A stretch of DNA of 36,426 nucleotides from a virus, in IMG/VR virus record IMGVR_UViG_3300009152_000104, positions 1 to 36,426 of that record, one strand, 5' to 3'. Each line of letters starts with the position of its first letter. The first letter of the stretch is position 1. Positions 1 to 36,426 of the stretch are shown piece after piece. A program made the position numbers and the translations under genes. The notes below the pieces were generated by a model. That model made no database searches and was not told where the DNA came from. It saw only the letters and a list, made by a program, of their open reading frames with translations.

Positions 1-2
1 AA

Positions 3-122
3 CATTACAGTTCAAAACTTGTTTCTCCTGTTGTTGGGTGGGCAACGTCGTTAGGTTATAAAGCAAATATTAAACCTGACAATCAAATTGCAACAAGAGC
101 GGCAGATCACCACTGCCGTTAA
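3..122 (+). CDS. C-terminal end of an unrecognised protein (partial)
   Basis: An open frame enters from the left edge and ends at a TAA at 120-122, three bases before tRNA-Cys. The 39 visible residues begin HYSSKLVSPVVGW and end with ATRAADHHCR. I recognise no family from this tail. It is placed as coding because the frame stays open from the window edge and its composition resembles that of neighbouring genes. The start lies outside the window. Confidence 0.5.
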   Translation, partial: HYSSKLVSPVVGWATSLGYKANIKPDNQIATRAADHHCR

Positions 123-124
123 TT

Positions 125-197
125 GCTCAGGTGGTCGAGTGGTTTAGGCCCAGGTCTGCAAAACCTTGGTACGGGGGTTCGAATCCCTCCCTGAGCT
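125..197 (+). tRNA. tRNA-Cys (GCA)
   Basis: The acceptor GCTCAGG (125-131) pairs with CCTGAGC (190-196). The anticodon loop CTGCAAA gives GCA. The T arm GGGGG/CCCTC with loop TTCGAAT is normal. No CCA is encoded. First tRNA of the cluster. Confidence 0.9.
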
Positions 198-204
198 CAA
201 AAAT

Positions 205-278
205 GCCTTCGTGGTGGAATTGGTATACACGTCACTCTTAGAAAGTGAATTTTGCAGGTTCGAGTCCTGCCGGAGGTA
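205..278 (+). tRNA. tRNA-Leu (UAG), short variable arm
   Basis: The acceptor GCCTTCG pairs with CGGAGGT (271-277). The anticodon stem TCACT/AGTGA encloses CTTAGAA, giving anticodon TAG at 239-241. The D region GTGGTGGAATTGGTATACAC is typical of leucine tRNAs. The variable region is only about five bases (ATTTT), whereas bacterial tRNA-Leu normally has a long variable arm. The identity is therefore read from the anticodon and D arm, with that caveat. Confidence 0.85.
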
Positions 279-297
279 CAAACAAAAAAAAGTGAAG

Positions 298-540
298 ATG
301 GAAAAGTTGATGAAAAATAAAGAAGGAGAATACCTATACGTTTTTGATATAATTCAAAACGGTAAAGTCGCAGGGTCAAATATTTTGTGGAGTAAGAACT
401 TCATCCAAGTAATGGCGAGTGCAAAAAAAAGATTTGGTAATGTGGATAATGAGTCTTTTAAAAGATTAACCAAAGATGAGTACGCAACTATGATCGAGGA
501 TCAAAAAACAAAAAAACTTGATAAAAAAAGAAAGTGGTGA
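298..540 (+). CDS. Small basic protein of unknown function (80 aa)
   Basis: I chose the ATG at 298 because upstream in-frame codons run through the tRNA-Leu gene. The protein begins MEKLMKNKEGEYLYVFDII and ends in a lysine-rich tail (KKLDKKRKW). The N-terminal half alternates hydrophobic and charged residues like a small alpha/beta domain (YLYVFDIIQNGKVAGSNILW); the C-terminal half is helical and charged. I recognise no family. It starts 20 bases after tRNA-Leu and may share its transcript. An AT-rich TATTTATT motif follows at 559-566, ahead of the next gene. Confidence 0.6.
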   Translation: MEKLMKNKEGEYLYVFDIIQNGKVAGSNILWSKNFIQVMASAKKRFGNVDNESFKRLTKDEYATMIEDQKTKKLDKKRKW

Positions 541-579
541 TTTAAATCGTATATTGAATATTTATTAATAAAACATTTA

Positions 580-912
580 ATGAAAAAAGTAATTAGACTA
601 ACAGAATCAGATTTAACAAGAATTGTTAAACGTGTAATTAATGAAAATGACAACTATAAAGACAGAAGTATGTATGATCCGTACTATAGTGAAGAACTTC
701 AAGAGTTAATTGAAGAGGCGAGAGATTTCCTTGAAAATGAATGTGGATATGACATTGAAGAAATCAATTCAATGGATGAATTTGATATTATTGAGGCGTT
801 ATATGCTGATAATAATGAAGATTTAGCTGATGAAATTGAAAAATTATTAAACCAAGAAGGTTTTTATAATGCCGATGAGGACGAAGACTTTGATGATGAA
901 GAATATGCATAA
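580..912 (+). CDS. Small acidic protein with putative capsid-targeting N-terminus
   Basis: The 110-residue protein opens with a basic amphipathic segment, RLTESDLTRIVKRVINE at residues 6-22. The rest is strongly acidic and ends in a run of Asp and Glu. Six other proteins in the window start the same way, and in each the segment ends in Ile-x-Glu. The major capsid protein carries INE where T4 gp23 is cleaved. I infer that residues 1-22 direct the protein into the prohead and are cut off after E22. T4 internal proteins behave this way (capsid-targeting sequence cut by gp21). The acidic mature part has no recognised domain. TATTTATT lies 13 bp upstream of the ATG. Confidence 0.75.
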   Translation: MKKVIRLTESDLTRIVKRVINENDNYKDRSMYDPYYSEELQELIEEARDFLENECGYDIEEINSMDEFDIIEALYADNNEDLADEIEKLLNQEGFYNADEDEDFDDEEYA

Positions 913-935
913 TAAAAAATATAAAAAACATAAAA

Positions 936-1268
936 ATGAGAAATAGATTAACAGAAAGAGACTTATCACGTATTGTTAAACGTGTAATTAATGAAAATAA
1001 AGAGGGTATGATTCGTATCCCAAGTATGTATGAGGGTGTTAGAATGGAACTTGGAAAAAGTGCTAACCCACAAGATGTCATTGACATGTATAATGAACTT
1101 GTTGAAGAGGGGTCTACTCTTGTTGACTATTCTGAGTATGGAACTGAAGGTATGTTTTATAATGAAGAAGGTGATGAGATCCCTGTTAATGTAATTCTTG
1201 ATGAACTTAACTACGCAATAGTTGGTGAAGAAGATGAAGATTACGACGATGAAGATGGAAATTATTAA
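936..1268 (+). CDS. Small acidic protein with putative capsid-targeting N-terminus (second copy)
   Basis: The protein has 110 residues and starts 23 bp after the preceding gene ends. Its N-terminus contains RLTERDLSRIVKRVINE (residues 4-20), nearly identical to the preceding protein; the DNA coding for RIVKRVINEN is also almost identical. Between that segment and an acidic Asp/Glu tail the sequence differs (VRMELGKSANPQDVIDMYNELV). The pair looks like an old tandem duplication that kept the leader and diverged in the cargo. Cleavage is predicted after E20. The function of the mature part is unknown; internal head protein is the best guess. Confidence 0.75.
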   Translation: MRNRLTERDLSRIVKRVINENKEGMIRIPSMYEGVRMELGKSANPQDVIDMYNELVEEGSTLVDYSEYGTEGMFYNEEGDEIPVNVILDELNYAIVGEEDEDYDDEDGNY

Positions 1269-1299
1269 ATAAAACTTGACACTTTTAAAAAGTATCATA

Positions 1300-1307
1300 T
1301 ATTTATA
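1300..1307 (+). promoter_or_regulatory. TATTTATA late-type promoter motif
   Basis: Perfect TATTTATA, 21 bp upstream of the small ORF at 1329. It is the same motif that precedes the head genes. Confidence 0.4.
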
Positions 1308-1328
1308 ACAAAACAAATAAAAACGCAA

Positions 1329-1403
1329 ATGAAAAATTTACATATCATATTATTAGGCGGATTGGCGATAGCTGAGGATCGTTCCTATAAGGAGATGGTA
1401 TGA
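1329..1403 (+). CDS. Very short ORF (24 aa), possible peptide or leader
   Basis: ATG to TGA encodes MKNLHIILLGGLAIAEDRSY followed by KEMV. It has a hydrophobic stretch (HIILLGGLAIA) and a charged tail. It sits between a TATTTATA motif and a strong terminator, so a short transcript of about 150 nt is expected. The translated product is uncertain; the transcript could instead be a small RNA. Confidence 0.35.
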   Translation: MKNLHIILLGGLAIAEDRSYKEMV

Positions 1404-1430
1404 TAATTTAACACATAATAAATTTTGAAA

Positions 1431-1459
1431 ACCCATCTCCAAAAGAGGTGGGTTTTTTT
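1431..1459 (+). terminator. Rho-independent terminator
   Basis: The nine-bp stem ACCCATCTC/GAGGTGGGT with loop CAAAA is followed by a run of seven T. It separates the 1329 transcript from the next promoter. Confidence 0.85.
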
Positions 1460-1471
1460 GTTCTTTGAAAT

Positions 1472-1502
1472 TTTGGAAATTAAAAAATAAACAGTATCTT
1501 TG
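1472..1502 (+). promoter_or_regulatory. Bacteroidota-type promoter (TTTG-N19-TATCTTTG)
   Basis: TTTG at 1472-1475 and TATCTTTG at 1495-1502 are 19 bp apart and match the Bacteroidota -33/-7 consensus. It drives the gene whose ATG is at 1507, so the leader would be very short. Confidence 0.75.
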
Positions 1503-1506
1503 TTTT

Positions 1507-1797
1507 ATGATAACATTTGATGATATAGAGTTTAAACCACATGGTATTGGTAATGGGGTTCACGGATTACTGTTTTTTCCTGGAGGATACGGAATCTCGG
1601 TTGTAAGATTTAAATCTCCTTTTGGTGGGGGTGGATCATATACTTCAGATGATGATGATTATGAGGTCGCCGTTATTAAAGGAACAAAAGATGATTGGGA
1701 AATTTCTTATGACACAAAAATAACTAATGATGTTTTGGGTTATCAGACTAAAGAGGATATAAATAAATTAATTACTCAAATTTTAAGATACTGTTAA
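1507..1797 (+). CDS. Unknown 96-aa protein
   Basis: I use the ATG at 1507 because an earlier in-frame start would overlap the promoter at 1472-1502. The protein begins MITFDDIEFKPHGIGNGVHG and contains a glycine-rich hydrophobic stretch (LLFFPGGYGISVVRF), a GGGGSY turn and an acidic loop (DDDDYE). Several beta strands are likely. No family is recognised. The following 54-aa gene starts two bases after the stop, so the two form an operon. Confidence 0.65.
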   Translation: MITFDDIEFKPHGIGNGVHGLLFFPGGYGISVVRFKSPFGGGGSYTSDDDDYEVAVIKGTKDDWEISYDTKITNDVLGYQTKEDINKLITQILRYC

Positions 1798-1798
1798 A

Positions 1799-1963
1799 AT
1801 GAAAACAAAGGAAAAAAATATCGTACATAAGATGATCTTGGGTAGTCAAAGGGTTGCTCAAAAAGAACAAGGTTTTTTTGATGGTAGATTTGTTACTAGA
1901 TCTATGGATTTAAAAAATAATTACACAAGGAAAGAAAAACACAAAAAAAGTTTGGTAGATTAG
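1799..1963 (+). CDS. Small basic protein (54 aa)
   Basis: ATG at 1799 directly follows the stop of the previous gene. The product is lysine- and arginine-rich, starting MKTKEKNIVHKMILGSQRVA and ending KEKHKKSLVD. It has no recognised domain. Its 3' end overlaps the -33 element of the promoter for the next RNA (1951-1982). A small nucleic-acid-binding protein would fit the charge, but that is a guess. Confidence 0.5.
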   Translation: MKTKEKNIVHKMILGSQRVAQKEQGFFDGRFVTRSMDLKNNYTRKEKHKKSLVD

Positions 1964-1982
1964 AAAAAACCTTGTATATTTG
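1951..1982 (+). promoter_or_regulatory. Bacteroidota-type promoter (TTTG-N20-TATATTTG)
   Basis: TTTG 1951-1954 and TATATTTG 1975-1982 with a 20-bp spacer. It points into the structured RNA and the tRNA block that follow. Confidence 0.75.
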
Positions 1983-1987
1983 TAAGA

Positions 1988-2150
1988 CAAACAACGGGGG
2001 TAGGAAGTGAGAGGTTGGTGTCCTACTCCCGTGAAGACAGAAGAAGTTCATTGAAATAAAAATATAGTGGTTGTAAGAAACGGGAAACTTGTAAAGTACA
2101 TTAACCTGTTGGCTCAAGATGGTGAAACAAGAGTGTGAGTCAACTACTAA
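1988..2150 (+). ncRNA. Structured non-coding RNA candidate A
   Basis: There is no convincing reading frame between the promoter and the next tRNA-like gene, but strong pairing is visible. A 12-bp hairpin pairs 1994-2005 with 2021-2032. A second domain is closed by TAGTGGTTG (2067-2075) with CAACTACTA (2141-2149). Inside it, AACGGG (2081-2086) pairs with CCTGTT (2105-2110), and TGGCTC (2110-2115) with GAGTCA (2137-2142). The inner and outer stems share a few bases, so alternative folds exist. Family unknown. It would be co-transcribed with, and processed from, the tRNA transcript. Confidence 0.5.
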
Positions 2151-2161
2151 CTACATAAATT

Positions 2162-2235
2162 TGTCAGGTGGGCGTAATGAGGGACGGTGCCCGAATCCTA
2201 TAGGTTGCTTATCCGGTTCGAGTCCGGCCCTGACA
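2162..2235 (+). tRNA. tRNA-like gene with non-canonical centre (copy 1)
   Basis: The acceptor TGTCAGG pairs with CCTGACA, and a T arm with loop TTCGAGT is present. The middle does not form ordinary D and anticodon arms. GGGC...GCCC could close a 15-base D loop, and the loop CCTATAG in a weak stem would give anticodon TAT. The core strings GTAATGAGG, GGTGCC and GGTTGCT recur in the tRNA-like gene at 3952-4025, so the unusual shape is conserved rather than random decay. Amino-acid identity is undetermined. Confidence 0.55.
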
Positions 2236-2249
2236 AAAAAATTTTAAAT

Positions 2250-2371
2250 AGGTAAGTGGCGGAATTGGCAGACGCTTAGGTTTATTCCCCGTAAGAAGTC
2301 ACCGAGATATAGCTGGGGATGTCTCTTGAAAAGGGAACTATATCGTACAGGTTCGAATCCTGTTTTACCTA
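2250..2371 (+). tRNA. tRNA-Leu-like gene with about 39 extra bases
   Basis: The acceptor AGGTAAG (2250-2256) pairs with TTTACCT (2364-2370). The D arm GCG-GAATTGGCAGA-CGC is of leucine type and the T arm ACAGG/CCTGT is perfect. About 71 bases lie between D and T arms, against roughly 32 in a normal class II tRNA. The extra part contains a 7-bp stem GATATAG/CTATATC enclosing a smaller hairpin (TCTCTT/AAGGGA). The anticodon stem is probably CTTAGG with CC-CCG-TAAG (3-nt bulge) and loop TTTATT, so the anticodon is unclear. It is too small for a group I intron. Confidence 0.5.
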
Positions 2372-2377
2372 CATATT

Positions 2378-2446
2378 GCGGTTTAGTGTAATTGGTAGCA
2401 CACGGGGCTCATAACCCTGAGGCCAGGTTCGAGCCCTGAATCCGCT
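2378..2446 (+). tRNA. tRNA-Met (CAU)
   Basis: Anticodon loop CTCATAA with stem CGGGG/CCCTG gives CAT at 2410-2412. The acceptor GCGGTTT pairs with AATCCGC with one mismatch. A tRNA-Ile with lysidine-modified CAU cannot be excluded from sequence alone. Confidence 0.8.
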
Positions 2447-2453
2447 ACTAAAT

Positions 2454-2534
2454 GCTGACGTACCAGTGGACGCTTATATCGTCTATGACTGTAGTGGTAA
2501 GTTTAAAACGTTGGTTCGAATCCAACCGTCAGTA
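2454..2534 (+). tRNA. tRNA-like gene lacking a normal D arm; anticodon-like TAT
   Basis: The acceptor GCTGACG pairs with CGTCAGT (2527-2533) and the T arm GTTGG/CCAAC is perfect. A perfect five-bp, seven-loop hairpin GGACG-CTTATAT-CGTCT (2468-2484) has U33 and would present anticodon TAT (Ile, AUA codons). Only seven bases separate it from the acceptor, so no D arm precedes it. About 25 bases follow it, including TGGTA, which can pair with TACCA before the hairpin. The order of elements is unlike a standard tRNA. Confidence 0.5.
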
Positions 2535-2540
2535 CAATAA

Positions 2541-2612
2541 GCGGGTATCGTATAATGGTTATTACTCCACACTTCCAATGTGGAGACGAGTGTTCGATTC
2601 ATTCTACCCGCA
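2541..2612 (+). tRNA. tRNA-Gly (UCC)
   Basis: Acceptor GCGGGTA/TACCCGC is perfect. Anticodon stem CCACA/TGTGG encloses CTTCCAA, anticodon TCC. No CCA encoded. Confidence 0.92.
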
Positions 2613-2617
2613 CAAAT

Positions 2618-2690
2618 GGGCCTGATGCCGACGGCAGGTCGACTGATTTGCAATCAGATCGTATGGGTTCGATTCCCACAGTGTCCACCA
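2618..2690 (+). tRNA. tRNA-Ala (UGC), CCA encoded
   Basis: The loop TTTGCAA between CTGA and TCAG gives anticodon TGC at 2649-2651. The acceptor GGGCCTG/AGTGTCC has two mismatches but keeps a G3-U70 wobble, the alanine identity element. ACCA is encoded at the 3' end. A five-bp stem with a shorter loop would suggest Cys (GCA); Ala is preferred because of G3-U70. Confidence 0.7.
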
Positions 2691-2712
2691 AATAAACAAT
2701 TAATACAAATGA

Positions 2713-2868
2713 ATGATGAGAGAAGTTTTATCAGGAACCTCAGAGTCATCGAAAGTTAAAATGATTAGAGTTAACACGAATACTGACTGGTTGAAGAAAC
2801 TGAAAAAAACGCTTAATAGAACGAAGTACAAGTTTAGGGTGGGGAGCGGGTCCCACAAAAAAATTTAA
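2713..2868 (+). CDS. Small basic protein (51 aa)
   Basis: An open frame from ATG 2713 to TAA 2866 encodes a lysine/arginine-rich peptide beginning MMREVLSGTSESSKVKMIRV and containing DWLKKLKKTLNRTKYKFRVG. It lies between tRNA-Ala and the promoter at 2876. The amphipathic basic helix suggests nucleic-acid or membrane contact, but no family is recognised. A GTGGG/CCCAC hairpin lies at the 3' end of the frame. Coding status is moderate, because this block is rich in RNA genes. Confidence 0.4.
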   Translation: MMREVLSGTSESSKVKMIRVNTNTDWLKKLKKTLNRTKYKFRVGSGSHKKI

Positions 2869-2875
2869 AAAAAGA

Positions 2876-2907
2876 TTTGGTAGATCAAAATAGATTACAT
2901 ATCTTTG
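2876..2907 (+). promoter_or_regulatory. Bacteroidota-type promoter (TTTG-N20-TATCTTTG)
   Basis: TTTG 2876-2879 and TATCTTTG 2900-2907. It drives the gene at 2928 and probably the tRNA-Glu that follows. Confidence 0.75.
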
Positions 2908-2927
2908 TAGAACAAAAATAAAGAACT

Positions 2928-3209
2928 ATGACAAACACAGAGACAATTAAAACAGTAGGTTTAAGAATTATAAAGATTGAGGGATATGATTATTGTTTGA
3001 CAGGATACCCAAACAAAAACACAATCCGTGAATGGGAAGACGCATATGAGTTTGAAAGTTTTGTTCAGAATGTCTTAAAGATTGATGGTGAATTTGATTC
3101 TGAAAGTGGTCAGTTCTACGTGTACTTCAAAACCAAACAAAAGGCTACCTCCTCTTTGAATAAAATTGAAAAACATTTCAAAAAAGTTGGTGAAATGTTA
3201 GGTTTGTAA
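2928..3209 (+). CDS. Unknown 93-aa protein
   Basis: The start is set by the promoter at 2876-2907. The protein begins MTNTETIKTVGLRIIKIEGY and looks like a compact alpha/beta domain, with strands around VGLRIIKIEGYDYCLTG and GQFYVYFKTKQ and a final helix rich in lysine (SSLNKIEKHFKKVGEMLGL). No catalytic motif or known family is seen. It is followed after 11 bp by tRNA-Glu. Confidence 0.65.
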   Translation: MTNTETIKTVGLRIIKIEGYDYCLTGYPNKNTIREWEDAYEFESFVQNVLKIDGEFDSESGQFYVYFKTKQKATSSLNKIEKHFKKVGEMLGL

Positions 3210-3220
3210 TAAAACAAAAT

Positions 3221-3292
3221 GGTCCCATCGACTATCGGTTAGGTCGCCAGGTTTTCATCCTGGAAAGTCGGGTTCGACTCCCGGTGGGACTA
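3221..3292 (+). tRNA. tRNA-Glu (UUC)
   Basis: Acceptor GGTCCCA/TGGGACT, anticodon stem CCAGG/CCTGG with loop TTTTCAT (anticodon TTC, 3254-3256) and T arm CGGG/CCCG are all normal. Confidence 0.93.
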
Positions 3293-3352
3293 CAATGAAA
3301 TGAACAACATAGCACACAAGTTGTACCTCTACGGTTTTAAAGTGTGGTTATT

Positions 3353-3428
3353 GGAGATTAGGTCAAATGGTTAAGATGTCGCCCTGTCACGGCGTTCGGA
3401 GCGGGTTCGACTCCCGTAATCTCCGCCA
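3353..3428 (+). tRNA. tRNA-Asp (GUC), CCA encoded
   Basis: Acceptor GGAGATT/AATCTCC, anticodon loop CTGTCAC (GTC at 3386-3388), discriminator G as usual for Asp, CCA encoded. Confidence 0.93.
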
Positions 3429-3435
3429 AAAGAGA

Positions 3436-3446
3436 GTTCTTTGAAA
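3436..3446 (+). promoter_or_regulatory. boxA-like antitermination element
   Basis: GTTCTTTGAAA matches the core of the bacterial rRNA boxA (TGTTCTTTGAAAA in Bacillus), the NusB-S10 recognition site. It lies directly before structured RNA B. The same string precedes the giant RNA at 13483. Confidence 0.45.
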
Positions 3447-3594
3447 TATTGATAGTGGTTTTCCCCACCTCAACGGATGTCGACAATCCAGAGTGGATCA
3501 GGAATTCAGCACCCTCTGCCGGGGCCCTGAGAAAACTCAGAAGACGCAGTTAAGATTGGAGCGAGAAGGGTACTCCATCACTATCAACAATATT
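3445..3594 (+). ncRNA. Structured non-coding RNA candidate B
   Basis: About 150 nt between tRNA-Asp and the tRNA-like gene at 3596. A 13-bp closing stem (3445-3457 with 3579-3594, one bulged C) brings the ends together. Inside are CAATC/GATTG, CAGAG/CTCTG, a perfect hairpin CTGAG-AAAA-CTCAG and TGGAG/CTCCA. It ends one base before the tRNA-like gene, so RNase P cutting at 3596 would release it. Short strings recall 5S rRNA (CCCACCT, AACTCAGAAG, and GCGAGA-AGGG-ACT in order), but spacing and topology differ, so this is a lead, not a call. Confidence 0.5.
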
Positions 3595-3595
3595 T

Positions 3596-3669
3596 AGTCA
3601 GGTGGCTAATTGGTAACGCGCCCCGACAGAATGTTGGGGAGATTGCAGGTTCGAGTCCTGTCCTGACTA
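3596..3669 (+). tRNA. tRNA-like gene with abnormal anticodon arm
   Basis: The acceptor AGTCAGG pairs with CCTGACT (3662-3668). The D loop contains AATTGGTAA and the T arm GCAGG/CCTGT is normal. The anticodon region is a single long stem: CCCCGA/TTGGGG with loop CAGAATG, or a 7-bp stem with a 5-base loop. The seven-base reading places GAA (Phe) in the anticodon but puts A at position 33, where U is almost invariant. If only five pairs form, the loop has nine bases. Identity is uncertain. Confidence 0.6.
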
Positions 3670-3685
3670 CAAATATTAAAAAATT

Positions 3686-3748
3686 ATGACACCAATATTA
3701 TTTGTATTATTTGTTTTGTTTATCTTTATGGTAAGAAAGAGAAAATAA
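3686..3748 (+). CDS. Tiny single-pass membrane peptide (20 aa)
   Basis: ATG to TAA encodes MTPILFVLFVLFIFMVRKRK: a hydrophobic helix followed by a basic tail, the layout of a small inner-membrane peptide with the tail in the cytoplasm. It lies between two tRNA genes. The strong amphiphilic organisation favours real coding, but a 20-codon frame is weak evidence. A similar peptide is encoded at 5135-5218. Confidence 0.4.
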   Translation: MTPILFVLFVLFIFMVRKRK

Positions 3749-3759
3749 CTCTTTAAAAT

Positions 3760-3846
3760 GCTCGGATGGTGGAATTGGTAGACACGACAGGTTTAAGCTC
3801 TGTTGACCAGTGGGTTGTGAGGGTTCGAGTCCCTCTTCGAGTACCA
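3760..3846 (+). tRNA. tRNA-Leu (UAA), CCA encoded
   Basis: Anticodon stem ACAGG/TCTGT with loop TTTAAGC gives TAA (3794-3796). It has a leucine-type D arm and a long variable region of about 17 bases, as expected for class II. CCA is encoded. Confidence 0.92.
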
Positions 3847-3854
3847 ATGATAAA

Positions 3855-3941
3855 CTTCAGTACCCGTACCGCCAACGTAGGGTTAAATTAGATACAATTT
3901 CGTGTTACATTTATGTATGTGCGGGGAGTAGAATGCTGAAG
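3855..3941 (+). ncRNA. Small structured RNA candidate C
   Basis: The 105-base gap between tRNA-Leu and the next tRNA-like gene has no good frame. CTTCAG (3855-3860) pairs with CTGAAG (3936-3941). CCGC and GCGG, ACCC and GGGT, and AAATT and AATTT also pair inside. It could be a processed spacer or a third small RNA. Confidence 0.3.
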
Positions 3942-3951
3942 AGTCGTTGTT

Positions 3952-4026
3952 TGTCAGGAGTGTAATGAGGCATGGTGCCGAGTCCTTTATGGTTGCTCAT
4001 TGTGGGTTCGAATCCCACCCTGACAT
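3952..4026 (+). tRNA. tRNA-like gene with non-canonical centre (copy 2)
   Basis: Acceptor TGTCAGG/CCTGACA and T arm GTGGG/CCCAC (loop TTCGAAT) are perfect. The 43-base centre shares GTAATGAGG, GGTGCC and GGTTGCT with copy 1 at 2162 and equally fails to make a clear anticodon arm. Possible loops give TAT or TTT anticodons. Total length is normal for a tRNA, so the difference lies in folding, not size. Confidence 0.55.
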
Positions 4027-4030
4027 CAAA

Positions 4031-4105
4031 GGTCCTATAGCTCAGTTGGTTAGTAGCACTTGACTCATAATCAAGGGGTCGCAGGTTCGAGTCCTGCTGG
4101 GACCA
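4031..4105 (+). tRNA. tRNA-Met (CAU)
   Basis: Acceptor GGTCCTA/TGGGACC, D arm AGCTCAGTTGGTTAG, anticodon stem CTTGA/TCAAG with loop CTCATAA (CAT at 4066-4068). Elongator Met is the plain reading; tRNA-Ile2 with a modified C is an alternative. Confidence 0.88.
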
Positions 4106-4149
4106 CAAAATATATTTATTTTTTAGTAAAATATTACTATATTAAAAAT

Positions 4150-4221
4150 GGCCCCATAGTTAAATGGATATAACGAATCTCTTCTAAAGATTAGTTCCTA
4201 GTTCGATTCTAGGTGGGGCTA
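4150..4221 (+). tRNA. tRNA-Arg (UCU)
   Basis: Acceptor GGCCCCA/TGGGGCT, anticodon stem AATCT/AGATT with loop CTTCTAA (TCT). AGA is a favoured arginine codon in the neighbouring genes, so this tRNA suits phage codon use. Last gene of the cluster. Confidence 0.92.
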
Positions 4222-4238
4222 CATTTTTTTAAAAAAAT

Positions 4239-4269
4239 TTTGTAGATCTCAGAAATTCCCTTATCTTTG
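4239..4269 (+). promoter_or_regulatory. Bacteroidota-type promoter (TTTG-N19-TATCTTTG)
   Basis: TTTG 4239-4242, TATCTTTG 4262-4269. It fixes the downstream start at ATG 4294 by making the in-frame TTG at 4267 part of the promoter. Confidence 0.78.
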
Positions 4270-4293
4270 TTTAAACCAAAAAACATTAAGGAT

Positions 4294-5043
4294 ATGACGA
4301 CAGACATCACAACTCAGGTAAAAAACTACAACGGTAAAAATTCTTTCATCTTGAAAATGAAGGACGCAGTCTCTAAATACGGTTCTTTGACAGTTAACCA
4401 AAGATCTGCGGTTGAGAAGATTTTCAACAATCCTGTTGAGGCAAAATCAGTTGAGATGACTGACGATATGAAAAAAATCGCATCTTACGAAGGTCCTAAC
4501 TCTTTCGTTATTGACCTTAAAAACAAACTTAACCAATACGGTAAACTTTCTGAAAAACAGATCTCTACTGGTTTGAAACAAATCGATAAAGAGGAGAACA
4601 AAACTGTTATCCGTAAAGTTAACGTTCCTGCGATTGGAGACACAATCAAAGTTGGTCGAAAAATCGGACAACAACTTAAAGAACAATACGGACTTAACTT
4701 TAACCCAATCCTTTTGGATATCACTAAAGTTTTGTCTTTCACATCAAAGGCGGTTAAATTCTCAGGTAAAATGACCGTAAAACGTGGGGATGTTTGTGTG
4801 TGTTGTGATAAGACTCTTACAGACGAGTTCTCAATGTTGACTAAAATGGGTAAGACATGTGCTAAACACATGGGGGTTACATACATTACGGATGTGAATC
4901 AAGTTGACAAATTCCGTGAAGAATACCTTAAGAGGGTTGAGGAGATCGGTGAGATGGAATTTTGGGTTCCAAATTCACAAATCAAGTCTTGGGAAGGTGA
5001 CACCAAAGTTCTTCAAAAAATGTCACACCTTTGGTTTAAATAA
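4294..5043 (+). CDS. Protein with two helical repeats and a Cys-rich Zn-finger-like motif
   Basis: The 249-residue protein starts MTTDITTQVKNYNG. Two related N-terminal segments, NSFILKMKDAVSKYGSLT and NSFVIDLKNKLNQYGKLS, each followed by a helix, look like a duplicated unit. The C-terminal half has CVCCDKTLTDEF then GKTCAKHMG, a CxxC...CxxH arrangement typical of small zinc-binding domains (similar to DUF6011-like fingers in phage proteins). The function is not known; nucleic-acid or protein binding is likely. It has its own host-type promoter, suggesting early or constitutive expression. A 9-bp hairpin (5053-5061 with 5072-5080) follows the stop but has no T run. Confidence 0.75.
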   Translation: MTTDITTQVKNYNGKNSFILKMKDAVSKYGSLTVNQRSAVEKIFNNPVEAKSVEMTDDMKKIASYEGPNSFVIDLKNKLNQYGKLSEKQISTGLKQIDKEENKTVIRKVNVPAIGDTIKVGRKIGQQLKEQYGLNFNPILLDITKVLSFTSKAVKFSGKMTVKRGDVCVCCDKTLTDEFSMLTKMGKTCAKHMGVTYITDVNQVDKFREEYLKRVEEIGEMEFWVPNSQIKSWEGDTKVLQKMSHLWFK

Positions 5044-5134
5044 AAAGAATGTGGGGTTTGTTCATTATGGGACAGACCCCGCTCATTTGGTATAGTTTTG
5101 GGTATTTTATTTATTATTTATTAAAAAAAACGTT

Positions 5135-5218
5135 ATGGAAATTATTATCGGAATTTCAATCCCTTTTATTTTGGCGGGAATTGTTTTATTGTCTTATATG
5201 ATATATAACAAAAAATAA
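5135..5218 (+). CDS. Tiny single-pass membrane peptide (27 aa)
   Basis: ATG to TAA encodes MEIIIGISIPFILAGIVLLS followed by YMIYNKK, one hydrophobic helix with a short lysine tail. It lies in the gap between the Zn-finger-like gene and the convergent minus-strand gene. Similar design to the peptide at 3686. Function unknown; small phage membrane peptides can act in superinfection exclusion or lysis control, but nothing here proves it. Confidence 0.4.
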   Translation: MEIIIGISIPFILAGIVLLSYMIYNKK

Positions 5219-5220
5219 AA

Positions 5221-5238
5221 AAGGGACCTAAGTCCCTT
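5221..5238 (-). terminator. Terminator of the minus-strand 5244-5840 gene
   Basis: AGGGAC/GTCCCT with a CTAA loop. Read on the minus strand it is followed by a T-rich tract. It may also stop plus-strand transcripts. Confidence 0.6.
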
Positions 5239-5243
5239 CAATT

Positions 5244-5840
5244 TTATTTAATATCTGTTGATTTAATTAATGTGTAACTAAATGAGTTACCATGTATTTC
5301 TTTGGCTTTTCTACAAATCTTCATGAACTCCTCAAAATCCGCAGATTTTTTAAATACTTGACAACCTTCAGACCAATTCTCAACATATGTTGAATCGGCA
5401 CCTGCTTTATGAATGTTAATACCATAAACACCTTCAGTAATTTTTTTCTCATCATAAATTAGATCTTTATTGGCATCACGATAAACCTTAACGTTTTTCG
5501 CTTGACCTAAAGCTTCGTATTTACCTTGATGTAATCTAATTGTGTGAGATCCTCTATATTGACCCTCAACCAATCTTGCAACACCATCTTTATTATGGTA
5601 TTCCATAACACCTTTTTTACCTGGATCTGTAGTTGCTGGCCAAATATGGAATTTCCATTGACCGTCTACTTTATAGGATAATGTTAAATAATCATCAAAA
5701 ACATTAGTAACTTTTTGTCCTGTAGCGGCATTTCTGATCCCAATGATATTAACATCGTAACTTTTGTTTGATGTATCTTCAAACCAAACATAACCTTTGG
5801 ATTTTACTGCGGTTTCAACCTGTTCTCTTGTATAACTCAT
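5244..5840 (-). CDS. L,D-transpeptidase-like (YkuD-like) protein
   Basis: The 198-residue protein lacks a signal peptide. Its C-terminal third has GINIHKAG (about residues 143-150) and, some 15 residues later, WSEGCQVF, resembling the YkuD signature His...(S/T)HGC with Cys as nucleophile. The usual His of SHGC is Glu here, so the fold call is tentative. The segment HTIRLHQGKYEALGQ precedes it, as in YkuD-type enzymes acting on peptidoglycan stem peptides. Role: possible host murein remodelling or hydrolysis. A TATTTATA motif (minus strand, 5857-5864) lies 16 bp upstream. It is divergent from the histidine kinase gene. Confidence 0.65.
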   Translation of the reverse strand: MSYTREQVETAVKSKGYVWFEDTSNKSYDVNIIGIRNAATGQKVTNVFDDYLTLSYKVDGQWKFHIWPATTDPGKKGVMEYHNKDGVARLVEGQYRGSHTIRLHQGKYEALGQAKNVKVYRDANKDLIYDEKKITEGVYGINIHKAGADSTYVENWSEGCQVFKKSADFEEFMKICRKAKEIHGNSFSYTLIKSTDIK

Positions 5841-5856
5841 AATAATTAATTTTCAT

Positions 5857-5864
5857 TATAAATA
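5857..5864 (-). promoter_or_regulatory. TATTTATA motif for the minus-strand gene
   Basis: The plus strand reads TATAAATA, so the minus strand reads TATTTATA, 16 bp before the ATG at 5840. This orientation switch supports a strand-specific signal rather than general AT-richness. Confidence 0.45.
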
Positions 5865-5907
5865 TATCTCACTTTGAAAAGTAAAGAGTTAGGACATATT
5901 TATTGAT

Positions 5908-7527
5908 ATGAAATATCGTTTAAGAATAAAAATAACATTAGTTATCGCCGCTTTACTAATGATTGCATTTATGTGTGTTAAAATTGCGGTTCTTATTGGG
6001 TTACGAGAATCTACAGAAACAACTAGATGGCTAGAATTTTTTGGGGTTATTTCTCTCATCCCTATATCTGCGTTATTAATTAAAGACTTTATCAATTCCA
6101 CTAAAGATACTGTATCTAAAGAATCGGTGGATAAATTGGTAGAATTAGAACATTTCTTAAATTCTTCTTCCATCATATCTAAAGCTGATGCAAAAGGAAA
6201 GATTACATACGTTAATCAAAAATTTACCGAAATCTCAGGTTATTCATTAGAAGATGTTCTTGGTAAAGACCACAATATTGTAAATTCTGGAACACACCCA
6301 AAAGAGTTTTGGTCTAATATGTATAAAACTGTTGTTGTGAATAAGGGTCTTTGGAATGAGGTTTGTGTCAATAGGGCAAAAGATGGAAGTCTTTATTATG
6401 TGGATACTTTTATTAAATGTAGTTTTGATGAAAACGGTAAATTGTTAGAGTTTATGTCAATTCGTCAAGACTTAACTTCTTTAAAAAAGACTGAACAAGA
6501 AATATCAAATAGAATGAATGCGATTAACAGATCAAATGCCGTTATTGAATTTGATTTAGATGGTAACATAAAATTTGCAAATGATTTATTTTTAAGTACT
6601 TTAGGTTATGATTCGCACGATGAACTTGTTGGAAAACATCATAGTATATTTGTTGAAGATGTGGTAAAAGACTCTGAAGAATATTCAAACTTTTGGAAAA
6701 CTTTAAAAGGTGGTCAATTCTTTATGGGTGAAATCATTAGAAAGAAAAAAAACGGATCTTTAATTTATCTCCAAGCGACATATAACCCCATCATAGGAAC
6801 CGATGGGAAACCATATAGAGTAATGAAAATCGCCACTGACATCACCCAAAGTATTAATCAACAAATGGAGATTGAAAAGAAAAATACCTATTTAGAGCAT
6901 GCCGCAAAGATATTAAGACACGATATGCACTCTGGTATTAATACATATATGCCAAGAGGATTAAGCTCTTTAGAACGAAGATTAACTCCTGAAGATATAA
7001 AAAATTTAAAAATAGAATCCCCACTTAGAATGATTAAAGAAGGTTTAAAACATTCTCAAAAAGTATATAAAGGGGTTTACGAATTTACCAATTTGGTTAA
7101 AAAAGATGTTGTTTTAAATAAAGCGGAATGTGATTTAAAATTAATCCTATCTGATTATCTATCATCTACTGCATATATTAGTCAAGTTATTATAGATGAG
7201 TTACCAACTATTGAGGTAAACGAAGCACTATTTTGTACTGCGGTTGATAACTTGATTAGAAACGGTTTAAAGTATAATGATTCGGATTCTAAATTTGTTA
7301 AAATAACTTCAGACGAGAATTATGTTTACATTCAAGATAATGGTAGAGGAATCACACAAGAAGATTTTGACCACCTATGTAAACCATATACAAGAAAAGA
7401 AGGACAAAAAGAATCTGGTACTGGTTTGGGATTAAATATTTGCGTTGCTATTTTAGAAGAACACGGGTTTAATATTACCTGTGAGAAAAATGAAATAGGA
7501 ACAAAAATAAAAATAAAAATAAAATAA
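5908..7527 (+). CDS. Membrane PAS-PAS sensor histidine kinase
   Basis: The 539-residue protein has two N-terminal membrane helices (about 8-31 and 43-60). Two PAS/PAC domains follow (about 85-195 and 205-320; YVNQKFTEISGYSLEDVLGK is typical PAS). A dimerisation/phosphoacceptor box ILRHDMHSGINTYMPRG carries His338. The ATPase domain has an N box (DNLIRNGLKYN, 448-457), G1 (DNGRGI, 477-482) and G2 (GTGLGLNI, 504-511). All residues for autophosphorylation are present, so it should be active. The short gap between helices argues against a large external sensor; PAS ligands are probably cytoplasmic. The receiver gene begins 18 bp downstream. The start ATG follows TATTTATT (5897-5904) by three bases. 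A full sensor kinase is rare in a phage. Confidence 0.92.
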   Translation: MKYRLRIKITLVIAALLMIAFMCVKIAVLIGLRESTETTRWLEFFGVISLIPISALLIKDFINSTKDTVSKESVDKLVELEHFLNSSSIISKADAKGKITYVNQKFTEISGYSLEDVLGKDHNIVNSGTHPKEFWSNMYKTVVVNKGLWNEVCVNRAKDGSLYYVDTFIKCSFDENGKLLEFMSIRQDLTSLKKTEQEISNRMNAINRSNAVIEFDLDGNIKFANDLFLSTLGYDSHDELVGKHHSIFVEDVVKDSEEYSNFWKTLKGGQFFMGEIIRKKKNGSLIYLQATYNPIIGTDGKPYRVMKIATDITQSINQQMEIEKKNTYLEHAAKILRHDMHSGINTYMPRGLSSLERRLTPEDIKNLKIESPLRMIKEGLKHSQKVYKGVYEFTNLVKKDVVLNKAECDLKLILSDYLSSTAYISQVIIDELPTIEVNEALFCTAVDNLIRNGLKYNDSDSKFVKITSDENYVYIQDNGRGITQEDFDHLCKPYTRKEGQKESGTGLGLNICVAILEEHGFNITCEKNEIGTKIKIKIK

Positions 7528-7545
7528 AAAACAAAAAAGAAAAAA

Positions 7546-7983
7546 ATGATTGATTCAATTTTATTAGTAGATGATGAGGATTTATTCCATTTGGTATTTG
7601 AAGACGCTTGTTCGTTACTTGACATAAGTTTGTCTTTAAATGCGTTAAATAGTTCTGACGAGGCAGCAAAACTATTTCAAAAATGGTTCCAGGATGGTGA
7701 CAATAATGATAAACCTGAATGTGTGTTTGTTGACTTAAACATAATTGGTAGTTCTTTTGATGGTATAGAGTTAATTAGAAAAGTTAATTTTGAATATGGT
7801 AATCACGTAGTTATTGGTATCATATCATCATCAAACGAACCGGAAGAACAAGCAAAAGCGCTCCAGGCTGGTGCTCAATTCTGGATTATTAAATCAGATG
7901 ATATTGAACCTCGTTTAGAAGAGTTCAGAAAGGATTATGAGGGGTATAAAAATAGAACATTACCTTTTAAAGTATATAAATGA
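7546..7983 (+). CDS. Stand-alone response-regulator receiver protein
   Basis: The 145-residue protein is a single REC domain. It begins MIDSILLVDDEDLFHLV, with the acidic pocket at D9-D10-E11, phospho-acceptor D63 in VFVDLNI, the Ser/Thr switch in ISSSNEP (94-96) and the conserved Lys in IIKSDD (116). No DNA-binding or enzymatic output domain is attached, so output must come from protein-protein contact, as with CheY or Spo0F. The cognate kinase lies immediately upstream. The next gene, a membrane coiled-coil protein, overlaps its stop by four bases (ATGA) and is the natural candidate for the output partner. Confidence 0.92.
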   Translation: MIDSILLVDDEDLFHLVFEDACSLLDISLSLNALNSSDEAAKLFQKWFQDGDNNDKPECVFVDLNIIGSSFDGIELIRKVNFEYGNHVVIGIISSSNEPEEQAKALQAGAQFWIIKSDDIEPRLEEFRKDYEGYKNRTLPFKVYK

Positions 7984-8654
7984 TAAAGTTAGATACAAAT
8001 AGTGAAGAAAATTTAATTAAACTCTTTGATTCCAAAAATATTGGGATTGAGGGAAATATTATCAAGTTGTTTGAAACAGATAATGATGAATTTAAATCAT
8101 ACTTAACTAAGTGTTCGGAGAAAGACAAAGATTCAAGACGTAAAAGATTGGAGATAACAAAAAAAATTCAAACGCAAAATAATGAGTTATCAAATCTAAA
8201 TGTGGAAAATCAAAAAATGATGGAAGATCTTCAGTTAACATTAAAAGAAGCTGAGGAACAAAAAGAACAAATAGAAAAACAGAACGAGGAATTGATGGAT
8301 TGGAGAGTGGGGAATGAAAAAATCCAACAGGAACTTCAAAAAGAAATGATTAAATCTGAACAGGCTAGAATTCAGTCAGAAACGGCAAAAACAAACGCAT
8401 TAAACGACTTGGATATACTCCAAAAAAGAAACCAAACAGAATTAATATCCAATATAGTAAAAGTTGCTCTTTATATTATTATTGGTGTTGGTATTGTTAC
8501 CACAGGAGTGTATGTTTTTACTCTTATAATGGGTAAAGATACTCAAGTAATAAGTGCTACTTGGTCTAATATATTTGGGATACTTCTAACAAACGCCTTT
8601 TCAATAGTGGGAACTATTATGGGTATAAAATACGCAACAGAAAATAAACAATAA
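7980..8654 (+). CDS. Membrane-anchored coiled-coil protein, possible output partner of the receiver
   Basis: The 224-residue protein is translationally coupled (ATGA overlap) to the receiver gene. Residues about 50-155 form a long charged coiled coil (QTQNNELSNLNVENQKMMED, EAEEQKEQIEKQNEELMDW). Two hydrophobic helices follow (about 158-183 and 190-215: VKVALYIIIGVGIVTTGVYV and IFGILLTNAFSIVGTIMGI). No signal peptide is present, so the coiled coil is probably cytoplasmic with a C-terminal hairpin in the membrane. No family is recognised. The endolysin gene follows after 12 bp, hinting that the cassette may regulate lysis. This is inference from context only. Confidence 0.75.
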   Translation: MIKLDTNSEENLIKLFDSKNIGIEGNIIKLFETDNDEFKSYLTKCSEKDKDSRRKRLEITKKIQTQNNELSNLNVENQKMMEDLQLTLKEAEEQKEQIEKQNEELMDWRVGNEKIQQELQKEMIKSEQARIQSETAKTNALNDLDILQKRNQTELISNIVKVALYIIIGVGIVTTGVYVFTLIMGKDTQVISATWSNIFGILLTNAFSIVGTIMGIKYATENKQ

Positions 8655-8666
8655 AATAAAAAATCT

Positions 8667-9491
8667 ATGTTATTAAAAAATGGATCCAAAGGAGAGGATG
8701 TAAAAAAACTCCAAACAAAATTAGGACTTACTGCGGACGGATCATTTGGTCATGGAACAGAAAAAGCGGTAAAAGAATGGCAATTATCTAATGGATTAAC
8801 CTCAGATGGTATTGTTGGTGATGGTACTTGGTCTAAAATGTTCGGAACAACTCAGGTAGTTAAAGAAGATTTTGTAATTCCTTCAGGTGGACCATTAAAC
8901 ATTGAAAAATTAAAAGGTCATATTCCTGATGTTGTTATTGCCCAAATCCCTGAAACTGCAAAGAAATTTAATATCACAACCAATCTTAGACTTGCTCACT
9001 TTTTATCACAGTGTGGACACGAGTCAGGAGGATTTAAGGCGGTGTCAGAAAATTTAAATTATTCTGCTGACGGATTAAAAAGAACGTTTGGTAAATACTT
9101 TCCTGGTAACTTGGCCGAATCATACGCTAAACAACCTGAAAAGATCGCATCAAGGGTATATGCTAACCGTATGAGTAACGGAGATGAGACATCAAAAGAA
9201 GGTTATAAATTTAGAGGTAGAGGTTACATACAATTAACAGGAAAAGGAAATTATACGAGTTTTACAAAATTTATTGGTGAGGATTGTGTGTCAAATCCTG
9301 ATCTTGTTGCGACCAAATATCCATTGGCTTCGGCAGCGTTCTTTTTTGACTCAAACAAACTTTGGTCAATATGTGATAAGGGGGCGGATGATGTCACAGT
9401 TACCGCAGTTACAAAACGAGTTAATGGTGGAACTATTGGATTACCTGATAGAATAAAACACTTCAAAGAGTACTATAACTTATTAAAGTGA
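8667..9491 (+). CDS. Endolysin: peptidoglycan-binding domain plus GH19 muramidase/chitinase-like domain
   Basis: The 274-residue protein has an N-terminal PG_binding_1 module (residues 1-60; LLKNGSKGEDVKKLQTKLGL, DGIVGDGTWSKMF). A glycoside hydrolase family 19 type catalytic domain follows (about 80-274). Catalytic Glu119 is in SQCGHESGGF, and the family signature FRGRGYIQLTG is at 182-192. It cleaves the glycan backbone of peptidoglycan at the end of infection. There is no signal sequence, so release depends on the holin encoded 37 bp downstream. The order endolysin-holin after the signalling genes suggests a single operon. Confidence 0.93.
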   Translation: MLLKNGSKGEDVKKLQTKLGLTADGSFGHGTEKAVKEWQLSNGLTSDGIVGDGTWSKMFGTTQVVKEDFVIPSGGPLNIEKLKGHIPDVVIAQIPETAKKFNITTNLRLAHFLSQCGHESGGFKAVSENLNYSADGLKRTFGKYFPGNLAESYAKQPEKIASRVYANRMSNGDETSKEGYKFRGRGYIQLTGKGNYTSFTKFIGEDCVSNPDLVATKYPLASAAFFFDSNKLWSICDKGADDVTVTAVTKRVNGGTIGLPDRIKHFKEYYNLLK

Positions 9492-9499
9492 TATTTATA
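9492..9499 (+). promoter_or_regulatory. TATTTATA motif before holin
   Basis: Perfect motif directly after the endolysin stop and 29 bp before the holin ATG. It would allow holin expression separate from the upstream operon. Confidence 0.45.
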
Positions 9500-9528
9500 A
9501 TAAAATAAACTATAAAAAAATAAATTTT

Positions 9529-9696
9529 ATGAAATTATCTAAAGAACAAATTATGGGGATTATCAGACACGGATTAACATTCGTTGGTGGTATCTTTATA
9601 ATGAAAGGACTTGCTAGTGAGTCAGTAGTAACCGAAATTATCGGTGGTGCAATGACATTAACAGGTGCCATTTGGTCTATTGTCGATAAAAAATAA
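9529..9696 (+). CDS. Small phage holin (Pam3-gp28-like)
   Basis: The 55-residue protein begins MKLSKEQIMGIIRHGLTFVG. It has a hydrophobic helix (HGLTFVGGIFIMKGLA), a short polar turn (SESVVTE) and a second helix (IIGGAMTLTGAIWSIV), ending DKK. Size, two-helix hairpin and the RHGLTF / MTLTGAIWSI wording resemble Pam3-gp28 family holins. It would form membrane lesions that let the endolysin reach the murein. It sits directly between endolysin and terminator. Confidence 0.85.
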   Translation: MKLSKEQIMGIIRHGLTFVGGIFIMKGLASESVVTEIIGGAMTLTGAIWSIVDKK

Positions 9697-9713
9697 ATTT
9701 AGTGGATAGACGT

Positions 9714-9741
9714 AAAACCCTCAAATTTTTTGGGGGTTTTT
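9714..9741 (+). terminator. Rho-independent terminator after the lysis operon
   Basis: AAAACCCTC pairs with GGGGGTTTT (9 bp, one G-U) around an AAATTTTTT loop and ends in T5. Confidence 0.7.
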
Positions 9742-9778
9742 AATTTAACGTAATATTTATCATATAAATCAAATTAAT

Positions 9779-10432
9779 ATGAAGAAATTAATTTCAGAAT
9801 CGGAAAAAACCAGAATTAGAAAAATGAATTCTATTGAGGAAGGTTGGTTTTCTGATGTTCTTGATACCATAAAAAAATCAGATACGATAAAAGATATTAA
9901 GAAAAAATTTAAAGAATTAACTGGAGTTGATTTTGAAGAAAAAGAAAAGACAGGAGAAGTAACAAAAGAATATAAAAGTTACAAAATTGAAGATCCTTCA
10001 GACGAAGACATAAAATTCTACGAAAAAGTTTTAGAAAAAATAGACGCACCTATAACAAAGGAAAATATGGCGTTTTTTTATTCTTGGAGACAAGCCGAAG
10101 GGGCAAAATCTTCATACAATCCATTTAACACAACACAATCTATGCCTGAATCTACGTTTTGGAATTGTTTAAGTAAAAAAGAGGGTAAATGTCTTAGTGG
10201 TGTTAGAAATTATAAAAACGAAAAGGACGGTATTGAAGCAACCGTAAAAACATTGACAAATGGTAGATATGATTGTATTGTTAATGGATTGAAAAAAAAT
10301 AAAGGAGCAAAAGAGATTGCTCAATGTTCTAGTTTAGATACTTGGGGAACAAAAGACGGAATTAGTAAAGTTTTAAGTGTAGGAAAAATAACTCCACCTG
10401 AAATCTCAAGATCATTAGTTAAAAAAGTTTAA
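9779..10432 (+). CDS. Lysozyme-like protein with putative capsid-targeting N-terminus
   Basis: The 217-residue protein starts MKKLISESEKTRIRKMNSIEE and is predicted to be cut after E21. The C-terminal domain (about 85-217) has RQAEGAKSSYNPFNTTQ, LSGVRNYKNEKDGIEATVKTL and NGRYDCIVNGLK. This is the pattern of lysozyme/transglycosylase-like domains in phage and actinobacterial proteins (AEG...NP..TTQ...G..NY...dG..AT..TL). Glu107 is the likely catalytic acid. A muramidase in the virion would help DNA entry by local murein digestion. TATTTATC lies 17 bp upstream. Confidence 0.75.
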   Translation: MKKLISESEKTRIRKMNSIEEGWFSDVLDTIKKSDTIKDIKKKFKELTGVDFEEKEKTGEVTKEYKSYKIEDPSDEDIKFYEKVLEKIDAPITKENMAFFYSWRQAEGAKSSYNPFNTTQSMPESTFWNCLSKKEGKCLSGVRNYKNEKDGIEATVKTLTNGRYDCIVNGLKKNKGAKEIAQCSSLDTWGTKDGISKVLSVGKITPPEISRSLVKKV

Positions 10433-10437
10433 TAAAT

Positions 10438-11046
10438 ATGGAAAGTTATGTAGGAATTATAATAGCATTTATAACAGGAGTTGTTGGTCCCATATTACTT
10501 CTTTATATTAAAAAGAAATTAGAGAATAAAGAAAAACCGGATATGGTTAAAGACACATTGAGGGTTGCGGAGTTGGTAACAAACAAAATAGAACATATTA
10601 AAGATGAATTTAATGCCGATAGAGTTTGGATAACTCAATTTCACAATGGAGGTAACTTCTACCCAACAGGTAAATCAATGGCTAAGTTTTCAATAATGTA
10701 CGAAACAGTACATCCAGGAGTTCAATCCGTACAAACTAATTTTCATAATATTCCCGTAAATTTATTTTCAAAATCAATAAATCAATTATTAAGTAATGAT
10801 GTAATTGAGGTGTCCGACTTCAAAGATGAAACAATTGCAACATACGGATTAAAATACATTGCCGAAGACACGGGATGTAAATCAAGTTACTTATTTGCAA
10901 TTAAAACAATTGATGATAGGTTTATAGGTACTTTAGGTCTTGATTACACAAAAAGAAAAACAAAACTTGACATTGAATCAATAAATCATTTATTGGTTCA
11001 TGCAACCTCTTTAGGTGGAGTTTTAATGACGCACTTACAACAATAA
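10438..11046 (+). CDS. Membrane-anchored GAF-like sensor protein
   Basis: The 202-residue protein begins with a membrane helix (YVGIIIAFITGVVGPILLLY, residues 4-23) and a basic stop-transfer (KKKLENKEK). A cytoplasmic domain (about 38-200) has GAF-like wording: DRVWITQFHNGGNFYPTG, a variable ligand-facing middle and SSYLFAIKTIDDRFIGTLGL. There is no kinase or cyclase output domain. It starts five bases after the lysozyme-like gene. With the PAS kinase upstream, it is the second sensor-type protein near the lysis genes. The ligand is unknown. Confidence 0.7.
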   Translation: MESYVGIIIAFITGVVGPILLLYIKKKLENKEKPDMVKDTLRVAELVTNKIEHIKDEFNADRVWITQFHNGGNFYPTGKSMAKFSIMYETVHPGVQSVQTNFHNIPVNLFSKSINQLLSNDVIEVSDFKDETIATYGLKYIAEDTGCKSSYLFAIKTIDDRFIGTLGLDYTKRKTKLDIESINHLLVHATSLGGVLMTHLQQ

Positions 11047-11047
11047 T

Positions 11048-11078
11048 TTTGTAAATACAATTAAAGTTCATATCTTTA
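11048..11078 (+). promoter_or_regulatory. Bacteroidota-type promoter (TTTG-N19-TATCTTTA)
   Basis: TTTG 11048-11051 and TATCTTTA 11071-11078, four bases before ATG 11083, implying a leaderless or almost leaderless mRNA. Confidence 0.65.
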
Positions 11079-11082
11079 CGGT

Positions 11083-11565
11083 ATGAATATTTTCTTTTTA
11101 GATTTTGATACAAAAAAATGCGCTCAATATCATTGTGATAAACACGTTGTCAAGATGATATTAGAAACCGCACAACTTTTATGTGGGACTCACTGGGTAA
11201 TTGGAAATGAGGCCCCATATAAATTATCCCACAAAAATCACCCATGTTCAATATGGGTTAGAGAGTCCCTCTCAAATTATCTTTATTTATGTGATCTTGG
11301 TTTGGAGTTATGTAAAGAATACACTTATCGATATGGTAAAAGACACAAATCTCAGGATGTAATAGAATGGTGTTTAATAAATAAACCAAATATCCACGAT
11401 GTTGATTTTACATCCCCACCATTAGCGATGGGTGATGAATTTAAAATAGGAAACGATGTGATCGAATCATATAGAAATTATTACCGAGAAGGAAAAAAAC
11501 TTATCGTTAGTTGGAAAAACAGGGTTATTCCAAGTTGGTTTCAACCCGACGAAGTATTTATATGA
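11083..11565 (+). CDS. Conserved phage/bacterial protein of unknown function (HCDKHVVKM motif)
   Basis: The 160-residue protein starts MNIFFLDFDTKKCAQYHCDK, followed by HVVKMILETAQLLC, then NHPCSIWVRESLSNYLYLCDLGLELCKEYTYRYGKRHKS and SPPLAMGDEFK. I recognise this as a small protein common in phage genomes, but no reaction is established to my knowledge. Several conserved His and Cys residues (QYHCDKH, NHPC) suggest a metal site. The following gene overlaps its stop by four bases (ATGA), so both are translated from one mRNA. Confidence 0.75.
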   Translation: MNIFFLDFDTKKCAQYHCDKHVVKMILETAQLLCGTHWVIGNEAPYKLSHKNHPCSIWVRESLSNYLYLCDLGLELCKEYTYRYGKRHKSQDVIEWCLINKPNIHDVDFTSPPLAMGDEFKIGNDVIESYRNYYREGKKLIVSWKNRVIPSWFQPDEVFI

Positions 11566-13100
11566 TAAAATCATATATGAAACATTTTTTATCTGAAGAA
11601 ATAAGAAGAATAAAAACATTAATGTCAATTAATGAATCAATAGATACTACGGCACCTAAATTTTCAACTAAAATATTTGATAAAGTGGATCCTACTTGGG
11701 GAGGAGGACCTAATTCACATGCCGCAAGACATCCAGACCCAACAGGAAAGGATTGGTGGAGTAATAACGCCTACGATATAATGGCACCTGAAGGTACACC
11801 TGTTTATTCAATATCCGATGGATATGTTGATAAAATTACAGATAACCCTCCCGGATTAAAATCTAGTGGAGGTAAAAGAATTTATGGTGACAGTATTACC
11901 GTTAGGGGTAGTGGTGGTAATCCTGACGTTTTTTATACCCATATTACAAATATTGTTGTTGAGGATGGGGATCCTATTAAAAAAGGTCAATTACTTGCAT
12001 ATATCGTAAAGGGTGAGTTAGGAATTCCTGATCATGCACACGTTTCAGTTAAAGTTGGTGATGTTAAAGATTTCGTTGACGTAAACGGTAATATTGAGGG
12101 TGTGGATAATAGTTTATTAGGTAATTTATCAATTACAACAAGTAAAGGTGAAGAAACCCCTATTGACACTAAAACAATAATGGGTACGGCAGCCGGATTA
12201 ACCGCAGCCGCTCTAAGTTCTTTAGATATTAAAAGACCTGAATCGGATATAAGTGGTATTGCTTCAAGATTTGGTATTACAGACGTTGATGTTAATACTG
12301 ATTCCGTATCTGGAGTCTTAAATAAAATAATACTATCTTCAGAAGGTATCGGTACCGATGAAACTTCAATACATGATGCAATTAAAAAATTAAGTAGTTG
12401 TTATGAACTTGATGAACTAAATAAAATGGTTGAAAGAAAGGAAATTGATGGGAAAAAATATAAAGACGTATTTGATTACATTAATAGTGAAATGAATTAT
12501 GGAGATGAACTATTTGTTAAAAGTTTAGTTAAAACAATAAATAATATTTGTCCAAATACTGTAACAGATAAAGGGAACCAAATTTTACGTGTTAATAAAA
12601 GTATTTACGTAGGTGGAGGAATTGATAAAGTAGTTCCAATAAAACTTCTTAATGATTTAAAATCTTATGGTCTTTCAGATAATGCCGCCAAAGGAGTTGT
12701 TGCAAACGCTTTTGGTGAAAGTGTTTTTAACGTTAAGGCTAAAGGGGATTCAGGAAGTTACGGGGAAAGTTCAAATAGATCAATAAACATTGATGGTAAA
12801 AAATACTGTTCTTTTGGTTTATGGCAATATAATATTTGTGGTGGAATGGGAGTTTCATTCTTGAAGAACTATAACGTAAATGTTGATACTTCTTCAGATG
12901 AAGAAAAATTAAGAATTTTATTTGATTATAATAAACAAGTTGAGTTTATGTCAAAAAGAATAAAAGAAGAACAAATTAACAGTGAGAAGGACGTAAGAAC
13001 TTGGATAGATTGGATTGTTGATAATGTTGAGAGACCTTCAGATAGGACTTCCGCAAAAATAAAAAGGCAAGAATTTGCAAAACAACAAGGATGGTCTTAA
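11562..13100 (+). CDS. Large cell-wall hydrolase: M23-like plus phage lysozyme-like domains, capsid-targeting N-terminus
   Basis: I chose ATG 11562 (512 aa) for its ATGA overlap with the previous gene; ATG 11577 is also possible. The N-terminus MKHFLSEEIRRIKTLMSINE fits the Ile-x-Glu leader. Next is an M23/LytM-like domain (NNAYDIMAPEGTPVYSISDG, then DHAHVSV). The first zinc-ligand position reads Asn where His is usual, while the HxH is kept. A middle segment (GIGTDETSIHDAIKKLSSCY) resembles an annexin-like repeat. The C-terminal part (AAKGVVANAFGESVFNVKAK, SFGLWQYN) resembles phage tail lysozyme (Phage_lysozyme2-like). Likely role: virion-carried murein digestion during DNA entry, if the leader reading is right. 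Confidence 0.8.
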   Translation: MIKSYMKHFLSEEIRRIKTLMSINESIDTTAPKFSTKIFDKVDPTWGGGPNSHAARHPDPTGKDWWSNNAYDIMAPEGTPVYSISDGYVDKITDNPPGLKSSGGKRIYGDSITVRGSGGNPDVFYTHITNIVVEDGDPIKKGQLLAYIVKGELGIPDHAHVSVKVGDVKDFVDVNGNIEGVDNSLLGNLSITTSKGEETPIDTKTIMGTAAGLTAAALSSLDIKRPESDISGIASRFGITDVDVNTDSVSGVLNKIILSSEGIGTDETSIHDAIKKLSSCYELDELNKMVERKEIDGKKYKDVFDYINSEMNYGDELFVKSLVKTINNICPNTVTDKGNQILRVNKSIYVGGGIDKVVPIKLLNDLKSYGLSDNAAKGVVANAFGESVFNVKAKGDSGSYGESSNRSINIDGKKYCSFGLWQYNICGGMGVSFLKNYNVNVDTSSDEEKLRILFDYNKQVEFMSKRIKEEQINSEKDVRTWIDWIVDNVERPSDRTSAKIKRQEFAKQQGWS

Positions 13101-13171
13101 TTTTTTTAATGACTTTGTTGACTGTTTAAAATATATGGTTTATAATTGTTGTATATTTAAAAACAAGAAAA

Positions 13172-13321
13172 ATGACAGAATTAGAAACACAAGTAATCGA
13201 GATCGAACTTTTTAGTTACCTTAACGATAAAGGTCAAAGACTTTTTACTCCAAATTTTGAATTTGCCGATGTTATGGCAAGAAAATACGGGACGTTTAAA
13301 GTTTACGTAGAAAAATATTAA
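13172..13321 (+). CDS. Small protein (49 aa)
   Basis: ATG 13172 to TAA 13321 encodes MTELETQVIEIELFSYLNDK then GQRLFTPNFEFADVMARKYG and a final TFKVYVEKY. It looks like a small folded alpha/beta protein. Upstream TTG and TATATTTA (13152-13159) make a plausible host-type promoter. No family recognised. It is the last gene before the giant RNA locus. Confidence 0.5.
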   Translation: MTELETQVIEIELFSYLNDKGQRLFTPNFEFADVMARKYGTFKVYVEKY

Positions 13322-13339
13322 AAAAAGTTCACAAAGTAC

Positions 13340-13370
13340 TTGACAAAACAAAACAAATGTCGTAACTTTG
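13340..13370 (+). promoter_or_regulatory. Bacteroidota-type promoter (TTG-N20-TAACTTTG), upstream of the pair
   Basis: TTGAC at 13340 and TAACTTTG at 13363-13370. It is the first of two promoters in tandem before the giant RNA. Confidence 0.7.
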
Positions 13371-13423
13371 TAAAACAAATTTGGAAAACGTCCAAATAAG
13401 AAATAAAAAAAGTTTAGAAAAAA

Positions 13424-13455
13424 TTTGGAAAATTCAAAAAGTATTCTTATCTTTG
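13424..13455 (+). promoter_or_regulatory. Bacteroidota-type promoter (TTTG-N20-TATCTTTG) of the giant RNA
   Basis: TTTG 13424-13427 and TATCTTTG 13448-13455. Initiation is expected near 13462, just before the first hairpin (ATCGGA-AAAG-TCCGAT) and the boxA-like element. Confidence 0.8.
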
Positions 13456-13482
13456 TAAAACAAATCGGAAAAGTCCGATAAC

Positions 13483-13493
13483 GTTCTTTGAAA
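13483..13493 (+). promoter_or_regulatory. boxA-like antitermination element in the giant RNA leader
   Basis: GTTCTTTGAAA lies about 20 nt after the predicted start, the place expected for boxA in an rRNA leader. Long untranslated RNAs need protection from Rho, which boxA complexes provide. Confidence 0.5.
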
Positions 13494-14408
13494 AGTTAGA
13501 TATTATCCGTTCAGGATTAAGTTAAGAACCTTCGGGTTTAAGAATGAAACTGATAAAGATATTGGGCCGTGTATAGTCCATAAAATAAACTACGAAAGTA
13601 GGATAAAGTGAACCCCCAAGTGTAACGGGTTTGCGTCTTAATGGTCTTCGGATCATTGAGGTCGAGTACACAGGCGAGATACCATAAAATCTTTAGTACC
13701 GAGGCCAACGGTGTAGGGAAAGTGATTTTATGATGAGGTGATGTGGGTCATCTTGTTGAGGAGGGAACTCTAATAGGAATAACTCGTAGGGACGATGCAA
13801 GAATCAATATTTCCAATGTTGTTATTGCGGGTCTCAGTACGATAGGGTACTTAAAACCGAAAGGTATGACAACAAACAGGTGGTGCTGACATTGTCCTTG
13901 ATAAACTTCTACCAAGGGGTTAATCTCGAAGTAATCTTGAAATATTGAAATGGGGACATTTCACGAGGCAGTTTGGTATTTTGTTATTCAAAAGATAATG
14001 AAGCTTAAGACGGACCACTGCTTTGACCAATCCACGACACAAAAACTTTTATGTTAATGAAGTAACATTTATAAACTATAAAGCAAAAGTGTCCGTCACG
14101 ATATAACGGAAGTTACCCACCTATTCACTGGCAGTCAGTGGAACGTGATAACCGCAAGTTTGACCGTATTTTTATGAAAAATCTCTAGGTCGTCGAAGAC
14201 CGAATCAGGACGCAATCTTGAGGAGACAGGATTAGTAAGAGAGTAGTTATGTCGTCAAGGAGTGATTGGTCTAACCAATCGGTAATGAGTGTTACAGGAC
14301 AAAATCCTGTGGATAAGAGTAGAACCAATAATGACTCGAAAGACACTTACAAAAACTGTAATCTCAGGTTTTTATTTTTAGGTTAAATCTTATAAGAAAA
14401 AAATTAAT

Positions 14409-14439
14409 AGGGACGATGTGAATCGATCCCTTTTTTTTT
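14409..14439 (+). terminator. Rho-independent terminator of the giant RNA
   Basis: AGGGA-CGAT / ATCG-A-TCCCT with a GTGA tetraloop and one bulged A, followed by nine T. Confidence 0.9.
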
Positions 14440-14460
14440 GTTTTTTTTTATATACTGATG

Positions 14461-14468
14461 TATTTATA
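14461..14468 (+). promoter_or_regulatory. TATTTATA late-type motif
   Basis: Perfect copy 28 bp upstream of the ATG at 14497. Confidence 0.45.
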
Positions 14469-14496
14469 TTTAAAGATAAATAAATAATTTTACATT

Positions 14497-14994
14497 ATGA
14501 AAAGAATAATTAGACTAACAGAATCAGATCTTGCAAGAATAGTAAGAAGAGTAATTAGTGAAGGATTTGCTCAAAATACTGTTTTAGCGTTTGATTCGGT
14601 AACTGGATATAAAAGTGCATTGTTCCCGCAATTACAATATAAAAAAAATGGGACGGCATGGGACGTAAATTTTGCGGGTAGTAAAACTTTAGGAAATTTA
14701 ATGAATATGAGAGATGGAAGTTTCCAAGTAGTTAACACAGAGGCAGACCCAACAAATATAGATCAAAGGACGGCATTTGGTGTTTTCCTTAATACAACCC
14801 CTAAAACAAGAGCTGAGGTAGAAACTGCGGTTAAGGCCGTGGTCCAAGGAGGATATAAAGACCCGTTCACAATCAAGGCCGGTGGTAAAACTAAAAACGC
14901 AAAAGGTGTATTAGTTACTTGGGGTCGACCTGGATTTACGGCTGGAAGCGAAATGACTGATGCAATTTGTAAATTGTATAACGTTACCGCATAA
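14497..14994 (+). CDS. Head-targeted protein candidate, cargo domain unknown
   Basis: The 165-residue protein begins MKRIIRLTESDLARIVRRVI and reaches ISE at 20-22, almost identical to the leader of the 580 gene. Cleavage is predicted after E22, leaving GFAQNTVLAF onward. The mature part is moderately basic, has no membrane helix and no known motif; beta strands and one long helix (RAEVETAVKAVVQGG) are likely. It is convergent with a secreted-protein gene (15031-15477, minus) and shares a two-way terminator with it, the same layout as 18022/18559. Confidence 0.78.
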   Translation: MKRIIRLTESDLARIVRRVISEGFAQNTVLAFDSVTGYKSALFPQLQYKKNGTAWDVNFAGSKTLGNLMNMRDGSFQVVNTEADPTNIDQRTAFGVFLNTTPKTRAEVETAVKAVVQGGYKDPFTIKAGGKTKNAKGVLVTWGRPGFTAGSEMTDAICKLYNVTA

Positions 14995-15015
14995 TAAAGA
15001 GATTTTTATGGAGAT

Positions 15016-15052
15016 AAAAAAAACGTAAGTCTATTGTAGACTTACGTTTTTT
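15016..15052. terminator. Bidirectional terminator
   Basis: AACGTAAGTC (15022-15031) pairs with GACTTACGTT (15039-15048), flanked by A and T runs that work in both directions. It lies between convergent genes and overlaps the minus-strand stop codon. Confidence 0.85.
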
Positions 15053-15477
15053 GATATATACCCAATAGCGTAATTACCCTCAATATGGTAAGTGATCAAT
15101 CTAAATGGTTGATTATTTTTATAAACTACAACCATTCGTGATTTACTATTAGAGTCAGAAATACTTAAAAAAATATTTTTATTATTTAAAATATTTTTAG
15201 ATGTAATTTGATAATTTTTTAACGTATCTCCTTCATCAACACTTGATATTACATTATTTTCTTTAAAGTTGATATTAAAAACCATAAAATAATCTGATTC
15301 ATAACTTTCCATATATGACCATCTATTCATTGTTGAGTCTGTACTCATAAAATACATTAACTCATCTATAGTCATAGTAAAATCATAAAAGTCTGTGGCA
15401 AAAATATTTACATTTTTTTGGGAAAATGACAAAAAACTTGACAATGTCATGATTAAAGAAAAAAATAATGTTTTCAT
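15031..15477 (-). CDS. Secreted/periplasmic protein of unknown function (148 aa)
   Basis: The N-terminus MKTLFFSLIMTLSSFLSFSQ is a clear signal peptide with a cleavage region (SFSQ) typical of Flavobacteriia. The mature part has strands and many Asp, Ser and Asn residues (ISDSNSKSRMVVVYKNNQPF) with no Cys. Nothing identifies a function. A phage protein exported early could alter the host surface, for example by superinfection exclusion. Alternatively it is a gene picked up from a host. It is the convergent partner of the head-targeted 14497 gene. Confidence 0.75.
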   Translation of the reverse strand: MKTLFFSLIMTLSSFLSFSQKNVNIFATDFYDFTMTIDELMYFMSTDSTMNRWSYMESYESDYFMVFNINFKENNVISSVDEGDTLKNYQITSKNILNNKNIFLSISDSNSKSRMVVVYKNNQPFRLITYHIEGNYAIGYISKNVSLQ

Positions 15478-15531
15478 TTTTATTAAAGGTTTAAATTAAT
15501 GATTTTTTTATAAAGATAGTTATTTTTTTTT

Positions 15532-15556
15532 ATCCCCACCATAAAGATGGGGATTT
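15532..15556. terminator. Hairpin between the secreted-protein gene and tmRNA
   Basis: ATCCCCA (15532-15538) pairs with TGGGGAT (15548-15554), followed by T4 on the plus strand. The same stem recurs at 18531-18554. It lies just past the 3' end of the minus-strand tmRNA. Confidence 0.4.
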
Positions 15557-15560
15557 TAAT

Positions 15561-15971
15561 TGGTGGAGGTGCGGAGGCTCGAACTCCGGTCCATAATATC
15601 CTGTCAAACAAGGACTACACGTTTAGGTTAACATTTTCTAACGTTCCAAAATATTCGATTTTTAACTTGATCGAAAACAAGGTTAGTTTGTTCTTCATTA
15701 TCGTAAACTAACAACCAATAAACGACTCGATTTCGGGTTCAGTCGTATTCCACCTTAAAGGACTTCTGTTGCTAGGTTATGTGTCCACCGACCCCCGTTT
15801 CCGTTAACTAATTAAGCTACAGTAACTTCAGAACCTCTTAGTAAACCAAGAGTTTCCATTTTCGATAAAACGTCGCCGATTGTTTTTGTGAATCAGTTTT
15901 TAAAGAGATTAATTCAGTCTCTACGTGCCCTTTATTCTCAGCCAATACCTGTCAAATCCAAAAACACCCCC
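15561..15971 (-). ncRNA. ssrA: Phage-encoded tmRNA (ssrA), 411 nt, with atypical tag
   Basis: On the minus strand the RNA starts GGGGGTG (15971-15965) and ends CACCTCC-A-CCA (15571-15561), an alanine-type acceptor with a G3-U70 wobble. A perfect T arm CGGAG/CTCCG with TTCGAGC lies before the 3' end. The 5' region GGATTTGACAGG matches the tmRNA consensus. The tag frame resumes at GGC (15877-15875) after CAATC and ends at TAA (15814-15812). It has 21 codons, starting GDVLSKMETL and ending GSEVTVA. Bacteroidota tags are usually short and end in ALAA. The RNA rescues stalled ribosomes and tags nascent proteins; the unusual C-terminus may change which protease recognises them. Confidence 0.93.
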
Positions 15972-16054
15972 ATATGTCAAATAACTTTTGTTTATATAAA
16001 TACAAATATAATGGGTAAATTACAATAATCAAAATATTTTGATATTTATTTTAT

Positions 16055-17134
16055 ATGTCAGAAATTGGGGAAACATACGAATATTTAAAAAAATTATCAA
16101 AAAAGGATTTAACGGATGTTAGATTTAGTAAATACCAGTATCCTGATATAATCGATGATATTAAATACAATTATGATTCCCCGTCATCAAGTGTTATTTA
16201 TTTTGAATTTGAAAATACTGAAGAATATTTTAAAATTTTAGGTATTGAGGATGAGGAAGATATCTATGTGTGGAATAAATTTATGGATAATTATTATTAC
16301 GATTATGATTATGATTATTACAGATATGAAGAAGATTGGAAAGAGGGGTACATATTAAAAGAATTTAGTCCAGAAAATCTTAACTTGGTTAAACAAATTC
16401 TAAGATTAGTTAACCCATCAATGGTTTTACGAGATGACGATACGGATGCCAATATGGGTATTATTGCGACTTATTTAGACAAAAGGTTTGGTGATATTGA
16501 ATATATTGTTAGTGAATATGGTTCTTTGAACCAAGACTGTACTAGAAGGGCGGTTAGTAATGTTTTAAAAAATGAAACTAAAAATCCATTTAAAAAACTT
16601 GGGATTAGTGAGACTTATGGGAATTACAGATTTAAAACCACTTTAGGTGTATTAATACATTGGTACGAGACTTTAGAGGCCAAAAATTTTGATATACCAG
16701 AATTATTAAAGTTAATGTTAACAAAATACGATAGAGAATCTAGAGGTAACTGGTATGAATTGGAATATAATGTTTGGTGTGATGATTTTGAATGGGACTC
16801 TTTTCACAAAGAAACTGCCCGTCATTTAAATGATATCTTAGAAAAGGTAGAAGAAGATTTATCTGAAGATGTAAGTTTTGAAAGGTACAACGAATTGTTT
16901 AATATTGTGGAAAAATTAGGAGGTTTTAGAAGATGGATTAATATCCCCTCAAAAAAAATTGAAGTGTACTTTTCAGATCTAGATATAAAAACAGGAAAAC
17001 TTAATTTTACCTCTAGAAAACCAAACCATCCTTCAGAAGATAGATCTGTGGATAATGTTGAGGATTTAAATTTATCACTTTACCATCCTGAATTATTTGA
17101 ACAACTTAAAAAAATAAAAGGTATTATTTTGTAA
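16055..17134 (+). CDS. Unknown 359-aa protein with Tyr/Asp-rich stretch
   Basis: The protein begins MSEIGETYEYLKKLSKKDLT. TATTTATT (16043-16050) ends four bases before its ATG. Residues about 85-105 are a run of Tyr, Asp and Asn (NNYYYDYDYDYYRYEEDW in part). The rest is acidic and mostly helical. No membrane segment or known domain is visible, and there is no Ile-x-Glu leader. It is divergent from the tmRNA and precedes the metallopeptidase, which has its own promoter. A low-complexity aromatic/acidic loop could mediate protein contact. Function unknown. Confidence 0.7.
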   Translation: MSEIGETYEYLKKLSKKDLTDVRFSKYQYPDIIDDIKYNYDSPSSSVIYFEFENTEEYFKILGIEDEEDIYVWNKFMDNYYYDYDYDYYRYEEDWKEGYILKEFSPENLNLVKQILRLVNPSMVLRDDDTDANMGIIATYLDKRFGDIEYIVSEYGSLNQDCTRRAVSNVLKNETKNPFKKLGISETYGNYRFKTTLGVLIHWYETLEAKNFDIPELLKLMLTKYDRESRGNWYELEYNVWCDDFEWDSFHKETARHLNDILEKVEEDLSEDVSFERYNELFNIVEKLGGFRRWINIPSKKIEVYFSDLDIKTGKLNFTSRKPNHPSEDRSVDNVEDLNLSLYHPELFEQLKKIKGIIL

Positions 17135-17159
17135 ACACCATTTATTTTTCGTAAGTTTG
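17128..17159 (+). promoter_or_regulatory. Bacteroidota-type promoter (TTTG-N20-TAAGTTTG)
   Basis: TTTG 17128-17131 and TAAGTTTG 17152-17159, ending four bases before ATG 17164. Another near-leaderless arrangement. Confidence 0.7.
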
Positions 17160-17163
17160 TAAA

Positions 17164-17949
17164 ATGGAAAGAAATTACGAATTACTAAAAGAGGTGTTAT
17201 CGGTACCCTCAAAAACATATCAAGAAGATTTATTGATACAATTTATCTGTGATTGGTTAGATAAAAATAACATCACATATTATGTTGATGACTTATACAA
17301 CATATATGCAACAAAACAAACTGATCAGGATATTGAATACTTTCCTTGTGTGGTCGCACATACTGATACTGTACATAATATTGACACAATAAATGTTAAA
17401 GAAGAGATGTTACCTGATGCTCAAGGTAATGTTAAACTATCTTTAAAGGCATATAATAATAACGGAGACCCAACAGGAATTGGTGGTGATGATAAATGTG
17501 GGGTTTATGGGTGTTTAGAACTACTAAAAGAATTACCTAATCTAAAAGCCGCTTTCTTTGTTGCTGAAGAAACAGGATGTAAGGGTTCATTTAATGCGGA
17601 TCCTAATTTTTTCACTAATGTTGGTTACGTTATACAATTTGATGCCCCCGAAAATAATATGATTTCAGAATTTTTAATGAACAAACCAATGTTTAATAGA
17701 GACAGTGAATTCTTTAATGTTGGGGGTAGACTAATAACAGAACATTTTCCTGGCGATACAGAATACCATAGACACCCATACACGGATATATACCCATTAA
17801 ATAAGAACTTTGGGTTGTCCTGTTTCAATATCTCTATTGGGTACTACAATTACCACACAAGAAACGAATACGTGGTTGTTGACGACACATACAATGGTAT
17901 TAAGGTGGGTAAATTAATGATAGAGGAGTTAGGTAATAATAAACATTAA
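17164..17949 (+). CDS. M20/M28-type zinc peptidase (peptidase T-like)
   Basis: The 261-residue protein keeps the co-catalytic zinc peptidase signatures: VAHTDTVH (about 71-78), GIGGDDKCGVYG (about 104-115), VAEETGCKGS with the general-base Glu pair (about 137-146), QFDAPE, and a late NYHTRNEYVVVDD supplying the last His ligand. It is shorter than bacterial tripeptidases (around 400 aa) and seems to lack the dimerisation insert. Likely cytosolic aminopeptidase or dipeptidase recycling peptides, perhaps products of the neighbouring Clp and tmRNA system. Its own host-type promoter suggests expression apart from late genes. Confidence 0.8.
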   Translation: MERNYELLKEVLSVPSKTYQEDLLIQFICDWLDKNNITYYVDDLYNIYATKQTDQDIEYFPCVVAHTDTVHNIDTINVKEEMLPDAQGNVKLSLKAYNNNGDPTGIGGDDKCGVYGCLELLKELPNLKAAFFVAEETGCKGSFNADPNFFTNVGYVIQFDAPENNMISEFLMNKPMFNRDSEFFNVGGRLITEHFPGDTEYHRHPYTDIYPLNKNFGLSCFNISIGYYNYHTRNEYVVVDDTYNGIKVGKLMIEELGNNKH

Positions 17950-18021
17950 TAAAAAAATTTACTCATATCCTTTAATTTCTTTAAAATTCATATATTTATT
18001 TGTTAAATACAAAAAAATATT

Positions 18022-18510
18022 ATGATAAAATTTATAATCTCAGAACAAGAAAAAAGTAGAATTTTGGAAATGCACCAAAACGCTACATCAAGACATTATA
18101 TAATGGAACAATCTCTTGCTAACACTCAAGCCGCGGCATTTGTTAATGAATTTAACAGAGTTATGACGGCATATAAATTACCTGCATACACCGCAAAATT
18201 TGTAAAAGGAGCTGATGATTATCACGGAAATATAGTTATTTACAAAGATGGTAAAGAATTAGTTAAATCACCACAAGATTTTGGTGTCGCAATTACCGCA
18301 AACTTATCAACAGGTGTACAACAAGAAAAGGACCCATTAGACAACTACGGAACAAAAATAGTGGATGGTAAACTAATGCAGTTTAGCGGTAGTTTAGTAA
18401 ATGTTTTAAATACTGCAGATGCTGCAGTTAAAGATAAACTTGCAATTGCCGTTAGAAGTGGGATAGATGCGGTTAAAAAAACTTTATTAACTTCCCCAAC
18501 CCAAAAATAA
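18022..18510 (+). CDS. Head-targeted protein candidate (162 aa), cargo unknown
   Basis: The N-terminus MIKFIISEQEKSRILEMHQN continues to YIMEQ at residues 26-30. Ile-x-Glu occurs at ISE and, in the expected place at the end of the basic helix, at IME, so cleavage is predicted after E29. The leader resembles that of the lysozyme-like 9779 protein (SEsEK.RI..M). The mature domain is alanine-rich with a KDGKELVK turn and a C-terminal helix (AVRSGIDAVKKTLLTS); no motif is known. It is convergent with a secreted-protein gene (18559-18981, minus), as at 14497/15031. Confidence 0.72.
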   Translation: MIKFIISEQEKSRILEMHQNATSRHYIMEQSLANTQAAAFVNEFNRVMTAYKLPAYTAKFVKGADDYHGNIVIYKDGKELVKSPQDFGVAITANLSTGVQQEKDPLDNYGTKIVDGKLMQFSGSLVNVLNTADAAVKDKLAIAVRSGIDAVKKTLLTSPTQK

Positions 18511-18528
18511 AAATATTAAGTTATGTAA

Positions 18529-18560
18529 AAATCCCCACCTGAAAAGATGGGGATTTTTTT
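18529..18560. terminator. Terminator between convergent genes
   Basis: ATCCCCA (18531-18537) pairs with TGGGGAT (18548-18554); T7 follows on the plus strand and A5 precedes, so it can work in both directions. Confidence 0.85.
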
Positions 18561-18981
18561 ATGATGGTTTTTCTATATTAAACTTTGTAATATTTTTTAC
18601 TGTGGTTGAGTTATCTGTAAACCAAAACCAAATAACATTTTCGCTCCCATAATTTGTATTAACGATCAAACCATAATCAAAACTTTTTTCCAATATATTA
18701 ATCTTAAGTGACCCATTACCAAGATTTACAAATTTAATTGGTAACGAACTAATTTCAACACCATCAATAAAATATGTGGAAGTTTCATTACCAAGGTCTA
18801 TAATATATTTGGTGTAATCACTATTAACATCATATATTAAATCCGGTTTCATTAACACAGAATCCACCGATGTTCTATGAAATGAAATCATTTCTTGTTT
18901 TTCAAATACGTGAATTATTAATTTTTGACTAAATGATAAAAAATTAAAGAAAAAAAATAGGGTTAAAAAAATTGTTTTCAT
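18559..18981 (-). CDS. Secreted/periplasmic protein of unknown function (140 aa)
   Basis: The N-terminus MKTIFLTLFFFFNFLSFSQ is a signal peptide of the same type as in the 15031-15477 protein. The mature part has alternating strands (TKYIIDLGNETSTYFIDGVE, NVIWFWFTDNS) and looks like a small beta-sandwich. There is no lipobox Cys and no known family. The two signal-peptide proteins share only the leader style, size and genomic position, not obvious sequence. A moron-type function such as an envelope change or superinfection exclusion is possible but unproven. Confidence 0.75.
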   Translation of the reverse strand: MKTIFLTLFFFFNFLSFSQKLIIHVFEKQEMISFHRTSVDSVLMKPDLIYDVNSDYTKYIIDLGNETSTYFIDGVEISSLPIKFVNLGNGSLKINILEKSFDYGLIVNTNYGSENVIWFWFTDNSTTVKNITKFNIEKPS

Positions 18982-19031
18982 ATTCTGTTATTAAAACAAA
19001 TTTATAAAAAAAAATTTATTTAAAAAAATTA

Positions 19032-21092
19032 TTATCCCTTTTTATTTCTTCCTTTTTTCTTTGGTTCTGGTTTTGACCTATCCTCAATTTCTATTGTTTG
19101 ATCATCACCTTCTCCTTTAACAAATAACATATATTCGCCCCCTTCTATAACCTCATTGTTTAATATCTTTTCTGAAATTAAGTCTTCGATTTTATCTTGG
19201 ATCGCTCTTTTAATTGGTCTTGCTCCGTATTGATCATCAAAACCAACTTTTGATATAAAATCAGTCACAGAACCTTCATAAGAAACGTTATATTTCATAG
19301 ATGTTAATCTGTCAATTAGTTTATCAATTTCAAGTTTTACAATTTTATCAATATGTTCTTTTACTAAAGAATTAAATATTACAACATCATCAATTCTATT
19401 TAAAAATTCAGGTGCAAAAAATTTGCGTAATTCTTTTTTCAATACGTCTCTTTTATACTCCTCTTGGACAACTTCACTATTATTATTTGTTTTAAATCCA
19501 ACACCATTCCCAAAGTCCTGTAATTTTCTAACACCAATATTTGATGTCATAATAATTAAACAGTTTTTAAAGTTGATCTTTCTGCCTAACCCATCAGTTA
19601 AATGTCCATCATCTAACATCTGTAGTAAGGTTGCGAATATGTCTTTATTTGCCTTCTCAATCTCATCAAAAAGTATGACAGAATATGGTTTATTTTTAAC
19701 TTGTTCTGTTAATTGACCCCCTTCTTCATGTCCCACATATCCTGGAGGGGATCCAATAAGTCTTGAGATGGTATGTTTCTCTTGGTACTCAGACATGTCA
19801 ACTCTTATTAAACTATCTTCACTACCAAATATTTCTTTTGCTAATTTTTTTGCTAAAAACGTCTTACCAACACCTGTTGATCCTAAAAATATAAACGAAC
19901 CGATTGGTCTATTAGGGTCTTTAATCCCAACTCTATTTCTTCTTATAGATTTTGATATTTTTCCAACCGCCTCTTCTTGACCAATAACGTATTTATTTAA
20001 AGTTAATTCAAGATTAACTAACGAATTTTTCTCATCTACATTTATTTTACTAACAGGAATTTTAGTCATGTTTGAAACTACCTCATAAATGATTTCATCA
20101 GGAATACCTCGTTTACTATTTTTAAGATGATCCTCAAATTTCTTTTTCTCCTCTTCTAATTTAATTAAAACGTTTCTTTCTCTATCTCTTAATTCGGCTG
20201 CTTGTTCGTAGTTTTGTTTTTTAATAACGGTCGCCTTCTCTTTCTTTATTTCTTGGGCCTCAACTTTTAATAACTCAATTTCTTCAGGTAATTTTATATC
20301 TATTTGCATTCTTGACCCAACCTCATCTAAAATATCAAAAGCCTTATCAGGAAACTCTCTATCCGTAATATATCTATCGGCTAACTCAACACATAACCGA
20401 AGTGATTCATCGGTATAATTAACCTTATGATGTTCTTCATATTTACCCTTACTTTGTTGTAGTATTTGAAACGTTTCTTCTTTGGTTGATGGATCTACAA
20501 TAATCTTTTGGAATCTTCTTTCTAATGCACCATCTTTCTCAAAATGTCTTCTATATTCATCAAGGGTTGTTGCTCCAATACACTGAATTTCACCTCTTGA
20601 TAACGCAGGTTTAAATATGTTTGATGCGTCTAAAGAACCTGAACTATTACCCGCACCAACCATAGTATGAATTTCATCTATAAATAAAATAATATTAGGG
20701 GTGTTCTGAAGTTCTTCAATAATCACCTTCATTCTTTCTTCAAATTGACCTCTATACTTTGTGCCGGCAACAATTGAGTTAATGTCTAAAGACACAATTC
20801 TTTTATCTACCAAATTTTTTGGGCACTCTCCACCATAAATCATCATTGCAAGACCCTCGACGATTGCAGTTTTACCTGCTCCTGGTTCACCAATAATAAT
20901 AGGGTTATTTTTTTTCCTCCTTGATAAAACTTGGGCAATTCTAAAGATTTCTTTTTCTCTACCAATTACTGGGTCTAATTTACCTTGTTCGGCAAGTTTT
21001 ATTAGATCTTTACTAAAATTATCTAATACAGGTGTTCCGGCCTCACTCTTTTTTTTATTTTTATCATTACTATCGTCTACAAAATCTAACAT
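19032..21092 (-). CDS. clpC: ClpC-type AAA+ unfoldase lacking the N-domain
   Basis: The 686-residue protein has two AAA+ modules. D1 has Walker A GEPGAGKT (68-75), pore loop KYRGQFEER (112-120) and Walker B IILFIDE (134-140). A UVR-like middle segment (NYEQAAELRDRE, about 294-305) is diagnostic of ClpC. D2 has Walker A GSTGVGKT (404-411), pore GYVGHEEGG (451-459) and Walker B VILFDE (472-477). VGF at 531-533 in the loop before the small domain matches the ClpP-docking tripeptide of ClpC. The two N-terminal Clp repeats are missing; an acidic 20-residue tail replaces them. No ClpP is in the window, so it would use host ClpP. It lies near the tmRNA and is divergent from the KTSC gene. Confidence 0.93.
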   Translation of the reverse strand: MLDFVDDSNDKNKKKSEAGTPVLDNFSKDLIKLAEQGKLDPVIGREKEIFRIAQVLSRRKKNNPIIIGEPGAGKTAIVEGLAMMIYGGECPKNLVDKRIVSLDINSIVAGTKYRGQFEERMKVIIEELQNTPNIILFIDEIHTMVGAGNSSGSLDASNIFKPALSRGEIQCIGATTLDEYRRHFEKDGALERRFQKIIVDPSTKEETFQILQQSKGKYEEHHKVNYTDESLRLCVELADRYITDREFPDKAFDILDEVGSRMQIDIKLPEEIELLKVEAQEIKKEKATVIKKQNYEQAAELRDRERNVLIKLEEEKKKFEDHLKNSKRGIPDEIIYEVVSNMTKIPVSKINVDEKNSLVNLELTLNKYVIGQEEAVGKISKSIRRNRVGIKDPNRPIGSFIFLGSTGVGKTFLAKKLAKEIFGSEDSLIRVDMSEYQEKHTISRLIGSPPGYVGHEEGGQLTEQVKNKPYSVILFDEIEKANKDIFATLLQMLDDGHLTDGLGRKINFKNCLIIMTSNIGVRKLQDFGNGVGFKTNNNSEVVQEEYKRDVLKKELRKFFAPEFLNRIDDVVIFNSLVKEHIDKIVKLEIDKLIDRLTSMKYNVSYEGSVTDFISKVGFDDQYGARPIKRAIQDKIEDLISEKILNNEVIEGGEYMLFVKGEGDDQTIEIEDRSKPEPKKKGRNKKG

Positions 21093-21173
21093 AATTAAAA
21101 GTTTTATATAAATCTAAATATATTCATATTGTTAGTCAATACTTGTCTTTTTGTCAGGTGTGGGTATAATTAC

Positions 21174-21188
21174 ATGACAAAATGTCAT
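21174..21188. promoter_or_regulatory. Palindrome between clpC and the KTSC gene, possible operator
   Basis: ATGACA-AAA-TGTCAT is a perfect inverted repeat in the 186-bp gap between divergent genes. A related half site, TTGTCA, lies about 20 bp upstream. The rest of the gap is AT-rich, with an imperfect hairpin near 21222-21248 that may terminate leftover transcripts. Confidence 0.4.
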
Positions 21189-21278
21189 ATTTTAATAAAT
21201 GTTATATTTTTAAAATAAAAAGTCCCATTGATTGGTGGATTTTTTTATTTGTGTTATTTATTTTAATAATAAAAAATT

Positions 21279-21524
21279 ATGGCAATTACAAGAGAAGAAT
21301 TTAAAGGAACAAAGATTATTAACGAAATACAATCGTCAAACATAGTTAAAACAGAATATGATACTGAAACAAAAAAAATGATAACTGAATTTAAAAACGG
21401 TATTAGATATGAATATGAGGATGTACCTCATCAAAAATACACCGAATTTAGAACCGCACAATCTCAAGGTACATATTTTAATAAAAACATTTCAAAAATT
21501 TACAAATATAAAAAATTAAGTTAA
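21279..21524 (+). CDS. KTSC domain protein (81 aa)
   Basis: The single small domain matches the KTSC family: SSNIVKTEYDTETKKMITEF, FKNGIRYEYEDVP and ...GTYFNKNISKIYKYKKL. KTSC domains are small beta-rich units often found in phages and beside lysyl-tRNA synthetase-like sequences. The reaction is unknown. TATTTATT (21255-21262) lies 16 bp upstream. The nucleotidyltransferase follows within 25 bp. Confidence 0.82.
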   Translation: MAITREEFKGTKIINEIQSSNIVKTEYDTETKKMITEFKNGIRYEYEDVPHQKYTEFRTAQSQGTYFNKNISKIYKYKKLS

Positions 21525-21537
21525 ACAAAAAACTTAA

Positions 21538-21545
21538 TATTTATA
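21538..21545 (+). promoter_or_regulatory. TATTTATA motif immediately before a start codon
   Basis: Perfect motif ending four bases before ATG 21550. If it is a -10-like element, the mRNA would be leaderless. Confidence 0.45.
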
Positions 21546-21549
21546 TTTG

Positions 21550-22284
21550 ATGGACAATGAATTAATAAAAAGTTTTGAACCAAAAAAAGAATTAAACCCA
21601 AAAATTTGGGACGACTCTGGAAAAATAACAAAAATAAACCCAGATGTTAGGGACAGTCTTCTTAAGACTGCAAATTTATTTATAGATTCTCTTGGGGTAG
21701 ATATTTTAATAACTGATATTATTATGATTGGATCATTAGTCAATTACAATTGGTCCAAATATTCTGATATTGATTTACACATTGTCTTAAATTATGGTCA
21801 ATTCCCATCTGACTCTAAGGATTTATATGTTGAATTCTTTGATCTAAAAAAAATAGTTTTTAATCAAAAACATAATATAAAATTATTTGGTTACGACGTT
21901 GAGTGTTTTGTACAAGACGAGAATGAGGTCGCATTTAGTTCTGGGGTATATTCTGTTCTTTATAATATGTGGGTTAATGAACCAAAAAAAGATGAAATGA
22001 AAGAAATTGATACAGAACTAATTAAAGAAAAGGCAAAACAATGGATGAATATTATTGATGGTGTTGTTGACAACATCGGAGATGAAAGTCCTGATGAGAT
22101 AAAATCTATTGTAAAAAAATATAAAGAAAAACTTAAGAAGTTTAGAAGTTGTGGACTTGAAAAAGGTGGGGAAATGTCTATAGAAAATCTAGTATTTAAA
22201 CTATTAAGAAGAAACGGTTATATTGGTAAATTATATGATATACCAACAAAATTAATCGACAAAAAATTATCAATGAATCAATAA
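21550..22284 (+). CDS. Nucleotidyltransferase-fold protein
   Basis: I use ATG 21550 (244 aa); the TTG three bases earlier adjoins the promoter motif. The signature GSLVNYNWSKYSDIDLHIVL (about residues 58-77) is the GS...DxD metal-binding motif of the pol-beta/MNT nucleotidyltransferase fold. A third acidic residue may be in DVECFVQDENEV. The C-terminal half is helical (SIVKKYKEKLKKFRSCGLEK). It could transfer AMP or another nucleotide to a protein, RNA or small molecule. No partner such as a HEPN antitoxin is evident next to it, so function is open. Confidence 0.75.
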   Translation: MDNELIKSFEPKKELNPKIWDDSGKITKINPDVRDSLLKTANLFIDSLGVDILITDIIMIGSLVNYNWSKYSDIDLHIVLNYGQFPSDSKDLYVEFFDLKKIVFNQKHNIKLFGYDVECFVQDENEVAFSSGVYSVLYNMWVNEPKKDEMKEIDTELIKEKAKQWMNIIDGVVDNIGDESPDEIKSIVKKYKEKLKKFRSCGLEKGGEMSIENLVFKLLRRNGYIGKLYDIPTKLIDKKLSMNQ

Positions 22285-22359
22285 ATAGATTAAAAATAAA
22301 ACAATATCGATTATTGGTATATTTATTTAATAAAAATAATTTAATCAAAAAAATATACT

Positions 22360-23676
22360 ATGGGAGGACTAAAACCTATTGGGAGTGAGAAATTAGTTGG
22401 TATGGATAAAATCCGTAGAATTATGGAAATTGCTAACTATAACCACGAATTATCTAATAAAGATATTGAATTAAAATCTACAGAGTATAGACTTGGTTTA
22501 TCAGATGGAAATTCATATGACATTGTAAAAGAAAGACAAGGATATATAATTAAAAGAAATATTACTGAATCTTACTCTGATTATATCGAACCTATGAAAA
22601 ATAGGAGATATTACAGATCTTACTCTGAAGCATTAAAAAAATTAAATTTAATGGCTAAAGATTTTAACTCATTATATAATAACGATGAGGGCACAAATCT
22701 TTTTACCGAACAAAAAAAGTTTAAACTTAAAGTTCCAACACCAAAGTCAGATGTTGCCCCTGAACAGGCACCAACATTACCTGAACCATCTCCGGCTCCC
22801 GCACCTGCGGCAGAACCATCTCCGGCTCCCGCAACAGGATCAGAAGAAGATCCAATGGCAGGACTTATGGGAGGTACCGAAACAACAGGACCAGAAGAAG
22901 ATCCAATGGCAGACCTTGGTGGGGATGAAGATCCAATGGCAGACCTTGGTGGGGATGACGAATCTACCGACGATGAAGAGGAAAATACAGGCAAAGAAAA
23001 TGGAGTATCGTTTAAGTTGATTCAAAAATTAACAGGAAAACTATCCCAAAAAATTAGAAAATATCTTAACAGTGAAGAAATGGATTCTGACGATGTTAAG
23101 TATATTTTAAATTCTGTGTTATCTTCATTAGATTTATCTGTGTTGGATGACGAAGACGTTGAGGAAATTATAGATCGTTTGGAAGGTGATGAAGAAGATA
23201 AAGAAGAGGGCGACGAAGAGGGTAATGAAGAAGGTGATGAAAATTTAACCTCGGATGAAGACCCTGATGTTGATTCTCCTGAACCACCGTCAGATGAAGG
23301 TGAGGTTACAGAATACGGATATAGAAACAGAAATAGAATGACAGTAGGTCCTTTAGGGACAAGAACAGATAATATGTTCTCAGAATCTAAAGTTGATAAA
23401 ATCATTGGAAGATATTTTTCAATTAATGAAGATGAAAAAAAGGTTAATAATAGAAAAAAAATTATTAATAAGGGACTTTTAAAAGAAAATATGGTTGTAA
23501 ACGAAATGGAGATCAAAAGACTTTCAAAATCAATTCAACAAGAAAGATCGGCATTAAAATTCTTAGAAAAAAATCCAAACGCGGTTTTAATAGGATCAAC
23601 AAATAAAAGTAATTTACTATTTAAAGTCGGTATTAATGAACACAAAATATCAACAGACGGAAGAAGAGTACTATGA
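22360..23676 (+). CDS. Acidic, Pro/Ala-rich head-module protein (438 aa)
   Basis: The protein begins MGGLKPIGSEKLVGMDKIRR. A folded N-terminal part (1-125) is followed by a Pro-Ala linker (PEPSPAPAPAAEPSPAPA), a tandem repeat of EDPMADLGGD, a helical segment (VSFKLIQKLTGKLSQKIRKY) and a very acidic Glu/Asp stretch. A basic C-terminal domain ends LLFKVGINEHKISTDGRRVL. Several Ile/Val-x-Glu sites occur (SINE, VVNE, GINE), as expected for a scaffold or core protein trimmed by the prohead protease. It is the first of four tightly overlapping genes (ATGA overlap with the next). Function is not established. Confidence 0.7.
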   Translation: MGGLKPIGSEKLVGMDKIRRIMEIANYNHELSNKDIELKSTEYRLGLSDGNSYDIVKERQGYIIKRNITESYSDYIEPMKNRRYYRSYSEALKKLNLMAKDFNSLYNNDEGTNLFTEQKKFKLKVPTPKSDVAPEQAPTLPEPSPAPAPAAEPSPAPATGSEEDPMAGLMGGTETTGPEEDPMADLGGDEDPMADLGGDDESTDDEEENTGKENGVSFKLIQKLTGKLSQKIRKYLNSEEMDSDDVKYILNSVLSSLDLSVLDDEDVEEIIDRLEGDEEDKEEGDEEGNEEGDENLTSDEDPDVDSPEPPSDEGEVTEYGYRNRNRMTVGPLGTRTDNMFSESKVDKIIGRYFSINEDEKKVNNRKKIINKGLLKENMVVNEMEIKRLSKSIQQERSALKFLEKNPNAVLIGSTNKSNLLFKVGINEHKISTDGRRVL

Positions 23677-24080
23677 ATTATTTAATTTACATAAATGGTA
23701 TGGGACCCAATTATAAGGGAGACAACATTTATGAATTTATTTTTTCAGAAACTTTAGATGTTTGGGGTGAGAATTGGGAATCAAAACCATCTAATGGTTA
23801 CCCATCACCACCTGACTTTGAATATATAAAAAAGGTTGGATCATTAATTAATGGGGAAATCTTATTAGAATTGGTTCAAAACTCAGACGTATTTTCAATG
23901 ATGGATTCAATGGATGGGGTACTGTCCATAGGTTGGGAAAAAGAAACAAATGAAATTGATTTCTCAATCACAAAAAGATTAGTATTTAAGTTTGGGGAAA
24001 CTGAACAAGACGTAAAAGATAAACTATATGAACGAGATATCGTTCTTGAATTTGATAAAAAAGCAGTATATGAATCCTAA
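23673..24080 (+). CDS. Unknown 135-aa protein
   Basis: ATG 23673 overlaps the previous stop by four bases. The protein starts MNYLIYINGMGPNYKGDNIY and looks like an alpha/beta fold of medium size (EFIFSETLDVWGENWESKPS, IDFSITKRLVFKFGETEQDV). Its hydrophobic core and lack of repeats suggest a small structural or assembly protein. It is in an operon with the head-module genes either side. No family recognised. Confidence 0.7.
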   Translation: MNYLIYINGMGPNYKGDNIYEFIFSETLDVWGENWESKPSNGYPSPPDFEYIKKVGSLINGEILLELVQNSDVFSMMDSMDGVLSIGWEKETNEIDFSITKRLVFKFGETEQDVKDKLYERDIVLEFDKKAVYES

Positions 24081-25014
24081 AAATCATATTTTAACTTTGT
24101 TAGAACACGGATTGTCATTTAACACTATTAGTAATTTAAATGACTTACAAATTAAGGTATTATCCGAAAAATTTACAAAAAAAGAAGAGAATAAAGAAGC
24201 GGTAACAAAGACTGTATATCAACCAACAAAAAACCCAAAAGATATGGAAGCAGTTCAGGCTATGGTAACAAAAGCAGACCCAAACGCTTCAGTTGAGTTA
24301 GATGAGAAATTTGAATCAAAATCCCAACAAGGATTATTTTGGTCAAAATGTAAAAATAGTACAGGAAAAACAAAAGAAAAATGGTGTAACATGGCTAAAG
24401 AATTTTCTGATAGTACATCTAAAAAAGATTATAAAAAAATGCCAGAAAAAAAACATCCCGAAAAAACGGTTAAAAAAACAACTAAAAAAACTAATGAAAA
24501 TTTAGAAAGATTTTTAGAAGATAGAATTGTTAACATGTTGGATGAATATGTGAACCCAACGTTTACAAAAGGTCAAATGATTAATACAATATCTGAAAAA
24601 ACAGAAAAATTTAATTCTATGTTTTTGAAAACCCCAAAAAAAATGTCTATGTTTTCAAACGAATCTGGAATTGAAATGAAAAGTATGAAAAGGCCTATTG
24701 GTAGAATCTCTTCTTTAGGGGAAGACACAAAAGAAAAAGAAAGAACTAAGGAAAAAGAAAGAACTAAGGAAAAAGAAAGAAGAAAGGGTAACCCTTTTAA
24801 AGACCCTAATCCTGACGTAGAAGAAAAACCTAAAGCAAATACAAAAGAAAAAGAAAGAACTAAGGAAAAAGAAAGAACTAAGGAAAAAGAAAGAAGAAGG
24901 GATAATCCTTTTAAAGATCCTAATCCTGATGTTAAGGAAAATCCAAAAGCAAAAATGGAAAAACAACAAAGTGGTTTCATTGATGCAATAATGAACATAT
25001 TAAATTTTAACTAA
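24070..25014 (+). CDS. Lysine-rich protein with duplicated KEKER repeat block
   Basis: I prefer ATG 24070 (314 aa, 11-bp overlap with the previous gene) to the upstream in-frame ATG 24028 (53-bp overlap). The N-terminal third is folded (HILTLLEHGLSFNTISNLND). Residues about 75-125 contain FWSKCKNSTGKTKEKWCNMA with two Cys. The C-terminal third has two 38-residue copies of a charged block, each with three TKEKER units and NPFKDPNPDV. The final helix is hydrophobic (FIDAIMNILNFN). Very high lysine content fits a DNA- or scaffold-contacting core protein; this is inference. Confidence 0.7.
   Translation: MNPKNHILTLLEHGLSFNTISNLNDLQIKVLSEKFTKKEENKEAVTKTVYQPTKNPKDMEAVQAMVTKADPNASVELDEKFESKSQQGLFWSKCKNSTGKTKEKWCNMAKEFSDSTSKKDYKKMPEKKHPEKTVKKTTKKTNENLERFLEDRIVNMLDEYVNPTFTKGQMINTISEKTEKFNSMFLKTPKKMSMFSNESGIEMKSMKRPIGRISSLGEDTKEKERTKEKERTKEKERRKGNPFKDPNPDVEEKPKANTKEKERTKEKERTKEKERRRDNPFKDPNPDVKENPKAKMEKQQSGFIDAIMNILNFN
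24727..24954 (+). repeat. Tandem duplication, two 114-bp copies in frame
   Basis: 24727-24840 and 24841-24954 are near-identical 38-codon units. Each contains three 18-bp subrepeats (ACTAAGGAAAAAGAAAGA-like). Copies differ at a few sites, mainly near the 3' ends. Confidence 0.9.
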
Positions 25015-26378
25015 TGGGACATAAATATATTGAGAGTTTAGTGAGGAAAATCATAAACGAGGCTCCTGTTGATTATGGGGATTATCCAGAAAGAATGGAC
25101 CCTAGAGTACAACAAAAGATTGAGGATCCCGAAAGTATCTATGCAAAAAATAGAGGGTTTCAAGGAGGAGTATCTGATGTTGAGAGGTTATCAGGAGACA
25201 GATTCAAAGAGATTGTTGATTACGTAAAAAGATATTATACCACTGAAAGAAATATAACAGATCCTTCGGTAATGGCCGCGATTCAAATGGAACAAATGAT
25301 GGCGGTTAGACAAGCAATGACCAAAGAGCCAAGACATAGAGAAAAACTTAGAGATCTTGCAGTTGAAATTAAGGCCAAAGAAAATGGTTGGATGCCTAAT
25401 AATATTACAATGGAAAATGCGTTAAGGGAAGGTCTTGTAAAAAAAAGAAAATCTAAGGATGGTGGGACCATTTATGAATTTGAATTGATGAATCTTTTAA
25501 CTTTCCTTGGGGAACAATCTATAGACCCAACTATATTTCAGATGAAACCTAAAAAAAATGAAAAACTACCAATACCTGCAAACTTTTCATTTGACATTGA
25601 TGAATTAACTCCAGAAGAAGAAAAACAATTGGAGATTGAAAAACGACACGTTATAAATGCATATGTGATGGGTAAGGCAAAAAGAGGTCAATACGCTTAT
25701 CAGGAATATAAAGATAGATTAGACGCTATAGACCCATCTTTATATGAATTGTATAATAAAATTATGGGAGCAAATGATTTAATGTATTTTACCAACCAAC
25801 AACTAATTGAAATGTTGGGGGGTAATGCGGCAGGATCGGCAGGTAAAGCCAAACCAGAACAAAGCGATGAAGATGAGGATGACGACCAAAGTGGTGAAGA
25901 AATGGATAAAGATACTTGGTTTGCAAATGGATTAATCTTCCCAATTCTATTACATGAAGTTGATAAAGCATTTGGTATGGTTACCGCAAGACAACAGTGG
26001 AAAGGAATGAATCCTGAAATGGCACAACAAGTTATTAGTCAAACTGACACAATGGAACATGAACCAATGAACTTCAGAATTGGTGCTGAATTAGCAAGAA
26101 AAATTAGAACAATGTTACCTGAAGAATTAGTTTTAGATCCTGATGGTCGTATTTATATGCCGTTCTTTGAAAAGAACCTTTATGAGGTACCGGCGGAAAG
26201 ATTCCTAAAACAAATAATTGCAAATGTTGTTTCAAATAGAAAAGAAGATAACGCAAAAGCGGTTAAAGAATTTAAGGACATTTTTGAAAAGGCTAAAAAG
26301 GAATATCAGAGATTTAAAGGTGAAGATGATGAGGATGATGAATATAATTATGATAATGATGATGATTTATCCTACTAA
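25014..26378 (+). CDS. Head-targeted 454-aa protein in the head operon
   Basis: The start overlaps the previous stop by one base (TAATG). The leader MGHKYIESLVRKIINE ends in INE at residue 16, giving predicted cleavage E16-A17. The body is largely helical and methionine-rich (SVMAAIQMEQMMAVRQAMTK), has an acidic linker (SDEDEDDDQSGEEM) and ends in an Asp/Tyr-rich tail (DDEDDEYNYDNDDDLSY). No enzymatic motif is seen. Its place directly upstream of the terminase and its leader suggest a head-interior or portal-associated structural protein. A strong terminator follows. Confidence 0.75.
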   Translation: MGHKYIESLVRKIINEAPVDYGDYPERMDPRVQQKIEDPESIYAKNRGFQGGVSDVERLSGDRFKEIVDYVKRYYTTERNITDPSVMAAIQMEQMMAVRQAMTKEPRHREKLRDLAVEIKAKENGWMPNNITMENALREGLVKKRKSKDGGTIYEFELMNLLTFLGEQSIDPTIFQMKPKKNEKLPIPANFSFDIDELTPEEEKQLEIEKRHVINAYVMGKAKRGQYAYQEYKDRLDAIDPSLYELYNKIMGANDLMYFTNQQLIEMLGGNAAGSAGKAKPEQSDEDEDDDQSGEEMDKDTWFANGLIFPILLHEVDKAFGMVTARQQWKGMNPEMAQQVISQTDTMEHEPMNFRIGAELARKIRTMLPEELVLDPDGRIYMPFFEKNLYEVPAERFLKQIIANVVSNRKEDNAKAVKEFKDIFEKAKKEYQRFKGEDDEDDEYNYDNDDDLSY

Positions 26379-26392
26379 AAATTAAAAATAGT

Positions 26393-26418
26393 AAACCCAC
26401 CCAAAAGGTGGGTTTTTT
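26393..26418 (+). terminator. Rho-independent terminator before terminase
   Basis: ACCCACC/GGTGGGT with loop CAAAA and T6. It ends the 22360-26378 operon. Confidence 0.9.
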
Positions 26419-26438
26419 ATTAAATAAACTATTTAAAG

Positions 26439-26446
26439 TATTTATA
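26439..26446 (+). promoter_or_regulatory. TATTTATA motif before terminase
   Basis: Perfect copy right after the terminator and 13 bp before ATG 26460, the place where a new promoter is required. Confidence 0.55.
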
Positions 26447-26459
26447 ATAAAAAAACTTT

Positions 26460-28232
26460 ATGAGTTTAACAAAAGAACAAGTGATGTTAGAATATGTTAG
26501 GTGTATGAAAGATACGGAATACGCTTTAAAAACATATCTACAAACATACGATAATACAGTATCTAAATACGTACCATTACAACTATTTCCTGATCAAGTT
26601 TCTTTATTGAAAGATTACGAGGACTACGAAGAGAACATTGCATTAAAATATAGACAGGCAGGAGTTTCTACCGTTACTGCGGCTTGGGTATCAAAAAGGT
26701 TAGTTTTTGCAAAAAAGACCCAACCTGAAAAAATTCTAATAATTGCCAACAAACTTGATACCTCAATGGAAATGGCTAATAAAATAAGAGCGTTTGTTGA
26801 TCAATGGCCTTCGTGGGTTGGTGCTGGATTTTCCATAGATAAAAACTCACAAAAACATTATAAATTAAATAATGGTAGTGAAGTAAAGGCGGTAGCAACA
26901 TCAAAAGATGCGTTACGTGGATTTACCCCAACCATTCTTGTGTTTGATGAGGCGGCATTTATCGAGGCCGATAGTGATTTTTGGCCGGCTTGTATGGCCT
27001 CGTTATCTACTGGAGGTAAAGTAATTGTAGTATCAACACCAAATGGTTATGACCCAATATATTACGAAATATATGATCAAACATTAAAAGGTTTTAATAA
27101 CTTTAAAATTTCTGAAATGTTTTGGTGGAGAGATCCAAGATACGCCAAAGATTTGTTTTTAGTTCCTACAGATGATCTTGTACATTATCTTTTAAATAAA
27201 GATGAACAGGATGAGTCTAAACATGTCTCCTTTGCACATATTGACCCGTATGTTAGGGATCATACGGAAATATCTAAATACTTTAAAGAGGGATACAAAC
27301 CGTGTTCAAATTGGTACGAAAAAATGGTTAAAAAATTAAAGTACGATAAGAGGAAGATCAATCAAGAGTTAAATTGTGAGTTCTTAGGTTCAGGGGATAA
27401 TGTATTTGATAATAAACAATTAGAGGAAATAAAAAATAACACCCTTTTAGAACCTGAAGGTAAATTAATGGGTAACTCATTATGGATGTGGAAAGAACCA
27501 ATATTGGGCAATAAATACATAATGGGGGTTGACGTATCAAGAGGGGATAGTGAGGATTTTAGTTCAATACAAATTATTGATTTTGATGCGAGAGAACAAG
27601 TTTTTGAATACGTTGGTAAAATTCCACCTGATTCTCTTGCTGAGATCGCATATAAATGGGGGATTATGTATAATGCGTTTATTGTTGTCGATATCACCGG
27701 AGGTATGGGAATAACAACAGTTAGAAAATTACAAGAATTAGGGTACAAAAGTTTATACGTTGAGGGTATTGATACCACAAGTATATGGGCTAATGCAAGT
27801 AAGGCGGTGGATAAAATCCCCGGAATTAACTTTAATAACAAAAGAGTACAAATAATTGCGGCATTTGAGGAGGCGGTTAGACACAAATTTAAAATAAAAA
27901 GTGTTAGATTATATAATGAAATGAACACTTTTATATATGTAAATGGTAGACCAGATCACCAAAGAGGACAACATGATGACCTTATCATGGGGATATCAAT
28001 GGCGATTTATGTTGGGGAGTCTTCCTTTACAAAATTAGAAAAGGTTGCCCAACAAGCTAAGGTTATGTTGGAGTCTTGGACCGTAGCGTCAAATGATTCT
28101 GTTGCAAAAGAGGCTCACTTTAATCCATTGTTACCTAACATGAATGTTAAAAGAGATAATTTTGGTAGGGAAATTAATGCCGCTACAAAAGATGATTACA
28201 TTAAATACGGGTGGTTATTTGGTGGTAGGTAA
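26460..28232 (+). CDS. Terminase large subunit (gp17-like)
   Basis: The 590-residue protein packages DNA at the portal. The N-terminal ATPase has Walker A YRQAGVST (64-71), Walker B ILVFDEA (159-165) and coupling motif VSTPNG (191-196). The C-terminal RNase H-like nuclease has MGVDVSRGDSEDFSS with Asp358, VVDITGGMG with Asp411 and the final acidic site in QHDDLIMGISMA. Length and motif order match T4 gp17. No small terminase subunit is visible immediately upstream. Confidence 0.96.
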   Translation: MSLTKEQVMLEYVRCMKDTEYALKTYLQTYDNTVSKYVPLQLFPDQVSLLKDYEDYEENIALKYRQAGVSTVTAAWVSKRLVFAKKTQPEKILIIANKLDTSMEMANKIRAFVDQWPSWVGAGFSIDKNSQKHYKLNNGSEVKAVATSKDALRGFTPTILVFDEAAFIEADSDFWPACMASLSTGGKVIVVSTPNGYDPIYYEIYDQTLKGFNNFKISEMFWWRDPRYAKDLFLVPTDDLVHYLLNKDEQDESKHVSFAHIDPYVRDHTEISKYFKEGYKPCSNWYEKMVKKLKYDKRKINQELNCEFLGSGDNVFDNKQLEEIKNNTLLEPEGKLMGNSLWMWKEPILGNKYIMGVDVSRGDSEDFSSIQIIDFDAREQVFEYVGKIPPDSLAEIAYKWGIMYNAFIVVDITGGMGITTVRKLQELGYKSLYVEGIDTTSIWANASKAVDKIPGINFNNKRVQIIAAFEEAVRHKFKIKSVRLYNEMNTFIYVNGRPDHQRGQHDDLIMGISMAIYVGESSFTKLEKVAQQAKVMLESWTVASNDSVAKEAHFNPLLPNMNVKRDNFGREINAATKDDYIKYGWLFGGR

Positions 28233-28240
28233 TATTTATA
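28233..28240 (+). promoter_or_regulatory. TATTTATA motif
   Basis: Lies at the very end of the terminase gene and three bases before ATG 28244. Confidence 0.4.
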
Positions 28241-28243
28241 ATT

Positions 28244-28414
28244 ATGGGTAGTGTTCAGAGAAAAAAAAGTGGTAAAATATTTGCGGGTTCAGACTTAATT
28301 ATAACAGGTCAAGGTATCTATAGTGTTAAAGTTATTAAACCAACTTTTAACAAGAAAAGTCAGTATAATATGATTGAAGAAATAACCACAACAACAACCA
28401 CCACAACAAAATAA
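28244..28414 (+). CDS. Small basic protein with poly-threonine tail (56 aa)
   Basis: It encodes MGSVQRKKSGKIFAGSDLII then TGQGIYSVKVIKPTFNKK and ends in EEI followed by eight Thr and Lys. The Thr run is encoded by an ACA/ACC microsatellite, so its length may vary between strains. It sits between terminase and portal, where T4 has tail genes gp18 and gp19, but it is far too small to be either. Function unknown. Confidence 0.55.
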   Translation: MGSVQRKKSGKIFAGSDLIITGQGIYSVKVIKPTFNKKSQYNMIEEITTTTTTTTK

Positions 28415-28421
28415 TGGAATA

Positions 28422-28429
28422 TATTTATA
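28422..28429 (+). promoter_or_regulatory. TATTTATA motif before portal
   Basis: Perfect copy 50 bp upstream of portal ATG 28480; a longer leader than at other genes. Confidence 0.45.
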
Positions 28430-28479
28430 ATATAAGACAATAAACTATATAAAAAAAAATTATAAGTTAAATTTTAATT

Positions 28480-30294
28480 ATGGAACAAAACGAAAAAAAT
28501 TTAACGATTTGGCAAAGATTATCCAAAACGTTCGGACCTAATTCATTATTAGGGATGGATGATCCTACCTATAGGTTTGATAAAAAAGAAATATTAAAGA
28601 CTACCGATAAGTCTAAATTTGAAAAAGAGAAATTAGAAATACAACAAACTTTATTTTTAAGTGATAATTGGAAAAAGATTGAAAATAACTTATACAGTCA
28701 AGCGGTATATTATGAACCAAACAGAATTTCTGCATTCTACGATTACGAATCTATGGAATATACTCCAGAAATCTCAACGGCCTTGGATATATATGCTGAG
28801 GAGTCAACAACATCAAACCATGATGGGTTTATATTACAAGTTTATTCTGAATCACAAAGAATTAAAAGTATCTTAGTAGATTTATTTAATAATAATTTAG
28901 ATATTAATACAAACTTACAAATGTGGGTAAGAAACATGTGTAAGTATGGTGATAACTTTGTTTACTTAAAACTTGATCCTGAAAAAGGTATTGTAAGTTG
29001 TATGCAATTACCTAATATTGAAATTGAAAGATTAGAAAGAGGCATGGAAGCCAGAACTATGAACACCACTCCATCAATAAAAAACGAGAAAAACTTAAGG
29101 TTTACTTGGAAAAATAAGGATATGGAGTTTAACACTTGGGAAATGGCCCATTTTAGATTGCTAGGTGATGATAGAAAATTACCATATGGTACATCAATGT
29201 TAGAAAAGGCTCGTAGAATATGGAAACAACTTGTATTAGCGGAAGATGCTATGTTAATTTATAGAACATCAAGAGCTCCCGAAAGAAGAGTATTTAAAGT
29301 CTTTGTTGGTAATATGGACGATAAAGATGTTGAGGCTTACGTACAAAGAGTTGCGAATAAATTTAAACGAGATCAAATTGTTGATTCTAAAACAGGTAAT
29401 GTTGATTTACGTTTCAACCAAATGGCGGTAGATCAAGATTACTTTATTCCTGTTAGGGACGCAACACAGACAATGCCTATTGAGACATTGGCGGGAGCCG
29501 CAAATCTTTCTGAGATTGCTGATATTGAATATATCCAAAAGAAATTATTAACCGCATTAAGAATACCAAAAGCGTATATAGGTTTTGAGGAAGCGGTGGG
29601 TGATGGTAAAAATTTATCTTTATTAGATATTAGATTTGCAAGAACTATTCATAAAATACAAAAAAGTATAATTTCGGAATTAAATAAAATTGCGATTATA
29701 CATTTATTTTTACTTGGGTTTGAGGATGAATTAAATAACTTTACTTTAGGTTTAACTAACCCATCTAAACAGGCCGATCTATTAATGGTTGAGGTATGGA
29801 AAGAAAAGGTTTTATTGTATAAGGATATGGTTACAGAAATTCCAAATTCACTACAACCTACATCCGCAACTTGGGCTAAAAAACATATTTTTGGTTTTTC
29901 TGATGAAGAAATTAAATTAGAATTACAACAAATAAGATTAGAAAGGGCGGTGTCAGCCGAATTGGCAAATACACCAACAATAATTACTCACACAGGATTC
30001 TTTGATACTGTAGATAAACTTTATAAAACTCAAACAGGAAGTACCCAAACTGCGGGTGCCGATCCAGCAGCAGGAGGGTCAACACCTCCACCAATGGGAG
30101 GAGGACCACCTCCACCACCTGGAGGAGCAGAGTCGGCAGGAGGACCACCAATCCCTGAAAGTATTAAGAAAAATAATTTAAACTTACTTTTAGAAAGTGA
30201 TGATATATTTGGGGATGAATATATTGATTTATCAAAGGCGTCAAATTCTTTAGGGGATATAGAACAAGAACTTGATAAATTACTAAACAGTTAA
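28480..30294 (+). CDS. Portal protein (gp20-like)
   Basis: The 604-residue protein has the length and landmarks of T4-type portals: YYEPNRISAFYDYESMEYTP early, the clip/stem region with RIWKQLVLAEDAMLIYRTSR, then APERRVFKVFVGN and DYFIPVRDATQTMPIETLAG, and LLTALRIPKAYIGFEEAVGD. It forms the dodecameric ring through which DNA passes and nucleates prohead assembly. The C-terminus adds a Pro/Gly-rich tail (TPPPMGGGPPPPPGG) and an acidic end not typical of gp20. It lies between terminase and protease as in T4. Confidence 0.95.
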   Translation: MEQNEKNLTIWQRLSKTFGPNSLLGMDDPTYRFDKKEILKTTDKSKFEKEKLEIQQTLFLSDNWKKIENNLYSQAVYYEPNRISAFYDYESMEYTPEISTALDIYAEESTTSNHDGFILQVYSESQRIKSILVDLFNNNLDINTNLQMWVRNMCKYGDNFVYLKLDPEKGIVSCMQLPNIEIERLERGMEARTMNTTPSIKNEKNLRFTWKNKDMEFNTWEMAHFRLLGDDRKLPYGTSMLEKARRIWKQLVLAEDAMLIYRTSRAPERRVFKVFVGNMDDKDVEAYVQRVANKFKRDQIVDSKTGNVDLRFNQMAVDQDYFIPVRDATQTMPIETLAGAANLSEIADIEYIQKKLLTALRIPKAYIGFEEAVGDGKNLSLLDIRFARTIHKIQKSIISELNKIAIIHLFLLGFEDELNNFTLGLTNPSKQADLLMVEVWKEKVLLYKDMVTEIPNSLQPTSATWAKKHIFGFSDEEIKLELQQIRLERAVSAELANTPTIITHTGFFDTVDKLYKTQTGSTQTAGADPAAGGSTPPPMGGGPPPPPGGAESAGGPPIPESIKKNNLNLLLESDDIFGDEYIDLSKASNSLGDIEQELDKLLNS

Positions 30295-30302
30295 TATTTA
30301 TA
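30295..30302 (+). promoter_or_regulatory. TATTTATA motif
   Basis: Directly after the portal stop, 12 bp before ATG 30315. Confidence 0.45.
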
Positions 30303-30314
30303 ATAAAAAAAAAT

Positions 30315-31034
30315 ATGAAATTTGGTGTTTTAAAATCTAAAATAGAAAAGTGTTTAATTGAGTCATACAATAAAAACACGTTAAAAGATAATATTTTTAT
30401 CTTTAATGAATTGGTTAAAAAGAACAAAAATATAAGTAAAATTTATTATTTATATGATGAACTTTCATCTAATAAAGGTTTGTCCGAATCAGTGGCGAAT
30501 GATTTTATTAATGGGTCAATAACAATATATGAGAACGCATTAAACAAAATTAATAAAAAGGACATCCAAGAAATTAGTTTATGGTTAAATAACGTTAACA
30601 CAAAAAACGAATACGAAAAAATAGACAACCTATTTTCAAGTAATGTTGTTATGTTGGAAAGTAAAATACAAAGTAGAAAACTTGTTGTTGAAGGTCTTAA
30701 GTCATCCAAACCATTTTCTAATAACGAGGTTGTTTCACTTCCTTTAGAAAGTATGGTTAAAGTTGCTAATGATACAATTACAAATTATTTATCTAATGTT
30801 AGTGAGTCAGAAAAAAAAGAAATACTTAGTTTATTAAAAGAAGATAACGATAAGTTAGAAATTAAATTTGACTTCATTAAAGAAAACACAATAAAAAGAC
30901 TTGAGAATATATTATCTTCTGACTCAGACCCTGATACTGTTGGGGCAATTAAGGAAACTATTGAAAAGGTTAAAAATGAATCTTTTGATAAAATCTCCTA
31001 TATAAAATTAAAAAATCTAAATGAAAGTCTTTAA
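30315..31034 (+). CDS. Helical protein, possible prohead core component (239 aa)
   Basis: The protein begins MKFGVLKSKIEKCLIESYNK, is almost entirely charged helix (SESEKKEILSLLKEDNDKLE) and ends KLKNLNESL. The terminal LNE-S fits the (I/L)-x-E protease rule. In T4 the small core genes 67 and 68 lie between portal gene 20 and protease gene 21; this gene occupies that position and has similar character, though it is larger. I infer a core/scaffold role. Its stop overlaps the convergent bS21 gene by four bases. Confidence 0.65.
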   Translation: MKFGVLKSKIEKCLIESYNKNTLKDNIFIFNELVKKNKNISKIYYLYDELSSNKGLSESVANDFINGSITIYENALNKINKKDIQEISLWLNNVNTKNEYEKIDNLFSSNVVMLESKIQSRKLVVEGLKSSKPFSNNEVVSLPLESMVKVANDTITNYLSNVSESEKKEILSLLKEDNDKLEIKFDFIKENTIKRLENILSSDSDPDTVGAIKETIEKVKNESFDKISYIKLKNLNESL

Positions 31035-31210
31035 TTAAAATTCTTTTGTTTATATTTTGAATTATTTAAAATCTGTCTATTAATGACAGATTTTTTTTTA
31101 TATTCTTTTAAATCATTTAAGATACTATTTTGTCTTGTTTTGATAACTTTACTTTTTAATTCTTTTAGAGATCGTTCGATATCTCCTTTTTTCACCTTTA
31201 CTATTAACAT
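31031..31210 (-). CDS. rpsU: Ribosomal protein bS21 homologue
   Basis: On the minus strand ATG 31210 to TAA 31031 encodes 59 residues. It opens MLIVKVKKGDIERSLKELKS and continues KVIKTRQNSILNDLKEYKKK and SVINRQILNNSKYKQKNFN. This follows the bS21 pattern (MLIv.VkeGe.iErALK..K.K..Kt...r.lr.r....KPSv.RR). In Bacteroidota ribosomes bS21 helps hide the anti-Shine-Dalgarno end of 16S rRNA. Phage bS21 is known from some large phages. It is the only minus-strand gene in the packaging block. No Shine-Dalgarno sequence is visible before it. Tyr53 lies in the C-terminal part that contacts 16S rRNA in host homologues. Confidence 0.85.
   Translation of the reverse strand: MLIVKVKKGDIERSLKELKSKVIKTRQNSILNDLKEYKKKSVINRQILNNSKYKQKNFN
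31068..31099 (+). terminator. Plus-strand terminator lying inside the minus-strand bS21 gene
   Basis: AAATCTGTC (31069-31077) and GACAGATTT (31085-31093) form the stem and a T9 tract ends it. It stops the 30315 transcript while the same bases encode bS21 residues about 38-47 on the other strand. Confidence 0.8.
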
Positions 31211-31299
31211 AAATTTATATTGATTTTGTTTACCTTGATATATATAACAAATTTAAGTAAACTTATTCAAAATAAACAATTTTACTATGAAAAAAAAAT

Positions 31300-31767
31300 A
31301 TGAAAAAAGGAAAAACCTCAAAAATCAACGGGTTCAGAACGTCAAAAATAACTTACGGAACTGTTGATTCGAAAGAATTTAAATCACTCTATTTAAATTT
31401 ACAAACTTGGGTAGAACCTAAAAAAGACTCTGAAAATTGGACAAGGGTTGTCTTAAATATGAATAGGGCAATTAAACACTCCTTATATCAAAACATGGAT
31501 AAAAATATATTTGATGAAAAATTTATTGTTGATTTGGATCTTAGAACAAGTGGATTACAATTAAAGAAAAAATCATTCATGAATTTGGAGGTTAACTTAT
31601 ATCTAATTAAAGAAATTGACTTTAAATCACTAGCATTAAAAAAATCATTAAAATTATTAGTAAAAAACATATACGATGATGTCTTAAATAAGAACGAATA
31701 TTTTAAATGTTATTTAACTAAAAATGGAAATTCTAAGGTAATAAAAGTAAAAACCGAAAAAGTTTAA
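31300..31767 (+). CDS. Unknown 155-aa basic protein in the head module
   Basis: It starts MKKGKTSKINGFRTSKITYG. It contains VEPKKDSENWTRVVLNMNRA and SLYQNMDKNIFDEKFIVDLD, followed by beta strands and a lysine-rich end. There is no known motif. It lies directly upstream of the prohead protease and is probably expressed with the head genes. The 90-bp gap before it holds no clear TATTTATA motif. Confidence 0.7.
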   Translation: MKKGKTSKINGFRTSKITYGTVDSKEFKSLYLNLQTWVEPKKDSENWTRVVLNMNRAIKHSLYQNMDKNIFDEKFIVDLDLRTSGLQLKKKSFMNLEVNLYLIKEIDFKSLALKKSLKLLVKNIYDDVLNKNEYFKCYLTKNGNSKVIKVKTEKV

Positions 31768-31788
31768 TATTTATTAAAAAACTTTAAA

Positions 31789-32508
31789 ATGAAAATATTA
31801 GGACCTAATGAAATTGGAAAGGGCATTCTTATAGAATATGATGCGGGATACATTAATCCAAGAACTGTAAACAATCAATATATACTTGAGTCTAATAATA
31901 ATAATTTAGACCATTCAAAACCATTTGAATTTTATGCGGTATTACAAAAATACGATACCCCAAATAGAAACGGTAGAATTTACCCTGAAAAAATTCTAAA
32001 AAGAGAATCTGAGAATTATAAAAAAATGATCGATAAGGGAACCTCTCTTTCTGAATTAAATCACCCTGAATCATCATTAATTGATTTAGATAGAGTTTCA
32101 CACATTATCACCGAAGTTTGGTGGGATGGTCCGGTTCTTTTAGGTAAATTGAGATTACTTACAAGTCCAGGATTTCATGAAAGTGGTATATGTTCAACAA
32201 AAGGTGACTTAGCGGCAAATTACCTAAGACAAGGAGTTACTTTAGGTATATCCTCTCGTGGTGTAGGATCATTAAAAAAGGTTGGAGAACAAAACGAAGT
32301 ACAGGATGATTTTGAACTTATATGTTTTGATTTAGTGTCTTCACCATCAACTCCTGGTGCTTATTTATTCTTAGATAAAAATGACAGATCAAAATTTGAT
32401 GAGAATTTAGAAGAAAATAAAAAAATGTCAGTAGAAAGAAATGTTGGTGAATCCGGAAATAAATCTCTTGACTTAATGAAAAGATTAACCGATTATTTGG
32501 GTAAATAA
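31789..32508 (+). CDS. Prohead protease (gp21-like)
   Basis: The 239-residue protein has the conserved block KYDTPNRNGRIYPEKIL, His92 in SELNHPES and the nucleophile Ser in LGISSRGVGS (155-156), matching the T4 gp21 (S80-type) serine protease family. It matures proheads by cleaving after (I/L)-x-Glu in scaffold, capsid and internal proteins. Several such sites exist in other proteins of the window, including INE-S in the capsid protein. TATTTATT (31768-31775) lies 13 bp upstream. Confidence 0.95.
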   Translation: MKILGPNEIGKGILIEYDAGYINPRTVNNQYILESNNNNLDHSKPFEFYAVLQKYDTPNRNGRIYPEKILKRESENYKKMIDKGTSLSELNHPESSLIDLDRVSHIITEVWWDGPVLLGKLRLLTSPGFHESGICSTKGDLAANYLRQGVTLGISSRGVGSLKKVGEQNEVQDDFELICFDLVSSPSTPGAYLFLDKNDRSKFDENLEENKKMSVERNVGESGNKSLDLMKRLTDYLGK

Positions 32509-32515
32509 AAAAATT

Positions 32516-32731
32516 ATGGAACAAGGAGAAAAATATTTTGTAGCAAAAATTGCTTCTGATTTATTAGATAGTGAATCAGGAAAAGTAAAAAAAGTAAAAG
32601 AAGAAAAATTAGTTTTAGGGTATACCCCAACGGATGTTGAGGCAAAAGTAACCAAAGTTTACGAACACTATACAATGGATTGGAGAATTACTTCAATTAC
32701 AGAAAGTAAGATTGATGAGGTTATTGAATAA
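32516..32731 (+). CDS. Small protein, DUF4494-like (71 aa)
   Basis: It starts eight bases after the protease stop. MEQGEKYFVAKIASDLLDSE then KVKKVKEEKLVLGYTPTDVE, AKVTKVYEHYT, WRITSITESKIDEVIE. The pattern (strand, KVKKVKE turn, helix over the ...TPTDVEAKV segment, strand with ITSI) resembles DUF4494, a family found in Bacteroidota and their phages. Function unknown. Translational coupling with the protease is likely. Confidence 0.6.
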   Translation: MEQGEKYFVAKIASDLLDSESGKVKKVKEEKLVLGYTPTDVEAKVTKVYEHYTMDWRITSITESKIDEVIE

Positions 32732-32751
32732 ATAAAAAACTTAAAATTTTG

Positions 32752-32783
32752 AAAAGGAGGTACTAATAATACCTCCTTTTTTT
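32752..32783 (+). terminator. Rho-independent terminator
   Basis: AGGAGGTA (32755-32762) pairs with TACCTCCT (32770-32777) and T7 follows. It separates protease from scaffold transcription. Confidence 0.9.
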
Positions 32784-32849
32784 ATTTATATTAATAAAAA
32801 CTGAATTTTTTACAAACTCATAATATTTATTTGATAAAACAAACTATAA

Positions 32850-34544
32850 ATGAGTAGAAAAACAGTAGTAGAAGAGGCAGTTATCCAAATGAAAAATTTA
32901 GAAGACGCTCTTAAAGAAAACGCAAAAGGAATACTTGCTTCGACAATGAGACAAGAAATCAAATCACTAGTAAAAGAATCTCTGAAAGAACAAGATGAGG
33001 TTGACACTGATGACGAAGAAGAGGTTGATATTGTATCGCCTGATGACGAAGAAGACGTTAATGTTGACGATGAGGAAACTTTTGACGTAGAAGACGATGA
33101 CATGGATCTAGAAGACGATGACATGGACGTAGAAGATGAAGACATGGACGACGAAGATGAAGACATGGACGTTAATATGGATCTTGACATGGATGACGAA
33201 GAAGAAACTATCGACATGAGAGGCGCTAGCGACGAAGATGTTGCGGTTGTATTCTCTAAGATGGGTAAAAATGATAAAGTTTCTATCGAAAAAATTGGTG
33301 ACTATTATGATCTTAAAGACACTGAAAATGACACTGAATATATTATAAAATTAAATGAATCTGATGAGGATGAGTTTGGTTCTATGATGGGTTCTCGTTT
33401 TAAAGATGAAGATCGTTTTGGTTCTATGATGAGTTCTAGTTTTGATGATGAAGAAAATGATGAAGAGTTGGGAACTATGAGAGGTCGTTATTTCGGTGAC
33501 GAAGAAGTGGAAGATGAGTTTGGATCTATGATGGGTTCTACCTTTGATGATGAAGATCGTTTTGGATCTATGAAAGGCGGACGTTTTGATGATGAAGATC
33601 GTTTTGGATCTATGAAAGGCGGACGTTTTGGTAGAGAACCAGAAGAAACTATTTATGAGTTAGAAATCGGTGAGGAAATGGAAGGAGACGTTGGTTTAGG
33701 TGAAGACCTTGATGAAATGTACATGGATGAAGATATGTCTTATGAAGATCTTGGTGAAATGTATATGGATGAAGATATGACTTATGAAGACCTTGATGAA
33801 ATGTTTGTTGAGGAAGATTCATTAAATTGGGATAACCTAAAAACAAGAAGTCAAATGTCGATGATGGAATCTAAACAAAAAACAGGAAATGCGTCAAAAT
33901 TTAAATATAGTAAAAAACCAAACCAAGAAGGTGGGTTTGATACAAAAATGAAAGAAGGTTCTAAACGTTATGGAAAATCAGGTAAAGCTAATTTTGATTA
34001 CGATAACGAAGACCCAAATTCAGAAATTGTGATGAAAATTGTGAACAAAATTACTAAAGGTAAAAAAATTGAAACTAAAGAGGCTTCAAGAACATTGGCA
34101 AACAACAGAAAGGTAAAAAGAAACTTAATGGCATCACCAAGTCAATTGAAAGAAGAAGTTGAAGTACTAAGAGAAAAGAATGACGAATACAGAAAAGCCC
34201 TTGATTTGTTTAGAACAAAATTAAATGAGGTGGCGGTATTCAATTCTAACTTGGCATACGCAACAAGATTGTTCACAGAACATTCAACAACTAAACCAGA
34301 AAAAATAAATATTTTGAGAAGATTCGATAATGTTGAATCTTTAAAAGAATCCAAAAATCTTTATCAAATTCTTAAAGGTGAATTATCTAACAATAATTTA
34401 TCTGATAATAGTATTAACGAATCATTTAATAGAACCGTAACAAAATCTCCGTCTACGGGATCTTCGGTTAATTTAATTGAATCAAAAACATACGAAAATC
34501 CACAATTCTTAAGAATGAAAGACTTAATGGGTAAAATAAAATAA
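32850..34544 (+). CDS. Prohead core scaffolding protein (gp22-like) with acidic repeats
   Basis: The 564-residue protein occupies the gene 22 position between protease and capsid. Helical ends flank a very acidic middle: N-terminal VVEEAVIQMKNLEDALKENA and C-terminal SQLKEEVEVLREKNDEYRKA with RLFTEHSTTKPEKINILRRF, which resembles gp22. The middle (about 50-330) has runs of Asp/Glu, then five to six repeats of DEFGSMMGS.F and three of LDEMYMDEDMSYED. Several L-x-E or I-x-E sites would allow the protease to destroy it at maturation. It is about twice the length of T4 gp22. TATTTATT (32824-32831) precedes it. Confidence 0.85.
   Translation: MSRKTVVEEAVIQMKNLEDALKENAKGILASTMRQEIKSLVKESLKEQDEVDTDDEEEVDIVSPDDEEDVNVDDEETFDVEDDDMDLEDDDMDVEDEDMDDEDEDMDVNMDLDMDDEEETIDMRGASDEDVAVVFSKMGKNDKVSIEKIGDYYDLKDTENDTEYIIKLNESDEDEFGSMMGSRFKDEDRFGSMMSSSFDDEENDEELGTMRGRYFGDEEVEDEFGSMMGSTFDDEDRFGSMKGGRFDDEDRFGSMKGGRFGREPEETIYELEIGEEMEGDVGLGEDLDEMYMDEDMSYEDLGEMYMDEDMTYEDLDEMFVEEDSLNWDNLKTRSQMSMMESKQKTGNASKFKYSKKPNQEGGFDTKMKEGSKRYGKSGKANFDYDNEDPNSEIVMKIVNKITKGKKIETKEASRTLANNRKVKRNLMASPSQLKEEVEVLREKNDEYRKALDLFRTKLNEVAVFNSNLAYATRLFTEHSTTKPEKINILRRFDNVESLKESKNLYQILKGELSNNNLSDNSINESFNRTVTKSPSTGSSVNLIESKTYENPQFLRMKDLMGKIK
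33367..33815 (+). repeat. Two in-frame repeat arrays in the scaffold gene
   Basis: 33367-33640 carries imperfect repeats encoding (D)EFGSMM/KG..FDDEDR. 33700-33815 carries three repeats encoding LDEMYMDEDMSYED. Unit sequences drift at third codon positions, so the arrays are not very recent. Confidence 0.8.
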
Positions 34545-34568
34545 AATAAACTTTTTAAAACAAACGTA

Positions 34569-34576
34569 TATTTATA
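34569..34576 (+). promoter_or_regulatory. TATTTATA motif before the capsid gene
   Basis: Perfect copy 41 bp upstream of ATG 34618, with an A-rich leader and no Shine-Dalgarno sequence. Confidence 0.5.
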
Positions 34577-34617
34577 ATATACATAAATAAAAAATAAAGC
34601 AAAAAAAACAAATAAAA

Positions 34618-36426
34618 ATGGGAGCATTATTAGAATCAGGTCTTGTTGGTAATATTGGGTTAAAACACCTTAAAGTTATCAAAGAAGACACAATTAACAA
34701 ATGGGATAGATTAGGATTCCTTGAAGGCCTTAAAGGTCACCTAAAAGAAAACGTAGCACAGTTATATGAAAACCAAGCTTCTTTCTTGATTAACGAATCA
34801 ACTTCTGAAACTTCTAACGGAGCGTTCGAAACTGTTGTTTTCCCTATCGTAAGAAGAGTTTTCTCTAAATTGTTAGCGAATGATATCGTATCAGTACAAG
34901 CAATGAACTTACCAATCGGTAAATTGTTCTTCTTTGTACCTCGTATACAAGGGTATAATTCAGACCCTGCAATTGCCAATCCAGGTGGAACTCACTATTC
35001 TCCAATCGGATCTCCACAAGCAATTGCTGATGGTAATAATGATCCTAACCAAGGATATCCAGGTGGACCAGGAACACCATACACTAAAAATCTTTATGAT
35101 TTATTTTATGAAGGTAATGAGGCAGGATTAGATCCTCCAGGATTGTTCGATTACTCAAAAGGTCAGTGGACTGCGGTAACTCAACCGGCTATTGCACAAG
35201 TATGGTCAGGTTCAAACTTAGTTGCAGCGACTAACCAATTTGACGGTGAAGTTACAAGAAAAATGATTGTTAAACTTTGTGGATTTAATAACGCAGGTGT
35301 TGGTAAATTAATAGGACCTGATGGTAACGAAATCGATACTGAAACTTTCTTATCAGATCTTAAAATCGTTGCAGACTTAAGTGTGTTAACAGGATCTACA
35401 GGTTGTCCTAATTTAGATGAACTTGGAAATACAAATTTATCCGCACCATTATTATTTAGAGTTGTTACTCAAATTTATGGTAAAGGTATTGTACAACCTA
35501 CATCATCATCATTCCAAACTACTTACCCAACTAACGGTAACGGTGGTTCTTTCAATGACATTTGTAGCCAAGATGGTTGTATCTATTTAGAAGTTGATCT
35601 TTCTTGTCCAGCATGTGCTGATTGTGGAGCAACTACATTAGATGGTTACACAGGAACAACAATTGGTGAATTAACGAATAATACAGCCACTTTAGGATCA
35701 TCTCCATTCCAAGCTGTTTATAGAAGATATAAAAGTTTAGAATTCGAAGATCAAATTGGTGAAGTTTCTTTTGACCTTGAGTCAGTTACTGTATCTGTTA
35801 CAGAAAGAAAACTAAGAGCACAATGGTCTCCTGAATTAGCACAAGACGTTGCTGCATTCCATAACATCGACGCTGAGGCTGAATTGACGGCATTGTTGTC
35901 AGAACAAGTTGCAGCTGAGATCGACCGTGAAATTTTACGTGACTTACGTAAAGGAGCGGCTTGGAACCTACGTTGGGATTACAACGGATGGAGAAGACTA
36001 CAATTAACTACATCTTATACTCAAAAAGATTGGAACCAAACTTTGATCACTGCGATCAATCAGTTGTCGGCACAAATCCACAAATCTACTTTAAGAGGTG
36101 GAGCTAACTGGATCGTTGTTTCTTCTGAGGTTTCTGCAATCTTTGATGACTTAGAATACTTCCACGTATCTAACGCATCTCCTGAGCAAGATCAGTATAA
36201 CATGGGTATTGAGAGAGTTGGTACTTTGTCAGGACGTTACCAAGTTTACCGTGATCCTTACTTCCCTGCAAACACAGTTTTAATGGGTCATAAAGGAACA
36301 TCTTTACTTGATACAGGTTATATTTATGCACCTTATGTACCATTACAATTAACACCGACAATGTATAACCCATTCAATTTTACACCAATTAAAGGTATAA
36401 TGACAAGATACGCTAAAAAGCTGGTT
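34618..36426 (+). CDS. Major capsid protein (gp23-like), 3' end outside the window
   Basis: 603 codons are visible and no stop is reached. Matches to T4 gp23 include RRVFSKLLANDIVSVQAMNL with PIGKLFF, ERKLRAQWSPELAQDVAAFH with NIDAEAELTALLSEQVAAEI, and FNFTPIKGIMTRYAKKLV near the right edge. The N-terminal propeptide ends SFLINE-STSE at residues 55-64, aligning with the gp23 cleavage site SFLTE-AEIG. Cleavage is predicted after E60. Compared with gp23 (521 aa) it is longer, with an insert holding five Cys (316, 321, 330, 333, 336). Late-type motif upstream. Codon use is less AT-biased, as expected for a highly expressed gene. Confidence 0.96.
   Translation, partial: MGALLESGLVGNIGLKHLKVIKEDTINKWDRLGFLEGLKGHLKENVAQLYENQASFLINESTSETSNGAFETVVFPIVRRVFSKLLANDIVSVQAMNLPIGKLFFFVPRIQGYNSDPAIANPGGTHYSPIGSPQAIADGNNDPNQGYPGGPGTPYTKNLYDLFYEGNEAGLDPPGLFDYSKGQWTAVTQPAIAQVWSGSNLVAATNQFDGEVTRKMIVKLCGFNNAGVGKLIGPDGNEIDTETFLSDLKIVADLSVLTGSTGCPNLDELGNTNLSAPLLFRVVTQIYGKGIVQPTSSSFQTTYPTNGNGGSFNDICSQDGCIYLEVDLSCPACADCGATTLDGYTGTTIGELTNNTATLGSSPFQAVYRRYKSLEFEDQIGEVSFDLESVTVSVTERKLRAQWSPELAQDVAAFHNIDAEAELTALLSEQVAAEIDREILRDLRKGAAWNLRWDYNGWRRLQLTTSYTQKDWNQTLITAINQLSAQIHKSTLRGGANWIVVSSEVSAIFDDLEYFHVSNASPEQDQYNMGIERVGTLSGRYQVYRDPYFPANTVLMGHKGTSLLDTGYIYAPYVPLQLTPTMYNPFNFTPIKGIMTRYAKKLV

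What the first reader, a model, noticed from the sequence alone, without database searches (positions are those of the whole stretch)
9779..13100. Two murein hydrolases with capsid-type leaders rather than tail association
The lysozyme-like 9779 protein and the 512-aa M23/lysozyme-like 11562 protein both have Ile-x-Glu leaders. Cell-wall enzymes used for entry are normally on the tail (T4 gp5). Packaging inside the head and ejection would be a different entry mechanism.
Basis: inference. Interest (0 to 1): 0.55.

Follow-up and report, generated by a model that had tools for sequence, protein, structure and literature searches.

The report
Wall-cutting enzymes tagged for phage head
Two cell-wall-cutting enzymes of a giant T4-like phage begin with a short tag of the kind that T4 uses to load proteins into its head and then snip off, so they are probably carried inside the head and injected with the DNA, although nobody has yet looked in the virus particle.

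Summary
Window 9779-10432 and 11577-13100 (better start than 11562) encode murein-hydrolase-type proteins whose N-termini end in (I/L)-x-E, the published T4 gp21 cleavage motif. The window encodes its own gp21-like S77 protease, and its major capsid protein carries the same site (LINE|S versus SINE|S).

The leaders belong to a modular family. In IMG/VR, 203 non-redundant proteins share type A or B leaders on unrelated bodies; 202 of 203 have the second (I/L/V/M)-x-E at residues 20-36, and conservation collapses just after it. S77 is in 21 of 25 large leader contigs and 6 of 16 control contigs.

Several unrelated hydrolase types carry such leaders: M23, Phage_lysozyme2, GH19 and the 9779 lysozyme-like domain (40 of 47 proteins; control windows 104 of 393). 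Two phages hold both a leaderless GH19 endolysin and a leader-bearing GH19 protein, which separates the tagged enzymes from lysis.

Best reading: prohead-targeted, protease-trimmed, co-ejected entry hydrolases. Head location, cleavage and ejection are inferred. T7 gp16 is a published precedent for a capsid-carried murein hydrolase; a capsid-targeting-type route in T4-like phages is a new variant. Counter-evidence: 7 of 9 bacterial genomes with a type A-like leader lack S77.

The parts
9779..10432 (+). Leader-bearing lysozyme-like murein hydrolase, 217 aa
   Evidence: ORF; homologues 73-75% identical in L003, L005; catalytic-type E107 invariant in the 49-sequence domain alignment (E38 there)
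9779..9841 (+). Leader, 21 aa; (I/L)-x-E after residues 7 and 21; predicted mature start G22
   Evidence: Type B leader profile E 1e-5 against best decoy 0.023; I19 and E21 invariant in homologues
9986..10429 (+). Lysozyme-superfamily (GH73-like) domain
   Evidence: AlphaFold2 pLDDT 95.3 with 49 sequences; best structural neighbours are peptidoglycan hydrolases, Z 5.5-7.7; Pfam Glucosaminidase weakly in 8 of 49 members
11577..13100 (+). Leader-bearing M23 + Phage_lysozyme2 protein, 507 aa (ORF open from 11562)
   Evidence: Pfam; start by homology to L010
11577..11636 (+). Leader, 20 aa (MKHFLSEEIRRIKTLMSINE|S); predicted mature start S21
   Evidence: INES invariant in three homologues; type C leader regular expression
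11766..12053 (+). Peptidase M23 domain
   Evidence: Pfam PF01551 E 4.9e-9; D72, H127, H158, H160 invariant
12648..13085 (+). Phage_lysozyme2 domain
   Evidence: Pfam PF18013 E 4.3e-9; E386 invariant
31789..32508 (+). Prohead protease, S77 (T4 gp21-like): the presumed leader peptidase
   Evidence: Pfam PF03420 E 3.8e-22; PHROG 207 head maturation protease 6.3e-42
34618..36426 (+). Major capsid protein (gp23-like), N-terminal propeptide ending FLINE60|S61; LINE|A in G001
   Evidence: PHROG 138; propeptide sequences
28480..30294 (+). Portal protein (gp20-like)
   Evidence: Pfam Portal_T4 E 8.6e-75
8667..9491 (+). Leaderless PG_binding_1 + GH19 endolysin: the contrast within the same cluster
   Evidence: Pfam, PHROG 181 endolysin 3.1e-65
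580..912 (+). Other cargo candidate with type A leader (MKKVIRLTESDLTRIVKRVINE|N)
   Evidence: Type A profile E 1.2e-17
936..1268 (+). Other cargo candidate with type A leader (MRNRLTERDLSRIVKRVINE|N)
   Evidence: Type A profile E 7.3e-11
14497..14994 (+). Other cargo candidate with type A leader (MKRIIRLTESDLARIVRRVISE|G)
   Evidence: Type A profile E 6.3e-17
18022..18510 (+). Other cargo candidate with type B leader (MIKFIISEQEKSRILEMHQNATSRHYIME|Q)
   Evidence: Type B profile E 5e-19
25014..26378 (+). Protein in the terminase-portal-protease cluster with a short leader (MGHKYIESLVRKIINE|A)
   Evidence: Sequence; type A profile E 0.32, not significant

Best explanation
9779 and 11577 are head cargo. 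Steps: (1) made late as precursors; (2) the 20-21-aa leader docks them to the prohead core, as capsid-targeting sequences do for T4 internal proteins; (3) the phage's S77 protease (31789) cuts after (I/L)-x-E during head maturation and leaves free hydrolases with the DNA; (4) they leave with the DNA through the tail and cut peptidoglycan locally, so that the tube or genome can pass; (5) a separate leaderless GH19 endolysin (8667) does lysis. Shown: the leaders, their family, the conserved sites, the protease, the hydrolase domains (9779's is likely, not proven) and the leaderless endolysin gene. Inferred: steps 1 to 5 as events.
For: Leader family: 202 of 203 non-redundant type A/B leader proteins have (I/L/V/M)-x-E at residues 20-30 (A) or 20-36 (B), outside the search patterns; with the 15-38 window it is 203 of 203 against 49 of 191 control stretches of the same proteins. 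Type A conservation falls from 133 of 145 (E22) to 46 of 145 at the next residue. Type B motif within 7 aa of an ATG in 76 of 84 unique matches. P3 is I/L in 140 of 146 (A) and 52 of 56 (B), P2 is free, as in the published gp21 motif L/I-x-E (PMC9026906 passages). S77 in 21 of 25 leader contigs of 100 kb or more against 6 of 16 controls, Fisher p 0.0057. The capsid protein carries LINE|S and LINE|A. 9779-type domain: 40 of 47 complete proteins have (I/L/V)-x-E at residues 7-36 against 104 of 393 control windows, p 5e-15. Related leaders occur on GH19 (L510, L511, L512, L513), lysozyme2 (L272/L497) and M23 (L275, L280, L282, L283) proteins of other phages. G012 and G014 each have a leaderless and a leader-bearing GH19. 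Among 10 tail-region and neighbouring proteins of G001 scanned, none matched a Pfam murein hydrolase.
Against: No virion proteomics; all from sequence. Of 9 bacterial genomes with a type A-like leader, 7 have no S77 match, and several of those loci look chromosomal with a transposase-like gene nearby (by eye), so the leader, at least its LHRIV variant, is not exclusive to S77 phages. The 11577 leader is not significant with the type B profile. The two genes lie beside the endolysin, as accessory lysis genes might. Leaderless M23 proteins also occur in these phages (L273, L276-L279, L285, L286, L288). Hub proteins without a recognised hydrolase went with leader-bearing hydrolases in 6 of 11 phages and hub-lysozyme phages with 0 of 3 (tallied by hand): too few to decide.
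Confidence: 0.66

Rival explanations
1. Prohead-targeted but not for entry: the hydrolases are packed and cut like other cargo, and serve after ejection in another way (for example envelope remodelling, exclusion of competitors), or the head is a safe store that keeps them off the wall.
For: The same leaders sit on many proteins without hydrolase domains, so the leader says where, not what for. The motif and protease evidence is shared with the best explanation.
Against: Phage_lysozyme2 and the 9779-type domain are also found in long putative hub proteins, the usual place of entry enzymes; peptidoglycan-binding domains are the commonest Pfam match on leader proteins (3 of 56 type B; 2 of 147 type A).
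Confidence: 0.15
2. Accessory lysis enzymes: the leader has another role (folding, inhibition, membrane contact) and the proteins act with the GH19 endolysin at the end of infection.
For: Both genes are within 4.5 kb of the endolysin in the window and in G001.
Against: In other phages leader-bearing hydrolases are far from the endolysin: G012 674 versus 79,696; G014 6,975 versus 199,768; G010 81,219 versus 115,806. None of the GH19 endolysins of the PG-binding type (12 of 16) carries a leader, while the 4 other GH19 proteins do.
Confidence: 0.1
3. Tail or neck parts: the leader targets the proteins to the connector or tail, and the protease trims them there; they work like T4 gp5.
For: The same domain families occur in putative hub proteins of relatives.
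Against: Those hub proteins are over 1,000 aa with the hub-like domain; 9779 and 11577 have no hub-like or other recognised tail domain, though Pfam names PF18013 'phage tail lysozyme'. In T4 the protease acts inside the prohead (PMC9026906 passages).
Confidence: 0.06
4. Chance I-x-E, with no processing.
For: The motif is short: 49 of 191 control stretches hold one.
Against: sites conserved in homologues.
Confidence: 0.03

Closest known systems
T4 internal head proteins (IPI-III, Alt) with capsid-targeting sequences cut by gp21
   Same: Short N-terminal leader ending in L/I-x-E; gp21-family (S77) protease in the same genome; leaders shared by otherwise unrelated proteins
   Different: Leaders are 20-29 aa with two I-x-E sites and no obvious sequence likeness to the 10-aa T4 leader (not tested by alignment); the cargo here is murein hydrolases
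T7 gp16 (internal core protein with peptidoglycan-degrading N-terminal domain)
   Same: Murein hydrolase stored in the head and ejected at entry (PMC8954989, PMC6116005 passages); for our proteins this is the proposal
   Different: gp16 is a 1,318-aa part of an ejectosome of a short-tailed phage; here separate small enzymes with a leader in a T4-like phage
T4 gp5 and other tail-associated lysins
   Same: Proposed job, local wall cutting at entry; same domain families occur in putative hub proteins of relatives
   Different: Not part of a tail protein; carries a prohead-type leader
P1 DarB and SPN3US ejection proteins
   Same: N-terminal signal or propeptide for head loading (PMC9024508, PMC5694885, PMC7411985 passages)
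   Different: Cargo is anti-restriction or other; several SPN3US propeptides are over 100 aa; no hydrolase cargo in the passages read
GH19 endolysin (8667 in this window)
   Same: Murein hydrolase class; leader-bearing GH19 proteins exist in relatives
   Different: PG-binding N-terminus and no leader

Membership tests
Capsid-targeting-sequence cargo of T4-like phages | N-terminal leader ending in L/I-x-E | tested here: met
Capsid-targeting-sequence cargo of T4-like phages | gp21-type (S77) protease in the same genome | tested here: met
   Window 31789-32508, Pfam 3.8e-22
Capsid-targeting-sequence cargo of T4-like phages | Leader shared by unrelated proteins of the phage | tested here: met
Capsid-targeting-sequence cargo of T4-like phages | Leader type confined to genomes with an S77 protease (my own consistency test, not a published defining feature) | tested here: not met
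   7 of 9 bacterial genomes with a type A-like leader have no S77 match; 21 of 25 viral contigs do
Capsid-targeting-sequence cargo of T4-like phages | Leader removed in the prohead and protein found in the head | not testable with these tools
   Needs virion mass spectrometry
Virion-associated lysin | Murein hydrolase domain | tested here: met
   11577: M23 and Phage_lysozyme2 over cut-off. Met for 11577 only; for 9779 see GH73
Virion-associated lysin | Present in the virion | not testable with these tools
   No proteomics held
GH73 / glucosaminidase (9779 domain) | GH73 fold and sequence | tested here: inconclusive
   VIA Z 7.7 to 3k3t, rmsd 4.2, 124 aligned; Foldseek E 1.9; Pfam Glucosaminidase in 8 of 49 members, best E 0.004; none for the window protein itself
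Endolysin | Same architecture as the phage's endolysin, no head leader | tested here: not met
   The endolysin is 8667, leaderless; 9779 and 11577 bear leaders and other domains
T7 gp16-like ejectosome protein | Large ejectosome protein with hydrolase domain and membrane-spanning C-terminus | not tested
   No comparison with gp16 was run; by length (217 and 507 aa) they are unlike it

The most novel reading that the evidence does not exclude
Large T4-like phages run a general head-loading address system (leader types A, B, C), with about ten tagged proteins in the one genome examined whole, and have used it more than once to move wall-cutting entry enzymes of several unrelated types from the tail hub to the head, as separate, protease-released, injected enzymes.
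Probability: 0.45. Interest if true: 0.78.

Novelty: new variant of a known kind. Interest (0 to 1): 0.62.

Why it matters
If right, one short sequence rule lists the injected proteome of a large group of uncultivated T4-like phages from sequence alone, including many proteins of unknown function. It would also show that the entry enzyme of a T4-like phage can be stored in the head and not on the tail tip, and would give new head-loading tags of the kind used to deliver proteins into bacteria.

Tried and rejected
Chance I-x-E: rejected. The leader as a bacterial host motif: the type A pattern gives only 63 matches in the bacterial and archaeal collection, 33 in frame, about 9 leader-like by eye, against a capped 120 stretches in the viral one; two of those nine genomes hold S77. 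The other seven stay unexplained. S80 protease in those nine genomes and in four leader contigs: no match in 13, but nothing rang anywhere, so uninformative.

Reversed type B pattern as control: 19 stretches in the whole viral collection against a capped 118 for the true pattern.

9779 folded with 3 sequences: poor (pLDDT 46), not used. Sequence searches of the 9779 domain in solved structures: nothing credible. tblastn in INPHARED: none at E 0.01 for the whole protein, three unconvincing hits at E 0.5-4 for the domain, so no cultivated phage was found to carry it.

Annexin: Pfam lists it for 2 of 56 type B leader proteins, and 11577 has a G(I/L)GTDE stretch, but Pfam did not call annexin in 11577; dropped.

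A dead lysozyme at the end of the hub protein in 11 leader phages: suggested to me by eye, unsupported by profile comparison, PDB profile search and Pfam; dropped as a claim. The hub tail of G017 was not in that set.

A 23-aa leader query in tblastn found nothing; too short to mean anything.

Microcystis phage Mel-JY01 and Flavobacterium phage immuto: no significant type A or B leader at E 0.01 (best immuto E 0.035, MKKQILSEQFKRMQFLAGIITES, suggestive only).

They collapsed to 53 unique N-termini; 6 cut by a contig end were left out and 47 counted; one of the 47 (L545) has no ATG. Alignment A6 holds 49 of these domains. Type A and B proteins shorter than 60 aa, and type B matches more than 8 aa from an ATG, were left out before the count of 285. 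In the GH19/M23/lysozyme2 reading, L284 (frame with a stop) was set aside.

Papers: only passages of PMC9026906, PMC5694885, PMC9024508, PMC7411985, PMC6116005, PMC8954989 and PMC9723584 were seen; others only in search listings. No paper prints the leader strings searched, and searches for head-targeted hydrolases in T4-like phages gave only the T4, P1 and SPN3US papers among relevant ones; subscription journals are missing, so prior mention cannot be excluded.
Full report
What is there. The window is a 36.4-kb fragment of a T4-like phage: terminase-like, portal, S77 prohead protease and major capsid protein genes lie at 26-36 kb, and ten tRNA genes at the left end. Close relatives of the two hydrolases lie in phage contigs of up to 274-291 kb. 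9779-10432 and 11577-13100 are the genes of the finding. Between 8667 and 9491 lies a leaderless PG-binding + GH19 endolysin.

The leaders. 9779 begins MKKLISESEKTRIRKMNSIEE|GWF and 11577 begins MKHFLSEEIRRIKTLMSINE|SID. In homologues of 9779 (73-75% identical) and of 11562 (68-78%) the terminal I-x-E is kept, with the middle residue of the 9779 site changing between E and D. The major capsid protein of the window has LINE|S at residues 57-61, and that of G001 LINE|A. T4 gp21 cuts after L/I-x-E, and T4's short N-terminal leaders load proteins into the prohead core before being cut off (PMC9026906, PMC7411985, passages).

The leaders are a family. Type B: MKKFxISExEKxRILxMHxxAxxxxYLxE; type A: MKKIIRLTESDLxRIVKRVIxE (consensus). 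After removing proteins alike in their bodies, 147 A and 56 B remained of 285. All 203 have (I/L/V/M)-x-E ending at residues 15-38, against 49 of 191 control stretches of the same proteins; in the narrower windows 20-30 (A) and 20-36 (B), 202 of 203. The second site is outside the searched patterns. In 145 type A proteins in register, E22 is present in 133, and the commonest next residue in only 46. For type B, whose pattern did not ask for a start codon, 76 of 84 unique matches begin within 7 residues of an in-frame ATG. The pattern read backwards has 19 matches in the whole collection. A profile of type B leaders without 9779's own family finds 9779 at E 1e-5, with the best of 1,505 internal decoys at 0.023; the 11562 start is at 2.3. 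The 11577 leader fits a third type, C, of which 21 N-terminal and 4 internal cases were found by a regular expression made after seeing it. G001 has about ten leader-bearing proteins with clear profile scores.

Link to the head. S77 is found in 21 of 25 leader contigs of 100 kb or more and 6 of 16 control contigs of that size, taken for a tRNA-like pattern; Fisher p 0.0057. The control is not matched for host or phage group. Against: of nine bacterial genomes holding a type A-like leader, two hold S77, seven do not; several of the seven loci look chromosomal with a transposase-like neighbour (my reading).

Hydrolases carry the leaders again and again. A search with the 9779 domain found 158 loci, 80 kept. 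Of 47 complete unique proteins, 40 have (I/L/V)-x-E at residues 7-36, against 104 of 393 other windows of the same proteins, p 5e-15; the leaders include type B, type C and very short forms. Nine of the 47 are fusions to a nucleotidyltransferase-like protein of the kind seen alone at window 21547; without these it is 34 of 38. In the 25 contigs searched with GH19, M23 and Phage_lysozyme2 models, leader-bearing GH19 (L510 to L513), lysozyme2 (L272) and M23 (L275, L280, L282, L283) proteins were read by eye and script; leaderless M23 proteins (L273, L276 to L279, L285, L286, L288) occur too. The N-terminal 60 or so residues of 9779 (leader plus a helical spacer) match GH19 proteins in G012 and G024 and, weakly (E 0.004), a lysozyme2 protein in G011: one N-terminal module on three unrelated enzymes. 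Of 16 GH19 proteins in 14 contigs, 12 are the leaderless PG-binding type, 4 bear leaders, and G012 and G014 have one of each.

What 9779 is. With 49 sequences the domain folds at pLDDT 95. The best VIA rows are a Sphingomonas peptidoglycan hydrolase (Z 7.7, rmsd 4.2, 124 aligned), FlgJ, autolysin Auto, a Staphylococcus amidase entry, a type VI effector and a class IV chitinase. Z below 8 can be a common arrangement only, and Foldseek's best E is 1.9. Pfam Glucosaminidase matches 8 of 49 members weakly. An invariant Glu (E38 of the domain, E107 of the protein) ends the second helix, where lysozymes have theirs (recalled). I take it as a GH73-like glycosidase, likely but unproven.

Tail or head. 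The hub-like protein of G001 (49,196-50,158 in a frame of about 2,140 aa) has relatives in 15 of 25 contigs, its own included. In G019, G020 and G021 Phage_lysozyme2 follows the hub-like domain in the same frame; in L562 the 9779-type domain does. In 11 others, scanned, no hydrolase was recognised after it; G017 was not scanned. 'Hub' is my reading of position and sequence; PHROGs did not name that domain. Leader-bearing hydrolases were found in 6 of those 11 phages and in 0 of the 3 (hand tally): a hint that enzymes moved from tail to head, not a result.

Mechanism and judgement. Best reading: prohead-targeted, trimmed and co-ejected entry hydrolases (0.66 overall). [quoted passage not shown]). 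The variant is the T4-type leader route and its repeated use with unrelated enzymes. Nothing here shows the proteins in a virion.

Noticed in passing
580-912, 936-1268, 14497-14994, 18022-18510: Four further proteins of unknown function with type A or B leaders: candidate injected head cargo of this phage.
   Followed up: partly
L315, L325, L331, L345, L366, L368, L369: Type A-like leaders (mostly an LHRIV variant) in bacterial genomes, mostly gut Bacteroidales, without an S77 match, some near a transposase-like gene: remnants of phages, or another use of the motif.
   Followed up: partly
21547-22284: Nucleotidyltransferase-like protein; in relatives the same kind of protein is fused to M23 (L285, L286) or to the 9779-type lysozyme domain (L559, L564, L577, L578 and others).
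   Followed up: no
5908-7527 and 7546-7983: By sequence reading a PAS/histidine-kinase-like protein followed by a response-regulator-like protein in a phage; not searched against a library.
   Followed up: no
11577-13100, about residues 255-345: Stretch with G(I/L)GTDE, like an annexin repeat, between the M23 and lysozyme domains; Pfam did not call annexin here, though it did in 2 of 56 type B leader proteins.
   Followed up: partly
L600, L603-L612 (end of the hub-like proteins): A C-terminal domain of about 250 aa shared by 11 phages without any credible library match.
   Followed up: partly
5244-5840, minus strand: Protein matching PHROG 3000 (1.3e-35) and an endolysin family (PHROG 33083, 5e-12): a possible further wall-acting enzyme, leaderless.
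   Followed up: no
NC_055915 (L030 25061, L032 record position 111675): Two proteins of the cultivated Flavobacterium phage immuto start MKKQILSEQF(K/R)RMQ-LAGIITES: perhaps another leader type in a phage that can be grown and tested.
   Followed up: partly
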